From assembly GCF_900107645.1 (NCBI RefSeq), contig NZ_FNQN01000004.1, positions 248,001-312,000 of the forward strand: 64,000 nucleotides of DNA, written 5' to 3'. Of the stretch, positions 1 to 64,000 are shown piece after piece. The notes beneath the pieces are model-generated. The model had not been told where the DNA came from. It worked only from the letters and a program-made list of their open reading frames with translations, and did no database searches. Positions within the stretch are counted from its first letter, which is position 1, and every line of letters starts with the position of its first letter. The DNA is from Desulfuromusa kysingii. Lineage in GTDB: Bacteria; Desulfobacterota; Desulfuromonadia; Desulfuromonadales; Geopsychrobacteraceae. Made by a program: the position numbers and the translations under genes.

Positions 1-570
1 ATCAACCCCAATTTACCTGATCAGAAGATCGAAGTTTTAGGGCCACCACCGACGTCCGGCACCCGTGACGCTTTTTCGGAACTGGCATTAGAAAAAGGCT
101 GTCAACAGTTTGCTTGGATCAAAGCAATAAAAAAACGGGACAAACACAAATTTCAGCAAATCTGTCGCACGCTCAGAAACGACGGTTATTTTGTCGAGGC
201 GGGAGAACGTGACAATCTGGTTGTCAAGAACCTTGAGGTCTCTCCACAGGCAACCGGAATCTTCGGTTATAACTTTCTTGCCCGGGACACAGACAACCTG
301 CAGGGCTCCCTTATTGAGGGGACGGCACCAACCGTTCAAACGATTGCCTCAGGAGACTATCCGCTATCCAGAGCCCTCTATATCTACGTTAAAAAGGGGC
401 GCTTCGGCAAGGTTCCAGGGCTAGAGCAATATCTCTTGATGTTTGCCAGTGAAACGGCCTGGGGCCCGAATGGTTATCTCGCTAAGTTGGGGCTCGTTAT
501 TATGCCAGAGAAAGAACGCCATCGCTTCCGTCAGGTCATCGAGCGCGGGACCGTCCTGGACTTCAAATAA
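1..570 (+). CDS. PstS-like phosphate-type substrate-binding protein (C-terminal part)
   Basis: This is the last 189 residues of a periplasmic binding protein of the PstS/PBP-like family; the start lies before the window. The visible part opens with the PSTSGTR-like phosphate-contact motif (PPPTSGTRDAF) typical of phosphate-binding proteins, and later has the GIFGYNFL and ASGDYPLSRALYIYVKK blocks of the same family. It should bind phosphate or a similar oxyanion in the periplasm. It ends 46 bp before the sensor kinase gene on the same strand with no terminator between them, so it may be co-transcribed and could feed the kinase a signal. No transporter subunits follow it, so a stand-alone sensory role is possible but unproven. 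Confidence 0.8.
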   Translation: MNPNLPDQKIEVLGPPPTSGTRDAFSELALEKGCQQFAWIKAIKKRDKHKFQQICRTLRNDGYFVEAGERDNLVVKNLEVSPQATGIFGYNFLARDTDNLQGSLIEGTAPTVQTIASGDYPLSRALYIYVKKGRFGKVPGLEQYLLMFASETAWGPNGYLAKLGLVIMPEKERHRFRQVIERGTVLDFK

Positions 571-616
571 TCCTTCGACAAAAACATATCATTGGGGGTG
601 ATGGAGATTTTCAAAA

Positions 617-3600
617 TTGAATATCAGGAAACTATTATCCCCTCTCAACAAACGGATTATCTTACAGGTTTTCGTAGCGACTTTACCCTTTTTAATCATG
701 GGGCTGGCTGTCAGTTTTAAGACTTTTGACAAAAACTTTAAGTTGATTGATGAGATCTCTGCAAATATTCGCACTACGATCAATCAAGACATCAAAAACC
801 TTGAGCAGCAGCTTTACCATGTGACAGAGCAGAATAACAGTTACATGGCGCAGCTTATAAGTTCGGACACTGAAAAAGAAACTGAAGCCATACGTGACAC
901 ACTGAAGCAAAAAGCATACGAGATTCGCGGCGCAGCATTTTTTTTGGCGTCTTCGTTATCCGAACGATTAGTGCAAGACCCATCATTTCCTCCGGGGACA
1001 ACACCTGAGCAAATTATCGCCCGTTTAAAGCAAATTCTCCATCAATCGGCACTAAAAGTCATTTATTGGGATGGCATTCAGCCCTTGGATCAACTCGTAC
1101 CAAACAATACGGTTTCAGCTGATTTTTACCACTATGCCAAAGATGCCCAGCAACGGTTTCAATCTGACTGGTTTGAGGATCGGCTCAAAAACAAGGATGT
1201 GGTTGTCAGCCTTATTCCATTTCAGGGAAAAAAGCCCGCAACGGGATTGTTTATTGTCTTTTTTGATCTTAGTGAAGCCTATAGCTATTTCGATCGTGCG
1301 ATGCGGACAGGATTAAGTCCCGCTGCGGTTAAACAGCAGGAAAAACGGTTCCTTGATGCCAAAAAGCAACAGGATCAATTTTTTCAACAACGTGCATTAC
1401 AAACTCAATTTATCCATGGAAAAGTTGACCAACGCAACAAAACCATCCAACAGTTCCAGAATAATATGGTGATGTTTACCGTGGTAAATCTGATTGCCTT
1501 GATCACCACAGCGATCTTCCTGTTCTGGTATCTCGGCACACGAAAAATCACCTTACTGAATAATTGGCTGAAAAAAACCAGTTTAGCTATTCATAAACTT
1601 CAGGATACAGATCTTTCGTCAGGACAACTTGAACCGAATTTTTCACTGGATTACCGCTTTAATGATCACTCATCAAACGAAATCGGTGAGCTCAGTCGGA
1701 ATATCAATTTCATGCTTGAGACATTGCAGGAGACATCTGTTTCCAAAAATAGCTTACTCAGGGAAATCAACGAAAAAGACTTGATCGCAGAAGAGTTAAA
1801 GCAGTCCAGATCCGCTGCGGTACAGGCCAATCGGATGAAGTCCGAATTTATTGCCAATATGAGTCACGAAATCAGAACCCCGCTCAACGGTGTGATTGGC
1901 ATGGCCCAACTGTTATCCGAGTTAAGAATGACGACAGATCAAGAGCGCATTTGTCAAACACTTCAAGTAGAGGCCGACTCATTGTTGCGGATCATCAATG
2001 AAATTCTCGACCTATCAAAGATTGAAGCCGGAAAAATGGATTTCGAGTTGATCCCTTTCAACCCCCGGACTGTCATTGAACAAGTGACTGAAAACCTGGC
2101 TTTGAGAATTCCGCAAAAGGGCCTTGAAGCTTTTTCATATATTCCACCAGAGCTGCCACAAACACTTATTGGCGATCCGGGACGCCTGCAGCAAATCCTG
2201 ACTAACCTCGGTAATAATGCTCTTAAATTCACCAGTAAGGGACAAATCTTCATTTTCGCAGAACAAGTTCAGCATACAAAAGAACAGACCATAATCAAAT
2301 TTTCTGTTCAGGATACGGGGATTGGCATAGCAGCAGAGAAACGGCAGCTGATTTTCGAAAGCTTCACTCAAGCAGATGGATCAACGACAAGAAAATATGG
2401 TGGGACCGGACTGGGAACAACCATTGCGAAGCAGCTGGTTGAACTGATGGGGGGCGAAATCGGGTTAAATAGCGAATTGGGAAAAGGGAGCACATTCTGG
2501 TTTACCATCCCGTTTAATCGAGCCCCGGAAAATAAGAGTAAACAGCCAGATATCGACTTGAAGGGGAAAAAAGTTCTGGTCATCGACGACAATTCAACCA
2601 GTCGACTTATCCTCGATCGTTATCTTGAAAGCTATGGTTGCGAGGTCCAACTCTCTTCAGATGCTGCAGTCAGCCTGGCTCACCTTTCTCTACATAGCAA
2701 TGTAGATCTGATTTTAACGGATTACAATATGCCTGATTTGAATGGGCAACAGTTTGTTGAAAATTTGCGATCATCGACTGAACAGCTTTTTAAACAACTG
2801 CCCATCATCATGCTTTCATCTCACCATACCGCCAATTACCTGGAAACGTCTCAATGTCTGGAGATTCAAGGACTGCTACGTAAACCGGTGAGAAAAGATG
2901 ATCTGAGGCGCTTATTGCAATCGGTGTTCAATCTCCTCAATGAATCAGAACGTCCCAAAGCAGTGAACGTCCCCTTGAAAAATTCAACCATGAAGCGAGC
3001 CGGTAAAATGATTCTGCTCGCGGAAGATTATCCAACAAACCAACAGATTGCTTTACGTTATTTGATCAATGCCGGTTACAAAGTGGACATCGCAGAAAAT
3101 GGTCAGCAGGCGGTAACAGCCGTCCAACAACGACATTACGATTTAATTCTGATGGATATTCAAATGCCGGAGATGGATGGTCATGAAGCGACAAAATTAA
3201 TTAGAGCATTGGAAAGCTCAACAGGGCAACGTACTCCGATTTTGGCCATGACAGCGCACGCTTCAACCGGCTACAGAGACAAATGCCTCGCTTCTGCTAT
3301 GGATGACTATATTTCCAAACCAATCCGCAAAGAAAGTTTTATCCAGAAAATCGATCAATGGCTATTTGGTGAGACCGATGTTTCAGCTGATTTATGCGTA
3401 AATAAAAGGACGCCCCAGGAAGACTTTTCAGTATTTAATTATGGCAAGGCATTGCAGGCCTTTCTTGAAGATCAGGATTTTCTGCAGGAGGTTATCGACG
3501 GCTTTGTAGCCAATCTTGAACACCAGTTGCCAATAATTGAGCAGGCGATTAAGGATGAAGATTTAACGATGATCTGGATGGAAGCACACAGCATCAAAGG

Positions 3601-3778
3601 GGGATCTTACAATCTCTGTGCGACCCGTATTGCTCAAACAGCGGCAATGCTGGAAAAAGCGGGTCGACATGAGGATCTCATTGAATGCAAGACCTGTTTT
3701 CTGGAACTTAAGAACGACGTTCAAAACTTTAAACAGTACATCAGCATGAATAAAACTAGCTGGCAACGAGAGGTTTAA
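617..3778 (+). CDS. Hybrid sensor histidine kinase with two receiver domains and Hpt domain
   Basis: A 1053-residue membrane-bound hybrid kinase. A membrane segment near residues 15-35, a periplasmic sensor region to about 280 and a second membrane segment near 282-305 precede a coiled linker. The HisKA phospho-acceptor is His417 in NMSHEIRTPLNG; the ATPase domain shows an N box (NNALKFT), DTGIGI and GGTGLGTTIAKQL. Two receivers follow, with phospho-acceptors near Asp702 (TDYNMPD) and Asp847 (MDIQMPEMDG), and a C-terminal Hpt domain with His991 (AHSIKGGS). This gives a full phosphorelay in one chain. The start is TTG at 617, with GGAG at 603-606 as ribosome site; the ATG at 601 is out of frame. 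Its stop overlaps the next start (TAATG), so it very likely signals to the downstream HD-GYP regulator. Confidence 0.93.
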   Translation: MNIRKLLSPLNKRIILQVFVATLPFLIMGLAVSFKTFDKNFKLIDEISANIRTTINQDIKNLEQQLYHVTEQNNSYMAQLISSDTEKETEAIRDTLKQKAYEIRGAAFFLASSLSERLVQDPSFPPGTTPEQIIARLKQILHQSALKVIYWDGIQPLDQLVPNNTVSADFYHYAKDAQQRFQSDWFEDRLKNKDVVVSLIPFQGKKPATGLFIVFFDLSEAYSYFDRAMRTGLSPAAVKQQEKRFLDAKKQQDQFFQQRALQTQFIHGKVDQRNKTIQQFQNNMVMFTVVNLIALITTAIFLFWYLGTRKITLLNNWLKKTSLAIHKLQDTDLSSGQLEPNFSLDYRFNDHSSNEIGELSRNINFMLETLQETSVSKNSLLREINEKDLIAEELKQSRSAAVQANRMKSEFIANMSHEIRTPLNGVIGMAQLLSELRMTTDQERICQTLQVEADSLLRIINEILDLSKIEAGKMDFELIPFNPRTVIEQVTENLALRIPQKGLEAFSYIPPELPQTLIGDPGRLQQILTNLGNNALKFTSKGQIFIFAEQVQHTKEQTIIKFSVQDTGIGIAAEKRQLIFESFTQADGSTTRKYGGTGLGTTIAKQLVELMGGEIGLNSELGKGSTFWFTIPFNRAPENKSKQPDIDLKGKKVLVIDDNSTSRLILDRYLESYGCEVQLSSDAAVSLAHLSLHSNVDLILTDYNMPDLNGQQFVENLRSSTEQLFKQLPIIMLSSHHTANYLETSQCLEIQGLLRKPVRKDDLRRLLQSVFNLLNESERPKAVNVPLKNSTMKRAGKMILLAEDYPTNQQIALRYLINAGYKVDIAENGQQAVTAVQQRHYDLILMDIQMPEMDGHEATKLIRALESSTGQRTPILAMTAHASTGYRDKCLASAMDDYISKPIRKESFIQKIDQWLFGETDVSADLCVNKRTPQEDFSVFNYGKALQAFLEDQDFLQEVIDGFVANLEHQLPIIEQAIKDEDLTMIWMEAHSIKGGSYNLCATRIAQTAAMLEKAGRHEDLIECKTCFLELKNDVQNFKQYISMNKTSWQREV

Positions 3779-4773
3779 TGAAAATTTTAATCTGTGAAGA
3801 TGAATTCGTCAGCCGCCGGAAACTGGAGAAAATTATCGGTTCCCTCGGGTATGAACTTTTAATCGCTGAGGATGGCCTGGAAGCTTATGAACTCTGGGAA
3901 AATGAACGTCCGGAACTGATCATTTCCGATTGGGTCATGCCTCACTTGACGGGGATTGAGTTATGTCAAAAAATTCGGGCTGCTGAAGGGAGCCAGTACA
4001 CCTATATTCTCATGGTGACGACAAAGCATGAAACCTCAGATATTGTCACAGCAATCGAAGCTGGAGCCGATGACTTTATCTCCAAACCCTATGTCATTGA
4101 AGAATTAGCAGTCAGGATTCGTGCAGGTCAACGTAGTCGCATGTTTCAGACCAAGGATATTGTCATATTTTCCTTGGCAAAATTAGCGGAAACTCGTGAT
4201 ACAGAAACTGGAAATCATCTTGAACATATCAGATATTTTTCTAAATTACTCGCCGAACAGCTTGCGACCCTCCCTGACAACCCTTTGCGAATTAACAAAA
4301 TGTTTGTTGAAAACATTTTTCTCACCAGCCCACTCCACGACATTGGCAAAGTTGGGATTGCCGATGCGATCCTCTTGAAACCAGGTCGTCTCACGGAATC
4401 AGAACATGATGCGATGAAAGAACATTGTCAAATTGGCTACAACACCTTGCATGATGCATTAGAGAAATACCCCAATACCGATTACTTACAAATGGGAGCT
4501 GAAATCGCCCTATATCATCATGAAAAATATGACGGCAGCGGTTACCCTAAAGGGCTGACAGCTGAGAAAATTCCGTTGGCAGCACGAATCGTCGCATTGG
4601 CCGACGTCTATGATGCCTTGACCAGCATCAGACCTTATAAAGTGGCGTACACCCATCAACAAACCATAGAGATCATTATCAATGATTCCGGGAGTCATTT
4701 TGACCCAATGATCGTCGCCGCTTTCCTGCAATGTGAAGAACAGTTTTCACAGACCAAACAAAAGTTTTCCTGA
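3778..4773 (+). CDS. Response regulator with HD-GYP c-di-GMP phosphodiesterase domain
   Basis: A 331-residue two-domain protein. The N-terminal receiver has acidic residues near the start (CEDE) and a phospho-acceptor at Asp51 (SDWVMP). The C-terminal HD-GYP domain has the HD pair at 187-188 (LHDIGKVG) and HHEKYDGSGYP with GYP at 255-257, so it should hydrolyse c-di-GMP to GMP when phosphorylated. It overlaps the upstream kinase by one base and the following diguanylate cyclase is adjacent, so one operon holds a kinase, a c-di-GMP-degrading output and a c-di-GMP-making enzyme. The signal sensed is unknown. Confidence 0.92.
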   Translation: MKILICEDEFVSRRKLEKIIGSLGYELLIAEDGLEAYELWENERPELIISDWVMPHLTGIELCQKIRAAEGSQYTYILMVTTKHETSDIVTAIEAGADDFISKPYVIEELAVRIRAGQRSRMFQTKDIVIFSLAKLAETRDTETGNHLEHIRYFSKLLAEQLATLPDNPLRINKMFVENIFLTSPLHDIGKVGIADAILLKPGRLTESEHDAMKEHCQIGYNTLHDALEKYPNTDYLQMGAEIALYHHEKYDGSGYPKGLTAEKIPLAARIVALADVYDALTSIRPYKVAYTHQQTIEIIINDSGSHFDPMIVAAFLQCEEQFSQTKQKFS

Positions 4774-4801
4774 TTTTTTTAATTCTCAACGGGATAGGAT
4801 C

Positions 4802-5860
4802 ATGGACGTGATAACGAATCATAACCGATTGCGGTACAACAGTCCTTTGTCATCATTACCGCTGCACGCGGTCTCACTACAATTGAGTGCTTCCTGTTAT
4901 GAAATTTCCCGAGCCTTTGACGACACGCCTGAACTCCCCGGGGTTTTACTGTTTGACAAAAAGAACTTTCATTCGATGATTTCTCGAACCAAGTTTCGTG
5001 AAATCATGAACCAACCTTATAGTAAAGATCTTTTTAACCAACGAAAAATCAAGAAGTTAGCCAGACAGTTTGATTCCGCACCAATGATGTTGCCCGCAGA
5101 AACCTACATTGGTACCGCAGTTGAAAACAGCCTAAAGCGACCTGCTGAAATGATGGGAGAACCATTGGTGGTGATCCAATCTGAAGTTTACTTTATTGTC
5201 GATATTCACGAGCTTTTCCGCGCTCACGCTCGGATATTTTCTGCCACGGTAAAAAAATTACAAGCCGAGATCAGTCATTCCAACTTATTACGGGAAAAAT
5301 TGGAACAATCAACCCTCGCTGCAGAAAAATTAGCACGCCTTGATGGTCTGACAGGAATACCAAATCGACGCCATATGGATGAATATTTGAGCAGCGAGTG
5401 GCAACGTGCGATCCGTAAGCAAACTTCGTTGGCAATAATCTTGATTGATATCGATTTTTTTAAAAATTATAATGACACTTACGGACATCAATCGGGAGAT
5501 GAAGTGTTGCTTCGCGTCGCCAGGTGTCTGGATAATGAAGCCCATCGACCGGCAGATATGGTTGCCCGTTATGGAGGAGAAGAATTCTTAATCATTCTGC
5601 CAGACACCTCAGAAGAGGGAGCTTATGCGCTGGCAGAAAGAATGCGCCAGATGGTTTATGGGTTGAAAATTGCCCACCAAGGATCAGATATCGGCCAATT
5701 TTTAAGTATCAGTTGTGGCGTTTGCTGTCTCGCTTCACGGAGGAAAAATACGCTGCCCGACCATGTTATCTGTGCTGCTGATCAAGCATTATATCAAGCT
5801 AAATTAGCTGGACGGAACCAGGTGGTCATTGCCCAACAACCCACAAAAACGGGACAATAG
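4802..5860 (+). CDS. Diguanylate cyclase (GGDEF) with N-terminal CBS-like region
   Basis: A C-terminal GGDEF domain carries GGEEF at residues 258-262, preceded five residues earlier by RPAD, an RxxD inhibitory I-site. It should therefore make c-di-GMP from two GTP and be product-inhibited. The first 170 residues have the pattern (SRAFDDTPELPGVLLFD...FHSMISRTKF) seen in other cyclases with a CBS-like N-terminal domain; there is no membrane segment or receiver. A start at 4802 is preferred because the in-frame start at 4733 would overlap the upstream gene by 41 bp; the ribosome site (ATAGGATC) is weak and the longer form is possible. It is the third c-di-GMP/phosphorelay gene of this operon. 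Confidence 0.9.
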   Translation: MDVITNHNRLRYNSPLSSLPLHAVSLQLSASCYEISRAFDDTPELPGVLLFDKKNFHSMISRTKFREIMNQPYSKDLFNQRKIKKLARQFDSAPMMLPAETYIGTAVENSLKRPAEMMGEPLVVIQSEVYFIVDIHELFRAHARIFSATVKKLQAEISHSNLLREKLEQSTLAAEKLARLDGLTGIPNRRHMDEYLSSEWQRAIRKQTSLAIILIDIDFFKNYNDTYGHQSGDEVLLRVARCLDNEAHRPADMVARYGGEEFLIILPDTSEEGAYALAERMRQMVYGLKIAHQGSDIGQFLSISCGVCCLASRRKNTLPDHVICAADQALYQAKLAGRNQVVIAQQPTKTGQ

Positions 5861-5900
5861 TAATCTTCCAAAGAATTTTTATATAGAGAGATAAACTCTG

Positions 5901-6122
5901 ATGATGACAATCTTGTTTAAAAATGAACTTGAGAGAAAACAGCATGAAGAGGCAATCCGACAGCTGTGTGAAGAACATCCCGAAAAACAGCAGTACATAA
6001 AAACAAGTTATTTACAAGCTCTGAAACCCATGATCTCTGATGCTCAGATCCGCACCTACCTTTCAATATTTGCCAGCCGAAAAGTCAAAATATTATTGCA
6101 ATCAGCCTCCCCCGCCCCATGA
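5901..6122 (+). CDS. Small DUF3562-like protein
   Basis: A 73-residue, helix-rich cytoplasmic protein that ends the c-di-GMP operon, 40 bp after the cyclase. The pattern IRQLCEEHP...SYLQALKPMISDAQIRTYLSIFASRKV resembles the small three-helix DUF3562 family by eye; the function of that family is unknown. A purine-rich GAGAGATAA sits upstream of the ATG. It is not a shadow of another gene and codon use looks ordinary. The family call is tentative. Confidence 0.5.
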   Translation: MMTILFKNELERKQHEEAIRQLCEEHPEKQQYIKTSYLQALKPMISDAQIRTYLSIFASRKVKILLQSASPAP

Positions 6123-6196
6123 ATGCAATTTAGATTTGATTCTTAGGGAGGGCCGCACGTTATACGATTTCTATCTATTCAGAACCATTATACTAT

Positions 6197-7123
6197 TCAG
6201 GCAGCTTGCGCTCTTTCAGCAATCCCGAGAAGAGTAGTGGCAGACTCTCCTGTGGACTCGAAATATCGTCCGCGCAGTTCGGTGATCAGCAGACCTTGAT
6301 AGTGCCTCATAAAGCAGGAGAATAGTTCATCGAAATCGATATCTCCCCACCCTATCGGCATGTGTGAATCCCCTTTACCAAGGGGAATTTGATGTGTTTG
6401 TTGCTTGTCGGTGTGATAGACGGAACCACCAAAATTGTCATGAACGTGACAGTGCCGAATCAAACCAGCGATTTGGGTGACGGCTGCGACTTCCTCAAAA
6501 CCGTAAAACTTTGAAGCCATATGCAGGTGACCAAAATCCAGAGTAATCGCAACGTTTTTTCGGTTAATCCTTTCGACCTGTTCCTTCAAAGCAGAAATGG
6601 TCTCGGCATAACAATAGGGAGAATGATAACGGTAAGGTCTAGCATTTTCCATGGCGATGACCTGATCTGGAAACTCAGAAGCAAAACTCAGGATAATCTC
6701 AGCTTCAAGATCCAGGAGTCTTTGACATTGATCCTCTGGGCGCACCACCTTTCCCAGCGGACCGAAACTCTCTTCTGCTTGAAAGCGGCCCGGATGGTAA
6801 ACCATGATTTCAGCCCCGATAGCTTGTGTGAATTCAAGACTGGAACGCATCACGTCAACATGTAAATCAAAATCTTCCTCATCCATAAGGTTGAGAGGAT
6901 TGGGGGCATGAACACTGTAGGCGAATGGATACTGATTAAGAATTGTCTGGATGGCCAAAAGCCTCCCCGAATCGAGCTTTCCATGACGGATAACATCTGT
7001 CCCGTGAACACCAATTTCCGCAGCAGTCAAACCAAATTCCTGAAATGCGTCCAGATCTCTGCGTAAATGCTCAAGCTTGCCATCAATACGGACTTCACTG
7101 ATATTGCTACCAATTTTCAACAT
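6197..7123 (-). CDS. TIM-barrel sugar phosphate isomerase/epimerase family protein in the C-P lyase operon
   Basis: A 308-residue protein of the AP-endonuclease-2-like TIM-barrel family. Metal-binding motifs are visible: SVHAPNPLNL, VYHPGR, AMENARPY, TLDFGHLHMA, HCHVHDNFGG and a late TELRGRY. These are the His/Glu/Asp positions that bind two or three metal ions in xylose isomerase-like and endonuclease IV-like enzymes. Its start overlaps the end of phnM by 7 bp and has a strong AGGAGG site, so it is translated with the phn genes. It may act on a ribose phosphate made by the C-P lyase pathway, where phnP would be expected but is missing here. The substrate is an inference. Confidence 0.8.
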   Translation of the reverse strand: MLKIGSNISEVRIDGKLEHLRRDLDAFQEFGLTAAEIGVHGTDVIRHGKLDSGRLLAIQTILNQYPFAYSVHAPNPLNLMDEEDFDLHVDVMRSSLEFTQAIGAEIMVYHPGRFQAEESFGPLGKVVRPEDQCQRLLDLEAEIILSFASEFPDQVIAMENARPYRYHSPYCYAETISALKEQVERINRKNVAITLDFGHLHMASKFYGFEEVAAVTQIAGLIRHCHVHDNFGGSVYHTDKQQTHQIPLGKGDSHMPIGWGDIDFDELFSCFMRHYQGLLITELRGRYFESTGESATTLLGIAERAQAA

Positions 7124-8271
7124 GATCTAAATACCTCCTGACCTTTGACAAAGGTTCTGCTGATGCGGGGAAAGTCTTCGCCATTTGCCACCAAGACCAG
7201 ATCAGCGTCTTTGCCGATTGTTATCGAACCGGTCTGGGTCTCCATGCCAATTGCCAGAGCCGGATTCAGACTTGTCATTCTGACCGCTTCGGGAAGAGTT
7301 TTTAAGCCAAGATGGTTTAACATAAACACGGCATGCACTAAGGTCAGTGGCGCGTAATCCGAACAAAGGATATCGCCACAGCCCTGAGCAATAGCTTCAC
7401 GGGCACTGAGATTTTTGGACTGTGAGCTCCCTCGAACGATATTCGGAGCCCCCAGCAAGGTCTTCACCCCTTGATATTTTGCCGCCTGAGCTGTCTCCAG
7501 ATTAATCGGAAATTCAGAGAGAGAAATCTGACGCTCTTTCAGCCAGCTGATTTTCTCCGGCGTATCATCATCGTGGGATGCGACAGAGACCTGGTGTTCA
7601 CGGCAGAGAGACAGTAATTCATTGAGATAATGTTGAGATTCACTTTCGCGTGACTGCAGTTTTGCGGTTATCAATGCGTTCATTTCGGCATCAGTTTTTT
7701 TATATACCGGACCGAAATATTCTTTGAAAGATGAGATGGTTTTAAACTGACCTTGCCCTGGAGAATGGTCCATGAATGAAAATAGATCGATCCGGTTATC
7801 ACCGATAAATTGTTTGAGTACTGGGACCGCAGCATGATCGGTGACTTCAAACCGGGTGTGAACTTTGGTTTTAATGCGAAAATTATCCTGCATGTCATTA
7901 ATGGACCGCAGAACAGATGAAGCCATCAGATTAGAGCGGACCCCAACCTCATTTTCAGCGAACGACAAAGAGTGATACATGGTTGTGACGCCACAGGAAG
8001 CCAAGTTTTTATCCAACTCATAAAGAGCGACATTGATCGGGAAAAAAGTTCCCGGACGCGGCTCAATCCCTTTTTCTACGGCATCACAATGGAGATCAAT
8101 AAAACCAGGCAACAGGTACTGTCCCTGAGCATCGATAAAGGGATGACTGGTGTTCTCCAAACCTTGGGCAATATGACTGATCACGCCGTCTGTCACGGTG
8201 ACGGTGGCGTCTTCCAGAATTGCATCCGGGGTCACGACTTTAACATTGATGATTTGATAAAGAGCGGGCAT
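7117..8271 (-). CDS. phnM: Alpha-D-ribose 1-methylphosphonate 5-triphosphate diphosphatase
   Basis: A 384-residue amidohydrolase-superfamily enzyme. It removes diphosphate from the 5-triphosphate intermediate so that PhnJ can act. The PhnM-type metal motif FIDLHCDAVEKG follows LPGFID, and later SHDDDTPEK and the terminal GKDADLVLV block match the family. Length is normal (E. coli about 378). Ten bases separate it from phnL, with GAGGACC as ribosome site, and its end overlaps the TIM-barrel gene. Confidence 0.95.
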   Translation of the reverse strand: MPALYQIINVKVVTPDAILEDATVTVTDGVISHIAQGLENTSHPFIDAQGQYLLPGFIDLHCDAVEKGIEPRPGTFFPINVALYELDKNLASCGVTTMYHSLSFAENEVGVRSNLMASSVLRSINDMQDNFRIKTKVHTRFEVTDHAAVPVLKQFIGDNRIDLFSFMDHSPGQGQFKTISSFKEYFGPVYKKTDAEMNALITAKLQSRESESQHYLNELLSLCREHQVSVASHDDDTPEKISWLKERQISLSEFPINLETAQAAKYQGVKTLLGAPNIVRGSSQSKNLSAREAIAQGCGDILCSDYAPLTLVHAVFMLNHLGLKTLPEAVRMTSLNPALAIGMETQTGSITIGKDADLVLVANGEDFPRISRTFVKGQEVFRSC

Positions 8272-8281
8272 GATCTGGTCC

Positions 8282-8959
8282 TCATTGAAGGGGATAGATA
8301 TGGCTAGCCGTTTTTTTCATAATCTCCGGATCATGAAAGATGCCCACCATTGTTGTTCCTTGCTGACGCAATTCCGTCAGCAGCTCAAGAACTCTATCGA
8401 TCGACTTGACATCCAGGGACGCTGTCGGTTCATCGAGCAGTAACAGGCGCGGTTTCCAACTGACCGCCCGGGCGATATTGACCCGTTGCTGCTCTCCGCC
8501 GCTGAAAGTGGCCGGATAAGCCTCGAAAAGCTCCTCGGGGATTTGGAGTCGTTGCAACAAGTGACAAGCTCGTTCCCGCGCTTCTTGGTAAGAAACCCCA
8601 TTGCGGGTCAGAATCGGTTCCATCACCAGATCGAGTGCCGAGACTCTGGGAATGACATTGAGAAACTGCGAAACATAAGCCATTTCCCGATTGCGAATAT
8701 CGAGCAGGATACGTTCTGAAACTGTCGCCAGATCCACCACTCCATAGTTGGCGGAGTCATACCAGATATGACCGGAACCCGGTAAATAGGTTCGATAAAT
8801 ACATTTAAGAATCGTACTTTTCCCGGCTCCGCTTGGTCCGGACAGGGACACAAATTGTCCTGCTTTGAGTTGGAATGAGATATCATGACAACCAGGAATG
8901 TGTTTATCTCCCAGGATTTTAACATTAAAGTTTTTTTGCAGGTTTTCAACTCTGAGCAT
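8282..8959 (-). CDS. phnL: C-P lyase ABC-type ATPase PhnL
   Basis: A 225-residue ABC ATPase without a membrane partner, as expected for PhnL, which works with PhnK on the PhnGHIJ core rather than in transport. Walker A is GPSGAGKST, the signature is FSGGEQQRV, Walker B is LLLLDEPTASLD, and the family-typical AYVSQFLNVIPRVSALD follows the Q-loop. It lies between phnK (16 bp) and phnM (10 bp). Length and motifs are complete. Confidence 0.94.
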   Translation of the reverse strand: MLRVENLQKNFNVKILGDKHIPGCHDISFQLKAGQFVSLSGPSGAGKSTILKCIYRTYLPGSGHIWYDSANYGVVDLATVSERILLDIRNREMAYVSQFLNVIPRVSALDLVMEPILTRNGVSYQEARERACHLLQRLQIPEELFEAYPATFSGGEQQRVNIARAVSWKPRLLLLDEPTASLDVKSIDRVLELLTELRQQGTTMVGIFHDPEIMKKTASHIYPLQ

Positions 8960-8975
8960 GGTCGTGTTTCCCTAT

Positions 8976-9851
8976 CTAAAGTTGCGAGGCGACAAGAAGT
9001 TGGGTATAGCCATGTTGTGGATCCTGTAAAATCTGATCAGTCAGTCCCGATTCAACTACCCGTCCGTGTTTCATCACCATGGTGCGGTTACACAACAAGT
9101 TAATCACTCCAAGATCATGGGAGACGACCAGCATGGAGAGCTGAAACTCACGCTGTAAACTCCTGATCAGATCCAGAACCCGAGCCTGCACCGATAGATC
9201 CAGACCGGTGGTCACTTCATCTAACAACAGAAGCAGAGGATTGTTGGACAGCGCCTTGGCGATCTGCACCCGCTGTTGCATCCCCCCACTGAAGTTTTTG
9301 GGAGGTTCATCCATTCTTGAGATGGGGATTTCAGTTTTTTCCAGCAGCTCGGAAGCGCGGTCGCACATCTTACCGATGTGACGCCAACCGGCCCCAAGCA
9401 ACCGTTCAGCAATATTGCCACCAGAACTGACATTCATCCGCAACCCGAGCAAGGGGTTCTGATAGACAATTCCCATCAGAGCATTACGTACCTGACGTTG
9501 CTGAAACTGACTCAACCCGAACAGATTACAGGTATATTGATCTGCCTTATCTGCCAGCAGCTCTGCCAAAGCCGCTGGTAACCCCGAACGATGCAGAGTC
9601 ATCTCGCCATCGGTTGCGGACCACTCAAAATGAGCCAGCTTGATCAAGGTACTTTTCCCGGAGCCACTTTCACCCACGATACCCAGCACTTCTCCTGGGT
9701 AAAGATCAAAGTCAACAGCATTACAGGCGACAACTGAGTGGCAATGCGGACAGACATTGGTGTCAAAATCGGGGCCGGTGGATTCATTGCACAGCGAGCA
9801 ACCAGGACCAAAAATTTTACTCAATCTCCTCGCTTTCAACAGGGCTTCCAT
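8976..9851 (-). CDS. phnK: C-P lyase ABC-type ATPase PhnK with zinc-ribbon-like insertion
   Basis: A 291-residue ABC ATPase that docks on the PhnGHIJ complex. Walker A is GESGSGKST, the signature is FSGGMQQRVQ and Walker B is LLLLLDEVTTGLD. Between the first beta strands and Walker A there is a four-cysteine insertion, CSLC at about 18-21 and CPHC at about 34-37, which looks like a small zinc ribbon; E. coli PhnK lacks it. The start at 9851 overlaps the phnJ stop (TGATG) and has GAGGTG as ribosome site; a start at 9860 is less likely. The rest matches PhnK well, so the call is firm. Confidence 0.93.
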   Translation of the reverse strand: MEALLKARRLSKIFGPGCSLCNESTGPDFDTNVCPHCHSVVACNAVDFDLYPGEVLGIVGESGSGKSTLIKLAHFEWSATDGEMTLHRSGLPAALAELLADKADQYTCNLFGLSQFQQRQVRNALMGIVYQNPLLGLRMNVSSGGNIAERLLGAGWRHIGKMCDRASELLEKTEIPISRMDEPPKNFSGGMQQRVQIAKALSNNPLLLLLDEVTTGLDLSVQARVLDLIRSLQREFQLSMLVVSHDLGVINLLCNRTMVMKHGRVVESGLTDQILQDPQHGYTQLLVASQL

Positions 9852-10717
9852 CAGGCACACCTCTTATCGCAATAATCGGTATCAGAACAGAAGTATTGGC
9901 GGCTACCATCAACGTCACTGATAATTTCATCCAGATAACTGTTGCAGCTGCCACAACGGCTGCAAGCAACCGGAAACTGCTCAATACGAAACTTGTGATC
10001 TTCAAATTCCAGCGGCTCAACTCTGGTATACGGAGGGATGGCGTAAATTCTTTTTTCCCGACCAGCACCGAACAAGGAAAGGTGTTCCGACATATGCAGT
10101 TTGGGGACATCCCAGCGAGGAATGGGGCTGGGATCCATAATATAATGGTCATTTACCGTCACCGGGTAACGGTAGCTGATGCTGATTTCACCATAGCGGA
10201 CAATATCTTCATAAAGGTATAGCCACATCCGGGCATAATCGCCCTCGGCATGCATCCGCCGGGTTTCCAACTCTGAGGGTTCAACCTCACGCAGCGCCTC
10301 GGGGTAAGGGACCTGCAGAACCAGAATCTGACCTTCACTCATGGGCTCTTCCGGTATCCGATGGCGGGTCTGGATCAATGTTGCCGCTTGAGTGTCAGTG
10401 GTCGAATTTACCTCAGCAACCTTGGCGACAAACTTTTTGATATTCACCGCATTGACGCTGTCGTCACAACCCTGATCGATCACTTTAAGGATATCCTCTG
10501 GTAGAATCAGCGAAAGGGTAATCTGTAAGCCTCCCGTTCCCCACCCACGTGCGACCGGCATTTCCTGAGAGCTGAACGGAACCTGATAACCGGGAATGGC
10601 CACGGCCTTAAGAAGACTGCGGCGGATCTCTTTTTTGGCACTATCATCGAGAAAAGCAAAGTTATAGCCATGCAAGGATTCACTTTGGTGCTGTGTTCGC
10701 CATGCTTGCAAATTCAT
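9851..10717 (-). CDS. phnJ: Carbon-phosphorus lyase core, radical SAM subunit PhnJ
   Basis: A 288-residue PhnJ that cleaves the C-P bond of ribose 1-phosphonate 5-phosphate by radical SAM chemistry. Cysteines at 252, 255 and 277 fit the Fe-S ligand spacing of E. coli PhnJ (241, 244, 266), and Cys283 falls at the position of the catalytic Cys272. Extra cysteines occur at 258 and 287. The YRYPVTVNDHYIMDPSPIPR block is also typical. It overlaps phnI by 4 bp and phnK by 1 bp, which suits fixed stoichiometry of the complex. Confidence 0.96.
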   Translation of the reverse strand: MNLQAWRTQHQSESLHGYNFAFLDDSAKKEIRRSLLKAVAIPGYQVPFSSQEMPVARGWGTGGLQITLSLILPEDILKVIDQGCDDSVNAVNIKKFVAKVAEVNSTTDTQAATLIQTRHRIPEEPMSEGQILVLQVPYPEALREVEPSELETRRMHAEGDYARMWLYLYEDIVRYGEISISYRYPVTVNDHYIMDPSPIPRWDVPKLHMSEHLSLFGAGREKRIYAIPPYTRVEPLEFEDHKFRIEQFPVACSRCGSCNSYLDEIISDVDGSRQYFCSDTDYCDKRCA

Positions 10718-11817
10718 AATTCTGACTCCTGCGGTTCCCCAACCTTTTGGGTTCTGCGCAACCGGTCAAGGCTGGATTGGAAATCAACATAGTGTGGAAG
10801 TTTCCAATGGTTGCAGAAACCCATCGCCTCAATACCATCAATATGTGACAGGACAAATTCCTGATCTTCCACCGGCGATTTCCCCTCTTCGTTGCGCATG
10901 GTCCGGTCAAGAATAGCCATCGAAATCGCTTTGAGCTCGTTCTGGCCAAAACAAAGACCGTACCCAAGGGTAAACTTAGCCGGTCCATCCTCAGTCCCAT
11001 CATGATACTGGGCAACCGCTTCGGCTTCAGTGACCTTAACTTCCCCAACGGTATAGGGTTCGCCCGTTTCCGGGTGCGCAACCACCAAAGGGACATAACC
11101 GACCCGGAGTTCACCAATAAACGGATGCACATTGCCGTAACCACGCATACTTGAATACGCCAATGTCAACATACCGCCGGTTTCACCACGAGAAAGAGAT
11201 TGTAAGGTTGCGCTACGCGATGCGGGATAAGTTAAGGATTGACGGGTGATGTCAAAGGGTTTCGATTCTTTTTCCATGGTCGATTTCTCAACCAGCAGGC
11301 CATCCCGACGGAGGATTTCTACAACTTTTGGAAAACTGTCCGGTAATTCAACTTCGGGGTCCAAGTGACTGAGCAGCTTTTCACGAAAAGCTTGTCGGCG
11401 AGATTCGCTGTCTTCGAGGAGATCAAAGTCCAGGAGTCGCAAAGTATAATCGCTGGTTGGACCTAGAATCTGCCCACCAGGAATTTCCTTAAAAGCGGCA
11501 GAAATACGGCGGATGACCCTCATTTTATCCATCGCCAATGGCTGCGAATGCGACAATCTGGACTTTGTAGCCCGGTACGCACGCAACATAAAAGAAGCTT
11601 CAAAACTATCTCCAGCTGCCTGTTTCAAAGCAAGGGCGGCAAGTTTGGGAGCGTAGAGACCAGCTTCACTCATAATTCTGTCAATCCCCAGGTAGAGCTG
11701 TTCTTCTATTTGATCGAGCCCAAGCGGTTTAGAGGTTCCCTTCTGTAACTGATAACTCAACAAATCACAGGCATTCTCAATCGCTTGACGACCACCTTTG
11801 ACAGCAACGTAGGCCAT
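10714..11817 (-). CDS. phnI: C-P lyase complex subunit PhnI
   Basis: A 367-residue core subunit that with PhnG/H/L swaps the adenine of ATP for the phosphonate to form ribose 1-alkylphosphonate 5-triphosphate. It starts with the family-typical MAYVAVKGGRQAIENA and has LAYSSMRGYGNVHPFIGELR and LGYGLCFGQNELKAISMAILD. Length matches the family. It begins one base after the phnH stop (GGAGACAAT as ribosome site) and overlaps phnJ by 4 bp. Confidence 0.95.
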   Translation of the reverse strand: MAYVAVKGGRQAIENACDLLSYQLQKGTSKPLGLDQIEEQLYLGIDRIMSEAGLYAPKLAALALKQAAGDSFEASFMLRAYRATKSRLSHSQPLAMDKMRVIRRISAAFKEIPGGQILGPTSDYTLRLLDFDLLEDSESRRQAFREKLLSHLDPEVELPDSFPKVVEILRRDGLLVEKSTMEKESKPFDITRQSLTYPASRSATLQSLSRGETGGMLTLAYSSMRGYGNVHPFIGELRVGYVPLVVAHPETGEPYTVGEVKVTEAEAVAQYHDGTEDGPAKFTLGYGLCFGQNELKAISMAILDRTMRNEEGKSPVEDQEFVLSHIDGIEAMGFCNHWKLPHYVDFQSSLDRLRRTQKVGEPQESEL

Positions 11818-11818
11818 A

Positions 11819-12394
11819 TTAATTGTCTCCGATTCGGGTTGAACGAGGGATGCACATCAAGCGACTGTTCTGATCAAGGAATATGCTATCGATCCCCAAA
11901 GGGAACACAACATTAATGGTTTGCAGTTGTTTTAAATCAGCATCATCCCAGCCTTCAATTTGTGGATAAACGACATCTTTAATTCCTGGTCCGGTCAGTT
12001 TAGTTCCGGTTTTCTCGGTACCAGCGGTCAGTCGTTCGACACCAAACAGGATCGTTGCTCCAGCATTTGGCAATTCAGGTTGACCACGCTTAGCAACCGT
12101 GATTTTCCCTTGACTACTGCCCGACAGAGCAAGAAGAAAATCTGCTGCTTGAGGGTCAGTAAACTGCGCTCCTGTCTTTGTTGCAATTTTATCTTCCAGT
12201 TCTGGATTGTTATTGATCAGATGACAACTCGATTGCTGATCAACGATGGCGTCAAGTAAACGTAGCAGACTGGTCACAAATGTCGTTCCAACAGCGTCAG
12301 GCATCTGATAGATTTTTCCTGGACGACTCATTGCCTGTATCAGCTGACGAAAACACGCATGATTATCAAGACAATGCTGCGGAGAAGATTCCAT
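11819..12394 (-). CDS. phnH: C-P lyase complex subunit PhnH
   Basis: A 191-residue core subunit. It has FRQLIQAMSRPGKIYQMP near the start, and near the end the GPGIKDVVYPQ and INVVFPLGIDSIFLD segments that mark PhnH. It begins one base after the phnG stop. Length agrees with the E. coli protein (194 residues). It acts in the cytoplasmic PhnGHIJ assembly. Confidence 0.94.
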   Translation of the reverse strand: MESSPQHCLDNHACFRQLIQAMSRPGKIYQMPDAVGTTFVTSLLRLLDAIVDQQSSCHLINNNPELEDKIATKTGAQFTDPQAADFLLALSGSSQGKITVAKRGQPELPNAGATILFGVERLTAGTEKTGTKLTGPGIKDVVYPQIEGWDDADLKQLQTINVVFPLGIDSIFLDQNSRLMCIPRSTRIGDN

Positions 12395-12395
12395 G

Positions 12396-12830
12396 TTACT
12401 GCCCCGCCATCAACTCAAAAGACACCTTGGTTCCAGCTATCAATTTTTCCTCGGAGCGGCGCTGCTCATGAAGATTCTGTTGCTCAGACGCTAGAAGCTT
12501 TTGCACCCGACTTTTCAGCAATTCATTATCCCCCGCTAACAACACCTCGGCACAGGCCCTGGCCAAGGAACGTTCCGGCTCATCTCCGGTAACCATGCCA
12601 AATCCCCGTTTTCCATCCAGAGTCACTTCGGCACTGGAAACCAGGACTTCCCCTAAGAGAAATTCGCTATCAAAAGCATCCAGAACATGCATCATGCTTA
12701 AACCGGCTTTTGGTGTACTGATGATATTTATGGGGGCTGTTTCTGCCAGTTCCAGCAACTCGCGGATGCTTTCGCGGGGCATATCATTCACAATAGATGT
12801 ACATATTTGGGTTTCATTTAAATGGTCCAT
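12396..12830 (-). CDS. phnG: C-P lyase complex subunit PhnG
   Basis: A 144-residue first gene of the phn operon. The pattern ELAETAPINIISTPKAGLSMMHVLDAFDSEFLLGEVLVSSAEV is characteristic of PhnG, which forms the nucleosidase core with PhnI. The ATG at 12830 is preferred because AGGA lies 11 bases upstream and the protein then has the usual length; a TTG at 12863 would add 11 atypical residues. No phnF regulator and no phnCDE transporter occur in the window. Confidence 0.92.
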   Translation of the reverse strand: MDHLNETQICTSIVNDMPRESIRELLELAETAPINIISTPKAGLSMMHVLDAFDSEFLLGEVLVSSAEVTLDGKRGFGMVTGDEPERSLARACAEVLLAGDNELLKSRVQKLLASEQQNLHEQRRSEEKLIAGTKVSFELMAGQ

Positions 12831-13194
12831 ATAGAAAATTTTCCTGTCTAAAAGTTGGGGCAATAACCGTATCCATACTGTTTAAAGCCAAGTTTTTATA
12901 AAATTGATGGGCGTCAGAGAGATACATCCTGCTCCGATCTGAACTGCCATGACTTTTGCGATTTGCTGATATCGCGCTGTTTGCGATGGGAGAAGTCTGC
13001 GACTGGCATGTTCAGGTCAAGTTAGGTCATCGTTAGAAGTATATGAATTTAGACAGCTGACAGTTGCTGCTAAGGAATGGAAAAAGATGGAATGGTGAGA
13101 CATTAATGTGCCGCAAACAAGATATTCACACTTTAAAAATACAGTCCTAACATTTCCCCGCTAGAAACGCTCTCAACAAAAGGAGGGTTACCCT
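12831..13194. other. Divergent intergenic region between phnG and dksA-like gene
   Basis: This 364-bp gap separates two divergent genes and holds no convincing ORF. It should contain promoters for both directions. A possible PhoB-like site with a -10 hexamer facing phnG is annotated separately at 13038-13074. A strong AAAGGAGGG ribosome site for the plus-strand gene lies at its right end. Confidence 0.5.
13038..13074 (-). promoter_or_regulatory. Candidate Pho-box-like promoter for the phn operon
   Basis: On the minus strand, 7-base units CTTAGCA (13074-13068) and CTGTCAG (13063-13057) are spaced 11 bases apart, as in PhoB boxes, and are followed by TATACT (13043-13038) as a possible -10. Only the central unit matches the PhoB consensus well. 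The leader to phnG would be about 200 bases. This is a weak, inferred call. Confidence 0.25.
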
Positions 13195-13617
13195 ATGCAG
13201 CTTGAACGAGATTGCTACCAACCGCATCATGAAGAAAGTTATATGAATCTGCGTCAAAAGGAATTTTTTCGCGCAAAATTGGTTGATTGGCGGGAACGTC
13301 TTGATTCAGAAAGACAGGCATCACTGCAACGTATTCGCACAACTGATATGTCAGGTGGGGATGTAATAGATCAAAGTGTAAAAGAGCACGACAAAACCAT
13401 GGATTATTTTACTCGGCGCCGCACTGAAACAACGATTGCTAAAATCAATGCGGCACTCAACCGTCTGAAAGATGGTTCATACGGTTACTGCCTGGAGTCA
13501 GGTGAAGAAATCGGATTAAAAAGGCTGCTGGCATACCCGATAGCAACCCTGTCAGTTGAGGCTCAGGAGTTTTCTGAAGAACACCAGCGCGTTCATCAAT
13601 ATTCCATTGCGCTCTGA
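13195..13617 (+). CDS. DksA/TraR-family protein with degenerate zinc finger
   Basis: A 140-residue member of the DksA family, which binds the RNA polymerase secondary channel and acts with ppGpp. The coiled-coil part has DMSGGDVIDQSVKEHD, where the conserved acidic tip is expected. The globular domain reads YGYCLESGEEIGLKRLLAYP...TLSVEAQEF: only the first of the four zinc cysteines is kept, the others being Ser, Ser and Ala. This resembles the cysteine-poor DksA forms common in Alphaproteobacteria, which work without zinc. The ribosome site AAAGGAGGG is very strong. It is monocistronic, followed by a terminator near 13823. Confidence 0.85.
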   Translation: MQLERDCYQPHHEESYMNLRQKEFFRAKLVDWRERLDSERQASLQRIRTTDMSGGDVIDQSVKEHDKTMDYFTRRRTETTIAKINAALNRLKDGSYGYCLESGEEIGLKRLLAYPIATLSVEAQEFSEEHQRVHQYSIAL

Positions 13618-13626
13618 TCTGGCTCT

Positions 13627-13650
13627 ATAGGCGGCTTAGTAAAGACAATT
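13627..13650. repeat. Dispersed short repeat, copy 1
   Basis: The 13-mer ATAGGCGGCTTAG (13627-13639), followed by (T/A)AAAGA and then a related ATTGA stretch, recurs at 38419-38442. Both copies lie just after the 3' end of a plus-strand gene. It could be a remnant terminus of a mobile element; this is inferred. Confidence 0.4.
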
Positions 13651-13822
13651 GATTGGGGGGGGGAATACCCTCTAATTTGAGCACCTGAAAGACTGTACAC
13701 AAAAAAGCTCCTATAAAATTTCCCACATCTGACAATGCAGATGGCCATAAAATCATATAGGAACGAATGGGGATCATGCATGTAAAACCGACGTTTTTCT
13801 GCCTTTTTTATAATTTTTACGA

Positions 13823-13858
13823 CCCAATCGGATTGTACTGATTGGGTATGATTTTTTT
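13823..13858 (+). terminator. Rho-independent terminator after dksA-like gene
   Basis: A 7-bp stem (CCCAATC / GATTGGG, arms 13823-13829 and 13840-13846) is followed by TATGATTTTTTT on the plus strand. It would end plus-strand transcription before the oppositely oriented pduT gene. In the minus direction no T-tract follows it. Confidence 0.6.
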
Positions 13859-13898
13859 GAGTTTCGCGTTTATCCCTTCAACATAAGAGTTTAGACAC

Positions 13899-14453
13899 TC
13901 ACCTTGCCCTATTTGTCAGGGCTTCTATTATTGTAGCATCAGGAGCCGGAAGAACAACTGTCTCCAACAAATATCGATCAAGAACCTGCCGTGCTGCAGC
14001 GACAGCCTCTTCAACTTCAGCAATTTCACCATTCAAAATAAAATAAGACTTTCCGGAAATCCCCTGACCAACAACCAAACGTGCAAGTTGAACAGAAGCT
14101 TTCTTAAGCGCTTGATCCGCGGCAATGACTCCAGCCGAGACGGTTTTGCACTCTACTACCCCTATTGCATCACCTTCAGCTATTTCCCTACAGCGACCAA
14201 CTCCTAGCAGGAGATCTGGATGGACATTGGAAATAACGAAACTACCAACCAAAGAATAGTCCGAGTCCTCAGCACTAGCAACTGCGGTTTCTACCGCAGA
14301 ACGATCTCCTGAAATCTGAATAAAATAGCGACCGGCACAGATAGTTGAAGCTTTGACTAATGTGACATCGGCAGCTTTCACCATTTTGTCCGCCAGAAAA
14401 ATGCCAACGGCAATGGTACGGCTTTCAACCAGCCCCAGGGTATCCAGATTCAT
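13899..14453 (-). CDS. PduT-like trimeric BMC shell protein (second copy)
   Basis: A 184-residue shell protein with two fused BMC domains (about 5-90 and 95-175), the BMC-T form. Cys39 in ASTICAGRYF sits where PduT has the pore cysteine that ligates a [4Fe-4S] cluster on the trimer axis. It should be a shell tile that can move electrons across the shell. It is the last gene of the eut operon and follows another PduT-like gene with 59 bp between them (AGGTTACAT as ribosome site). Confidence 0.88.
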   Translation of the reverse strand: MNLDTLGLVESRTIAVGIFLADKMVKAADVTLVKASTICAGRYFIQISGDRSAVETAVASAEDSDYSLVGSFVISNVHPDLLLGVGRCREIAEGDAIGVVECKTVSAGVIAADQALKKASVQLARLVVGQGISGKSYFILNGEIAEVEEAVAAARQVLDRYLLETVVLPAPDATIIEALTNRAR

Positions 14454-14512
14454 AATATGTAACCTACAAACGCCATGAGCAAATAACCTCAGTAATAACT
14501 AATTTGTTTATT

Positions 14513-15058
14513 CTAGATCATTTCATTCAACAACTCAGGACGAGCATTAGGGATAATGACTTTGTTAACTAGCATCCCCTTTTCCCCAATTTTTTGCGCC
14601 CCAGTAGCTACAGCACTGGTCACCGCCGCAACGTCTCCGGTTAGGGTGCAGAAAGCCTTACCACCTAAAGCCATAGCCAAGCGAATTTCAATTAATTTGA
14701 CATCTGCCGATTTACAAGCCTCATCGGCACCTTCAATAAGCGATGCAACAGAAAAGGATTCCAAAATCCCCAAGGCTTCTAATTCAGGGGGTGCATTTGT
14801 GCCGCTCAAAGCTGGAAAAATATCTGGGTGAACATTCGGAATGACAAAGGTATCAATGATTGCCTCGTCCAGGTCCTCATTGACGACATTAATAGCAGCT
14901 TGAACTGACGCAACATCGCCACCAATTAAAACCATATACTTACCAGAACAAATCGTGCGTGAAAGAATCAGTTCTATGGATGATGTTTTTAGCATCATGT
15001 CTGCAGACTGCATACCGGCAGCAATACTGGAAAGTTCAACTAAGCCGATGGAATTCAT
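14513..15058 (-). CDS. pduT: PduT-like trimeric BMC shell protein (first copy)
   Basis: A 181-residue tandem-BMC protein. Cys37 in LSRTICSGKYMVLIGGDV matches the PduT motif whose three symmetry-related cysteines hold a [4Fe-4S] cluster in the pore. It overlaps the pduS stop by 4 bp, the usual pairing, since PduS binds PduT. It differs clearly from the second copy downstream, so these are two distinct shell paralogues. Confidence 0.9.
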   Translation of the reverse strand: MNSIGLVELSSIAAGMQSADMMLKTSSIELILSRTICSGKYMVLIGGDVASVQAAINVVNEDLDEAIIDTFVIPNVHPDIFPALSGTNAPPELEALGILESFSVASLIEGADEACKSADVKLIEIRLAMALGGKAFCTLTGDVAAVTSAVATGAQKIGEKGMLVNKVIIPNARPELLNEMI

Positions 15059-16407
15059 ACGGATTCTCCTCCTGATTCAACCACAGCATTTGCGGTGATG
15101 CGGACATAACTATCTGTCACCTCTAAAATTCTTCCAGAAATGGGGGCATGAATTCTGGCACCAAGGCTACTACCGTCAGGCTCTCCTATCAGATCACAGA
15201 TCTTGACAGAAGCACCAACAGAAACAACTGGGATAGCCGCTTTCCCTGCATGCTGCTGCAGCAAGACACGCACTTCTGTGGGGTCTGGAAACCCTTCGAC
15301 AAAGGGAGTTGGAACTTCATATTTTGAAATCCGCAACCGACGTAATAAAGATTTGGTGGGAACCCGGCGATAGTTTTTCATCGAATGTATCTTCGGGGCC
15401 TTTTCCTGCTGATATGAATTGCCAGTCTCACGCATAGAAAATTTCGCCTGTTCACAGGCTTCCCGAGGAAATAGGTCTTCTGGACAAGCATAAAGGGTAC
15501 AGAGGCCACAGGAACAACAATATGTTGCAAATTTGTTCCAGTACTCTGCCCCGCTTGTGGTAAAGCCAAGGGAACGCATCACCTTATGAGGTTGGACATC
15601 ATAACCAAGCAGGTAACGGGGACAAATTTCAGTGCAAGCGGTGCATTGATCACAAGCAGACTTGCCAATACGATTCATCTGTTCAGGGGTACGGGTTTTT
15701 CGAGACACCAGATAATGGTCACTTGGCAGAACTATCAAACCGGCACAGGTTTTTGTGACAACGTCATCCAGATCAGTGGTAATTCCACCCATCAAAATCC
15801 CACTGATGAGCATAACAAAATCGCTCTGGGTTGCCCCCCCAGCAAACGTCAGAAGTTCCCTATAACTCGTCCCAATCGGCACCCAGAATGATTTTGGTTC
15901 TCGAACCAGACCAGCGACACTGACAAACTTGTGCGTCACCGGAACGTCCCTAGCTGCCATGCTGACATTTAATAAGGTTTCAACATTTGAGACAACACAG
16001 CCAACATCAAGAGGAATACCACCCGGTGGAATCAATCTCCCAGTTGCTAATTGAACCAGTTCATACTCATCACCAGCAGGATAAAAATCACCAAGTTCCA
16101 GCACCTCATACTCAGTATCTTCAACTGCATTTTTAAATATTTGCACAGCCCGACTATTTTTCTTTTTAATACCTACGATACCTTGTGTTGCGCCAGTGGC
16201 CTGCATCATCAAACGCAGACCATCAAGTATATCTACAGCCCGGTGGGTCATCAACTCAACATCTTTATGGATCAAAGGCTCACATTCAGCACCATTGACC
16301 AGGACATATTCCACCTGGGATTGCGCTTTTATGTGGGTTGGAAAACCACCACCGCCAGCCCCGACAACTCCGGCTCTCATTATTTTTTCGACAAGCTGCT
16401 TACTCAT
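15055..16407 (-). CDS. pduS: PduS, RnfC-like flavin/Fe-S corrin reductase of the BMC
   Basis: A 450-residue flavoprotein. It has GVVGAGGGGFPTHIKAQ and NGAECEPLIHKD near the N-terminus, as in RnfC/NuoF-type NADH- and flavin-binding domains, a SLBB-like middle, then two ferredoxin-type clusters CDQCTACTEICP and CCSCGLCTLYACP, and a C-terminal barrel-like domain. In Pdu systems it reduces cobalamin for adenosylation and passes electrons to PduT. Here it precedes both pduT-like genes and may take electrons from the NADH made by EutE. The start has AGGAAACAGAG as ribosome site. Confidence 0.93.
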   Translation of the reverse strand: MSKQLVEKIMRAGVVGAGGGGFPTHIKAQSQVEYVLVNGAECEPLIHKDVELMTHRAVDILDGLRLMMQATGATQGIVGIKKKNSRAVQIFKNAVEDTEYEVLELGDFYPAGDEYELVQLATGRLIPPGGIPLDVGCVVSNVETLLNVSMAARDVPVTHKFVSVAGLVREPKSFWVPIGTSYRELLTFAGGATQSDFVMLISGILMGGITTDLDDVVTKTCAGLIVLPSDHYLVSRKTRTPEQMNRIGKSACDQCTACTEICPRYLLGYDVQPHKVMRSLGFTTSGAEYWNKFATYCCSCGLCTLYACPEDLFPREACEQAKFSMRETGNSYQQEKAPKIHSMKNYRRVPTKSLLRRLRISKYEVPTPFVEGFPDPTEVRVLLQQHAGKAAIPVVSVGASVKICDLIGEPDGSSLGARIHAPISGRILEVTDSYVRITANAVVESGGESV

Positions 16408-16476
16408 TCTCTGTTTCCTGACTCAAGTTTAGGTTACAAAAGAATCTTATTTGAGACCTTGTATATCGAAATGTCG

Positions 16477-16935
16477 TTATTGATTTTCCCAGTCTGCAGG
16501 ATATGTTACATACAAAAATCTAGCAAACTCCGGGACGCTGAACTGAATAGCGGTATCTTTGGGAATCAGAATTACGTCCCCAGCTTCACCCACAATTTTT
16601 CTACCATCAATGATAATTTCAAGTCTGCCCTCGATGACATAATCAATTTCATCATACTTGAGAACCCAATCAAAACAGGAGCTTTCCATTTCCATGATTC
16701 CGGAACCCAAGCGAGGGCTTTCGTCCAAAGTAAACAAATCAGTCAGAAAAACCTTGTCACCCTCTTTGCCAGTATCAAAAGGTTTTGGTTTCACCTCTGC
16801 AGCCCGAACAGCTGTCACACCACTTTGTTTATCAACCTTTTTTTCAAAATGGGCTATTTCGAGTTGGCTCTGTTCAGCAATAACCTCACGGATTATTGTA
16901 CGCAACAGATCTTTGTCCATGCCCCGGAGATCCAT
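16477..16935 (-). CDS. eutQ: EutQ cupin-type ethanolamine utilization protein (reported acetate kinase)
   Basis: A 152-residue protein with the EutQ cupin domain in the last 100 residues (FTLDESPRLGSGIMEMESSCFDWVLKYDEIDYVIEG, DVILIPKDTAIQFS). EutQ of Salmonella has been reported to have acetate kinase activity. The first 20 residues (MDKDLLRTIIREVIAEQ) form an amphipathic helix like a BMC targeting peptide. Its ATG overlaps the previous stop (TAATG). It is shorter than Salmonella EutQ (about 229), lacking most of the region before the cupin. Confidence 0.87.
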   Translation of the reverse strand: MDLRGMDKDLLRTIIREVIAEQSQLEIAHFEKKVDKQSGVTAVRAAEVKPKPFDTGKEGDKVFLTDLFTLDESPRLGSGIMEMESSCFDWVLKYDEIDYVIEGRLEIIIDGRKIVGEAGDVILIPKDTAIQFSVPEFARFLYVTYPADWENQ

Positions 16936-17249
16936 TACTTAAGTTTCTCTAGTTTTTCCATAACCTTCCGGGTTACCTCGGTAACAAGAGCACTGTCAGT
17001 GATAGAAAAATCATTTTTCAACAGTTGCTGGATACTGCTATTCAAATCTGATGCAGATGAATCTGTAGACTTTGGTGTCGATTTTTCTACAACTGCTGTC
17101 GCTTCACCGTAGACAACAGCAATACTTTTCTCCTGGAGATAATCCTTAGCCCCAGGGGTCAGAATCAGCGTTTTACCGACATAGAGCTTCTTCTCTTCGT
17201 GACAGATAAATTGTTCGACATTATCTCGTCCAACCAACTGCTTTGCCAT
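16935..17249 (-). CDS. Small EutT-N-like BMC protein with C-terminal targeting-type helix
   Basis: A 104-residue protein. Residues 1-50 (KLYVGKTLILTPGAKDYLQ, IAVVYGEA) are clearly related to the N-terminus of the EutT-PduL fusion two genes upstream ([22 protein letters not shown]), although the cobalamin adenosyltransferase part is absent. A Ser/Thr-rich linker leads to a C-terminal amphipathic helix (ALVTEVTRKVMEKLEKLK) that resembles an encapsulation peptide. It may be a cargo adaptor or scaffold in the lumen. That role is inferred; I know no named family for it. Confidence 0.7.
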   Translation of the reverse strand: MAKQLVGRDNVEQFICHEEKKLYVGKTLILTPGAKDYLQEKSIAVVYGEATAVVEKSTPKSTDSSASDLNSSIQQLLKNDFSITDSALVTEVTRKVMEKLEKLK

Positions 17250-17286
17250 ATTTTACCTCGCAACAAACTCTGAGTTTTTAGAAGTT

Positions 17287-17562
17287 TCAGTTTTCACCTG
17301 GGACATCAATCTCATCGATAATCCCGATAATAGTCGCATCAACCAAAGCGTTCTGCATCTCAGCCGATTGACGTGCTGCACTTCCAGTCGCAACTAGAAC
17401 TCGCTCTCCGATACCTGCACCAACCAGATCTGCTGCAACAAAACTCTCTTTTTCTTCATCCCGGCAAACATCCAGCCGCTGGACAATCATTAACTTCAGA
17501 CCAGTCAAAGAATCATTCTTTCTGGTCGCCCACACATTACCAACCACATTGCCGATAATCAT
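17287..17562 (-). CDS. eutN: EutN/CcmL-type pentameric BMC vertex protein
   Basis: A 91-residue BMC-P protein that caps the vertices of the icosahedral shell. MIIGNVVGNVWATRKNDSL is the typical start, with GLKLMIVQ, ADLVGAGIGERVLVATGSAAR and DATIIGIIDEIDV completing the fold. It is 5 bp after the PduM-like gene (AAAGGTGACAT as ribosome site). It is the only vertex gene in the window, as is common for single-BMC operons. Confidence 0.95.
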   Translation of the reverse strand: MIIGNVVGNVWATRKNDSLTGLKLMIVQRLDVCRDEEKESFVAADLVGAGIGERVLVATGSAARQSAEMQNALVDATIIGIIDEIDVPGEN

Positions 17563-17567
17563 TTATG

Positions 17568-18164
17568 TCACCTTTCAGTTTTTTGAAGTTGAATCCCTCT
17601 TTCTCTGGCACAATCTAGAGCAAGGGGAGTCAATTGAGCATCAGGTAAAACACGTAAAACTGATATCCCCTGTTGGTGCGCTTCGATGATGTCCCTTTCG
17701 GTCACTAGGCGACGGCTAAAGCGAGAAACAGTTTGTTTGCCTGCTGCGACCCGTTGTAACCCAAACCCCCGGAGGGTCTCCTCGTAGGAGACATACAATT
17801 GGTAGAGAGGTTCCGGCGCTGTTTTTTCATATTTCAGGTATTCAAAATCAAAGATCTCAACAGTTTTCCCTGCAAGTAAAAGATCTAATGCTTTTTTCAA
17901 CAATGGTCCGGTTGCCCTCCCCTGAACCAGATCTGCCATTTGGCTACAGGATAGTAAAGGTATAATTGTCCGTGCGGGAACAAGGTTGTCGTTGTTTTTA
18001 TCCCAGAAAACAGCCATTTCGCCCGGTTCCAATTGTTGCAACACTGAACCAACCGTAGCATCTTCCTCACGAGCAAGAATCAGCACCTTCCGGGAGTCTG
18101 TCTCCCCTTGAAGCCGCCTTAAAACTTCCTGAACGATGGTCTGCACTAAATCATTAATAGCCAT
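17568..18164 (-). CDS. PduM/TIGR02536-like BMC-associated protein
   Basis: A 198-residue protein of unknown biochemical role found in eut/pdu operons. The first 20 residues (MAINDLVQTIVQEVLRRLQ) are an amphipathic helix of encapsulation type. The C-terminal third (RRLVTERDIIEAHQQGISVLRV, LTPLALDCARERGIQLQK) resembles PduM and the N-terminal module of EutT/EutQ relatives. The start at 18164 is chosen because it falls 15 bp after the upstream stop; the longer form from 18230 would overlap the PduL part by 51 bp. PduM is needed for proper Pdu shell assembly in Salmonella, so a structural role is plausible. Confidence 0.7.
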   Translation of the reverse strand: MAINDLVQTIVQEVLRRLQGETDSRKVLILAREEDATVGSVLQQLEPGEMAVFWDKNNDNLVPARTIIPLLSCSQMADLVQGRATGPLLKKALDLLLAGKTVEIFDFEYLKYEKTAPEPLYQLYVSYEETLRGFGLQRVAAGKQTVSRFSRRLVTERDIIEAHQQGISVLRVLPDAQLTPLALDCARERGIQLQKTER

Positions 18165-18178
18165 TTGCAAGCTCTTTC

Positions 18179-19546
18179 TCAGCTGCGATCGGTGAGTAAC
18201 TGACCAGTCATTCCGGGAACCCAGCCACAAGCATTTCCTTCGTCAAAATCGATGTGCATGGCAAGCCGATAGTTTTCATTAACCCGAATCAGAATTTTCT
18301 CAAAAACCACTGACCTGACATCACCAATCCGAACACGCACCAGATCTTTATCCTTAACCCCTAGTCTGACAGCGTCATCCTGATGCATATGTAGATGGCG
18401 AGCGGCAACGATCAAACCTTCATCAATCGTAAGCGTATCAATATCAGTGACAATCTTCAGCCCTGTAGAACCCTGGATATCACCAGACTGCCTAATCGGC
18501 GGTGAAAGACCAAGAATCCGCGCATCTGTCGCAGAGATTTCGACCTGAGTGGCACCTCTGGCAGGACCGAGGACAGCAATATTCTCCAATGTTCCCGCAG
18601 GGCCAACAAGCCGAACCCTCTCCTGGCACAGATATTGACCCGGCTGTGATAATTCCCTAACCGGGGTTAACTCCTTTCCAAAGAGCTTTTGCACTGCAGC
18701 AGGACTCAAATGGACATGACGTGCGGATAATTCAACAGGAATATCCCCTTTAACGTCTGTAAACTGAGCCATTACTTTGGCAACAATCTCATCGACAACC
18801 GGATTATCCATACCATCTCCAGAGGTGTCTGCTTGCTGAGCAACTTGCAACATCAACACGTAAATAACGCTGCTCATTCGATTCAAAGCCTGAATAATGT
18901 CAGACCGTTCAATTCCACCCTTTGCAGAAAAAGCTGCTACCGCAGAGAGTTCGGCCCCTCTCACAAGAGTCCTGAGACGGTTCAAAGCCAGAACGGTGGT
19001 ATCCATTTCTGCCGAAATCTCAAGATGCTGCAGGCCAAAATATTTTTGCGGGTGGTGTGATCTTTCCCTAATTTCAGTTTCGCTCATGCCGAGAAAAACA
19101 CAGGAGACCAAGGGTTCATCAACAACTTCAGCCCGCAGAATTGCACGGGTTCGATCGAGCAATTCTCCCAAGGTCTCTCTCAAAGGAATTGCGCCGCACG
19201 GGACAACTTGTTTCTGCAACAGAAGGATTTCTGCCTGCAAACGGTCTAGCCAGCCTCTAAACACAATTAGCGGATGATCCTTGGGGATCAACTGATTTCC
19301 GGTTAACTGGGTCAGGTGCTCCGGCTTCTCCATATAGGTGGTTCCATCGGCAACAGCGATATAGCGCTGCACAGCAACACCGTCATTAGCAGCGGCTTCC
19401 CCTGTGACAACTTTTATCTTCCTGTCGCTAAGAAATTGAGCCCCCGCAGGAGTCAGAATCTGATCCTCACGAAGGTAAAAATTTTCAGGAATCTCTTTTA
19501 AAAAACTTGTCCTTAAAAAAGATTCCGTTATCACCTTTTCGATCAC
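18179..19546 (-). CDS. EutT-PduL fusion: cobalamin adenosyltransferase and phosphotransacylase
   Basis: A 455-residue fusion. Residues 1-245 match EutT (ITESFLR start, [29 protein letters not shown]), which makes adenosylcobalamin for EutBC. I see no CCxxC motif after the PKDHP region, so it looks like the cysteine-free EutT class. Residues about 265-455 match Pdu[56 protein letters not shown], with the zinc-binding histidines present. PduL turns acetyl-CoA and phosphate into acetyl phosphate. The linker ([13 protein letters not shown]) looks like the targeting helix normally at the PduL N-terminus, now internal. It overlaps the BMC-H gene by 4 bp. No frame break is needed to read through. 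Confidence 0.9.
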
Positions 19547-19830
19547 TTATCTCCTTTTCCAGGAAGGATCAGCTCAATTTCATCATGGGGACGCGGAATG
19601 ACGTGAACACTTACAACCTCGCCAACTTTCTCAGCCGCAGCTGCTCCTGCATCAGTTGCAGCCTTGACAGCACCAACATCACCACGAACAAGTATAGCAA
19701 CCAAGCCACTACCTACCTGAGTTTTACCAATCAGGGTCACATTAGCGGCTTTGACCATAGCATCTGCTGCTTCCAGGGCAGCGACAAAACCTCTGGTTTC
19801 TACCATTCCGAGTGCACTTAATACGGCCAT
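19543..19830 (-). CDS. BMC-H hexameric shell protein (EutM/PduA-like), copy 2
   Basis: A 95-residue single-BMC-domain protein forming hexameric shell tiles. The [20 protein letters not shown] start, [20 protein letters not shown] and [11 protein letters not shown] identify the EutM/PduA/PduJ type. It is nearly identical to the upstream copy through residues 5-80 and differs mainly at both ends, which points to a recent duplication. Its end overlaps the eutT-pduL start by 4 bp (ATGA). Confidence 0.95.
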
Positions 19831-19884
19831 AATACATTCTCCTTTTTTGTCTAGCTTTTGATTGTTAACATCACCGGGAAAGAG

Positions 19885-19900
19885 AGAGGCCGTAACCTCT
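19885..19900 (-). other. Intercistronic hairpin between the two BMC-H genes
   Basis: AGAGG and CCTCT pair around a 6-base loop at the end of the first BMC-H gene. No T-tract follows, so it is more likely an mRNA-stabilising or processing structure than a terminator. The leader to the next gene is 68 bp, unusually long in this operon. Confidence 0.3.
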
Positions 19901-20183
19901 ACCCTTTCAATTTTGGCAAAAGAAGCTCCACCTCATCATGAGGCCTGGGAATGACATGGACACTGACGACTTCGCCAACTTTCGCTGCAGCTGCAGCTCC
20001 TGCGTCGGTCGCTGCTTTAACAGCACCAACATCTCCACGGACCAGAATTGCGACCAATCCGGTACCCACCTGGGTCTTACCAATCAAGATGACATTTGCA
20101 GCTTTAACCATGGCATCTGCAGCCTCAACTGCAGCGACAAAACCCCTTGTTTCAACCATTCCTATTGCACTTGATGTTGCCAT
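19899..20183 (-). CDS. BMC-H hexameric shell protein (EutM/PduA-like), copy 1
   Basis: A 94-residue major shell tile. [37 protein letters not shown] and [15 protein letters not shown] are classic EutM/PduA features; the pore motif lies in the KTQVGTG segment. The ATG at 20183 is preceded at 7 bases by GAAGGAG; an upstream in-frame start at 20201 has no good site. The pair probably makes most of the shell facets. Confidence 0.95.
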
Positions 20184-20239
20184 TGTTGACTCCTTCAGCA
20201 ATTAAGCAGATTAAAAAATAACTTCCGATAAACCTATAT

Positions 20240-21685
20240 TTAAACATTCTCTGGAACATAGTTCATTTTCTTGAGCTGTTCATAGACCATTTGGGTAATA
20301 GCTTCAATATCAACTTCATTATTATCAGACTTTTGTACGACAGGACTGTCCAGTCCCCGGGCCACATAACGAATATTAAAGAGGTGTTGACCACCAACAT
20401 TATCCGACGTTGAACTCCCCCCCACGAAGCCACATCCCAGAGTCAGAGAAGGGTCGAGATTGGTAGTGACTCCAACAGCACCAAGACTTGAAGGGGTATT
20501 AACCAATAATCTTGATACTGGCTGGGAAAGAGCAAAATGGCGAATGATATCTTCATTGTTTGAATGGATAGCCATAGAATGACCCAGTCCACCATTCTGA
20601 AGTAACCGGGTACAGAGTTCACCCGCTGACTGCCAATCGGGCACGGTATAAAACCCAAGCAGACAAGTCAGTTTTTCATAAGAGAAAGGGTAACCGGAAC
20701 CGACGCCCTGCTCTTCATAAACCAGAAGTCTGGTCCCTGCAGGAATTTCGATCCCTGCCATTTGCGCCAATACACTTGCAGGTTGTCCAACGATAGCTGG
20801 ATTCATGCTTCCCCGGGGACCTGTCATCAGACCTTTTACTTTGTCGGCAGCTGCTCCCTCAAGAAAATAGCAACCTTCAATAAGCATGGACTTTTTGACC
20901 TCTGCGACAATAGACTCTTCAGTGACAAGGGCCTGTTCGGAAGAACAGACGGTTCCATAATCAAATGTTTTACCAGCCATGATACGTTTGACTGCAGCCT
21001 GAACATCTGCACTCTTTTCAATAAAGACGGGGACATTTCCAGGGCCAACACCCAGAGCTGGCGTTCCTGAACTATAGGCGGCTTTAACCATCCCTGGACC
21101 ACCCGTAGCGAGGATCAGATCTGCTTGACGCATCAGCTCACCGGTCCCTTCAAGTGTCGGCATAGTCGTCATGCTGACAAGCTCCTCAGAAATATGCATT
21201 TCTTTGAGAATTTGATGGATAATAGCAACCGTCTTACCAATACATTTTGTCGCTGTCGGATGAGGACTGAAAACGACGCCATTACCTGCCTTGAGTGCAA
21301 TCATCGCCTTGTAGATGGTCGTTGAAGTGGGATTGGTCGACGGAATGAGAGCCGCAACAACCCCAGCTGGAACAGCAATTTTATCGATTTTTTGCTCCCG
21401 GTCTTCAGCAATCACTCCCACCGTTTTTACAGCGTGGATACGCTGGTAAAGTTTCTCAGACGCAAGTAAATTTTTCTGTTTTTTATCTTCCCAATTGCCG
21501 TATCCAGTCTCCTCTACCGCCAATTTGGCTAGATCTTCAGCCATAGCAGTCATAACTTTGGCGATAGCTTGGACAACCTGATCAACTTTCTCCTGACTCA
21601 ATTTGGCAAAATCACATTGAGCCACACGGGCTTTTCGAACAAGATCCCTGGCTTCCTGGATCGAGGCTAAATCCTTATCTGCCAT
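20240..21685 (-). CDS. eutE: CoA-acylating acetaldehyde dehydrogenase (EutE/PduP type)
   Basis: A 481-residue aldehyde dehydrogenase converting acetaldehyde, CoA and NAD+ to acetyl-CoA and NADH. The catalytic Cys247 is in DYGTVCSSEQ; IPSTNPTSTTIYK, ATGGPGMVKAAYSSG and GVGPGNVP are the nucleotide and CoA signatures of the acylating class. After the domain, a linker (about 440-458) leads to a C-terminal amphipathic helix (IEAITQMVYEQLKKMNYV), an encapsulation peptide at the C- rather than the N-terminus. It sits 5 bp after the BMC/Rho_N-like gene in transcription order. Confidence 0.94.
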   Translation of the reverse strand: MADKDLASIQEARDLVRKARVAQCDFAKLSQEKVDQVVQAIAKVMTAMAEDLAKLAVEETGYGNWEDKKQKNLLASEKLYQRIHAVKTVGVIAEDREQKIDKIAVPAGVVAALIPSTNPTSTTIYKAMIALKAGNGVVFSPHPTATKCIGKTVAIIHQILKEMHISEELVSMTTMPTLEGTGELMRQADLILATGGPGMVKAAYSSGTPALGVGPGNVPVFIEKSADVQAAVKRIMAGKTFDYGTVCSSEQALVTEESIVAEVKKSMLIEGCYFLEGAAADKVKGLMTGPRGSMNPAIVGQPASVLAQMAGIEIPAGTRLLVYEEQGVGSGYPFSYEKLTCLLGFYTVPDWQSAGELCTRLLQNGGLGHSMAIHSNNEDIIRHFALSQPVSRLLVNTPSSLGAVGVTTNLDPSLTLGCGFVGGSSTSDNVGGQHLFNIRYVARGLDSPVVQKSDNNEVDIEAITQMVYEQLKKMNYVPENV

Positions 21686-21690
21686 TGTAT

Positions 21691-22227
21691 TTACTCCTTA
21701 TCTTTCTGGTAACAGCTGATAATTGCGTCAATCAATTCATCTTTACGTGCCGACCTGATTATTTTTCTATCAAGAGCTATCCCTGGAATTTGTCGAGACA
21801 ATTCTCTCAACTTAACAACATTCAATCTCGATAACTCTTCTAAGCTTAATTCGGGAACAATTTTATTAGAGACTCTTTTACCCGTGCGTTTCGGTTTTAC
21901 GTCCTGCCGTTTCAATGGTTTTTTTACCGAATCAGATTTACTCTGCTTTTGTTTCACATCATCAACGACAAAACCCAGTCCCTCAGCAGTTCTGGCGATA
22001 ACGGTTTGCGACTCAACTGAACCTACTTGCGCAGCGGCACTACAGCCGGAGTCAACCGCAACTTTGACCGAACTGACATCCCCGGAGAGCAATACGGAAA
22101 CCAGACCCGAGCCAACATAGCGGCAACCAAGGAGCTCAACATCAGCAGACTTGAGCGCCGCATCAGCACCAGTCACAGCTGGAACAAAACCGATAGTCTC
22201 AAAAATTCCTAAAGCCTTATTATTCAT
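21691..22227 (-). CDS. EutK/PduK-like BMC-H protein fused to a Rho_N/SAP-like motif
   Basis: A 178-residue protein. Residues 1-85 form a BMC-H domain (ALGIFETIGFVPAVTGADAAL, YVGSGLVSVLLSGDVSSV). A lysine-rich linker of about 40 residues follows, then a compact helical motif (LSRLNVVKLRELSRQIPG, ARKDELIDAI) like the Rho N-terminal or SAP nucleic-acid-binding fold. E. coli EutK also has a BMC domain with a C-terminal helix-turn-helix type domain, but the motif here differs. The ATG at 22227 falls one base after the eutL stop; a longer form from 22314 would overlap eutL by 86 bp. Nucleic-acid binding is inferred. Confidence 0.8.
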   Translation of the reverse strand: MNNKALGIFETIGFVPAVTGADAALKSADVELLGCRYVGSGLVSVLLSGDVSSVKVAVDSGCSAAAQVGSVESQTVIARTAEGLGFVVDDVKQKQSKSDSVKKPLKRQDVKPKRTGKRVSNKIVPELSLEELSRLNVVKLRELSRQIPGIALDRKIIRSARKDELIDAIISCYQKDKE

Positions 22228-22228
22228 T

Positions 22229-22882
22229 TCAATATGCCTTTGGTTTATCTGCAACCGCTTGAACCGCTTCAGCAAAAGCTTCACATGCAGCCATGCAAGA
22301 GGCTTGGCTGCCACTCAAAAGGCCTCCGCCAAAGTTGGTTTCTGAAGGCGGTGAAAAAAATTCCGCCATATTAACATCTGCCGCTTTTAGAGCCGCATCC
22401 AAAGCAAAGATTGATTCAATCGGCGGCGCAATCAAATAAGCCAACGACGTCCCCTCTTCAACACCAGCTATCTTGGATAGATAAGATCCGGAGCGCGACA
22501 CACAGTGAGCATAATAGGCGATAGAATCATCTTCATTAGCACTGATAAAGGCTGCGTCATTTTCAATAAAACTGACCGCAGCATTCACCCCACTATGGAC
22601 TTCCGCCGGGGTTGATCCAGCAAGAATACCGATAAATTCTCCAGCCAATTTGGTATTGGCATTGGCGGCTCCAGCATAGAACGATTTGGCATAAGCCACC
22701 TCAACCTGTGCCTTCTTCGTCGCTTCATCCAGAGCAGTGTAACCAACATCATCACAATCAACCGTCAATAGGCCCAGACTACTCTGGTCTTTATTCAGCC
22801 CGAATTGTGCAGCCATAGCTGGTGTCACCTTGGAGATTATCCTGATACTTAAAACTGTGGCGCGGAGGGCATCACCCTTCAT
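22229..22882 (-). CDS. eutL: EutL trimeric BMC shell protein
   Basis: A 217-residue BMC-T protein of the EutL type, a gated trimer in which two permuted BMC domains line a large closable pore; in other species it binds ethanolamine and B12. LGLLTVDCDDVGYTALDEATKKA, YAKSFYAGAAN and the closing GGGLLSGSQASCMAACEAF are strongly conserved EutL features. Length matches E. coli EutL (219). GAGAGGATAACGACG precedes the ATG. Confidence 0.96.
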   Translation of the reverse strand: MKGDALRATVLSIRIISKVTPAMAAQFGLNKDQSSLGLLTVDCDDVGYTALDEATKKAQVEVAYAKSFYAGAANANTKLAGEFIGILAGSTPAEVHSGVNAAVSFIENDAAFISANEDDSIAYYAHCVSRSGSYLSKIAGVEEGTSLAYLIAPPIESIFALDAALKAADVNMAEFFSPPSETNFGGGLLSGSQASCMAACEAFAEAVQAVADKPKAY

Positions 22883-22900
22883 CGTCGTTATCCTCTCGGG

Positions 22901-23764
22901 TTACTTTTTCAGATCTAGACCACTCGTCTTTTGATCTAGCATTTTCTTTACCACATCAGCGATATGTGCCCCAGCCTCAACTCCGGGAATACCACCCCGG
23001 TGAATATTGGAGATAACCGTCCGATTAGCTTCAGGCATACCGACAGACGCGTTATAAGCCATATAACAACTCATACTTTCAGCTGTCGCTAATCCGGGTC
23101 TTTCGCCAATCAAAACGACGGTAACTTCCGGCCGCAATATTTGAGAAACAACATCCATCGCGGGGACTCGCCCATAGCGTAGAAAAAATGGCTTCCCGAC
23201 CTTGATACCATATCCTTCCAATCCTTGAGCCAAGGCCAAAAAAGTATCTTTGGCATTTTTTTCTACAGCCGTCGAGCTTAACCCATCTGAGATATATACC
23301 TGCACCTTTGCCTGCTCTGAACAGTACTCCCTTAGCGCTTCAGCATTCTCGTCATCCAGTTGTCGCCCCAGATCAGGGCGGGTCAAAAATTGATCCTTAT
23401 CAGAGCATTTAGTCTTCACTTCAAGAAGACCCCATTCTTTAACAAATTCTTCAGGAACATCATTAAAGACAGCATCCTGAGCGATCGCATGATCGGCACG
23501 GAAACGCAATGAAGGCTTGGTCAGATATCGGGGTCCGGTACGCCAGATACCGATGCGCGATGCTGTTGCCCCTTTGAACTTCAAATAGGCTTCTCGGTTA
23601 GATGGGTCGGGAACCAGCAGCTGTTTTCTTAAATTTTCGCTTGTCAGATCAGCCTGGGGTTCTTCTGCCGTTGAACTCAGGGGTACAGTTTTCAAAGAAG
23701 GATTCTCAGTTTGCCCCATCTCTCTGAGAACATCCGCAATCAGTTGTTTAATATTAGCTTCCAT
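22901..23764 (-). CDS. eutC: Ethanolamine ammonia-lyase small subunit
   Basis: A 287-residue small subunit that together with EutB binds adenosylcobalamin and splits ethanolamine to acetaldehyde and ammonia. TASRIGIWRTGPRYLTKPSLRFRADHAIAQDAV, YISDGLSSTAVE and LIGERPGLATAESMSCYMAY are conserved EutC blocks. The first 17 residues (MEANIKQLIADVLREMG) are a targeting-type amphipathic helix. The ATG at 23764 is chosen; GTG codons a few bases upstream and a start at 23815 inside eutB are alternatives. Confidence 0.95.
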   Translation of the reverse strand: MEANIKQLIADVLREMGQTENPSLKTVPLSSTAEEPQADLTSENLRKQLLVPDPSNREAYLKFKGATASRIGIWRTGPRYLTKPSLRFRADHAIAQDAVFNDVPEEFVKEWGLLEVKTKCSDKDQFLTRPDLGRQLDDENAEALREYCSEQAKVQVYISDGLSSTAVEKNAKDTFLALAQGLEGYGIKVGKPFFLRYGRVPAMDVVSQILRPEVTVVLIGERPGLATAESMSCYMAYNASVGMPEANRTVISNIHRGGIPGVEAGAHIADVVKKMLDQKTSGLDLKK

Positions 23765-23789
23765 ATCTACCACGATTCCTTCCCCAATT

Positions 23790-25157
23790 TTATCCTTTGA
23801 AAAACAGTGATGCATCGCCGGCGATTTGGCTCAGTCGTCCATTTTCATAGATGCCCATTTTTTCCAGCCAACACTCAAATTCCGGAATCGGTCTCTTAGT
23901 GAGAAGTTCCCTCAAGGCTGCTGCCTCATGATAGCCGAGGGATTGATAATTGAGCATGATATCGTCACCCTGCGGAACAGTGATCAGATAATTACAACCA
24001 GCTGTTCCCAGCAGAACCGCCAAGTTTTCAATATCATTCTGATCCGCTTTCATATGATTGGTATAGCAAGCATCAACACCCATTGAAATTCCGGTCAATT
24101 TCCCCATAAAGAGATCTTCAAGCCCGGCACGAATGACCTGTTTACTGTCATAGAGGTACTCAGGACCAATGAATCCCACCACAGTATTCACCAGGAAAGG
24201 ATCAAAATGTTTAGCAAATCCATAACACCGCGCTTCCATTGTCACCTGATCAACATCGTGGTGGGCATCAGATGAGAGTTCAGCACCCTGTCCGGTTTCA
24301 AAATACATCACATTTGGGCCAGTCGCTGTCCCTTGTTTGAGCATCAGATCTTTGGCTTCTAAGAGCATGGCGGCATTAAGGCCAAAAGCAGTGTTACCCT
24401 TCTCACTCCCGGCGATACTTTGGAAGATCATATCGGCTGGCGCACCTTTTTTAACCGCCTCCATCTGCGTGGTAACATGCCCCAATACACAATTCTGGGT
24501 CGGTATCTGATAGGTCTCTTTAATCTCCTGGAACATGTGCAGGATGTTGGACAACGACTCAACGGTATCATTAACAGGGTTCAAACCGATCAGAGCATCA
24601 CCGGCTCCGTAACTTAACCCCTCAAAAGTGGAAATTCTGATACCATCGAGATCATCGGTAGTGTGATTTGGCTGGAGTCGGAACGCAAGCACCCCAGACT
24701 CCCCGATAGTGGTATTACAATGAGCACAAATATTGATCTTGCTCGCCGCATAGATCAGATCCAGATTAGTCATCAGTTTGGCGACGGCAGCCACCATTTC
24801 AGAGGTCAGCCCCCTGGAAATCCGGATAATATCTTCACCATAAGTCTTGTGACTCAGCAACCATTCCCTGAATTCCGCAACGGTAAAAGATTTGATTTCT
24901 GCATAGATCTTTTCATTGACGGCGTCCTGATCAAGACGAGTCACTTCATCAATTTCATAAGCAACCGTCGGATTATTTCTCAAGTCCGCTAAGGTTAAAT
25001 CGGAAAGCACCTCTTTGGCAGCAACCATTTCAGCAACAGTAGCAGCTGCAAGGCCAGCCAAACGATCACCAGACTTCTCCTCATTGGCTTTCGCCAGCAC
25101 CTCTTTAAGGTCCTTGAATTCGTACACGATTCCGGACAGTACCGTTTTCAATTTCAT
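23790..25157 (-). CDS. eutB: Ethanolamine ammonia-lyase large subunit
   Basis: A 455-residue catalytic TIM-barrel subunit. SGLTSEMVAAVAKLMTN-like (here RGLTSEMVAAVAKLM), FRLQPNHTTDD, LNPVNDTVES and the ETGQGAELSSDAHH block are hallmark EutB sequences for substrate and cobalamin binding. Length is normal (E. coli 453). The start is ATG at 25157 with GAGGTGAGGAA upstream; the preceding TTG in frame is unlikely. It lies between eutA and eutC as in Salmonella. Confidence 0.97.
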   Translation of the reverse strand: MKLKTVLSGIVYEFKDLKEVLAKANEEKSGDRLAGLAAATVAEMVAAKEVLSDLTLADLRNNPTVAYEIDEVTRLDQDAVNEKIYAEIKSFTVAEFREWLLSHKTYGEDIIRISRGLTSEMVAAVAKLMTNLDLIYAASKINICAHCNTTIGESGVLAFRLQPNHTTDDLDGIRISTFEGLSYGAGDALIGLNPVNDTVESLSNILHMFQEIKETYQIPTQNCVLGHVTTQMEAVKKGAPADMIFQSIAGSEKGNTAFGLNAAMLLEAKDLMLKQGTATGPNVMYFETGQGAELSSDAHHDVDQVTMEARCYGFAKHFDPFLVNTVVGFIGPEYLYDSKQVIRAGLEDLFMGKLTGISMGVDACYTNHMKADQNDIENLAVLLGTAGCNYLITVPQGDDIMLNYQSLGYHEAAALRELLTKRPIPEFECWLEKMGIYENGRLSQIAGDASLFFKG

Positions 25158-25178
25158 CAACGATTCCTCACCTCTGGG

Positions 25179-26615
25179 TTAAGAATTGAAAACCAGCGTT
25201 TTAACAATGACAGGAACAACATTTCCATCCACGAGCTCCCGACCAATATCAATATAGTCACCGTTCTCAACTTTTATCGTATCAATACAGATGACATCCT
25301 TTTTAAAACCCAATTGACTTCGTAATGTTTGCCCCATCACCTTAGCCAGATCTTTTTCTATGATCACAATTAGTGGACAGGTTTTACAAAGGATTCCCTG
25401 CATCCCCTTAATAACTTCACTTGCCAATTCAGTCACATCTGAAAATCCGAGACTATCAGGCCCTTTGAATGCAAGAGCAAGATTTTGCTTTTCCCCCTGA
25501 AGATTGAACCACTGAACTTTGCGGAGTATCGCTTCACCCCATAACCTCAACGGTAATGCTTCATCTTCCGGAGATAATTTGAGCACCGGGATGTTCTGCA
25601 TCGGCAAGACTCCGGGTGAAACAGAGATAGTACTACCACTAATACCAGTCGTATGTGACCCTGCCCCAACAACCGTGGCCCGAATCGTCTCAACAGAAGG
25701 CAGAATTTCAAACTGCTGAGTAATTTTTGAACGGGTAATTGCTTGGCCAAGAGCAATTCCGATATCGCCATAGCGAAAATAATCACCACTACTTGAACCT
25801 TGAATACAGTCAGCAACTCCTCCTGAAAATGACACATAATCAATTGGATAATCACGCCTCAGATCATGATCGGTCAGCATTGTTGCCAATTGCGGGGTAA
25901 CAGGAACAAGCCCTAGAACCTCCTCCAGAATACCTGCCATGCGCATAGTGATAGCTTCGATCGTCCCCGTACTCAAAGTTTGATTCTCGGCAACCGATAA
26001 ATCCATAGAACGGGTTAGACTGCGCATTTTATCAGCGATATAGCTGATTGTTCCTCGTTCATTCTGGAACCGTATCAAACGCCCGCCAATATCAAGGCAA
26101 GCCGTATCTATCACCTCTCCATTTCTAAATACGGCGATATTGGTTGTCCCACCGCCGATATCCAGATTAACGACTGTTGCGCCCCGATGCTTTGATTCTT
26201 GGCAGGCCCCCGCCCCTTTCCCAGCGATAATACCTTCCAATGTTGGACCCGCCGTAGCCACTACAAATTCACCGGCCAGACCACTCAACGCACGTAAAAC
26301 AGTTTCAGCATTTTGTTTTCTCGCAGCTTCGCCTGTAATAATGACTGCCCCGGTTTGTACCTGTTCCGGTCTGATTCCGGCAGAGTGATATTCTTGTTCA
26401 ATCAGCTGTCGGATTTTATTTTCATCTATTTCTTGCTGTGATTTTAGTGGAGTAAAGTGGATTGCACTTCTAAACACCACTTCTTTAGCAATAATTTCTA
26501 TCCGCGGTACCGATATCAGAGAGGCAGTATTCTCCAAAGTCAGTTGACTGAACACTAACTGGCTCGTTGTCGTCCCGATATCTATTCCAACGCTGAGAAT
26601 TTGTTCTTTCACCAA
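25179..26615 (-). CDS. eutA: EutA, reactivating factor for ethanolamine ammonia-lyase
   Basis: A 478-residue ASKHA-type ATPase that exchanges damaged cobalamin from Eut[17 protein letters not shown] near the N-terminus and [14 protein letters not shown] are the phosphate-binding loops, and [24 protein letters not shown] and [16 protein letters not shown] match EutA. It is the first gene after the internal leader that carries the second predicted ANTAR element, so its expression is probably gated by EutV. Confidence 0.95.
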
Positions 26616-26664
26616 TCACCTATCATCAGCCTAAATGAGTAAATCGGATTTACTGATTCAGGAT

Positions 26665-26713
26665 AAAAAAAGCCTGAAATCGCATAATACAATAAAAATG
26701 CAAGCTCAGGCTT
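26665..26713 (-). terminator. Intrinsic terminator in the eutW-eutA intergenic leader
   Basis: On the minus strand AAGCCTGA (26713-26706) pairs with TCAGGCTT (26677-26670), followed by a run of T. It lies 50 bp before eutA and within the operon, so it must be read through for ammonia-lyase expression. Its 5' arm overlaps the predicted second ANTAR hairpin, making the two folds mutually exclusive. Confidence 0.75.
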
Positions 26714-26741
26714 CAACGCCATACTCGCACACGCCGTTGTG
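26709..26741 (-). promoter_or_regulatory. Predicted EutV (ANTAR) RNA element upstream of eutA
   Basis: The first hairpin (26741-26728) has a CACA/UGUG stem with hexaloop ACGGCG, with A at position 1 and G at position 4 as known ANTAR targets require. A second hairpin (26720-26709) has a GGC/GCC stem with loop GUUGAA; its position 1 is G and its stem is only 3 bp, so it is weaker. The 3' arm overlaps the terminator. EutV binding here would allow read-through. Confidence 0.6.
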
Positions 26742-26808
26742 TACGAAATTTTTAATTCTCTTCTCTGAGACCTCCATTGAATAATGTAAGTCTCCTGGAA
26801 TCAATCAG

Positions 26809-28260
26809 TCAGATTGCTTCAGCTCCTGACTTGTTTAAAGGGAAGTCAAATAGTACCTTTGTACCACGATGGCTTGATTCAGTTGATAAAGTTCCTTTCA
26901 ACTTTTCGGTTACAATTCTTCGAACAATCAGCAATCCAAGTTTTTCTGAAGAATCTGTATTCAGATCAAAACCAATGCCATCATCAATGATGGAAATATT
27001 AGAGTACATTGCCCCCTTGCAGATCTCAATATCTATCGTTCCTGAGTCTCTTCCGGTAAATGCATACTTCAAACAGTTCTGGGTGATTTCGTTGACAACA
27101 AGCGCAATTGAAGTTGCCGTATCAGAATCGCACAAAAATGTATCCCCTTTAAGATTGATAGAAATTCCCTTGCTGGCAAGAAGACTATGTTGCACGGTAT
27201 TTATCTTAATCTTCCGCAGCATAGTCAAGATATCAACATCATCTTTACAATCTTCGGCCAAGATTTCATGGGTTGCTGCAATACTTAAAACCTGACTGAT
27301 ACTTTCGTTAAATGCGGCTTTCGCAGAATCATCATCAACCCTTCGACATTGAAGCTTTAAGAGGCTTGCTATCGTCTGCAAATTATTCTTAACCCGGTGA
27401 TGTATTTCACTGATGGCAACGGTCTTTAAAACAAGTTCTCTTTCTTTATTTTTTACATCCGTCACATCATTGATAAGCATGACAACACCGGTAAAGTTGT
27501 CATGCTTATTTTTCACATAGGTATATTTAATATGAAAGATATAATTTCCAACTTCAAGATCATTTAGAGTAATCTGCTTCTTTGCAAGGATGTTATCAAA
27601 TTCAACCCCATGAAAGGTCATGTTTGTAAAACTAAGCCCCTGAAGCCGTTCAATATACCCGAGGTCACGATAAATTTTCTCAGCTACCGGATTTGCATAT
27701 GTACAAACTCCAGAATGACTGAATGTCACAATTCCATCAGTAACATGGTATGGGAGGCTGTTGTCTCCGTTACTTGGAAACGTCCTTCGCTCAATTAGCT
27801 GTTCCGTGGTCTGGGTCAAGACAGATAGCTTTTTTTCTGCCCTGACGGTTTCAGTCACATCTTTTTCAGCAATCAGTGCCCCAATAACGACTCCAGACGA
27901 ATTTTTAATCGGTGACACACTTTGACGAACACTTTTATCCTCCTGAGTCACGCCACTCATATCCATTGTCGGCATGCCGATTTCCAAAGTTCTGAGAACA
28001 GCAGGTTCTTTACTTCGGTGGGCAAACTTGCCAACAACCGAGCCTGCATAAAGAGATTTGACTGAATACGGCCGAGCCTGAGCTACCACAACAGCCACAT
28101 CGGGATCTCTGGTACAGCAGTCAATGAAAATATCCGCCCCCATTAATTCAGCTACGCTATCCAGACATTCAGCATTTCTTTTTATTTTCTGAATATCCAC
28201 CTCATTCAGGTCAGAATGCTGCTGGCAAAGGGCCACAAGCATAAGCTCCTCAAACACCAT
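26809..28260 (-). CDS. eutW: EutW, ethanolamine-responsive sensor histidine kinase
   Basis: A 483-residue soluble kinase. An N-terminal GAF-like sensor region (to about 160) is followed by a PAS-type domain (about 165-270) and an HWE/HisKA_2 kinase: HHRVKNNLQTIASLLKLQ holds the phospho-acceptor His, then VNEITQNCLKYAF and DDGIGFDL form the ATPase site. There is no membrane segment. It overlaps eutV by 11 bp and should phosphorylate it on sensing ethanolamine, with or without B12. The same domain plan is known for EutW of Firmicutes. Confidence 0.92.
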   Translation of the reverse strand: MVFEELMLVALCQQHSDLNEVDIQKIKRNAECLDSVAELMGADIFIDCCTRDPDVAVVVAQARPYSVKSLYAGSVVGKFAHRSKEPAVLRTLEIGMPTMDMSGVTQEDKSVRQSVSPIKNSSGVVIGALIAEKDVTETVRAEKKLSVLTQTTEQLIERRTFPSNGDNSLPYHVTDGIVTFSHSGVCTYANPVAEKIYRDLGYIERLQGLSFTNMTFHGVEFDNILAKKQITLNDLEVGNYIFHIKYTYVKNKHDNFTGVVMLINDVTDVKNKERELVLKTVAISEIHHRVKNNLQTIASLLKLQCRRVDDDSAKAAFNESISQVLSIAATHEILAEDCKDDVDILTMLRKIKINTVQHSLLASKGISINLKGDTFLCDSDTATSIALVVNEITQNCLKYAFTGRDSGTIDIEICKGAMYSNISIIDDGIGFDLNTDSSEKLGLLIVRRIVTEKLKGTLSTESSHRGTKVLFDFPLNKSGAEAI

Positions 28261-28822
28261 TCAGCAGGATAGCTTTAGCAATATCTTTCATCGGCCTTCC
28301 TTTATCCATACTGATTTTGCGAATTTTTCTATAAGCATCATCTTCACTGAGCTTGTCCTGAGCCATTAATATTCCTTTGGCCCGTTCAATCAACTTTCTC
28401 CCTTCAAGTTCATCCTGTGCCTTGCGAATGTCTTCTCTCATTCGATTCATCTCCACCCCCTTCGCAATGGCAACTTCTACCATAGGAAGTAGAGAATCTT
28501 CAGATACGGGCTTAACCAAGTAACCTTCAACACCGGCATCTTTAGCTTGGTCGACAAATTCTTTGCCACTGTATGCCGTCAGCAACAGAGTGCTTCCTGC
28601 CAGCTTCTCGTCTTTAATCAGCTTAGCGACCTTCAATCCATCAATCAGTGGCATTTTAATGTCTAAAACAGCCAGATCCGGATGATGCTCCCGACAGAGA
28701 TCCAGAGCATCAAATCCATCTCCAGCCTCTCCGACAACGTCATAACCGGCCCCCATCAAAATCTCATACATGTTAAGGCGCGTTATAGGTTCATCATCAG
28801 CAATGACGATTTTATATGTCAT
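28250..28822 (-). CDS. eutV: EutV, ANTAR-domain antitermination response regulator
   Basis: A 190-residue regulator with a receiver (acidic pair Asp9-Asp10, phospho-acceptor Asp54 in LDIKMPLIDG, Lys in YLVKPVSEDS), a short coiled coil and an ANTAR RNA-binding domain (LIERAKGILMAQDKLSEDDAYRKIRKISMDKGRPMKDIA). Phosphorylated EutV dimers bind paired hairpins and prevent terminator formation. Three candidate target leaders are found in this window. It is coupled to eutP upstream and eutW downstream by 11-bp overlaps. Confidence 0.95.
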   Translation of the reverse strand: MTYKIVIADDEPITRLNMYEILMGAGYDVVGEAGDGFDALDLCREHHPDLAVLDIKMPLIDGLKVAKLIKDEKLAGSTLLLTAYSGKEFVDQAKDAGVEGYLVKPVSEDSLLPMVEVAIAKGVEMNRMREDIRKAQDELEGRKLIERAKGILMAQDKLSEDDAYRKIRKISMDKGRPMKDIAKAILLNGV

Positions 28823-29258
28823 CCATATCCACCTTAGTCAGAGATTCCCTTAATAACTGCAATCCAGTTTTATCGATTGCACTTGTCATGATTATTTCTT
28901 CAGCTCCAGCACGCCTGAGAAACTTTTCAGCTCTTTCAGGATTACTGGATTCCTTATCCACCTTGGTCACTATGCCAAGGATCCTCTTTTTGAACATAGA
29001 TGAAAAATTGGGTGGATATACGCTGTTTATCAATGTTGCATCCTGCACCAAAGCAACAATATTACAACCAACTGAGGTGGTCAGAAGTGCCGGGTAGAGG
29101 CGTCTATTCTCTAAAAACTCCCCAGGAGAGTCGATAAATATCCCACTGAATGTAATCGCTTGGGTTTTTTTGTAAACGATTTTTTGTTCTTGAAAACTCT
29201 GAATCAATGTTGTTTTGCCACATCCAGTCTTGCCAACAAGCATCACTTTATTCATCAA
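28812..29258 (-). CDS. eutP: EutP/PduV-type small GTPase-like protein
   Basis: A 148-residue P-loop protein. Walker A is GKTGCGKTTL, FSGIFIDSPGEFLENRRLY covers the switch region, and TKVDKESS is the guanine-specificity motif. The family is linked to BMC positioning (PduV), and EutP of Salmonella was reported to have acetate kinase activity. It starts 7 bp after eutS and overlaps eutV by 11 bp. Confidence 0.9.
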   Translation of the reverse strand: MMNKVMLVGKTGCGKTTLIQSFQEQKIVYKKTQAITFSGIFIDSPGEFLENRRLYPALLTTSVGCNIVALVQDATLINSVYPPNFSSMFKKRILGIVTKVDKESSNPERAEKFLRRAGAEEIIMTSAIDKTGLQLLRESLTKVDMDDI

Positions 29259-29265
29259 GATCTCA

Positions 29266-29616
29266 CTAAGATCGGGTTATTTCTGTTATAGCAAAATGTA
29301 AAACCGTCTCAAAAACATCAAGCACACTCATAATTGAGGATTCAACACTGGCAACATCACCAACAATGACAACTGCCCCACCAAATCTGTCCAGAAAACC
29401 TATTTCAACATCTGCCGCTTTCGTCGCAACATCAGCCGCGATAATTGCAGCCTCTCCAGGAGTAATCGTCAGAATACCAATAGCTCCAGCAACCTCTTCG
29501 TCAAGACCAAGGCTCTGACAAATCGATTTCTGTGGATTCGCAATCAGATGTGCCAGAGTCAATTGCTTACCTGGTACATACTCTTGAATCATGCGTTGCT
29601 TATCTTCGGACACCAT
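29266..29616 (-). CDS. eutS: EutS, circularly permuted BMC-H shell protein
   Basis: A 116-residue permuted BMC shell protein. [21 protein letters not shown] is the diagnostic N-terminal strand of EutS, followed by [45 protein letters not shown]. EutS hexamers are bent and affect facet edges. The ATG at 29616 is preceded by GTGGAG; a GTG at 29625 is an alternative. It is the first gene of the BMC operon and starts 9 bp after a leader terminator. Confidence 0.95.
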
Positions 29617-29624
29617 GAACTCCA

Positions 29625-29667
29625 CAAAAAAAATGCCTGCAAAAATTATAATAATCTATGCAAGCAT
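29625..29667 (-). terminator. Leader terminator upstream of eutS
   Basis: ATGCTTGC (29667-29660) pairs with GCAGGCAT (29640-29633) on the minus strand with one G-U pair, followed by eight T. It ends right before the eutS ribosome site, so unregulated transcripts would stop before the BMC operon. Its 5' arm overlaps the second predicted ANTAR hairpin. Confidence 0.8.
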
Positions 29668-29700
29668 TCACCGCCTAGGATCATACTTCGTTGCATGACC
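29662..29700 (-). promoter_or_regulatory. Predicted EutV (ANTAR) RNA element upstream of eutS
   Basis: The first hairpin (29700-29678) pairs GGUCAUGC with GUAUGAUCC (one bulge) around hexaloop AACGAA, with A1 and G4 as in known ANTAR targets. The second (29676-29662) pairs AGGC with GCUU around a 7-base loop, so it is less canonical. Its 3' arm is part of the terminator stem. It begins about 4 bases after the predicted transcription start. Confidence 0.65.
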
Positions 29701-29710
29701 ATCTTCTTTT

Positions 29711-29739
29711 TCTATAACGCTATTTGACTAATTTAGCAA
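29711..29739 (-). promoter_or_regulatory. Predicted sigma-70-type promoter of the BMC operon
   Basis: On the minus strand TTGCTA (29739-29734) and TATAGA (29716-29711) are spaced by 17 bases. Transcription would start near 29704, immediately before the first ANTAR hairpin. No activator site is obvious. Confidence 0.5.
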
Positions 29740-29790
29740 GATTATTAAAAAATTCCTGAAGGCTACCAGTTAAAAATCTACTAATTTGTA

Positions 29791-29828
29791 GCTTTCGCCT
29801 CTGCACAGATACTTACAGAGGCGAAAGC
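29791..29828 (-). terminator. Strong hairpin after TRAP dctP
   Basis: A perfect 13-bp stem (GCTTTCGCCTCTG and its complement) with a 12-base loop lies 9 bp after the dctP stop. An imperfect T-rich stretch follows on the minus strand. It probably ends or protects the TRAP transcript and separates it from the eut operon. Confidence 0.65.
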
Positions 29829-29836
29829 ATTGAAGC

Positions 29837-30940
29837 TTAGCTGTACCGATACGGAACGCCTGCTTCGTGCATCACTTTTGAATATTCTTTAAAGATATTA
29901 ACAACTTTTGCAGCTCTTGGGCTGATAGAAGACATATCATCCCAGAATTCTTCAGCGTCTTTTACAACTTGATCCCATTCCTCGGTTGGAATAGTCGTCA
30001 ATTCCATTTTCTTACCACCAACACGTAGCTTGGCTTCACCGCCCCAATACCAAACTTGACGGTAATAATGAGAACTATCCATGGATAGCTTAAATAATTC
30101 TTGCAGATGTGGAGGTACTTTCTTCCAGCTCTTACTATTAGCAAAATAAGAACCAAACCATGCACCAGTTACGTTGTTCAGCAAAGCATAGTTGCAGACA
30201 TCGGCCCAGCCAACTTCGTACGCTTCTGTAAAACCACACCATGCTACACCGTCAAGCTCGCCAGTTTGAATTGCAACTTCAATATCATCCCAAGGTAAAG
30301 TGACTGGAACTAACCCATAACGAGATAGGAATTTTCCAGCAGTAGGAACACCAAAAACACGCTTCCCTTTCATGTCAGCAAGACTATTAATCGGATTTTT
30401 TGTGAAAATGTGCAACGGATCCCAAGCTCCTGCTCCAAGCCATTCTACGTTTCTGACTTCATCGTAGGCTTCTTGCCAAATTTCATTTAGCCCATAGTAT
30501 TTAAATAATACGGGAACATCTAAGCTATAACGAGTAGCGAAAGGGAAATATCCACCAAAAACATTTATGTCAACGGGAGAAGCCATAGTTGCATCATCGC
30601 TCTGAACGGCATCAATCATCCCGTTTTGCATCGCACGGAATAGTTCACTGGTAGCAACAAGCTGATCAGCAAAGTAGAGCTCAATCTCCATCTGTCCATG
30701 AGCAGCACGATTGAATGCTTCAATTTGCGGTTGGATAACATGGGCACCCAAAGCAGCCCCTGAATAACTCTGCAGACGCCATTTAATTGGATTAGAAGCA
30801 GAATAGACATAAGGAGCACTGAAAACTGTCGAAGCTGCAACAGCTCCTGTTGTAGCAATACTTGCCTTCTTTATGAAATCTCGACGGCCGTTTTTCTGAT
30901 CTTGAGGCTGGGGCTTAGTTACGATTTTTTCTTCTTTCAT
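29837..30940 (-). CDS. TRAP transporter substrate-binding protein DctP, Tat-exported
   Basis: A 367-residue periplasmic TRAP receptor. A twin-arginine signal (GRRDFIKKASIATTGAVAAS, Arg19-Arg20) precedes the mature domain starting near SASNPIKWRLQSYSGAA. MKGKRVFGVPTAGKFL and DGVAWCGFTEAYEVGWADV are the ligand-pocket blocks; the conserved TRAP arginine region is replaced by a tryptophan-rich pocket, which suggests a ligand that is not a simple carboxylate. It is third in a dctQ-dctM-dctP operon whose leader has a predicted EutV element, so ethanolamine or a related amine is a reasonable candidate. This is an inference. Confidence 0.88.
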   Translation of the reverse strand: MKEEKIVTKPQPQDQKNGRRDFIKKASIATTGAVAASTVFSAPYVYSASNPIKWRLQSYSGAALGAHVIQPQIEAFNRAAHGQMEIELYFADQLVATSELFRAMQNGMIDAVQSDDATMASPVDINVFGGYFPFATRYSLDVPVLFKYYGLNEIWQEAYDEVRNVEWLGAGAWDPLHIFTKNPINSLADMKGKRVFGVPTAGKFLSRYGLVPVTLPWDDIEVAIQTGELDGVAWCGFTEAYEVGWADVCNYALLNNVTGAWFGSYFANSKSWKKVPPHLQELFKLSMDSSHYYRQVWYWGGEAKLRVGGKKMELTTIPTEEWDQVVKDAEEFWDDMSSISPRAAKVVNIFKEYSKVMHEAGVPYRYS

Positions 30941-31009
30941 CGTTAAACTCCTCTGTTTGATGTTAGAGATAAGTGCTATGGATGAACTCTCAAATAAAAA
31001 ACTTAATGC

Positions 31010-32332
31010 TTATTTTGAATATATATAGTCAGGCAACCACAGAGTAATCTGTGGGAAAATCATTATTAATACCAAAGCAAAAACCATAATCAATACAAAC
31101 GGAATAATAGAGCGGTAGATATCCGGCAATGTGATTTCTTGAGGAGCCATGGCACGCATTAAAAACAAATTGTAGCCAAACGGGGGGGTCATGTAGGCGA
31201 TCTGACAGGTGATTGTGTACAAAACTCCATACCAGATAGGGTTGAACCCAAGAGAAATAATTAATGGCACATAGAGTGGAGCAACAATAACCAGCATGGC
31301 CGTATCGTCCAGAAACATTCCCATGACGATATAAGACAACTGCATCATGACAAGAACCTGCCAAGGGCTTAGTTGCCACTTTGTAATAAATAAAGCCTCA
31401 ATAGCTCTGACTGCACCGATCCCGTCGAAAACAGCCCCGAAAGAAAGCGCTGCAAGGATAACCCACATAAACATACAAGATATTCCGAGGGTTTTTCTGA
31501 CCGACTCCTCGATCACTTTGCGGTTAAAAGAACCCTTGGCTATTGCAGCGATTGTTGCTGCAGTAGCACCAACAGCTGAACTTTCCACCAGGCTGGTAAT
31601 CCCCATCAGAAACAACCCAGTCATAAAGAAGAAGATCAAAAACGGAATAATACCGGCTTTTAATAGCTTTAATTTTTCTCTGAAAGGAATATCCAGTTCT
31701 TCTTCACTGACGGTAGGAGCGAGGTGAGGCTGAAGCTTACATCTAATAACAATGTAAATAGCAAAAAAAGCTGCCATCATTAAGCCAGGAAACACCCCCG
31801 CAAGCCAGAGCCTGCCTACAGGTTGACGAGCAATCATACCATAGAGAACCAGAACCACACTGGGGGGAACCAATATTCCCAAAGAACTACCCGCTTGAAC
31901 AACACCGGTAATCATCGTCTTATCATACCCACGCCTCAACATCTCAGGGAGCGCAATTGTCGCACCTATGGCCATTCCCGCTACACTTAGGCCATTCATA
32001 GCTGATATGACAACCATCAAACCAATCGTGCCAACAGCGAGCCCACCATTTATCCTGCCGAACCAAACGTGGAACATGGTGTAAAGATCATTGGCTATAC
32101 CCGATTCCGAAAGGACATAACCCATATAAACAAATAAGGGCAGAGTTAGCATCGGATACCAGTTAAACAATTTGAATGCCGCGTTAAAAGGCATTTCAAT
32201 CGCACCATTGCCATAGAGCAAAAGAGCAGCAGCGGCAGAAACAAACCCGATCGCGGCAAAAACTCGCTGACCAGTCAACATTAGAAGGAGCATCCCCCCA
32301 AACATTGTCAGGGCGATTAATTCATAACTCAT
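31010..32332 (-). CDS. TRAP transporter large permease subunit DctM
   Basis: A 440-residue integral membrane protein with about 12 hydrophobic segments that moves substrate using a Na+ gradient. MSYELIALTMFGGMLLLMLTGQ, a GLMVVISAMNGLSVAGMAIG segment and VLVPPSVVLVLYGMIARQPVG-like (GILVPPSVVLVLYG) are DctM signatures, as is MFLDDTAMLVIVAPLY. It overlaps dctQ by 4 bp. A 69-bp gap leads to dctP. Confidence 0.92.
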   Translation of the reverse strand: MSYELIALTMFGGMLLLMLTGQRVFAAIGFVSAAAALLLYGNGAIEMPFNAAFKLFNWYPMLTLPLFVYMGYVLSESGIANDLYTMFHVWFGRINGGLAVGTIGLMVVISAMNGLSVAGMAIGATIALPEMLRRGYDKTMITGVVQAGSSLGILVPPSVVLVLYGMIARQPVGRLWLAGVFPGLMMAAFFAIYIVIRCKLQPHLAPTVSEEELDIPFREKLKLLKAGIIPFLIFFFMTGLFLMGITSLVESSAVGATAATIAAIAKGSFNRKVIEESVRKTLGISCMFMWVILAALSFGAVFDGIGAVRAIEALFITKWQLSPWQVLVMMQLSYIVMGMFLDDTAMLVIVAPLYVPLIISLGFNPIWYGVLYTITCQIAYMTPPFGYNLFLMRAMAPQEITLPDIYRSIIPFVLIMVFALVLIMIFPQITLWLPDYIYSK

Positions 32333-32841
32333 GAGATTTTGATTCCTTTAGCTATGGCCAAATCCTTGAAGAAAACTGCTACTGATTCAAGTATCATTAA
32401 GAAAATTCCTGCGACCATGATAATTTTGATGGGGATCATTGAAGGGTTCCATTGAGAAAAGTTTCGCTGGCCATACTCAATCGCGTACATAGTGCTGGAA
32501 ATGGAACCAATGAGAAGAGTAACAAGATAAAAAACCAGAAAAAATGTTGTAATAACATCAACCTTGGCCCGATTTCTCTCTGAAAAGCGTTCATAAATCA
32601 AATCCATCCGCACATGCTCTCTCAAAATCATAGAGTAAGCGCCACCAGCGATATAGTAGGCTGTGATGATAAATTGAGCCATTTCAACGGTCCACGATAG
32701 TGGCATATGCAACACATTTCGCGTCAATGCGCCTAGGAGCAAGACACCTATCATTACAAAGATTAAATACATTACAGCTCGACCAATTTTGATGGAAATA
32801 GCGTCAACATATTTGACGTAAAGAACAATAAACTTTGGCAT
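32329..32841 (-). CDS. TRAP transporter small permease subunit DctQ
   Basis: A 170-residue protein with four membrane helices. RNVLHMPLSWTVEMAQFIITAYYIAGGAYSMILREHVRMDLIYERFSE contains the typical W-x-x-E and HVR-x-D motifs of DctQ. GGAGGAG is a strong ribosome site. It is the first gene of the TRAP operon, behind a leader with hairpins and a terminator. Confidence 0.9.
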   Translation of the reverse strand: MPKFIVLYVKYVDAISIKIGRAVMYLIFVMIGVLLLGALTRNVLHMPLSWTVEMAQFIITAYYIAGGAYSMILREHVRMDLIYERFSERNRAKVDVITTFFLVFYLVTLLIGSISSTMYAIEYGQRNFSQWNPSMIPIKIIMVAGIFLMILESVAVFFKDLAIAKGIKIS

Positions 32842-32891
32842 TACTCCTCCAAATTCAAAAGTTGCACCCGCTGGTAATCAAAATTCAGGAC

Positions 32892-32938
32892 AAAAAAAAT
32901 GCTTGCAGAAAGAAACAAATGTTTCTTCTTACAAGCAT
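32892..32938 (-). terminator. Leader terminator upstream of the TRAP operon
   Basis: ATGCTTG (32938-32932) pairs with CAAGCAT (32905-32899), and GAAAC/GTTTC extends the stem inside; eight T follow on the minus strand. It lies about 50 bp before dctQ. Its 5' arm is shared with the predicted second ANTAR hairpin. Confidence 0.8.
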
Positions 32939-32967
32939 CATTGCTTCGCCACCCGTCGTTGAGCGAC
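32933..32967 (-). promoter_or_regulatory. Predicted EutV (ANTAR) RNA element upstream of the TRAP operon
   Basis: The first hairpin (32967-32948) pairs GUCGCUC with GGGUGGC (7 bp, three G-U) around hexaloop AACGAC. The second (32946-32933) pairs AAGC with GCUU around hexaloop AAUGAU. Both loops have A1 and G4, the two bases known to be needed for ANTAR binding. The second stem and the terminator share the GCUU segment and cannot coexist. This is the most canonical of the three elements in the window. Confidence 0.7.
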
Positions 32968-33239
32968 AATGTACCGATGTTCAGCGTATTATGACATAAC
33001 ACGGTTCTACTTATCTTACAAGAACCATTTCAGACCTTTTTTAACTCATAATTAAGGGATAAACTCACTATCAGCGTGCAAAAAGGTCATCAGTCAATAC
33101 AAAATAAAATCATTAATAAAACCAAAACATCATCTTTGATTGTTCCAGTCACAGGTATTTTAGAGGTAAGTCAAAACATGGATCATAAAGCACTGACAAG
33201 AATAAATCTTGATATGAATCCTTTACAGGATTACACATT

Positions 33240-33249
33240 CCCCCCCCCC
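33240..33249. repeat. Homopolymer tract of ten C
   Basis: Ten consecutive C lie about 190 bp upstream of the DeoR-type gene and outside any ORF. Such tracts can vary in length by slippage, but there is no evidence here that it alters expression. Confidence 0.6.
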
Positions 33250-33439
33250 TGAACAAGCATTTTTTTTGACTAAACAATCATCAATGGTTTTTGCCATGAC
33301 AATTTTTCATATTATTGACAATCAATCAGCAAGACACTACTTTAGATAAGGTAAAGGGCCTTAACTCATTTCAACCCATCACTTAACCTGTTGGATCTCC
33401 GTCATAATAACTATCCGTAAGCTAGCTAGGAATAACCTC

Positions 33440-34207
33440 ATGAACCCAGCAAAACGACAATCTGACATTATCAACAGGATAAGGCAAAAAGATTTCGTCA
33501 CCGTAAATGAATTGTCTAAAACTCTAAATATCTCAAAAGAAACAATTCGACGTGATCTGACGGAACTCGCCCGAAAAGGTCTAGTTCAAAAAGTTCACGG
33601 AGGAGCCTCTCTCCCTGCAGTAGCTGGTGAAGGTCCTTTTAGAGAGAGGATGGGAAAGAACGCAGCAGCAAAAATAAAAATAGCTGAAGCTGCTGCAGAA
33701 CTCATTTCCCCAGGAGAAACTATTCTTATTGATACCGGGTCTACGACCTTGTATTTCGCCGAAAAACTAACCTTAATTCCCAAGTTAACAGTCGTAACAA
33801 ATTCAACTCAAATTGCTAAAACAATCAGCTCAGAACCCTCCTATTCCAAAGTATTTCTTCTCGGTGGAGAGTTTTACGGAGACAATCGGCAAACAATCGG
33901 TAGCATTGCAATTGAACAATTGAAATCCTTCCGGGCACATCATGCCATCTTGACAATCGGCGCTCTCGATACCCGCACTGGAATTATGGATTATAGCATA
34001 GAAGAGGCCCAGCTAGCGCGTGCCATGGTTGACCAAGCGGAATCGCTGACAATACTGGTCGACAGCTCCAAATTTAATAAAATTGCATCATTTGAAGTCT
34101 GCAATCTCTCCAGAATAACGAATCTCGTTTGCGATATACCACCGTCAGCAGAATTAAAAACTGAACTGATGAAAGCTAAAATAAATATTATCGTTGCTAA
34201 CCTATGA
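33440..34207 (+). CDS. DeoR-family transcriptional regulator (GlpR-like)
   Basis: A 255-residue repressor. The N-terminal winged helix (RQSDIINRIRQKDFVTVNELSKTLNISKETIRRDLTELARKGLVQKVHGGA) is classic DeoR, and the C-terminal sugar-phosphate isomerase-like domain has DTGSTTLYFAEKL and LGGEFYGDNRQTIGS. It should bind a phosphorylated sugar or polyol. Its neighbours downstream are two oxidoreductases and an FGGY kinase, so it probably controls that polyol pathway. Confidence 0.92.
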   Translation: MNPAKRQSDIINRIRQKDFVTVNELSKTLNISKETIRRDLTELARKGLVQKVHGGASLPAVAGEGPFRERMGKNAAAKIKIAEAAAELISPGETILIDTGSTTLYFAEKLTLIPKLTVVTNSTQIAKTISSEPSYSKVFLLGGEFYGDNRQTIGSIAIEQLKSFRAHHAILTIGALDTRTGIMDYSIEEAQLARAMVDQAESLTILVDSSKFNKIASFEVCNLSRITNLVCDIPPSAELKTELMKAKINIIVANL

Positions 34208-34279
34208 TCTAAACTCCTCCCAATTATTAATGCATTGCAAATCAGACCAATTGATCACAGATTATCAAATCTTTTAGAA

Positions 34280-34306
34280 TTGACTGTTCGGTCACTTCTA
34301 TATACT
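34280..34306 (+). promoter_or_regulatory. Possible promoter close to the FAD oxidoreductase start
   Basis: TTGACT (34280-34285) and TATACT (34301-34306) are spaced 15 bases, short of the usual 17. A start near 34313 would put the ATG at 34315 almost at the 5' end, giving a leaderless or near-leaderless mRNA; no ribosome site is visible upstream of that ATG. Confidence 0.35.
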
Positions 34307-34314
34307 ATTCAGTC

Positions 34315-35745
34315 ATGGATACTCCAAAACATCAAAATAATTTCTCTAGCACAACTCAAATAATCGCCCGCGCCGATGTTGCCATCATTGGAGGAGGAGT
34401 CGTTGGCTGTGCAGTAGCCCGAAAACTCACCCTTGAAGGGGCCTCTATTGTCTTGATAGAGAAAGGAACTGATATTCTTTCCGGTGCAAGCAAAGGGAAT
34501 AGTGCAATACTCCATACCGGTTTTGATGCTCCGATTGGCTCTTTAGAATGGGAGTGTGTTCAAAATGGTTACAATGAGTATTTACAGATCAACAAAAGCC
34601 TCAATCTACCACTCCAAAAAACTGGAGCCCTTATTGCTGCCTGGTCAGAAGAACAAGAAGCAAAGTTCTCTGACATCCTTAAAAAAGGAAAAGATAATAA
34701 CGTCCACGATTTGCAACTCTTGAGCCGCAAGGAGATCCTTGAGCTTGAACCTAATCTTGGCAAGAACATACGTTCAGCCATCGTCGTTCCTCGCGAGTTT
34801 ATCATCGACCCATGGTCAACTCCCCTTGCCTATTTACAACAGGCTCTTGAAAATGGAGGAAAAGCGCTTTTTAATGCTGAGGTTACTGATGGTGAATTCG
34901 ATGGCATGAGTTGGCTTTTGAATACGCAACGTGGTCATGTTAAAGCAACACATGTCATCAATTGTGCCGGTCTCTACGGCGATATTGTCAATAGCAAAGT
35001 CCTAGGCAATTGTGATTTCACAATCAAACCCCGCAAAGGGCAATTTGTTCTCTTTGACAAGGCAGCAAGAAAATTACTTAGTTCTGTCATTTTGCCCGTT
35101 CCGACGGCCAGAACTAAGGGGATTGTTCTTTTTCCAACAATTTTTGGTAACGTTGCTGTTGGTCCAACTGCTGAAGATCAGGATGGAAGAGATGATGCCT
35201 CTGTGGATAAAGAAAATCTTCAAGCTCTTCACAATCAAGCTTTAGAAAAAATACCGGCTCTTGCCAATATCCCAATAACGGCAACTTTTGCAGGAATAAG
35301 ACCAGCAACGGAGAAAAGTGAATATCAAGTCAGCCAGGATCCTGATCGCAACTGGATCACTCTAGGAGGGATCCGATCGACAGGACTAACCTCTTCCCTT
35401 GGGCTCGCCCAGCATGTTCATCAGCTACTCTTACAAAGAGGCACTGAGTTTAAGCCACTGGTGAGCCCTATAGTCCCTTCCGTCCCAAATCTTGCGGAAA
35501 ATCAACCCCGCGATTATGAAACGTCAGGGTACGGCGAAATTGTCTGCCACTGCGAAATGGTAACTGATCGTGAAATCAATGCTGCGATGAAAGGTTCGAT
35601 GCCAGCTGGCAGTATTGCAGGATTGAAGCGGCGCACCAGAGCAACCATGGGACGCTGTCAAGGTTTCTACTGCTCAGCGCGTCTGGCTGAACTCACCAAG
35701 GGAAAATTCGAAGATTCTATTGACGTGGGGAAAGCTGATGTCTGA
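34315..35745 (+). CDS. GlpA-like FAD-dependent oxidoreductase with [2Fe-2S] domain
   Basis: A 476-residue flavoprotein. DVAIIGGGVVGCAVARKL is the FAD Rossmann motif, KGNSAILHTGFDAPIGSLE and GIRPATEKSEYQ match the glycerol-3-phosphate dehydrogenase/oxidase (DAO) family, and the C-terminus has a BFD-type cluster (VCHCEMVTDREI ... TMGRCQGFYCSARLAEL). It should oxidise a polyol phosphate and pass electrons on. It overlaps the next FAD protein by 8 bp. No ribosome site precedes the start. Confidence 0.87.
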   Translation: MDTPKHQNNFSSTTQIIARADVAIIGGGVVGCAVARKLTLEGASIVLIEKGTDILSGASKGNSAILHTGFDAPIGSLEWECVQNGYNEYLQINKSLNLPLQKTGALIAAWSEEQEAKFSDILKKGKDNNVHDLQLLSRKEILELEPNLGKNIRSAIVVPREFIIDPWSTPLAYLQQALENGGKALFNAEVTDGEFDGMSWLLNTQRGHVKATHVINCAGLYGDIVNSKVLGNCDFTIKPRKGQFVLFDKAARKLLSSVILPVPTARTKGIVLFPTIFGNVAVGPTAEDQDGRDDASVDKENLQALHNQALEKIPALANIPITATFAGIRPATEKSEYQVSQDPDRNWITLGGIRSTGLTSSLGLAQHVHQLLLQRGTEFKPLVSPIVPSVPNLAENQPRDYETSGYGEIVCHCEMVTDREINAAMKGSMPAGSIAGLKRRTRATMGRCQGFYCSARLAELTKGKFEDSIDVGKADV

Positions 35746-36766
35746 CCCTTTAAACGGTAATAATTATGATGTTGTCATAATAGGGGCGGGACCAGCAGGT
35801 CTATCTGCAGCACTAACTCTTAAAAAATCTGGGATTGAATCCGTTTTGGTGGTCGATCGCGACTCAGAGGCAGGGGGAGCCCCCCGCCATTGCGGTCATC
35901 CACCTTTCGGTATCCGAGAATATAAACGGATCATGACTGGCCCTTCATTTGCAAAAAGGTTGGTCCAATCCGCACGCGACAACAGTATCAAAATCGCACT
36001 AAAAACAACCGTAACAATGTTGCAGCCAGCTGGTAACATTACAGTCAGTTCACCTGAAGGGATGGGAAAAATTACCGCCAAGCGCGTACTCATTGCTACC
36101 GGTATCCGCGAAACCCCAAGATCTTCTCGATTGGTTTCAGGAGACAGACCACTTGGAATTTGCACCACAGGTACGCTTCAATCAATGTATTACCTGAAAA
36201 AGTTAATACCGTTTCGATATCCCGTTATCGTGGGAACTGAAATCGTTAGTTTTTCTGCCCTCTCAACCTGCAAAAAGGCAGGGATAAAGCCTGTTGCAAT
36301 GCTTGAAGAGAATCAACGCCCTACTCTTCGCTGGCCACTTTATTATGCAGCGCAAGCATTTGGCGTTCCCCTATTATTGCAGACTCAAATCGTCAAAATC
36401 ATTGGAGACCCTCGTGTAAGAGCTGTCTACGTGGCCGAAAACAAAGGGAACATTCGTGAAATTGCCTGCGATGGGGTTCTATTCAGCGGTCAATTTACTC
36501 CTGAATCAACTCTGGCTCGAATGAGCCATCTTGATCTTGACTATGCCACCAACAGTCCAATTGTTGATCAATTTGGGCGTTGTACAGACCCAACTTATTA
36601 TGCCGCCGGAAATGTTCTCCAGCACGCGACAGGAAAGAAAGCTCCAATCTACTATAATCCTAGCAACCTTCCACAACCTGTTGATGTTGCAGGTAAATGT
36701 TGGGATGAAGGCCAAATCACTGCCCAGTGGATAGTTCAGGATTTAGCTGGTAATCTTCCCCAGTAG
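35738..36766 (+). CDS. FAD/NAD-binding oxidoreductase partner
   Basis: A 342-residue pyridine nucleotide-disulfide-type flavoprotein. YDVVIIGAGPAGLSAALTLKKSG is the FAD motif; GGAPRHCGHPPFGIREY and IATGIRETPRSSRLVSGDRP resemble the small FAD subunit found beside GlpA-like proteins with BFD domains. The ATG at 35738 with TGGGGAAA is preferred over 35720. It probably forms a complex with the upstream protein. Its exact role is not known. Confidence 0.82.
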   Translation: MSDPLNGNNYDVVIIGAGPAGLSAALTLKKSGIESVLVVDRDSEAGGAPRHCGHPPFGIREYKRIMTGPSFAKRLVQSARDNSIKIALKTTVTMLQPAGNITVSSPEGMGKITAKRVLIATGIRETPRSSRLVSGDRPLGICTTGTLQSMYYLKKLIPFRYPVIVGTEIVSFSALSTCKKAGIKPVAMLEENQRPTLRWPLYYAAQAFGVPLLLQTQIVKIIGDPRVRAVYVAENKGNIREIACDGVLFSGQFTPESTLARMSHLDLDYATNSPIVDQFGRCTDPTYYAAGNVLQHATGKKAPIYYNPSNLPQPVDVAGKCWDEGQITAQWIVQDLAGNLPQ

Positions 36767-36909
36767 ACCGTCAAACTTCATAAGAACCTACTGCAACTAC
36801 GTAACCACAGACAGCAATCTGATTTTGACTTTTATGCAGATAAAATGGCAATAAAAGAGCATCCATAAATATATTAAAAACCAGCTTATATAGAAAATAG
36901 GAAAATGTG

Positions 36910-38331
36910 ATGTCCATACTCGCAATTGACCAAGGAACAACCAGCACCCACGCTTTATTAGTTGGCAGCTCTGGAATTCAAACGACTGCAAAAACTTTAG
37001 AGCACCAGCAATTCTACCCAAAAGCAGGTTGGGTTGAACACGACCCTGAAGAATTGATTCAAAATATTCGGTGCTGCATTGACAGCTGTGATGATATACA
37101 AGCTATCGGCATCGCCAACCAGGGAGAAAGTTGTCTGGCTTGGGATGCCGATTCAAAACGTGCTATCTCTCCTATCATTGTCTGGCAAGACAATCGCACC
37201 CAGCTTACAATAGATAAGCTAAAATCTGAAAAGCAACAACAACGTGTCCTGGAATTATCGGGATTACCGTTAGACACCTATTTTTCTGCTACCAAGCTGA
37301 GATGGATTATAGACAATATTCCTGCAGCAAAAGAGTTACTTCAGCGCGGAAAACTGCGGTTAGGAACTACCGACTCTTTTTTTCTTGATCGTTTCACCGG
37401 CCACTTTGCAACTGACATAAGCACAGCTTCCAGAACATCATTAATGAATCTGCATACAGGCCAATGGGATGAAGAGTTATGTCACATTTTTGGTGTCCCG
37501 ATGGAAGTATTACCCGAGATTGTCAGCACGACAGGTGACTTTGGTGCAGTCGAGTCCAAGGGGAGGGTGATTCCTATCACTGCAAGTATCGTTGACCAAC
37601 AGGCGGCACTATATGGACATGGCTGCATAAATAATGGTGATGCAAAAATAACTTTTGGTACTGGGGCCTTTGCACTAGTTGTCACTGGTGCGACTCCAGA
37701 ACAATCACCAAATCAGGGGTTATTGCCAACTGTAGCCTGGCAATTAAAAGGACAGCCCCCCATATACGCTCTAGACGGTGGCATCTTCTCTGCGGGGTCA
37801 GCAATCAATTGGGCGCGTTCTCTAGGATTATTTCAGGAGTATAGCCAAATTCAACATTTTGAGACAAACAGTGCTATTGAAAGAGACCTTGCTTTCGTTC
37901 CTGCTTTATCAGGTTTGGGTTGTCCTTATTGGGACAGAACTGCTGGTGGTTTATGGATCGGTTTGTCATTACATACTCGAGCAGCGGATTTAGTTCAATC
38001 TATTCTGGAAGGAATTGCTTTCAGAGCAGCTGAAGTCATTAACTCAATGAATGAGTTTGTATCCATCAAAGAGGTGATTTCAATCGATGGTGGACTAGCT
38101 GCAAACCCCTATTTATGCCAGTTTCTGGCTGATGTTCTGAGTCGACAGGTTACCGTTCAATCTTCAACGGAATTAACAGCATATGGAACTGCATGCCTTG
38201 CCGCTGAAGGGGAATTTGAGCCATACCCGATAAAAGACAGTACTAAAAAATATCTGCCTCAAACCAACAGAGATTCTCAGTTACTAAAGTTCCAAACGGC
38301 TGTAAGCAGGGCTGCTGATTGGCGACTCTGA
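36910..38331 (+). CDS. Glycerol-kinase-like FGGY kinase with altered substrate motif
   Basis: A 473-residue FGGY kinase. ILAIDQGTTSTHALLV is the phosphate-binding loop, VDQQAALYGHG holds the catalytic Asp, and FGTGAFALV, GCPYWDRTAGG and IDGGLAANPYLCQFLADVL match glycerol kinase. In GlpK the motif NQRET contacts glycerol through Arg; here it reads NQGES, so the Arg is lost. The substrate may be another short polyol. GTG at 36907 is an alternative start; AGGAAAA lies upstream. It follows the oxidoreductase pair by about 140 bp. Confidence 0.85.
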   Translation: MSILAIDQGTTSTHALLVGSSGIQTTAKTLEHQQFYPKAGWVEHDPEELIQNIRCCIDSCDDIQAIGIANQGESCLAWDADSKRAISPIIVWQDNRTQLTIDKLKSEKQQQRVLELSGLPLDTYFSATKLRWIIDNIPAAKELLQRGKLRLGTTDSFFLDRFTGHFATDISTASRTSLMNLHTGQWDEELCHIFGVPMEVLPEIVSTTGDFGAVESKGRVIPITASIVDQQAALYGHGCINNGDAKITFGTGAFALVVTGATPEQSPNQGLLPTVAWQLKGQPPIYALDGGIFSAGSAINWARSLGLFQEYSQIQHFETNSAIERDLAFVPALSGLGCPYWDRTAGGLWIGLSLHTRAADLVQSILEGIAFRAAEVINSMNEFVSIKEVISIDGGLAANPYLCQFLADVLSRQVTVQSSTELTAYGTACLAAEGEFEPYPIKDSTKKYLPQTNRDSQLLKFQTAVSRAADWRL

Positions 38332-38897
38332 TACGGCTTTCTCAGGACATGGAGACGACATTTTTGTGCCGCTTCTAGAATAAACGGCTTATCTCAACTC
38401 ACGTCCCCACACGGGTGCATAGGCGGCTTAGAAAAGATGATTGAAATTTTTTTGCGACAATGGCACGGTTCGTTATGATTGGCTTTTACAATACATGCTT
38501 CACGTGATCGCAGAAGTGCCGATAATAACGAACGAATATAGTACGAAATAGAATCACACCAAAACAGAAGCAGGCAATGGCGGCATAAGTCTACTTCTGG
38601 CCTCTTTTAAAAATGGAAAGATGCCCCTCTCCACACGACCCTCCATGACATAAGTAAGAACAAAACATACAAAAACCTAGCATTTTCTTAACGGAAACAT
38701 AACATCCGAAGATTAGAAATACCCCTTCATTGATGCAGATATTTGAAATCGAGCAGGGTTCCATTCTGCCCCCTGTCCGAACGGCTCATTCAAAATCTGC
38801 CTATCCATAACTCAACGTTAACAAAATCGATCATCAAGATGCCTATCACCACACAACCTGTTTCTACCCCATGGCCGCAGGCAAGGGCGAATAAATA
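38332..38897. other. 566-bp gap without recognised gene
   Basis: No ORF in this stretch looks real. It contains the second copy of a dispersed repeat (38419-38442). It should also hold the promoter for the YibE/F operon, but I see no clear hexamers. Decayed mobile DNA is possible. Confidence 0.4.
38419..38442. repeat. Dispersed short repeat, copy 2
   Basis: ATAGGCGGCTTAG (38419-38431) followed by AAAAGATGATTGA repeats the sequence at 13627-13650 with few changes. It lies 88 bp after the kinase gene. Confidence 0.4.
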
Positions 38898-40139
38898 ATG
38901 TTCAAAAAAAATTCTAAAATACTGACTAATAACTTAGACATTATTACCTCTATCCTTCTCGTCATTATTTGTGTCGTCATCATTCTTGTTATCCGCCAAC
39001 TGGATTATTCCAGCTACTCCAAAGGAAGGACTGGCTCAACGATCACTTATGAAAAGTGTAGAGTTCTCAATGTCATTGAGGAAAACCTTAAAAAAAGCAA
39101 TCTTTCCGAAAAGATACTAGTAGGCAAGCAAAATCTGCAAATTTACTTACTTAGCGGTAAATACAAAGGCGAAACTCTAACGGCAAGCAATCGTCTAAGC
39201 GTATACAACAGCGTTCTTGCAAAAAAAGGGCAGAAGTTAACAGTCATTGTTGATGAACTGAAAAACGGCAAGTTTAAAGTTCGCGTTTATAACTATGACA
39301 GAGCTCCCTATATTTATATCTTCGCTTTGATTTTTCTCTTCACAATGGTGTTGATCAGCGGCAAAAAAGGACTCATGTCATGTTTGAGTCTGGTCTACAC
39401 CCTCGTCAGCATACTGTTCATATTTTTACCTTTGATTATGAGAGGTTATTCCCCCGTCTGGTCTTCAATCGGTGTTGTTGTCCTCGTGACCACCGCAAAC
39501 ATGGTTTTTTTGAACGGAATCAGCAAGAAGACTTTTTGTGCCATCAGCGGAACAGCCTCAGGAGTTGTCCTTTCTGGACTCATCTTACTTCTCTACAGCA
39601 GTTTGGTCCATATCTCGGGATTTAAACTAGAGGAGGCGGAAAGCCTTCTTTTTATCCGTCAAAAAACGAGCTTGGGAGTAGAGAATATCCTTTTTGCCGG
39701 CATCCTCATCGCAGCCATGGGTGCTGTTATGGACACGGCTCTGTCCATTGTCTCTGCGATCTATGAGCTGCATGTCAATGTTCAGAATTGTGGTGCCATG
39801 AAGCTCTTTAAGACGGGGATGAATGTCGGAAAGGATATGATCGGGACCATGTCCAACACCCTGATCTTGGCTTTCGTCGGCTCTGCTCTGTCAACCATCA
39901 TCGTCCTTGATTTCTATTCAGTTCAATACAACCACCTAATTAATTCAAACTTTGTCGCCATCGAAATTGTCCAAGCTTTAGCAGGCAGTATGGGGGTCAT
40001 ACTGACCATCCCCATCACTGCCGCCTTAACTGCCAGATTATTACAGCGAGAAAGCTGGAGTGAGCAACAAAAACGCAACTCCAATATCTCATTAAATGGG
40101 ACTGAAAAGTCCACTAGCCAAGGAGACGAACAGAAATGA
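38898..40139 (+). CDS. YibE/F-family membrane protein
   Basis: A 413-residue integral membrane protein. One N-terminal helix (about 15-35) is followed by an extracytoplasmic domain (to about 140) and six or more helices. AAMGAVMDTALSIVSAIYEL and IGTMSNTLILAFVGSAL are the conserved YibE/F blocks. The function of the family is not established; a transport role has been proposed. Its stop overlaps the phosphatase start, so they are translationally coupled. Confidence 0.85.
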   Translation: MFKKNSKILTNNLDIITSILLVIICVVIILVIRQLDYSSYSKGRTGSTITYEKCRVLNVIEENLKKSNLSEKILVGKQNLQIYLLSGKYKGETLTASNRLSVYNSVLAKKGQKLTVIVDELKNGKFKVRVYNYDRAPYIYIFALIFLFTMVLISGKKGLMSCLSLVYTLVSILFIFLPLIMRGYSPVWSSIGVVVLVTTANMVFLNGISKKTFCAISGTASGVVLSGLILLLYSSLVHISGFKLEEAESLLFIRQKTSLGVENILFAGILIAAMGAVMDTALSIVSAIYELHVNVQNCGAMKLFKTGMNVGKDMIGTMSNTLILAFVGSALSTIIVLDFYSVQYNHLINSNFVAIEIVQALAGSMGVILTIPITAALTARLLQRESWSEQQKRNSNISLNGTEKSTSQGDEQK

Positions 40140-41560
40140 ACATGTTACAGCAGTTGTCCCGATTGTTTTTACTTGTCAGTTTTGCCTTAGGAGTTCCCGT
40201 TGTGGCAAGCGCTTATGATGCTTACAACATCACGATTCAGCTTGGCAGCAATGAACAGGAGCTGAACTTTACTTGGTTCACCAGAAGCGAACCAACTGGA
40301 TATGAAGAACTTATGGTGTACGATGTCTCAGACCTATCTGAATCTTATGCTGCGACCTGTACTGAGGTTGATGTCGAAGAAGGAGAATCATTGGGTGGCC
40401 CTCCTGGAACGGATACAACCGATGATACAACTGATGATTCGATTGATGAGGATGACTCAACGGTATACTCCTGCAGAGTCACCTCTGTTAGCGTAGAGGA
40501 GAGCAGCACGTATTATTATATTCTCGGAGACGGAGATAGCTACACCGAAAGCGTTGATTTCCAAACTGAAGATAGTCAGGACTACAATTTCATTTTTGTC
40601 GGAGACCCACAGATCGGTTCACACGATACTGAGGAAGATGCAGAAGGATGGAGTGAGACTGTCACAAAGGCGTTGACAACCTTTCCTGAGACCAGCTTTA
40701 TCTTAAGTGCCGGCGATCAGGTCAATACCGCATCCTCTGACAGCGAATATGATGGATTTTTCGCAGCAACTGAACTCTCATCGACACCATTTGCTCCCGC
40801 ACTTGGCAATCATGATACCAACGACCTCTACTCCTACCATTTCAGTGTACCTAATGAATCACAAGACTATGGTGTGACCGATGGTGGCGGTGATTATTGG
40901 TTTACATATGGTGACACCCTCTTCATGGTAATAAACACCAACAGCGACAGCAATTCAGAGCATGAAACTTTCGTTGAAGAGGCAATCGAAGCAAATCCAG
41001 ACGTTCAATGGAAAATAGTTGTCTTTCACCATTCCATCTTCAGCTCAGCCAGTCATGTCGACGATGTCAATGATATCAGAACCGTCATGTACCCAATCAT
41101 CGACGATAACGATATCGACATGGTTCTTTCAGGTCATGATCACTTCTATGCCCGCACCTATCAGCTATCCGGTGGCGAAATTGTTGAAGGTGGAGCCAGC
41201 TACACATCAACTGATCGAAGATCTGGTGAAGAGGTAACAAAACATGTCGACCTAGTAGGCGACGTTATCGATATTGATAATAAAAAGATAATCGGACAGA
41301 CCGTTGTTGTTGATCCGGAGGGGACGGTATATATCACTGCCAACTCTGCAAGTGGTAGCAAATACTACGACTTTACAGACATTGATGGGTACACTAATTA
41401 TTACTTCGCCATGTATGAGCAACTGGAAACACCAACATACCTAAATGTTAAAATCAGCGGTTACACGGTAACAGTTTCTTCTTATCGTACAGACACAGGG
41501 GAGCTTCTTGATAGCTATTCGATCGTAAAAAGTCGAGAAGGTCGCCATGCATATGAATAA
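40136..41560 (+). CDS. Secreted purple-acid-phosphatase-like metallophosphoesterase
   Basis: A 474-residue exported enzyme. A Sec signal (1-25, ending ASAYDA) precedes a fibronectin-like N-terminal domain and a calcineurin-type domain with all metal motifs: GDPQIG, GDQVN, GNHDT, FHHS and GHDHFYART. The N-terminal domain carries a Thr/Asp-rich insertion at about 95-118. The mature protein is very acidic, consistent with a saline habitat. It should hydrolyse phosphomonoesters outside the cytoplasm. It is coupled to the YibE/F gene. Confidence 0.85.
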   Translation: MNMLQQLSRLFLLVSFALGVPVVASAYDAYNITIQLGSNEQELNFTWFTRSEPTGYEELMVYDVSDLSESYAATCTEVDVEEGESLGGPPGTDTTDDTTDDSIDEDDSTVYSCRVTSVSVEESSTYYYILGDGDSYTESVDFQTEDSQDYNFIFVGDPQIGSHDTEEDAEGWSETVTKALTTFPETSFILSAGDQVNTASSDSEYDGFFAATELSSTPFAPALGNHDTNDLYSYHFSVPNESQDYGVTDGGGDYWFTYGDTLFMVINTNSDSNSEHETFVEEAIEANPDVQWKIVVFHHSIFSSASHVDDVNDIRTVMYPIIDDNDIDMVLSGHDHFYARTYQLSGGEIVEGGASYTSTDRRSGEEVTKHVDLVGDVIDIDNKKIIGQTVVVDPEGTVYITANSASGSKYYDFTDIDGYTNYYFAMYEQLETPTYLNVKISGYTVTVSSYRTDTGELLDSYSIVKSREGRHAYE

Positions 41561-41675
41561 TGAGTCCTGGAAGAATGAATGGAAATATTGCTTTTTTTGT
41601 GAAGATTCAGATCTGTGATAATTGACGATCTTCAATAAATTACGTATTAAAATTTTTAAGATAAGGACAAAAACG

Positions 41676-42434
41676 ATGAAAAGATTGTTATGGCTTTTAG
41701 TTCTGATTTTACTTTTTATTGCTGGATGTGGAGATAATGATAGCAGTAGCAACGGTGTCTCTTCAGGATTCACCTCGTCAATGATTGACGATGATACCTA
41801 TTATCTCTCTTATGAGAAAGATGGTGAAACCGTACAATCAACGATCTATTTCTCAGATGGGACTGCAACAGTTATTGATGAATGGTACGACAGTGAGGGT
41901 AACTACCTGTACAGGGGCACATATCAGCTTATAGTCACCCTGAATGACGATGGGTCTCTCACAGCGACAAGCAGCTCTTCTGACGAAGAAGACACCCTTT
42001 CTGAAAGCAGCGATTACACTGTCGAATGGTCTTTTGATTCAGATTCCTGGATCGATGATTGGCATACTGAGATTCCTGACGATTGGTACGAGACGAATGA
42101 ATTTACCTCCGACATGATCGACAACGATATTTATTATGTATCTTATCAGGATGGATTATATACTGTTCAGGAGACCATTACTTTTTCTGGTGATGCGGTC
42201 CTGGTTTCTAAGAATTATTACGATGACAATGGAGTCTGGAGTTCATCTGAAGAGGATACCTCCTATGTTATTACCCTAAATGACGATGGAACCCTCTCCG
42301 GAATTACAAACAATGGCATTGTCACTTTCATCCTTGTCAGCGAAACGGAAGAGTTCCTTTTGGTCTACGCAGCTGATGACAAATACAGCTATACGGGAAC
42401 AGATAACTGGTACTTCTCTGATCCAACAGAATAA
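41676..42434 (+). CDS. Acidic lipoprotein with internal duplication
   Basis: A 252-residue predicted lipoprotein: MKRLLWLLVLILLFIAGC is a type II signal with lipobox IAGC. The mature chain is Asp/Ser-rich and consists of two related units (FTSSMIDDDTYYLSYEKDG and FTSDMIDNDIYYVSYQDG, each ending in TLNDDGxL), probably beta-rich domains. The ATG at 41676 with AAGGAC is preferred over 41622. It follows the phosphatase by about 115 bp. The function is unknown. Confidence 0.8.
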   Translation: MKRLLWLLVLILLFIAGCGDNDSSSNGVSSGFTSSMIDDDTYYLSYEKDGETVQSTIYFSDGTATVIDEWYDSEGNYLYRGTYQLIVTLNDDGSLTATSSSSDEEDTLSESSDYTVEWSFDSDSWIDDWHTEIPDDWYETNEFTSDMIDNDIYYVSYQDGLYTVQETITFSGDAVLVSKNYYDDNGVWSSSEEDTSYVITLNDDGTLSGITNNGIVTFILVSETEEFLLVYAADDKYSYTGTDNWYFSDPTE

Positions 42435-42592
42435 ATCTGCTCAAAAGAGCAGGAAGACTAACAAAAGAAGGAAACTAAACCACTTAAAATTGATAGTATG
42501 ACGGTGCTAGCTTAATTTTATCTGTGCACTGCGGTCAGCAGAGAGGCTACTTTCTAAATAATCCCTTCAACTAAAGCGACAAACGATAAAGA

Positions 42593-42615
42593 GGAGCACC
42601 TTTTGTGCTCCCCTT
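42593..42615 (+). terminator. Terminator after the lipoprotein gene
   Basis: GGAGCAC and GTGCTCC pair around a CTTTT loop (42593-42611) and CCCTTT follows. It lies between convergent genes, 160 bp after the lipoprotein and 100 bp before the end of the M20 gene, and could work for both strands. Confidence 0.55.
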
Positions 42616-42712
42616 TGTTGACGCACTTACTCAATCCCATCCGGTAAATCTTTTAAAGATTTCAGCTTAATCATAGTCATTGTTGCTTCAACGCTGAGTT
42701 CCCATTAAGGTT

Positions 42713-43897
42713 TCAAGTCGCAATAGCCAGAGATTTATCGAGCAACTTAAAAGCTGTTCTGACAAACAGTTCCGTTCCAAAAAGCAATGCGCCTTCATCA
42801 ATATCGAACATAGGATGATGGTGTGGGTAGACTGTGCTTTTCTTAGTATCGTGAATCCCAACAAAAGCAAAAGCACCAGGTGCGTGTGCAAGGTAGGAAG
42901 AAAAATCTTCACCAGCCATGGTTCGGTGTATAGCAGAGACCTTTTCAGCACCAACAGTTTCTGCCGCAGCTTGACGTGCATATTTCGCAATCACCGGATC
43001 ATTGGACAGCAACGCGTTGCCCTGCTGAAATGACAGTTCATACGTTGCATCATATGCTTTGCAAATTTGATCGATGACCGTTTCAAAACGTTCTAAGAGC
43101 TTCTCCCCTTCTGGATACAAAAAGCGAATCGAGCCTTCGATCTCAACCTTCTCAGGAATGATCGTCGAGCTTGTTCCAGCTTGAATTTTTGTAATCATAA
43201 TAGCTGCAGGATCAAGAGCATCGACTTGTCGGGTTTGGATCCCCTGAATGGCCTGGATAATCAGCGTAGAAACATAGATTGGATCAATGGATTTATGTGC
43301 AAATCCCGCATGTCCTCCACGACCGTTCACAGTGAGATTAAAATAATACGATGCAGCCATTTGCGGTCCATCCACAATGTCAACACTGCCTGTTGCACAT
43401 TGAGACCACAGATGCATTCCGAATACAGCATCGACTTTCGGATCCAACATGACACCATCTTCGATCACTTTCCAAGCGCCAGCATCTTCTTCATTCGGTT
43501 GAAAAAGAATTTTCACTGTCCCGGAAAACTGTTCTCGCAGAGAAAAAATAATGCGCGATGCGACTAAAAGCATTGCCATGTGACCATCATGGCCACAAGC
43601 ATGCATTATTCCAGGGGATTCTGAAGCATAAGCTAAACCCGTTTCCTCAAAAACAGGGAGCGCATCCATATCGGAACGCAATAATACGGTGCGTCCTGGT
43701 TTCGTCCCCTCTATAGTAGCAACGACACCTGTCCCGGCGATAGGATTGGGATGAAGACCAAGATCTTTCAGGTATGCGATGATTTTTTTTTGGGTGTTAA
43801 ATTCCGCAAATCCGATTTCAGGGTGGCGATGAAAATACCTGCGCAATTCCTTTAATTCATCGGAAAAAGATTGAACTTTTTGTGTTATTTCAAACAT
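42713..43897 (-). CDS. M20-family N-acyl-amino-acid amidohydrolase
   Basis: A 394-residue metallopeptidase of the M20D/HipO-AbgB group. LRRYFHRHPEIGFAEF, LLRSDMDALPV, MHACGHDGHMA and FQPNEEDAGAW supply the metal ligands and catalytic Glu; the dimerisation domain has NGRGGHAGFAHKSIDP. It should cleave an N-acyl or amide bond from an amino acid in the cytoplasm. It is the last gene of a TRAP-aminotransferase operon, so an imported N-acylated amino acid could be its substrate. Confidence 0.92.
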   Translation of the reverse strand: MFEITQKVQSFSDELKELRRYFHRHPEIGFAEFNTQKKIIAYLKDLGLHPNPIAGTGVVATIEGTKPGRTVLLRSDMDALPVFEETGLAYASESPGIMHACGHDGHMAMLLVASRIIFSLREQFSGTVKILFQPNEEDAGAWKVIEDGVMLDPKVDAVFGMHLWSQCATGSVDIVDGPQMAASYYFNLTVNGRGGHAGFAHKSIDPIYVSTLIIQAIQGIQTRQVDALDPAAIMITKIQAGTSSTIIPEKVEIEGSIRFLYPEGEKLLERFETVIDQICKAYDATYELSFQQGNALLSNDPVIAKYARQAAAETVGAEKVSAIHRTMAGEDFSSYLAHAPGAFAFVGIHDTKKSTVYPHHHPMFDIDEGALLFGTELFVRTAFKLLDKSLAIAT

Positions 43898-43932
43898 ATC
43901 AATACAAAAACCTCTATTAGGAATAAATGTGC

Positions 43933-45105
43933 TTATTGTCTAGATGCAATGTAAGAGCTTAGTCTTTCAACACCCTTTTGAATGTTTTCAAAAGAATTTG
44001 CAAAGCAGAAACGGATATAGCCTTCTCCCATGGGACCAAAAGCAGAGCCGGGAACAGTCATAACGCCAGCATTTTCTAGCAGTTCTCTTGAAAACTCTTC
44101 TGAACTTTTGTTGTAGGCGGAAATGTTCGCCATGACACATAACCCCCCCATAGGTCTTATACATTTGAAACCAGGCATACTTTGGATCCCATCGACAAGA
44201 AGATTCATCCGTTTTTCATACGCGGAAGCCATCTCTTGAACCTTATCCTGAGATCCTCTGAGCGCTGCCAACGCGGCTTTCTGGATGAAAACGGGCAAAC
44301 ATGAGAGGACAGATTCCTGGAGCCTAAACATACTTTTCATGATTTTTGGGTGCCCGACAATATAGCCAATTCTCCAACCTGTCATTGCGTAGGTTTTTGA
44401 TAAACTGTTCATCACCAAAACATTGTCTTTGATGCGGTCGTTCTGAGCTAGGCTGTAGTGACCACTCTTCCCATAGGTTAAGGATTCATACACTTCATCG
44501 GAGAACACTATTAGATTGTTATCATCGATGAGCTGCTCTAGTGACTGAATGTATTCCTCGCTTGCAGTAACTCCCAACGGATTGTTTGGATAATTTAAGA
44601 TGATACCTTTTGTTCGAGATGAGATCGCTTTCTTGAGATCTTCAGGATCGATCTGAAAATTATTTTTTTCATAAACGGGGATGGAGACGCATTTGGCTTT
44701 GACCAGTTCAATCTGGGCGAAGTAGTTCGGGTAACATGGATCGGTTACGATCACTTCATCACCGGGATTCACAGTCGCCAACAGTGACATCATCAAAGCC
44801 TCTGTGCCACCGCAGACAATCATTACATTGTCCGGTGTTATACGCCGTTTGAGTTGCTGTGTGTATTTATCAGCAACGGCCTGACGCAATTCCAATATTC
44901 CCGACGTCGGACTGTAACGGGTATCTCCACCCTGAATTGATGCAATTGCGGCTTCGCAGATGTGAGATGGAGTCGAAAAATCTGGTTCTCCATTGCAAAG
45001 ATTCACCACGTCGGGGTACTCAGGAAGCAAATCAAACATCGCTCTGATTCCAGATGCCGGATAATTTTTTGCGTAATATGAAATGTTTTGATCTGATGGT
45101 TTCAT
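43933..45105 (-). CDS. Class I/II PLP-dependent aminotransferase
   Basis: A 390-residue aspartate-aminotransferase-fold enzyme. NGEPDFSTPSHI, YSPTSGILELRQAVADKY, NYPNNPLGV, VFSDEVYESLTYG and SLSKTYAMTGWRIGY (PLP lysine) are intact, and YIRFCFANS is the terminal Arg block. The ATG at 45105 has AAGGAACC upstream; the ORF extends to 45153 but without a good site. It lies between the M20 gene and the TRAP permease. Its substrate is unknown. Confidence 0.92.
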   Translation of the reverse strand: MKPSDQNISYYAKNYPASGIRAMFDLLPEYPDVVNLCNGEPDFSTPSHICEAAIASIQGGDTRYSPTSGILELRQAVADKYTQQLKRRITPDNVMIVCGGTEALMMSLLATVNPGDEVIVTDPCYPNYFAQIELVKAKCVSIPVYEKNNFQIDPEDLKKAISSRTKGIILNYPNNPLGVTASEEYIQSLEQLIDDNNLIVFSDEVYESLTYGKSGHYSLAQNDRIKDNVLVMNSLSKTYAMTGWRIGYIVGHPKIMKSMFRLQESVLSCLPVFIQKAALAALRGSQDKVQEMASAYEKRMNLLVDGIQSMPGFKCIRPMGGLCVMANISAYNKSSEEFSRELLENAGVMTVPGSAFGPMGEGYIRFCFANSFENIQKGVERLSSYIASRQ

Positions 45106-45176
45106 GACATTTTGGTTCCTTGTCGTCGATTTTCTACGAAATCTCCCCAGCAAAGCCGGGAGAATTTCGTGCTAGA

Positions 45177-46463
45177 TCAGGCCAAAAGACCCAACCAGCG
45201 CGGGATAGTCAGCGTGAGTGCCGGAATATAAGTGATGAGAAGAAGAACAACAAACTCAATCAGAAGAAATGGCCAAATTGCCATGACCACTCTTTCAACG
45301 GGAATTTTGCCGACACTACTTGCGGTAAAAAGGACAAGTCCTAGAGGTGGGGTTGCCACTCCGATTGTTAAATTCATCAGCATGATAATCCCAAAGTGGA
45401 CAGGATGAATACCAAGCGCCTCTATCATCGGAAATAAAATTGGTACCAAAATAATGATAGAGACCGTGGGTTCCATAAACATACCAATGATCAGCAGGAC
45501 AATATTCAACAGCAACAAGATGACAAATGGATTTGTAGAAAACTGTGTGACTGCCGCACTCATTTTTTCGGCAAGTTGAAGAACGGTAACAGCAAAACCG
45601 CTGATTCCAGACATTGAGACAATCAAATGCAACGAAGCCGTCAAAAGGGCTGAACGGATGAAGAGATCAGGTAACCTTTTCAGTTTCAGAGTTTTAGTGA
45701 CAAAAAGACCGACAAAAAGGGCATAGACACAAGCGACAGCAGCAGCCTCTGTTGCGGTAAATATCCCAGCCAAGATGCCAACAATAATTATGATCGGCAT
45801 CAAAAGCGGGATGAGAGCTTTTCTAAAAATGATAAGACCTTGTCTAAAAGAGGTTCGTTCAGCGCGGAAAGTGTAGTTCCTTTTGATCGAAATAAAATAA
45901 GTCAGGATCATCAAAGAGACACCAATAAGTATTCCCGGAACATAACCAGCGACAAATAGGGTCCCAATAGATTGCTCAGCTGCAACCCCAAGAATAATCA
46001 TTAGAAGACTTGGAGGAATGATCGGCCCGATGATTGATGACGACGCGGTAACTGCCACGCTGAAATCTTTGTCATACCCCTCTTTTTCCATGGCAGGAAT
46101 CATGATCGATCCCAATGCGGCGGTATCTCCGATAGCCGAACCTGTGATTCCTGCAAACAACATACTGGCGATGATATTGACTTGCCCAAGTCCGCCACGT
46201 ATGCGCCCAACCAAAAGGTTTGCAAAACTGACAAGCCTCTGGGTGATTCCTGCTTCATTCATAATCTCCCCAGCGAGAATAAAAAAGGGGACCGCGAGGA
46301 AAGGGAATGTTCCCAATTGTGACCACATACGATTCGGAAGAACTACCAAAGGGACGTCAATAAACAACACCATGACCAGTCCCGTAATTCCTAGAACAAA
46401 TGCGATGGGCATTCCCAGAAATAACGTTAAAATAAAAACTCCAACTATGCTCAGTGTTTCCAT
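45177..46463 (-). CDS. TRAP transporter large permease DctM (second system)
   Basis: A 428-residue permease with about 12 membrane segments. METLSIVGVFILTLFLGMPIAFVLG is the usual N-terminus; FAGITGSAIGDTAALGSIMIPAM and GPIIPPSLLMIILGVAA mark the family. The ATG at 46463 with GGGAG is preferred over a TTG at 46487. It belongs with the DctQ and DctP genes upstream in one operon. Confidence 0.92.
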   Translation of the reverse strand: METLSIVGVFILTLFLGMPIAFVLGITGLVMVLFIDVPLVVLPNRMWSQLGTFPFLAVPFFILAGEIMNEAGITQRLVSFANLLVGRIRGGLGQVNIIASMLFAGITGSAIGDTAALGSIMIPAMEKEGYDKDFSVAVTASSSIIGPIIPPSLLMIILGVAAEQSIGTLFVAGYVPGILIGVSLMILTYFISIKRNYTFRAERTSFRQGLIIFRKALIPLLMPIIIIVGILAGIFTATEAAAVACVYALFVGLFVTKTLKLKRLPDLFIRSALLTASLHLIVSMSGISGFAVTVLQLAEKMSAAVTQFSTNPFVILLLLNIVLLIIGMFMEPTVSIIILVPILFPMIEALGIHPVHFGIIMLMNLTIGVATPPLGLVLFTASSVGKIPVERVVMAIWPFLLIEFVVLLLITYIPALTLTIPRWLGLLA

Positions 46464-46490
46464 TGAATATTTACTCCCAATTGCCAATAG

Positions 46491-47012
46491 TTACTGTTCT
46501 TCGTTGCCAATATTAAATACATCAGTGAGAATGATTTCAATTTGCTGCAAGATAATAAGTGTCATACCTAGAGGGACAGAGCTATAGACCCATATCATTG
46601 GTATTCTAAGATAAGCAGACCTTGACTTGAGTAGACCGGAAATCATGTCATAGGAAGAGTTGACGACAACACACAAAAAGATAATGATAGAAATCCCAAG
46701 GACGAATTTAATCGTTTTTTGAAGAGTAGTTGGGAGATAGTCAACAAGAAAATCAAGAGCAACATGTGCTTTCTCTCTTACTAAACACACACTACCCAAA
46801 AAAGCAGACCACATCATCAGGTATACTGCTATTTCATACACCCATCCAAGAGGCTGGTTGAGAACATATCGAAAGGCCACCCCAAGAAAAACAATCGTCA
46901 GGTTTATGGCCAACATAACACCGACGGTAATCTTGCATGCTTGGGAAAAAAAGATGTTCAGTGAAACAAAGCTTTTAAATAAACGGTAAAATATGTTTTT
47001 TTGAGGATTCAA
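46491..47012 (-). CDS. TRAP transporter small permease DctQ (second system)
   Basis: A 173-residue four-helix membrane protein. FRYVLNQPLGWVYEIAVYLMMWSAFLGSVCLVREKAHVALDFLVD contains the DctQ motifs W-x-x-E and AHV-x-x-D. It appears to start with TTG at 47012 (AGGGATG upstream), since no in-frame ATG lies before the first helix. Confidence 0.88.
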   Translation of the reverse strand: MNPQKNIFYRLFKSFVSLNIFFSQACKITVGVMLAINLTIVFLGVAFRYVLNQPLGWVYEIAVYLMMWSAFLGSVCLVREKAHVALDFLVDYLPTTLQKTIKFVLGISIIIFLCVVVNSSYDMISGLLKSRSAYLRIPMIWVYSSVPLGMTLIILQQIEIILTDVFNIGNEEQ

Positions 47013-47041
47013 TTGGTCACATCCCTCTCTACAAAATAAAG

Positions 47042-47075
47042 TTTTGCCTCCCGATAACGTATGCGGGAGGCAAAA
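47042..47075 (-). other. Intercistronic hairpin between dctP and dctQ (second TRAP)
   Basis: A perfect 12-bp stem (TTTTGCCTCCCG and complement) with a 10-base loop lies 12 bp after dctP. Because dctQ and dctM follow, it is more likely an mRNA stabiliser or attenuator that raises binding-protein output than a full terminator. Confidence 0.6.
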
Positions 47076-47086
47076 GCTTTTAAAGG

Positions 47087-48094
47087 TTAGCGGTTAATGG
47101 CTTTGGAGGCCCGTTCCAAAAAGTCTTTACCGATTTTGCCTTCCCAATCAGAATACACAGATTGGGTTGCTTCTCTAAATCTGACAATTTCACTGTCGGG
47201 CAATGAGTTCACTTGGAGCTTTTTCTTCAGCATTTCAATTTTTTCAGCGTCGTCCTGACGCACTAACTCTCTTTGATACGCGGCAGCTTCAGTAAATGAT
47301 TCTTGAATTGCGGTTTGAATATCAGCGGGCAATCCATCAAAAAAGTTTTTGTTAATCATGGTTAATCCGGACAGATAAACATGGCGAGTTAAAGAAAAGT
47401 ACTTTTGTACCTCATAAAATTTCATCGTGTAAAATAGTGACGGGGGATTTTCTTCACCATCGACAACGCCTGTTTGCATCGCGGTGTATAACTCACCAAA
47501 AGGCATCGGAGTTGGACTGGCACCAAGAGCTTCAAAAGCCGAAACATGAACCGGTGCTTTCATTGTTCTAATCTTGAGACCTTTCATGTCTTCAAGGGTT
47601 TTAATGGGACGCGCATTGTTACTCACATGTCGAAAACCGTTTTCCATGAAACCCAAAACATAAGCATTCCCGACACTTTCACTTAAAAGTTCCTCTCCGA
47701 TAGGGCCGTTTATAATGGTATCAACGTCCTCGTAATCATTGAAGAAATAAGGAAGGTCTAATAACGCCCATTTGGGATTATAGTCGTACAAAGCAAATGT
47801 TCCTGTCAGTGCCATTTGGGCAATCCCCATTTGGACACTATCTGCGGCCTGAACATCACCACCTAGAGTCCCTTGAGGAAAGATTGTAACTTCAACCCGT
47901 CCATCAGTCCGCTCAGCAACAAGATTCTTAAATTTCACATACCCTTTATGGTACGCATGTGATGTTGGAACCGTATGAGCAAGTTTTATTTTGATTTTAT
48001 CGGCTGAGAAAGAGAAACTAGGAACAATGAAAAAGGTCGTTAGAATTAAAGAAAAAAGAAACAGGAATGGCTTTGATTTTACGTGTTTTTGCAT
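47087..48094 (-). CDS. TRAP transporter substrate-binding protein DctP (second system)
   Basis: A 335-residue periplasmic protein with a Sec signal (about 1-30, ending SFSFSA). IKLAHTVPTSHAYHKG, MGIAQMALTG, RTMKAPVHVSAFEALGASPTPMPFGELYTAMQTGVVDGEENP are DctP signatures; the pocket Arg (LKIRT) is present, which suits a carboxylate-bearing ligand. The ATG at 48094 follows AAAGGAG. It is transcribed before dctQM with the amidohydrolase and aminotransferase, so an amino acid derivative is a plausible substrate. Confidence 0.92.
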   Translation of the reverse strand: MQKHVKSKPFLFLFSLILTTFFIVPSFSFSADKIKIKLAHTVPTSHAYHKGYVKFKNLVAERTDGRVEVTIFPQGTLGGDVQAADSVQMGIAQMALTGTFALYDYNPKWALLDLPYFFNDYEDVDTIINGPIGEELLSESVGNAYVLGFMENGFRHVSNNARPIKTLEDMKGLKIRTMKAPVHVSAFEALGASPTPMPFGELYTAMQTGVVDGEENPPSLFYTMKFYEVQKYFSLTRHVYLSGLTMINKNFFDGLPADIQTAIQESFTEAAAYQRELVRQDDAEKIEMLKKKLQVNSLPDSEIVRFREATQSVYSDWEGKIGKDFLERASKAINR

Positions 48095-48264
48095 AATGCT
48101 AAACTCCTTTGGCACAGAAAGAATGAATGATCATAAAAATGGAACTCTTCTTGTTGGATAACGGACCTCCTTTACATGCATGAGCTAAAAATGAAAATTA
48201 TTTTGGGAGCAGAGATTATCTAATTTCTGTCTATCTGGATGGTTCATAGATAACGACAAAAGGT

Positions 48265-49656
48265 TTATGAGTTGACATCACTTGGAAACATCTTCCCCGG
48301 ATTTAAAATATTGTTAGGGTCAAGAGCTTTTTTTATGGTCTTCATATAATCAACCGTATTTCCTTCTAATTCCATGGAGATAAACGGAGCTTTCGTGATC
48401 CCGACACCATGTTCACCACTCATCGTGCCATTCAGCTTTAAAGTCTCTGAGAAGACCTCTTTGACCACTTCTTCAGCACTCTCCTTTTCGCCTGGGATAC
48501 TGATATCCACCATAATGCAGACGTGAATATTGCCGTCTCCAGCATGACCAAAGTTAACGATAGGAATCCCGTATCTTTGTGCGATAGAATCGATTTTTCG
48601 GATCATGTCGGGGACTTTTGAGCGGGGTACGCAAATGTCTTCGTTGTATATCTGAGGTCTCACTTGCCTCAAAGCACCTGTGACCGCTCTGCGCATTTCC
48701 CATAACTTCTCACTCTCAACATCTGTCGATGCAATTCTTATATCGACAATTCCGAGAGCTTTGATAGACTCTGAAATAATTTCTGCTTGTTTGTCGAGAA
48801 ACTCAATGTCACCATCAACCTCAATAATGAGGGCAGCATTGGCTGAATTGGGCACGTCTAATTCTGTTGATCTCCGCAGACACTCTAAAGTTCTCGCGTC
48901 CATGAATTCCAATGTTGTTGGGATGATTTTATTTCTGATAATCGCTGACACGGCATTAGCTGCGCCATCAATTGAATCGAACAGAACCAACATGGTTTTT
49001 TTAGCTTCCGGCTTGGGAAGCAATTTAGCAATGATTTTTGTAACGACTCCAAGAGTCCCTTCACTGCCGCATATCAATTTGGTTAAATCGTAGCCGACGA
49101 CGCCTTTCATTGTCTCTCCACCGGTACGAATAATATCTCCGGTGGGGGTAACAAGTTCCAACCCGACAATATAATCTTTAGTGACCCCATACTTGACACA
49201 ACGTGGCCCGCCAGCACATTCAGCAACATTGCCTCCCATCGTCGAGACCTTAAGAGATGCTGGATCTGGAGGATAAAACAGACCAACTTTCTCTACAGCT
49301 TTCTGAAAGTCTGCAGTAACAACGCCAGGCTCAATGATTGCAACCAAGTTTTCTTCATCAATTTCAAGGATTCTGTCGAGTCGGCTCAAACCAAGGACAA
49401 TACCGCCTAATATCGGTAAGCTTCCACCGGTGAAACCGGTTCCTGCTCCACGAGGCAAAACAGGAATGTGGTTCTGATTGGCAAACTGTAGTATCCGACT
49501 GATCTCTGTAGCAGTTCCGGGATGAACAACAACATCAGGCAAAAACTGTTGCTGTGTGGCATCGTAGGAGTAGCAGATTCGATCACTTTTTTGTGTCAGG
49601 ACATGATCTAAACCGGCAATATCACATAATATGTTCAGTTGTTCTCTTGTTAACAT
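48265..49656 (-). CDS. FAD-linked oxidase, GlcD/D-2-hydroxyacid dehydrogenase type
   Basis: A 463-residue member of the VAO/GlcD family. LPRGAGTGFTGGSLPILGGIVLGLSRLD and PPDPASLKVSTMGGNVAECAGGPRCVKYG are the FAD-binding blocks, and NFGHAGDGNIHVCIM and GTMSGEHGVGITK hold the substrate His and Glu. It should oxidise glycolate, D-lactate or a related 2-hydroxyacid. It precedes the TRAP operon by 170 bp and may head it, driven by the promoter at 49801-49829. Confidence 0.92.
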   Translation of the reverse strand: MLTREQLNILCDIAGLDHVLTQKSDRICYSYDATQQQFLPDVVVHPGTATEISRILQFANQNHIPVLPRGAGTGFTGGSLPILGGIVLGLSRLDRILEIDEENLVAIIEPGVVTADFQKAVEKVGLFYPPDPASLKVSTMGGNVAECAGGPRCVKYGVTKDYIVGLELVTPTGDIIRTGGETMKGVVGYDLTKLICGSEGTLGVVTKIIAKLLPKPEAKKTMLVLFDSIDGAANAVSAIIRNKIIPTTLEFMDARTLECLRRSTELDVPNSANAALIIEVDGDIEFLDKQAEIISESIKALGIVDIRIASTDVESEKLWEMRRAVTGALRQVRPQIYNEDICVPRSKVPDMIRKIDSIAQRYGIPIVNFGHAGDGNIHVCIMVDISIPGEKESAEEVVKEVFSETLKLNGTMSGEHGVGITKAPFISMELEGNTVDYMKTIKKALDPNNILNPGKMFPSDVNS

Positions 49657-49800
49657 GTTCCTCGACAGTCCGAATCAACAACCTACAACGATGAGTATTA
49701 AGACCGCAGCTCGAAACGTTATAATAGCTGCCAATGTATTTGATGATTTGATTTTGACTACAGATGATATAAAGTCATTTCCATAATGTGTCTTTAAAGA

Positions 49801-49829
49801 ATTAAAGGCTAAGTTTTAAATATTGTCAA
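49801..49829 (-). promoter_or_regulatory. Predicted sigma-70 promoter for the glcD-type gene
   Basis: TTGACA (49829-49824) and TTTAAT (49806-49801) are spaced by exactly 17 bases on the minus strand. The leader would be about 140 bases. Confidence 0.6.
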
Positions 49830-49836
49830 GAAAAAA

Positions 49837-49894
49837 GTCTTCAATGTTTGCTAAAACCCTCTTGGTCTTATATATATTGTGCCTCATTGAAGAC
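49837..49894. promoter_or_regulatory. Inverted operator-like motif GTCTTCAATG
   Basis: GTCTTCAATG (49837-49846) and its exact complement CATTGAAGAC (49885-49894) form a widely spaced inverted pair. A third copy with one change, CAATGAAGAC, lies at 49984-49993. The first copy sits 7 bp upstream of the -35 element of the glcD promoter, a usual place for an activator. The divergent regulator is the obvious candidate to bind. Confidence 0.45.
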
Positions 49895-50070
49895 GCTTTG
49901 ATTTTTTCAAAAAGCATTGAATTAACAAGGCACAAGCTATAGCAGGTCCATGCTTCAGAGCTTTCCGTTACATCATGATTTTTCAATGAAGACAGGTTTA
50001 AGCTTTATTTTTCTTATTCCACAGTTAGATTGAAACAGGACGTTTTCTATTAAAAAGGAATTTATAAACT

Positions 50071-51357
50071 ATGAAAATTGCTATAGTTGGCATTGATAAA
50101 CGAGTTGAGGAGATTCAAAAAATAACTAGCTTGATGGATCTGTCTTTCAATTTAATACCTTTTTCATTCAGTGACTACAGTAAAGCTTCACAAACGGTTA
50201 AAGAAATAGAAAACGTTGATGGGATTCTATTTGTTGGCAGCTACTCTTACTACTTAACTAAAAGTGAACACCAAAGCAGTATTCCGACGACATTTTTTGA
50301 ATTTGACGAAACTGGCATCATGAAGTTGATCACCTCTTCGTCATTGCAAAATGTACCGAAAATAATCAGCATCGACACTGTCAAGAGTTCTGTTATTCAG
50401 CAAATCTATAGAGAGCTAGGTTTTCCTCTCACTCATGTTAATTCAATTTTTCACGATAAAATATTGACTGTTGAAGATATTGTAAACTTTCATATAGAAA
50501 ATTATCGTCTAAACAATAAAACAACAATTATTACGGGATTTTTTAGCGTATATAAGTATCTAAAGAAAAATAATTACCCTTGCATGTTAATTAATCATAC
50601 ATATTTTTCTGTTCAAAAAGGGTGTGATAAAATCATTGAATCTATTAACTTTATGAACTTTAGTAGAAATCATCCAGCCGTTGTCATCATAAAGATAGAT
50701 AAAGATAATAGTCCAAATGAACGCAATGAATTTAAATACCAAAGATTCATTTATAGATATTTTAATTATATGTTGGATTTCCAAGAAAAATTGCAATCAT
50801 TTGTTTTTAATAGAGGGTCTGAGAACTATTACTTAATATCAACTAGAGGCTTTATTGAAGACTACACAGATAAGTATAGATGTTTCCCGCTACTTTATCA
50901 CTTGTTTGTCAAGTTTAAAGTTACTGTGAGTATTGGTATTGGTTACGGTTCAAGTCCTATCAGCGCAATGTCTAATGCAAAACAGGCTTTAGAACTGGCA
51001 TCTAAGCAAACAAATACAGTAAAAATCTTGACACAATTGGGACAAATTATATCTCCTGCCGACACAAAGGACAGTGGCTACAATATCAAAAACTTTGATG
51101 AACAGATAATCCAAATTGCTGATGATTCAGGTGTCACTCCGGAGAATATTAGCAAAATCAAAGGGATCCTTGAACGTCAGAACTCTCAGCATATGACAGC
51201 CTATGAGCTTTCAGAAGCATTGGGAATTACACCTCGCAGCGGCAATCGATTGCTTACAAAGCTTTTTCAAGCTGGTTATGCTAAAGAGTCCAGAGTTGAA
51301 CGCCCAGCCAAAGGTAGACCAAGCCGTGTCTATGAGATTAATCTAGTCAATAGATGA
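50071..51357 (+). CDS. Transcriptional regulator with PrpR-N-like, GGDEF-like and winged-helix domains
   Basis: A 428-residue protein. The N-terminal 150 residues (VDGILFVGSYSYYL, IISIDTVKSSVIQQIY) resemble receptor domains of PrpR or periplasmic-binding type, but the match is loose. A middle segment (VSIGIGYGSSPISAMSNAKQALELASK) is the end of a degenerate GGDEF-like domain without the active site. The C-terminus is a winged helix (TAYELSEALGITPRSGNRLLTKLFQAGYAKES) ending in KGRPSRVYEI. The gene is more AT-rich than its neighbours, suggesting transfer. It is divergent from the glcD-TRAP-amidohydrolase cluster and probably controls it. Confidence 0.7.
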   Translation: MKIAIVGIDKRVEEIQKITSLMDLSFNLIPFSFSDYSKASQTVKEIENVDGILFVGSYSYYLTKSEHQSSIPTTFFEFDETGIMKLITSSSLQNVPKIISIDTVKSSVIQQIYRELGFPLTHVNSIFHDKILTVEDIVNFHIENYRLNNKTTIITGFFSVYKYLKKNNYPCMLINHTYFSVQKGCDKIIESINFMNFSRNHPAVVIIKIDKDNSPNERNEFKYQRFIYRYFNYMLDFQEKLQSFVFNRGSENYYLISTRGFIEDYTDKYRCFPLLYHLFVKFKVTVSIGIGYGSSPISAMSNAKQALELASKQTNTVKILTQLGQIISPADTKDSGYNIKNFDEQIIQIADDSGVTPENISKIKGILERQNSQHMTAYELSEALGITPRSGNRLLTKLFQAGYAKESRVERPAKGRPSRVYEINLVNR

Positions 51358-51411
51358 GTTTAATTTCGGCGACAACTGAACAGGAAGAAATATAAAAAAT
51401 ATCTTATAAAA

Positions 51412-51666
51412 AGGCCGTCTATCAGAGATAGTAAAACAATTCTGCATTCGAAGCGAGCCAACGAATAGCGGCATCCGCCCTTCTAACATAATTGAAAACT
51501 GATTCATCTTTAGGAGACGACCCGATCTTTCGTCACCTTGCACAGCGCCATGTTGACCGACTCAATAAGGTCTGGACAATGAAAATACCTACGGTCCGAA
51601 GATATATCTACCTGGCTGCGCTACTGGATTTTAAGCATTGAGCAGCAAGACCGAAAGAGACGGCCT
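51412..51666. repeat. 255-bp segment bounded by 9-bp inverted repeats
   Basis: AGGCCGTCT (51412-51420) and AGACGGCCT (51658-51666) are perfect inverted repeats around a segment with only a short ORF. It may be a miniature mobile element, or the remnant of a gene lost by nearby insertions. No clear target duplication is seen. Confidence 0.35.
51492..51641 (+). CDS. Short ORF, possible gene remnant
   Basis: A 49-codon open frame from a TTG, containing DDPIFRHLAQRHVDRLNKVW and RRYIYLAALLDFKH. It reads like the C-terminal end of a real protein, but I do not recognise the family and there is no ribosome site. It is probably a fragment left by rearrangement beside the insertion sequence. Confidence 0.3.
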   Translation: MKTDSSLGDDPIFRHLAQRHVDRLNKVWTMKIPTVRRYIYLAALLDFKH

Positions 51667-51673
51667 CTTAATC

Positions 51674-51706
51674 AAAACGCCCCGAAAAGTTTCGAGGCGT
51701 TTTGTT
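51674..51706 (+). terminator. Bidirectional terminator-like hairpin
   Basis: AAAACGCC (51674-51681) pairs with GGCGTTTT (51696-51703), with CGAA/TTCG inside. The A- and T-rich arms make it usable in both directions. It lies 315 bp after the regulator gene. Confidence 0.65.
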
Positions 51707-51875
51707 AGCATTAATATTTCTGTAAGCGTTCCCATCATCGGAACCGAAATCGATCACCCTATTACCGTGACCTCAACGACATCAACCTTTAGGCTGATGT
51801 GACTCCGTAAGCTTCCCCAGTAGGTAGACATGTCAAAAGTAGAGATTTCTGGCACAATGTAACCAGGAGGCTCTG

Positions 51876-52142
51876 ATGAAAAAGACACGTTTTACCGAAA
51901 ATCAAATTATCGCCATCCTTAAAGAAGGCGAAGCTGGCATTCAAGTTAAGGAGATCTGCCGCACGCACGGGATCTCCGATGCCACCTATTACAACTGGCG
52001 ATCCAAGTACGGTGGCATGAGTGCTTCCGACTTGAAACGCTTAAAAGAAACTGAACAGGAACTTTCTCAACTCAAGCGCATGTATGCTGATATCGCTCTT
52101 GAAAACCGAGCATTGAAAGACCTGATTGAAAAAAAGCTTTAA
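51876..52142 (+). CDS. IS3-family transposase OrfA (helix-turn-helix)
   Basis: An 88-residue DNA-binding part of the transposase. RFTENQIIAILKEGEAGIQVKEICRTHGISDATYYNWRSKYGG is the IS407/IS2-type helix-turn-helix, followed by a leucine-zipper-like helix. A slippery A-AAA-AAG heptamer at 52130-52136, just before the stop, allows -1 frameshifting into orfB to make the full OrfAB transposase. Confidence 0.93.
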   Translation: MKKTRFTENQIIAILKEGEAGIQVKEICRTHGISDATYYNWRSKYGGMSASDLKRLKETEQELSQLKRMYADIALENRALKDLIEKKL

Positions 52143-52165
52143 GGCCGCCTGATAAGCGTGAAGCA

Positions 52166-52984
52166 GTGACTTATCTGATTGCCGAGCACCGCATGTCCGT
52201 CCAGCGTAGTTGTCGCTGTGTCGGTCTCTCTCGGGCGGCCTACTATCGACAACCTGCAACCAAAGATCGCGATGTTGAAGTTGTTGATGCACTCAATAGC
52301 GTACTCGACAAACATCCCCGTTGGGGCTTCTGGAAATGCTGGAAATATTTGTACAAGCGCCACCGTTGGAACCATAAGCGGGTTTATCGCATTTACTGCA
52401 AGCTGAACCTGAACCAAAAACGCCAGGCCAAGAAGCGACTACCGAAACGTGTTCAACAGCCGTTACTTGTGCCATTGCAACCGAACCAAGTCTGGTCCGC
52501 CGACTTCATGAGTGATTCGCTCTATGCTGGCCGGCGATTTCGGACTTTTAACGTGATCGACGATTTTAACCGAGAACTACTGCATATTGAAATCGATACC
52601 TCAATTACCGGAAAACGATTGATCCGGGTGTTTGAACGGCTTCGCTTAGAGCGCGGATTGCCTGAAATGCTGAGAACCGATAACGGCCCCGAATTTCTCA
52701 GTGGTGAGTTCATTGCCTGGGCCGAAGAACACGGGATGACGATTCAATACATTCAGCCCGGCAAACCAAACCAGAATGCGTATATCGAGCGCTTCAACAA
52801 GACGTATCGTAACGAAGTGCTCGACCTGTACCTGTTCCGCAATCTGAACGAGGTTCGGGAGACCACGTACTGGTGGAAAATTGAATACAACGAGCAGCGG
52901 CCTCATGATTCCCTCGGGGATCTGACGCCTGCTGAATATCTGTCAAAGAACGCTGGAAACTCTACTTTTCAACTGTCTACTTGA
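52166..52984 (+). CDS. IS3-family transposase OrfB (DDE integrase)
   Basis: A 272-residue catalytic part (the frame is open from the frameshift site at 52130, giving ALRPPDKREAVTYLIAEHRMS). The DDE triad is in WSADFM, LRTDNGPEF and QNAYIERFNKTYRNEV. It is in the -1 frame relative to orfA, as required for the fused product. No internal stop is seen. Confidence 0.93.
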   Translation: MTYLIAEHRMSVQRSCRCVGLSRAAYYRQPATKDRDVEVVDALNSVLDKHPRWGFWKCWKYLYKRHRWNHKRVYRIYCKLNLNQKRQAKKRLPKRVQQPLLVPLQPNQVWSADFMSDSLYAGRRFRTFNVIDDFNRELLHIEIDTSITGKRLIRVFERLRLERGLPEMLRTDNGPEFLSGEFIAWAEEHGMTIQYIQPGKPNQNAYIERFNKTYRNEVLDLYLFRNLNEVRETTYWWKIEYNEQRPHDSLGDLTPAEYLSKNAGNSTFQLST

Positions 52985-53172
52985 CAGGGAAGCTTACGAC
53001 TCGCTCTAACTGGTCAGGTGGATCAGAGACTGTCATAGCATCTTCCTCCTTTGAGTTTAAGGTAATTACAGCCTACCACAACTCTCAAAAAGAATAGTCC
53101 GCCCCATTCTGGGTATTGTTAACTTAATGCTCTTCCCTTCAGTCAGTATGAATCAATCATCAAATCACAGCC

Positions 53173-53835
53173 TACAAAGGTCATCGTTTTCCAAAATCCA
53201 TTATCAGTTATGTTGTATGGCCATACTACAGATTTTCGCTATCCGAGACCTGTAGATCCGTTACAAATCCATCGGGAAGTGGTGCATTAAATTTCCATCT
53301 TCTTACTCAAAAAAAGCTGCGTAAGTCTGCTGGTCAGGCTGGTGACATCTGGTATCTCGATGAGTTTTTATCAAAATACGGGGCGAACAGCACCCCTTTG
53401 GCGAGCAGTCGATCAGGATGGCGATGAAATCGGCATCTTGGTTCAACATAAGCGCAACAAACAAGCGGCACTTCGTTTCTTTCGCGAGCTATTTCGTAAA
53501 ACAACTATGCGTCCTCACAAGATCGTGACCGATAAACTGCCTAGCTACCGTGCTGCATTGAAAGAGCTAGACACCTCAGCAGCGTACGTGACGGACAGAT
53601 ATCAAAACAAGCGAGCGGAACTTTCGTACCAAACACCTCACTGCGTAAACGAAAAATGCAGAGGTTCAAATCACAAAGACAAGCCAAGCAGTTCCTCTCC
53701 TTCCATGGACTGGGGAACAACATTTTCCGTCAGCAGCATCATTTGTTGAGAGCCAAAAACGACCACATCCTTCGCAATCGCGCCTTTGCTACCTGGCAAC
53801 AGGACACCTGCGGCGGCTGGTCTGAGATGATGTGA
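53173..53835 (+). pseudogene. Decayed IS6-family transposase
   Basis: Parts of one transposase occur in different frames. YKGHRFPKSIISYVVWPYYRFSLS begins at 53173. IWYLDEFL then LWRAVDQDGDEIGILVQHKRNKQAALRFF with VTDKLPSYRAAL lies in another frame. From 53641 LRKRKMQRFKSQRQAKQFLS and the end RAFATWQQDT to a stop at 53835 return to the first frame. The degenerate middle near 53245-53330 and a break near 53630 show it is dead. Confidence 0.8.
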
Positions 53836-53894
53836 CTTAACTCTGACAATGCCTCATTTTAAAACTTCCTGAATAACAAAACTTATTATGCAAG

Positions 53895-54755
53895 TCATAG
53901 ATTATGGGCATCACCGCCTGCAGGCGGACATTGCGCGCAATCCTTGACGTCACAACTTTCGCTCGGTGCTTTTAGAATTTCCGTAAGCTCACGGTTCATC
54001 CTGACAAATAATTGATCCTGCTTGCTGCGATAACGGGGCAAAGTGACATCGATAATACATTTGATCCCTTTACTGGCTTTATCCAAAATCAAGATCCGAT
54101 CGGCCAGCAGAAGCGCCTCTTCGATATCATGAGTCACAAACAGAACCGTGTGGGACAGTTTACGGCTGAGCTGCATCAACAATAACTGCATCTCTCCCCG
54201 AGTCTGGGCGTCCAATGCGGCGAAAGGTTCATCCAGAAGCAACACCTCTGGAGCCAAAATCAAAACCCGCGCCAGAGCGACCCGCTGTTTCATCCCACCG
54301 GATATCTCCTCCGGCAGATGATCGGCGTAACCGGCTAACCCGACTAATTCGATAAAGCGTTCAACCTCAATATTTCTTTGTTTTTTGTTAAACCCCCTTT
54401 GCTGCAAGCCGAAGTCAATATTCTCCCTAACGGTCAACCACGGAAACAAAGCATTCTCCTGAAAAACCACACAACGGTTCGTACCCGGACCATCGACATT
54501 TTTCCCGGCCAGTTGCACCGAGCCGATATCTGGCTTCAGAAATCCAGCCAGCAAGTTCAACAGCGTAGTTTTGCCACAACCGCTGCGACCGAGAATACAG
54601 ACGATTTCACCTTGATCCACACTGAAGCTGACATCTTGTAACACTGATACGCACCCGTTTGTGGTGGTAAAACCTACACTTAACGAATCTATGTTCAGCA
54701 GAGCGGGGGCAGCTCGTTTATCTCGGTTATAAACCACCTTCAAATGGGATTTCAT
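53895..54755 (-). CDS. ABC transporter ATPase (SsuB/TauB/NrtD type) with cysteine-rich tail
   Basis: A 286-residue ATPase. Walker A is GRSGCGKTTL, the signature is ISGGMKQRVALAR and Walker B is LLLDEPFAALD; FQENALFPWLTVRENI is typical of nitrate/sulfonate importers. The last 25 residues carry a CDVKDCAQCPPAGG motif, three cysteines not found in ordinary SsuB proteins, which might bind a metal. It overlaps the permease by 4 bp. Confidence 0.88.
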   Translation of the reverse strand: MKSHLKVVYNRDKRAAPALLNIDSLSVGFTTTNGCVSVLQDVSFSVDQGEIVCILGRSGCGKTTLLNLLAGFLKPDIGSVQLAGKNVDGPGTNRCVVFQENALFPWLTVRENIDFGLQQRGFNKKQRNIEVERFIELVGLAGYADHLPEEISGGMKQRVALARVLILAPEVLLLDEPFAALDAQTRGEMQLLLMQLSRKLSHTVLFVTHDIEEALLLADRILILDKASKGIKCIIDVTLPRYRSKQDQLFVRMNRELTEILKAPSESCDVKDCAQCPPAGGDAHNL

Positions 54756-55555
54756 GCGGTTCTCCTAGCGCTTCTGAAGAAAATCTTCATCAATCCATGC
54801 AGCACTGAATCGCTGATTTTCCCAACCAGAGCAATCAGAACGATCCCAACAACCACGACATCAACCTGGCCCAACATGCGAGCGTCCATGACAACCGCAC
54901 CCAAGCCGGTCGAAACACCCGTCATTTCCCCCAGCACCATATAAGCCCATGATACCCCCAGTCCCAGTCGCAGACCGGTTATGATATGTGGCATGGTCGC
55001 CGGCAGCAGAACGGCAACGACCCCCCGCAAGCGTCCGGCACCCAACATAGCTCCAGCTTGTAACAACACCGGGCTCACGTTGCGGGCACCCGCCTCGGCG
55101 TTGAGATATATTGGGAAAAAAGCTGCAAGAGAGATTAAAAAAACGGTTGCTTTAATCCCGATACCAAACCAAACCAGTGCCAATGGTAACCAGCAGATCC
55201 CGGGGACAGATCTAAGGCCGTTAATCGTCGTAGCAATCATCCGTTGAACACAACTCAGTCGCCCAGACATAACCCCCAACGGTACCCCTAACGCGACGGC
55301 AAGGATAAACCCACCTAACACCCGCATGCTGCTGGCGTACAAATCACCCCAAAAACGACCAGCATATGGGGCGCTGCCGGTCTCGGCAAATAGATATGAG
55401 AACATGGCTCGTAACACCGCACTGGGGTGCGGCATCAAATAACCAGGGACCAACCCTGTTTCACTGACCATAAACCAGAGCAACAATAAGCCAGCAGGGA
55501 TCAAACAAGGGAGAACCCGGTTTAATTCAAGAGGCTTAAATGGATGGCCGATCAT
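54752..55555 (-). CDS. ABC transporter permease (SsuC/TauC type)
   Basis: A 267-residue permease with about six membrane helices. The EAA-loop region reads AGARNVSPVLLQAGAMLGAGRLRGVVAVLLPATMPHIITGLRLGLGVSW, typical of the nitrate/sulfonate/taurine group. It overlaps the binding-protein gene by 4 bp. The substrate is not evident. Confidence 0.88.
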   Translation of the reverse strand: MIGHPFKPLELNRVLPCLIPAGLLLLWFMVSETGLVPGYLMPHPSAVLRAMFSYLFAETGSAPYAGRFWGDLYASSMRVLGGFILAVALGVPLGVMSGRLSCVQRMIATTINGLRSVPGICWLPLALVWFGIGIKATVFLISLAAFFPIYLNAEAGARNVSPVLLQAGAMLGAGRLRGVVAVLLPATMPHIITGLRLGLGVSWAYMVLGEMTGVSTGLGAVVMDARMLGQVDVVVVGIVLIALVGKISDSVLHGLMKIFFRSARRTA

Positions 55556-56508
55556 TTCAACCTCTGCTGTGCTTGATTCACGAAATTCAGGTCGAATAAT
55601 TTGTTGTAATCCGGCTGCTTTGCAATCATACCAAGTTTCTCCATCTGCGCACCCAATGCCTTGGTTTGTGCCACAAAAGTTTCATCCATCTGCCAGGATA
55701 ATTCCATGTTGGTTGCAGATAATTCAAGGGTTTCAGGCTGAATACCGAAATTGGTCGCTTTGGCGAACCAGGTTTCCTGATCGATGACCAGCATTTTTGT
55801 CGCCTTAGCGTGAGCCAAAACCAGTTGTTCAACAATTTCAGGTTGTTTTTCAATTGTTTCCCGCCGAACAATCATAACAGCATTAATAGCACCGATCGAA
55901 TCACCATAATAAGGATAGGATAAGATCTCTCCGTAACCCCGTTGAACCGCGAGAGCCGGAAATGGCTCACCAGAAAGGAATGCGTCGATACTGCCACGCG
56001 CTAGAGCCGTCCCCATGTCGAAGAAATCAACCCGAATCAAAGTCACGTCCTTTTCCGGTGACAAACCATTACGCATCAGCGTCTCTCGTAACAGAATCTC
56101 ATGCATGGTTCCCGGCACATAGCCTATTTTTTTGCCTTTAAGATCTTTTTCCGAATGGATATTGCTGTTGCTGCTGACAACTAATGCTGAACACTTGTTG
56201 CACAAAGCAGCAACAATAACGATCGGCTGTCCCTGGGCAGCGGAACGGATGGCATGAGCCAGAGTCGTCCCCGTCATTTCAAGACTACCGGCCAGAAGAG
56301 CCGTCTTCTGATCCGCCGGATTAGTAAACGTGTGAATTTGAACATTCCATTCGGCAGACAAAAACTGCTCGTAAAAAAAAGGTTGTATTGTTTGTGCCGT
56401 TTTCCAAGTGCCGACTGACACATTAGTAGCCTGAGCAGCAGACAAAGGCCCCTGACAGACGATGAGCAGCAAAAGAACGAAACTTTTGCAGATAGACACT
56501 GCCGACAT
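55552..56508 (-). CDS. ABC transporter substrate-binding protein (NMT1/SsuA-like)
   Basis: A 318-residue exported binding protein with a signal peptide (about 1-24, ending LSAAQA). VSVGTWKTAQTIQPFFYEQFL, LLAGSLEMTGTTLAHAI, KDLKGKKIGYVPGTMHEILLRETL and FLSGEPFPALAV match the NMT1/THI5-like SsuA group. A CNKC motif follows IVVAALC-type core, placing two cysteines near the ligand cleft. The ATG at 56508 with AGAGGG is preferred over 56586. It lies 14 bp after the radical SAM gene, so transporter and enzyme are probably co-expressed. Confidence 0.85.
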   Translation of the reverse strand: MSAVSICKSFVLLLLIVCQGPLSAAQATNVSVGTWKTAQTIQPFFYEQFLSAEWNVQIHTFTNPADQKTALLAGSLEMTGTTLAHAIRSAAQGQPIVIVAALCNKCSALVVSSNSNIHSEKDLKGKKIGYVPGTMHEILLRETLMRNGLSPEKDVTLIRVDFFDMGTALARGSIDAFLSGEPFPALAVQRGYGEILSYPYYGDSIGAINAVMIVRRETIEKQPEIVEQLVLAHAKATKMLVIDQETWFAKATNFGIQPETLELSATNMELSWQMDETFVAQTKALGAQMEKLGMIAKQPDYNKLFDLNFVNQAQQRLK

Positions 56509-56522
56509 ATTATCCCTCTTCA

Positions 56523-57563
56523 CTATTGATAGCAGTTCGACGGCAGGGAGGGATCGAGATTCATTTCCCGATGGATCTTCTGGCAAGCTTCAACGCTATT
56601 TCCCCGCCCCGTGCTGGTATCTTCTTGTCCATCTCGCGGATTTGAACCAACTTCAGGAAAAAACAGGTTCGCTCCAGCCAGCAAAGATGCGCTATGCGGT
56701 TCATGGGTGCAGTGAGCTTTCGGCACATCGCCCATGATCAGGCGGCTAATGGCAACCAGACGCGCCATTTCCAACTCTGTAATCATGCCAAACTTGGTCA
56801 TTGGCGAGCCGGGGAAATTAATCCGCCGCATCACCCCGCTGTAGGTTGCACCATAATCGCGAGCCAGAAACATCAAATCGATCAATTCTTCGGCACTGTG
56901 TTCCGGTCCCACAGGCTCAACACAGTTCATCCATTTCAAGCCAACATCCCGCAAAACCTGGATTGTTTTGATGCGTTTATTTCGATCCAAAGGAGTATCG
57001 CGACCTTCCCCTAAGCGTACAGCGTGATAGGCTCCGACAAAGCCCGCGGCCAACAATGCTTCTCCTTCGGCATGGTTAATATCGCGAGTATTAGCGATCA
57101 ATGGAACAGAGACTTCCTGACTGAGAAGCTTGCCGATTTCAAGCAATCTTAAAAACGGATAGGTTCCGGTTGTCATCAAATTGATCCCATCACAGCCCAA
57201 CTTTTCTGCGTATCTGGCCCAGGACAGAATCTGCTCTTCAGAATAATCAACTTTTTCGGTGAAGATCCCGGCTTTATGAGTAAGGCTGCAGAACAGACAA
57301 TCAAGGGGACAAGGCTCAACATTCAAACCGATATGCAGGTGGTTCTCACCTTTACTGCAGAACTGTTCACGCGACATGCGATTGGCAGCAGCCATCATTC
57401 TGTAACAATCTAAACTATGTAGCGGAATTTTCATCAGTCGCAGGCCCTCATCCCGTGTCAGGGGGACGAATTCTGTTGCTTTTTTCAAGATATCGTCTAC
57501 TCCCGCAATGGATTTCGTCCCACCGCCCCACTCCTCTGTATTCATACTTCCATCGAACATCAT
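56523..57563 (-). CDS. BioB-like radical SAM enzyme
   Basis: A 346-residue radical SAM protein. The cluster motif is CPLDCLFC (CxxxCxxC) within LNVEPCPLDCLFCSLTHKAG, and the barrel has GCDGINLMTTG and CVEPVGPEHSAEEL, as in biotin-synthase-like, HydE-like and PylB-like proteins. The usual BioB Arg and Cys ligands for a second cluster are not evident, so it is unlikely to be biotin synthase. The start at 57563 is chosen since AAAGGA lies 9 bases upstream. It lies between modC and the SsuABC-like genes; its substrate is unknown. Confidence 0.82.
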   Translation of the reverse strand: MMFDGSMNTEEWGGGTKSIAGVDDILKKATEFVPLTRDEGLRLMKIPLHSLDCYRMMAAANRMSREQFCSKGENHLHIGLNVEPCPLDCLFCSLTHKAGIFTEKVDYSEEQILSWARYAEKLGCDGINLMTTGTYPFLRLLEIGKLLSQEVSVPLIANTRDINHAEGEALLAAGFVGAYHAVRLGEGRDTPLDRNKRIKTIQVLRDVGLKWMNCVEPVGPEHSAEELIDLMFLARDYGATYSGVMRRINFPGSPMTKFGMITELEMARLVAISRLIMGDVPKAHCTHEPHSASLLAGANLFFPEVGSNPRDGQEDTSTGRGNSVEACQKIHREMNLDPSLPSNCYQ

Positions 57564-57589
57564 GGTTAACATTCCTTTCTTCCTTGCGT

Positions 57590-58255
57590 TCAGACAAACG
57601 CTTTAATATTGACTGTTTTCTCTATCGTCCCACGACGCAGGAAAGAGACGTTGTCTCCCAAAATGGCCGCTTCGCTCATATTGTGGGTCACCAGCAACAT
57701 AGTGACACCGGTTTTTTTCTGTATTTCTTTTAATTCCAACTGCAATTGCGAACGACTTTCTAAATCCAGATGGCTGAGAGGTTCATCGAGTAGCAGAGTT
57801 CCGGGTTCAGTGGCTAATGCCCTCGCCAGAGCGATCCGTTGTTTCTGCCCACCACTGAGCATCGCCGGGTATTTGTGCTGCTGATCCATAAGACCAACAA
57901 TACCAAGGTAATGCTGAGCCTTGTCATAAACGGTCTGACTGTTGGCACCGCTAGCGTTCAGTCCATATTCCACATTCTGCCGTGCGCTCAGATGCGGGAA
58001 TAGGGCATAGTCTTGAAACACAAAACCAACATCCCGCTGCTGAGGCTGTTGTGTCGTTACGCAAATATCGTTAAGATAAACATCTCCGGAATCCGGTTTT
58101 AGCAAACCGGCGATCAACGCAAGTAAAGTGCTTTTTCCTTCGCCGCTGGGGCCAACCAGAACATGAAAGGTTCCCTCCTTGACCCGCAGCGATAAATTGC
58201 GAAACAGCTCTTGGGAACCGAAGTTTTTACAGATATTTCGCAGTTCAATAGCCAT
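57590..58255 (-). CDS. modC: Molybdate/tungstate-type ABC transporter ATPase
   Basis: A 221-residue ATPase. Walker A is GPSGEGKST (unusual Glu), the signature is LSGGQKQRIALAR and Walker B is LLLDEPLSHLD. It is shorter than ModC (about 350) because it lacks the C-terminal molybdate-binding MOP domain. It overlaps modB by 11 bp. The Mo or W assignment rests mostly on its neighbours. Confidence 0.8.
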   Translation of the reverse strand: MAIELRNICKNFGSQELFRNLSLRVKEGTFHVLVGPSGEGKSTLLALIAGLLKPDSGDVYLNDICVTTQQPQQRDVGFVFQDYALFPHLSARQNVEYGLNASGANSQTVYDKAQHYLGIVGLMDQQHKYPAMLSGGQKQRIALARALATEPGTLLLDEPLSHLDLESRSQLQLELKEIQKKTGVTMLLVTHNMSEAAILGDNVSFLRRGTIEKTVNIKAFV

Positions 58256-59108
58256 GCTGGCGTCCTGACTGAAGTTTCAAGATAAACAGCAGTGAAAATG
58301 AAAATAATATCAGCAACAACGCTGTAGAAATGGCCTGTCCCAGATCACCGCTCATGGCGTCCATGTAAATGGAGATAGTCATGGTTTCGGTTTTTCCGGG
58401 GATACTGCCAGCAACCATCGCTGTAGCGCCGAATTCCCCCAAAGCACGAGCCCAACTCATGGCCAATCCGGCACAGCCCCCCCTGCGACACAGCGGCAGA
58501 ATGACACGTCGGAAAGTATGGAAATCGGAGGCGTTAAGCGTCGCCGAAGCCGCCAATAAATTACGTGGAATTGAGGAAATACTTTCGCGGACTGTTTTGA
58601 TGAAAAATGGAGCGGCAACAAAGAGTTGGGCTAAAACGATGCCAACAGGAGTAAACAAAAGTTTGACTCCCCACTGTTGGAGCAATTCTCCACATAGGCT
58701 GTTGGGACTAAGCAACAACAACAGGCACAACCCTGTAACCAATGGTGGCATGATAATCGGCAGGTCAAGAATCCCTTCAAGCAGCGCCTTACCCTTGAAG
58801 TTTTTCAGTGCCAGGACATAGGCCACCGGGGTCCCAAACATCAAGGTCAGAACTACGACTGCAAAGGATGTCTGCATACTCAGCAAGATGGTGTCCAGAC
58901 CGCGTGCCGAGCAGAGATGAGCAAAGAGATCCGCCCAGGAAACAGCACCCAAAAGAGCCATCAGCACCAGAGCAATCATGGCAAAAAAGAACGCCGCCAT
59001 AACTGCCATCAGAACATTGAACCGCATCAGTCGAGCAATCAGATTGATAGCGCCCTGACGCGGTAGAATCGCGACCTGTTCGTTTGAAAGATTCTGCATA
59101 TCTCGCAT
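58245..59108 (-). CDS. modB: Molybdate/tungstate-type ABC permease
   Basis: A 287-residue permease with six membrane helices, longer than E. coli ModB (229) by an N-terminal extension. GTPVAYVLALKNFKGKALLEGILDLPIIMPPLVTGLCLLLL and ALGEFGATAMVAGSIPGKTETMTISIYM are classic ModB/CysT blocks. It lies between the DUF364 gene and modC. Substrate choice between Mo and W cannot be read from the sequence. Confidence 0.87.
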   Translation of the reverse strand: MRDMQNLSNEQVAILPRQGAINLIARLMRFNVLMAVMAAFFFAMIALVLMALLGAVSWADLFAHLCSARGLDTILLSMQTSFAVVVLTLMFGTPVAYVLALKNFKGKALLEGILDLPIIMPPLVTGLCLLLLLSPNSLCGELLQQWGVKLLFTPVGIVLAQLFVAAPFFIKTVRESISSIPRNLLAASATLNASDFHTFRRVILPLCRRGGCAGLAMSWARALGEFGATAMVAGSIPGKTETMTISIYMDAMSGDLGQAISTALLLILFSFSLLFILKLQSGRQHGY

Positions 59109-59121
59109 GTTCTCCGACCAT

Positions 59122-59868
59122 TCAAGTGGCTTGAAAACAGAAACGTTTCAAGTTCATCAGTTCAGCCGTTCCGGCAATACTGGTCCCATAGAAATAGAGA
59201 GGCACAGTGTTCTTTTCGGCCAGTTTGATCAGAGTGGGCAGAGAACCATTGATCACCGTGGAGCCGGTTGCCAGCACGACATCACTCTGCTTAAACAGTT
59301 CTGCTGTTTCTTGTTCACCGCCCCATTTGATCGGCACACCAAACTTGCTACTGCCACGCTGATGTTCATCACGATCAATACAAATGACATTATCCGCCCC
59401 AAAGGTTTCGACCAATTTTGCAAGAATAGCGGGCTGTAACCCCACCTGACCGATTTTAGCTACTGGCTGTTTCTGCAAACGTCGGATGATTTCAGCAGCA
59501 CATTCTTCCGGTTCATCGTTATGACAGTGGACGGTCTCAAGTTCCGGCTTCAGGAAACGGATCACAGCATTCAGACTGGCGATAAAAAGTGCCCGATGCT
59601 CGACTTTCTCTATCGGCAGGGCGAGAATTCCAGCCAAGGTCGAAACCTTCTCACAAGGGGCATCAGTAAAAGCTTGGCCTCGACACCCCCTGAAGTTAGC
59701 TTCCATCAAAAATTCCTTGCCTTTGAGCAAAGGATAGTCTTGACGGGTCGGATTTCCGATTGCTTCTTCGTTCTTCAATATCCTGGCACTAATGGCAATA
59801 TTCTCCCCAAGCAGGGAATGTTCTTTAGCCAAAATCGAAAACCGCTCTTTGAGTTGTGAATAAAACAT
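59122..59868 (-). CDS. DUF364/DUF4213-family putative metal-chelating protein
   Basis: A 248-residue cytoplasmic protein. LMEANFRGCRGQAFTDAP with an enolase-N-like front part and a Rossmann-like rear part (VGLQPAILAKLVETFGADNVICIDRD, SDVVLATGSTVINGSLPTL) matches the DUF4213/DUF364 family, which is annotated as heavy-metal chelation. It lies between modA and modB, so it may handle molybdenum, tungsten or a cofactor. GGAGACG precedes the ATG. Confidence 0.78.
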   Translation of the reverse strand: MFYSQLKERFSILAKEHSLLGENIAISARILKNEEAIGNPTRQDYPLLKGKEFLMEANFRGCRGQAFTDAPCEKVSTLAGILALPIEKVEHRALFIASLNAVIRFLKPELETVHCHNDEPEECAAEIIRRLQKQPVAKIGQVGLQPAILAKLVETFGADNVICIDRDEHQRGSSKFGVPIKWGGEQETAELFKQSDVVLATGSTVINGSLPTLIKLAEKNTVPLYFYGTSIAGTAELMNLKRFCFQAT

Positions 59869-59880
59869 AGCGGCGTCTCC

Positions 59881-60615
59881 TTAAAGTTCAATAGCTTTAA
59901 AGCCATGCTTGGAAAAAATTGCTGGTGCATTGGCAAGCAGGTATTGCCAGAATCTTGTTGCTTCTTCAGGATGTGCTGGAGTCCTCAAACTGCAGATGGG
60001 AATAATATCAATCTGATTAATATCTGCAGGGATGGAGATAGTTTCAACTTGCTCGGACTGGACAGCATCAGCCCTCCAAACAATGGCTGCGTCGACGTTG
60101 CCTGTTTCGACCCAGCTAACCAATTGTTTAACATTAATCCCACGGGCGACAATGTTCATTTTGGTTGTGTCTAATCCAGCTAGCGCAAACAAACGCTCGT
60201 TATTCCGACCGATTGCAGCAGACCGACTATCCCCTAACGCAACCTCGATCTCTGGCAAAGTCAGATCACTTAGGCTTTGCACCTGGTGATCCCCTTGCGG
60301 GGTAATGATGACCGGGGTGTGATGTGCAATGGCAACACAGTCATCAATCAAACCTTCCTTTTTCAGCTTTAAGGCCCATTTATCCGACCCTGGAATGAAC
60401 AGATCGGGCCTGATGCCCATCAACATCTTACTGCCAAGTCGTCCGGAACCATCAAAGTCGAACGCAACCTCAATACCTGTTTCACGACTAAAGTTTTCTC
60501 CGAGTTCTTCAAGGGGAATACGCATCCCTGCCCCGGCAAAAACAAGGAGTTCAGCAGCGGACAGGTTGCTAGTCATAAAGAGAAAAACAAACAGGAGAAA
60601 CAATTTCTTCATCAT
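59881..60615 (-). CDS. modA: Molybdate/tungstate-type substrate-binding protein
   Basis: A 244-residue exported protein with a signal peptide ending at about residue 20. LLVFAGAGMRIPLEELGENFSRETGIEVAFDFDGSGRLGSKML matches ModA-like oxyanion-binding proteins, with FAGAGM and SGRL supplying the anion-binding turns. It starts 9 bp after moeA. The start is ATG at 60615 with AAAGGAT upstream; the ORF extends one TTG codon further. Confidence 0.87.
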   Translation of the reverse strand: MMKKLFLLFVFLFMTSNLSAAELLVFAGAGMRIPLEELGENFSRETGIEVAFDFDGSGRLGSKMLMGIRPDLFIPGSDKWALKLKKEGLIDDCVAIAHHTPVIITPQGDHQVQSLSDLTLPEIEVALGDSRSAAIGRNNERLFALAGLDTTKMNIVARGINVKQLVSWVETGNVDAAIVWRADAVQSEQVETISIPADINQIDIIPICSLRTPAHPEEATRFWQYLLANAPAIFSKHGFKAIEL

Positions 60616-60624
60616 CAATATCCT

Positions 60625-61836
60625 TTAAAATTGGCGAGCAAAGTCGAGCAAAGTGACCTCGTCTCCAGCTGTTGCACGTTCACAATCACCATTAAGTAGC
60701 ACCAGGCCATCACACTCTCCCATATTCATAAAATGTGAGGTTAGCTGACTCTTCAAGCGGTAGGCTCGCTCTTTTTCCTGCTCGGTTTGCAATCTCACCC
60801 GCAGCACATCCCAGCGTCCTTTACGCCCCTTGAGATCATCGGCCAGCCGAATTCTTCTGGTCGGGGGCAGAACCTCTTTCAAGCCCATCAACTTCTTGAC
60901 TGTTGGAAGGAGAAAGTAGAAAAAATTGACCAGACAGGCCGCCGGATAACCAGGCATGCCGAAGAACAGAGTAGCGGCTTTGCGGGCGACGATCAGGGGG
61001 CGTCCGGGTTTGATCTTGGTGTGATTGACCAGGACTCTGAAGCCGCTGGAGTGCAGCAGCGGACGAATGAAGTCATACTTGCCCATGGAAACCCCGCCAG
61101 AGGAGATGACCAGATCGCATTCAGTTGATAGTTGCTCGACGCTCCTGCGAATGGTGTCTGCGTTGTCCTTGACCGGGCCAAGAACGGTACAAGAAATCCC
61201 CATTTGTGCGAGGCAACCAACCAAAAAATGACGATTACTGTCATAGACGCTACCAGGCTGGTGTGCCGATCCAAGCTGCAAAACTTCGTCACCGGTGATC
61301 AAGATCCCAACTCGGGGCCGTCGATAAACCCTGACCTCGGCGATCCCGGTACAACAGAGCACGCTATGCTTCACTGGAGACAATCGGGTGCCAGCTTGGA
61401 GGACTGTTGCCCCTGCTGCCATCTCTTCGCCGATACGGTTGATGTTCTCTTTATCTCTGATTTCCGTCTGAACGATCAGAATCTCCCCGTCGACCACGGT
61501 GTCTTCAACGCGAACGACGGCGACACTACCTTCGGGAACCGTGGCTCCGGTCATTACAGCGGCAGCCTCACCTCTTCCAAGCGTATGCTGCGGCAGTTCT
61601 CCTGCTCCTAGGGTGGCAACAATACGGTATTGATTTAGGTCAATCTGATTAACCGCATAACCGTCGACTGCGCTTCTGCGTGTATCGGGGAAAGCATGTG
61701 AAGTCATGACATCATCTGCCAGCACCCGCCCTAGCGCAGCATCGGTGGCAATAACTTCTGTGGCTACCGGTTGGGCCGCTTCAATCAGAACTTTCTGAGC
61801 GTCAGGCAAGGAGAGTGCACCAAGCTCGTTCATCAT
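60625..61836 (-). CDS. moeA: Molybdopterin molybdenumtransferase MoeA
   Basis: A 403-residue MoeA that inserts molybdate into adenylylated molybdopterin. SHAFPDTRRSAVDGYAV, MTGATVPEGSVAVVRVEDT, ILITGDEVLQLG, VISSGGVSMGKYDFI and FGMPGYPAACLVNF are the expected motifs. The start overlaps the upstream stop (ATGA) at 61836. It is followed by modA, joining cofactor assembly with metal uptake. Confidence 0.93.
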   Translation of the reverse strand: MMNELGALSLPDAQKVLIEAAQPVATEVIATDAALGRVLADDVMTSHAFPDTRRSAVDGYAVNQIDLNQYRIVATLGAGELPQHTLGRGEAAAVMTGATVPEGSVAVVRVEDTVVDGEILIVQTEIRDKENINRIGEEMAAGATVLQAGTRLSPVKHSVLCCTGIAEVRVYRRPRVGILITGDEVLQLGSAHQPGSVYDSNRHFLVGCLAQMGISCTVLGPVKDNADTIRRSVEQLSTECDLVISSGGVSMGKYDFIRPLLHSSGFRVLVNHTKIKPGRPLIVARKAATLFFGMPGYPAACLVNFFYFLLPTVKKLMGLKEVLPPTRRIRLADDLKGRKGRWDVLRVRLQTEQEKERAYRLKSQLTSHFMNMGECDGLVLLNGDCERATAGDEVTLLDFARQF

Positions 61837-62858
61837 GCATCCCCCCAACCAAACGGACAGATAGGATAGTGACACTCTGGACAAAAATGACACAAGCCAC
61901 CGTGGCCTGAACGGACAATTTCTTCTCTTTTGATCACATCTCCCGTCAACAGACGCGGCAGAAAAATATCGAGGGCAGTACGCTCAAAAAACAGGGCGGC
62001 AGCAGGGACCGCACAAACGGGAACCTCACTGGCCCGACCGATGGTCAGGTTGTTGCCGGGTTGGATCGGGTTACCTTGATCTTGAAAAGTGACTCCGGCC
62101 TCTTTCATAGCACAAACAGTGACATCGTCAGGATCTACAGAGGTACCACCGGTGACCAACACCAACTCACTGATCATGATAGCCTTTTTAACTGCAGCAC
62201 TAATCTCTTCCTTGATATCTGGCAAAACCGTTGAAAAATTCACCTTTACACCCTGTTGTTTAAGCTTTTTGGTCAATACCGGCGTAAAATCATCGACAAT
62301 CCGGCCACTATAAACCTCACTGCCGGTCACCAGGATCGATGCGGTTTTGATTTTGTACGGCAAGACCGAGATCAGCGGTTCCTGTAACAACCCTTTGATC
62401 TGATCAATTATCTCGCAAGAGCAGGTCAGTGGGATGGTTCGAAAGGCAGCAACTTGTTTGCCCTTATTGACCGGGAAATTGTTGTGGATGGTCGGCAGAG
62501 AAGGAATCGCTAAGGTATTGATCTGTTCCAGGCGTTTAGGGTCGACCTTGAAGACCCCGCTACAGTCAGCGTAAAAACAGACTTTGCCTTCATGCGGCTG
62601 ATCATCGTAGTTAATGTTCTTACCAGCGATCTGCGGTGCTAACAGACGGGCTGCGGCATCTTCATGGAATTCAGATTCTGTCCCTTCCCACACATAGATA
62701 GAGTTCTTCCCCAGGCGCCGCAATACTTCAGAATCTTCAGCACGAATAACATGTCCGCGTTTAAAAGCGACCCCTTTATAGTTCTTTTTGCGATCCACTT
62801 CAGTGATGTCGTATCCCAGGACTTCACCTATGGCCTCTGACAATTCGAGCTTTTTCAT
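61833..62858 (-). CDS. Molybdopterin-binding protein with cysteine-rich tail
   Basis: A 341-residue protein with a MoeA/MogA-like fold. VLGYDITEVDRKKNYKGVAFKRGHVI opens the MoeA-like part, and ASILVTGSEVYSGRIVDDFTPVL with LVLVTGGTSVDPDDVT form the molybdopterin-binding domain. The C-terminus has CHFCPECHYPICPFGWG, four closely spaced cysteines that could bind zinc or Fe-S. It precedes moeA with a 4-bp overlap. It may act in a variant of cofactor maturation. Confidence 0.85.
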   Translation of the reverse strand: MKKLELSEAIGEVLGYDITEVDRKKNYKGVAFKRGHVIRAEDSEVLRRLGKNSIYVWEGTESEFHEDAAARLLAPQIAGKNINYDDQPHEGKVCFYADCSGVFKVDPKRLEQINTLAIPSLPTIHNNFPVNKGKQVAAFRTIPLTCSCEIIDQIKGLLQEPLISVLPYKIKTASILVTGSEVYSGRIVDDFTPVLTKKLKQQGVKVNFSTVLPDIKEEISAAVKKAIMISELVLVTGGTSVDPDDVTVCAMKEAGVTFQDQGNPIQPGNNLTIGRASEVPVCAVPAAALFFERTALDIFLPRLLTGDVIKREEIVRSGHGGLCHFCPECHYPICPFGWGDA

Positions 62859-62902
62859 ATTCTTTCCTTATTTTCAAGATGACCTGTCACCCTGATGTTC
62901 CC

Positions 62903-63265
62903 TTAAATTTCAGATTCTGATAGTTCATCAATGAAAGTTTCAAACTTCTTTCTTAGTCCATAGATAAAAAGCAGTAGGTCCTTGGCATCCTGTGTCAGCA
63001 CTGAAGCGCCACCACCGGAACCACCGCGTTGCCTTGCAATCAGTTTACAGCCAAGAGCCTGCTCCATCGTCTGTACATTACTCCAGGCTTTTCGATAGCT
63101 GAGCCCCATCTTCCGGCCAGCAGCACTGATCGACCCGAGCTCATCTATCAACTGTAGCAGTTGCTCTCTTCCTTCACCGATGAGGGAGCAATTGCCAACT
63201 TCCAACCAGATCTTCGCACGGATAACAAGCTTTTCCATCCAACCACCAACATGCGGGTTACGCAT
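62903..63265 (-). CDS. modE: ModE-type molybdate-responsive winged-helix protein, DNA-binding part
   Basis: A 120-residue protein equal to the N-terminal DNA-binding half of ModE. ISAAGRKMGLSYRKAWSNVQTMEQALGCKLIARQRGGSGGGASVLT is the ModE/LysR-type helix-turn-helix and wing. The molybdate-binding MOP domains are absent, as in many short ModE forms. The start at 63265 has GAGG 5 bases upstream; ATG 63238 is possible. It likely regulates the mod/moe genes. Confidence 0.87.
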   Translation of the reverse strand: MRNPHVGGWMEKLVIRAKIWLEVGNCSLIGEGREQLLQLIDELGSISAAGRKMGLSYRKAWSNVQTMEQALGCKLIARQRGGSGGGASVLTQDAKDLLLFIYGLRKKFETFIDELSESEI

Positions 63266-63289
63266 ATTGCCTCAAAAAATATCCGTCAC

Positions 63290-63463
63290 CTATTCGATAA
63301 CAATTTCGAATTTTGGCGGATTGATATTGTGTTCCTTCACTGCATAAAAATCGACCGTCGGGATGACCTTTGAACTGTATTTATCGAGAAAATCAGGGAG
63401 ACGCGACAATTTTAACTTCATCTTCTCAAGCTTGGGTTCGTCGGACTTCTCGTCAAAAACCAT
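63290..63463 (-). CDS. Small protein, unrecognised (57 residues)
   Basis: A short ORF starting 3 bp after the preceding stop and ending just before modE, so it is probably translated by coupling. The chain begins MVFDEKSDEPKLEKMKLKLS and ends NPPKFEIVIE; the closing strand with the NPPKF motif resembles the C-terminal KH-like part of some GTPases, but this is weak. The function is unknown. Confidence 0.5.
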   Translation of the reverse strand: MVFDEKSDEPKLEKMKLKLSRLPDFLDKYSSKVIPTVDFYAVKEHNINPPKFEIVIE

Positions 63464-63466
63464 CTG

Positions 63467-63682
63467 TCAGCCTAAATCTTCAGTCAAAATACTTCGTCTA
63501 GAACAAAATGCAGAAGCATAAGCCCCGGCGCTTGTTGCTAATGAGACAAGTAACTCTCCGAGCGCTTTCAAGTGATCGACCTCCTCATCATTGCTCAGGT
63601 TTCGCACAATATTTTTTCGCGGAACCATCTTTGCAATAGCGTTAGGGGCTCCGGGGAAATTTATCGGTACTGATTCCCGCAT
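63467..63682 (-). CDS. Small protein, unrecognised (71 residues)
   Basis: A 71-residue ORF between moaC and the 57-residue ORF, with GAGGG 11 bases upstream of its ATG. It starts MRESVPINFPGAPNAIAKM and has a helical DHLKALGELLVSLATSAGAYASAF segment. No family is recognised. Tight spacing on both sides supports it as a real gene of the molybdopterin operon. Confidence 0.5.
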   Translation of the reverse strand: MRESVPINFPGAPNAIAKMVPRKNIVRNLSNDEEVDHLKALGELLVSLATSAGAYASAFCSRRSILTEDLG

Positions 63683-63706
63683 CTTTTTATTCGCCCTCTA
63701 TTTTAT

Positions 63707-64000
63707 TCAGGCCGACTTCTTGTAAATTCCACTCTTGCCACCCTCTTTGTACTCAAGCGTAACATTGTTGATTTCAATCCCCTTTTCAACGCCTTTACAC
63801 ATATCGTAAATCGTCAAGGCTGCCAGAGAAGCGGCAACCATTGCTTCCATTTCCATCCCAGTTCGTTCAAAAGCACGTACCGTTGCCCGAACCTTTACAA
63901 CACCCGTTTCAAGGTCACACTCAAAATCAATAGCAGCGTGATGGATTGCCAACGGATGCGACAACGGAATCAAATCCGGGGTCTTTTTACAGGCTGAAAT
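63707..64000 (-). CDS. moaC: Cyclic pyranopterin monophosphate synthase MoaC (partial)
   Basis: The C-terminal 97 residues of MoaC; the N-terminus lies beyond the window edge. KKTPDLIPLSHPL, VRATVRAFERTGMEMEAMVAASLAALTIYDMCKG and VTLEYKEGGKSG are highly conserved, with the catalytic region of the GTEMEA-like motif present. MoaC forms cPMP from the MoaA product in molybdopterin synthesis. It heads the visible molybdenum gene run. Confidence 0.93.
   Translation of the reverse strand: MSACKKTPDLIPLSHPLAIHHAAIDFECDLETGVVKVRATVRAFERTGMEMEAMVAASLAALTIYDMCKGVEKGIEINNVTLEYKEGGKSGIYKKSA

Follow-up and report, generated by a model that had tools for sequence, protein, structure and literature searches.

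The dctQMP genes of Desulfuromusa kysingii, which encode a TRAP transporter, quite probably form the ethanolamine uptake system of a microcompartment eut operon, with their expression gated by EutV antitermination. The window, i.e., the complete stretch of 64,000 nucleotides that was analyzed, contains on its minus strand a leader, dctQ, dctM, dctP, a second leader, eutS, eutP, eutV, eutW, a third leader, eutA, eutB, eutC, eutL, and further shell and enzyme genes, in this order (Table 1). The Q, M and P subunits are complete, and P is homologous to a known ethanolamine binder. EutV-type control of the TRAP operon, which had been claimed in an earlier note on this DNA, is well supported at the sequence level, because three leaders of like build are present, the dctQ leader was recovered in all six genomes with readable upstream DNA, and EutV and EutW are encoded in the same gene string. 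Ethanolamine as the substrate of DctP is supported, though not proved, by the homology to Csal_0678 and by the gene neighborhoods.

Table 1. Features of the dctQMP-eut region and its surroundings (positions in the window).
Feature	Position	Strand	Basis or remark
First hairpin (P1) of the dctQ leader, hexaloop AACGAC	32948-32967	-	sequence, fold, covariation over 14 leaders
Second hairpin (P2) of the dctQ leader, hexaloop AAUGAU	32934-32945	-	stem varies at one pair, on one side only
Intrinsic terminator with U run, overlapping the P2 3' arm	32892-32939	-	folding, compensatory changes
dctQ, small TRAP permease	32329-32841	-	Pfam DctQ
dctM, large TRAP permease	31010-32332	-	Pfam DctM, NCBIfam
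dctP, TRAP binding protein	29837-30940	-	63% identical to Csal_0678/4UAB
Strong hairpin without U run directly after dctP	29791-29828	-	13-15 bp
Second ANTAR-type leader with terminator, before eutS	29626-29699	-	P1 loop AACGAA; P2 loop GGUGAAU, read as 7 nt
eutS, shell protein	29266-29625	-	
eutP	28812-29258	-	
eutV, presumed antiterminator	28250-28822	-	receiver and ANTAR domain (PF03861)
eutW, sensor kinase	26809-28260	-	GAF_PdtaS/HisKA_2
Third ANTAR-type leader with terminator, before eutA	26665-26745	-	P1 loop AACGGC; P2 loop GUUGAA
eutA, eutB, eutC	22901-26615	-	
Remaining eut microcompartment genes	13899-22882	-	eutL, shell proteins, eutE, eutT/eutD fusion, eutN, eutQ, pduS-like, two pduT-like
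Divergent DeoR, glpA-like, glpB-like and glpK-like genes	33440-38331	+	best NCBIfam scores below curated cut-offs

The first hairpin of the dctQ leader, P1, comprises 7-9 bp and exposes the hexaloop AACGAC at 32960-32955, and the second, P2, has the stem AAGC/GCUU and the hexaloop AAUGAU at 32942-32937. Both loops have an A at position 1 and a G at position 4 (A1 and G4). The terminator extends from 32939 to 32898, is followed by a U run that lies 50 nt upstream of the dctQ ATG on the minus strand, and includes the 3' arm of P2 in its own 5' arm. Folding revealed that P2 and the terminator are mutually exclusive, the shared arm being GCUU. The earlier note had described two hairpins with these loops, an arm of the second one shared with a terminator 50 bp before dctQ, and a likeness to known EutV/ANTAR targets. 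The window letters read exactly so, the shared arm was borne out by sequence and folds, and the layout matches that of the Enterococcus faecalis eut leaders as given in the accessible text of their description (PMC3369931), i.e., two hairpins with A1/G4 hexaloops, of which P2 overlaps an intrinsic terminator and excludes it. The linker between the stems counts 6 nt when 3-bp stems are assumed and 2 nt with the 7-bp P1, the criterion having been 5-12 nt.

The 76-nt leader RNA was predicted to fold as P1 plus terminator with -30.5 kcal/mol, compared to -11.1 kcal/mol for P1 plus P2 without terminator. The folding of the 88-nt stretch from 32888 to 32975 surpassed all of 200 shuffles (z -4.5), and the portion containing P1 and P2 alone folded unremarkably in comparison with shuffles (z -1.3). 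A strict motif scan, which required A1/G4 hexaloops, at least 5 bp in P1, at least 3 bp in P2 and the P2 arm within the terminator, recovered the dctQ leader with 15 terminator pairs. The only other match in the 64 kb was at 22655 on the plus strand, opposite eutL, with 7 terminator pairs. In 40 dinucleotide shuffles the motif occurred on average 0.1 times per 64 kb, with a maximum of two.

Two further leaders, which are not mentioned in the earlier note, were found here upstream of eutS and eutA. Both were missed by the strict scan, and permitting a G at position 1 of the P2 loop recovered the eutA leader only. Their P2 loops start with G, so that among the three the dctQ leader is closest to the canonical form. 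In E. faecalis, too, a single eut locus contains several leaders and encodes EutV and EutW (PMC3369931). In contrast to the accessible description of that system, the leader in the window precedes TRAP genes, the P2 loops of eutS and eutA start with G, and the eutS loop counts 7 nt. An additional difference is that Rfam gave no match over the window at the gathering score, and thus no known cobalamin riboswitch. Near the dctQ leader, Rfam at E<=1 returned just two snoRNA-type chance matches (E 0.57 and 0.9). A simple promoter/terminator scan yielded no excess over shuffles, and the terminators of the leaders are absent from its output.

The degree of conservation was analyzed next to the sequence itself. 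DctP is 95-96% identical in five of the 13 relatives of the same genus. The dctQ leader was present in all six genomes with readable upstream DNA, namely the window, G003, G005, G006, G010 and L045, the last being the Deltaproteobacteria isolate LH_M62; G013, which has a close DctP, stands outside this count, because its contig ends inside the gene. In G010 the leader was not located in the first 220 bp upstream of dctQ, it was found further upstream. No eutA leader was seen within the gap that was read in G005 and G006. In G010 (L175), eutS is preceded by part of a pduS-like gene and not by dctP, and the TRAP genes and their leader are on another contig, which may reflect a rearrangement or an assembly fault.

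For P1, an alignment of 14 leaders had 98% of the cells paired and a covariation score of 0.754, and both values were matched by none of 500 shuffles; double changes were found in six of the seven pairs, a number that 11 of the 500 shuffles reached. The P2 stem varies too little for its covariation over the 14 leaders to be informative. In the terminator of the six dctQ leaders five pairs were doubly changed (0/500 shuffles), and P1 plus P2 of these six leaders alone did not stand clearly above the shuffles (38 to 185 of 500 in five measures). A1 and G4 are present in the P1 loops of all 14 model leaders and of four leaders found later. The P2 loops of the same 18 leaders, by reading, have a G at position 4 and an A or a G at position 1.

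A covariance-model search for the ANTAR leader, which the earlier note had proposed as a check, had a divided outcome. Model R1 was trained on the 14 leaders, including the three of the window, and in the 3.74-Mb genome (27 contigs) it retrieved these three with 36-40 bits, followed by a match of 18.8 bits. As 150 of 904 first-look candidates were scored, a further weak copy of the leader could have been missed. Among 95 loci, some of which end at or inside the TRAP genes, R1 gave 16 matches at E<=5, of which 14 were training sequences (three of them the same DNA present twice, L037 and L044) and two were others of 16 bits; nothing above 17 bits was found in these loci outside genomes with eut microcompartment genes. 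In eight further stretches, four leaders that had not been used for training were detected exactly before eutS or eutA with 27-30 bits (one each in G009 and G002, and two in G010, the dctQ leader of which had been in the training set), together with two additional matches of 9 bits. In contrast, model R3, which was trained on eight eutS and eutA leaders only, recognized the dctQ leader of the window weakly (13.2 bits, E 0.45 in 64 kb, rank 3 of 5), and its genome search, with 150 of 284 candidates scored, does not list it. The case for the dctQ leader thus rests on motif, terminator and conservation rather than on R3.

The weak R3 score and the unremarkable fold of P1 plus P2 without the terminator are what would be expected if the hairpins were nothing more than a constitutive terminator that ends a short transcript from upstream, the A1/G4 pattern having arisen by chance. 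This is hardly credible, given the rarity of the motif in shuffles and its presence in all six readable genomes with changed stem sequence. It is also very improbable that the leader is the target of another ANTAR protein instead of EutV. Such a second protein is encoded in the genome, on a different contig (C8). Only eutS and eutP separate eutV from dctP on the strand that these genes share, and all three strong matches of R1 fall within the dctQMP-eut gene string.

From the leaders, their conservation and the gene context we infer the following course of regulation by EutV. Without inducer the leader RNA would fold as P1 plus terminator, and transcription would stop before dctQ. EutW would sense ethanolamine, as judged from the E. 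faecalis system, in which AdoCbl is also needed, and would phosphorylate EutV. The ANTAR domain of EutV would then bind the two A1/G4 loops and hold P2 closed, so that the terminator is prevented from forming. In the same step, the leaders upstream of eutS and eutA would be opened as well.

The search of DctP against the PDB yielded chain 4uab_A with an E value of 1.9e-139, the next PDB sequence having 5.9e-14, and the fold assigned to DctP is fixed by this match to 4UAB. 4UAB is Csal_0678 with ethanolamine, the amine and hydroxyl of which are held by Glu220 (PMC12410723), and the carboxylate-binding Arg of other TRAP proteins is lacking from Csal_0678 (PMC4646407); where other TRAPs have this Arg, the window DctP and Csal_0678 have a GKRVF segment in common. 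Judged from the length of the signal peptide, Glu220 would be chain position 217. The equivalent of this platform Glu in the window, E239, is present without exception in the 90 sequences that were aligned. EtoX of Phaeobacter MED193 binds ethanolamine at 7.9 uM and is encoded in the operon RpiR-GGAH-V-W-X-GS-ALDH-ADH (PMC10132767). The window resembles these systems (PMC10132767, PMC12410723, PMC4646407) in the Q-M-P order, which is that of MED193, in the 63% identity of DctP and in the retained platform Glu.

The pocket is of a different type, with DPLHIFT, FGVPT and WCGFTEAYEVGW in the window DctP versus DPCHFAT, FTFPT and WSGITEDYTVGW in the crystallized binder. The pocket type of the latter is present in Ruegeria B32 and Marinovum, the proteins of which are 84 and 87% identical to 4UAB and the operons of which have the same order as that of MED193. 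Because the pocket neighbors differ, the window DctP was filed as a member of a sister clade and not as EtoX itself. Further differences from EtoVWX and Csal_0678, as described in the accessible texts, are that the TRAP genes of the window are linked to eutABC and microcompartment genes, not to gamma-glutamylation, and that they are under an RNA leader. Judging from record titles, members of the window-type clade are found in SAR11, Rhodobacterales and SAR324 as well as in bacteria that reduce sulfur or sulfate. Leu176, which replaces the Cys, is presumably at a place that contacts the ligand in SiaP, according to an alignment by eye. Among the best 80 of at least 583 relatives and the window protein itself, it is present in 26 of 28 proteins linked to glp genes only, in 5 of 5 with glp and GS, in 4 of 4 with eut and glp, the window included, and in only 4 of 19 with GS only. 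We know of no measured ligand for this second pocket type, and therefore glycerol or a double specificity has to be considered.

The neighborhoods of homologous TRAP genes were compared at two levels. Among 395 genomes drawn from the phylum, a DctP homologue (E<=1e-40) was found in nine, including its own genome; in five of the other eight P-Q-M lie directly beside eutB and eutC, and in three the stretch that was retrieved showed neither eut nor GS genes. A GTDB scan yielded at least 583 relatives, and the neighborhoods of the best 80 were analyzed. These loci contained glp genes only (28), the GS-type ethanolamine pathway (19), ALDH and ADH (7), glp and GS (5), eutB and glp (3), glp-like genes with ALDH and ADH (1), or none of these (17). 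The labels GS, ALDH, FeADH, NFGAH and RpiR were given by reading representative sequences and agree with the annotated products that were checked. GS-type or eutB ethanolamine genes were thus linked in 27 of the best 80 of at least 583 loci, and microcompartment eut genes in two of them (L044, L045). A glp-type cluster was linked in 37 of these 80, often with DeoR directly upstream of dctQ; the assignment is weak in two loci, resting on a partial match in L049 and on a 35% glpK match in L069. The recurring link suggests a common glycerol/ethanolamine theme.

This link, the divergent glp-type cluster in the window and the Leu176 variant in 26 of 28 glp-only loci among the best 80 could indicate that the substrate of the transporter is glycerol or some other small polyol, taken up to supply the neighboring DeoR-glpA-glpB-glpK-like genes, and that the place of the transporter ahead of the eut genes is secondary. 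Such a role is rather improbable for several reasons. The EutV-type leader precedes dctQ in all six readable genomes, no report of a glycerol TRAP was among the open-licence papers listed, and glycerol uptake in Ruegeria pomeroyi is attributed to an ABC system in the accessible part of the source. In a tree of 90 proteins, members linked to glp and to GS were intermixed, as judged by eye. Loci with both types of genes exist, including L134 and L135; in Chelatococcus eutC-eutB-DeoR face Q-M-P-glpA-glpB-glpK, and in Paracoccus albus glpK-glpB-glpA face DeoR-Q-M-P-GS-ALDH-ADH (the glp genes being named by comparison). For 27 glp-only loci, i.e., the 28 without L049, the genomes encoded EutB in five cases and the GS enzyme in 19 at E<=1e-100, together in 23 of the 27, a count that covers TRAP-bearing genomes from the best 80 of at least 583 relatives. 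Of 24 regions around these enzymes (19 GS, 5 eutB), 22 were devoid of P, Q or M of the TRAP family with more than 30% identity, several of the 24 being cut by contig ends and L144, L152 and L154 having a GS match without adjoining ALDH/ADH. In L153 a type I P of its own lies beside the ethanolamine enzyme gene. In Gemmobacter aestuarii, P lies beside glp (L096), and Q and M without P lie in a gamma-glutamyl-ethanolamine operon (L136). A shared function of the transporters would fit this genome content best. Because of the tree, the mixed loci and the genome content, the glycerol reading of the glp-linked homologues is weakened and ethanolamine is favored.

A transporter that takes up both ethanolamine and glycerol, the two being products of the breakdown of glycerophosphoethanolamine, so that EutV and DeoR regulate one shared importer, is somewhat unlikely; it overlaps with the preferred explanation, which leaves glycerol possible. 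It would fit the loci in which the TRAP genes are flanked by glp-type genes on one side and ethanolamine genes on the other, as in the window, and L148, in which glp-type genes adjoin a GS operon even without TRAP. Yet co-location can reflect a shared source of substrates instead of a shared transporter, and glycerol is not among the ligands named for EtoX in the accessible text of its description. Tentatively, and with the same reserve, it might be imagined that both halves of glycerophosphoethanolamine enter through one TRAP transporter of an uncharacterized clade, situated between a DeoR glycerol cluster and an EutV-antiterminated ethanolamine microcompartment, and that RNA antitermination couples uptake to the assembly of the organelle.

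With regard to ethanolamine uptake, the preferred function of dctQMP, the other known importers were searched for. EutH was found neither in the complete genome, as the earlier note had stated for this DNA, nor in 59 relatives, and a search with TIGR00908 retrieved no Eat in the genome. The importers named in the accessible texts of a eut review and of a comparative study are EutH, Eat and a predicted EatA of the ChrA type (PMC5821096, PMC6620236); EutH and Eat would have the same presumed task as the TRAP system and belong to other protein families. The congener G002, rated 100% complete, has eutB and no close DctP, and therefore not all eut operons in the genus depend on the TRAP transporter.

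That the TRAP system may be the ethanolamine importer of the regulon, as had been proposed, is thus backed by the homology to Csal_0678 and the neighborhoods, with the reservation that DctP, the pocket of which is changed, is a member of a sister clade and that glp genes are linked as well. The further proposal of a new transporter class for eut was overstated, because ethanolamine TRAPs have been published (Csal_0678/4UAB, EtoX of MED193). The nearest precedent found is in a related organism, Pelobacter carbinolicus, for which periplasmic binding proteins and membrane proteins beside a fused eutBC were proposed to take up ethanolamine or choline (PMC3543383); this binding-protein uptake is similar to that of the window by description only. 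In Bilophila and Desulfovibrio a TRAP-like choline transporter is predicted beside the choline TMA-lyase (PMC6620236), likewise a TRAP system with a microcompartment amine pathway, but the pathway is that of choline, and the accessible text mentions no EutV leader. In the accessible part of a genome paper on Desulfitobacterium, dctPQM systems figure solely as transporters of dicarboxylates, and the word TRAP is absent from the main text of the BMC locus taxonomy. Among the open-licence papers listed, supplements aside, none was found that reports a TRAP transporter as part of a eut operon controlled by EutV or encoding a microcompartment. The new element therefore seems to be an Eto-type TRAP transporter in a microcompartment eut operon under EutV antitermination.

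If this is true, microcompartment eut systems under EutV control would have an importer that relies on a binding protein and could be better suited to a free-living bacterium than diffusion or EutH, and EutV regulons would extend to TRAP transporters. In addition, the comparison draws attention to a large clade of binding proteins of TRAP systems with a clear ligand pair, ethanolamine and glycerol.

Several additional features of the region were observed. The hairpin directly after dctP was retained with changed sequence in four relatives, and it may determine how much transcription reads through into eutS, or shield the end of the mRNA. In the ORF 18179-19546 (minus strand), an EutT-like adenosyltransferase stretch is joined to an EutD/PduL-type phosphotransacylase stretch, and the ORF is similar over its length in G003 and G006. 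Another large TRAP permease is encoded at 45177-46487 on the minus strand, near aminotransferase and amidohydrolase genes. Between about 6197 and 12863, on the minus strand, the order and look of the ORFs, by reading, suggest a phosphonate C-P lyase operon.
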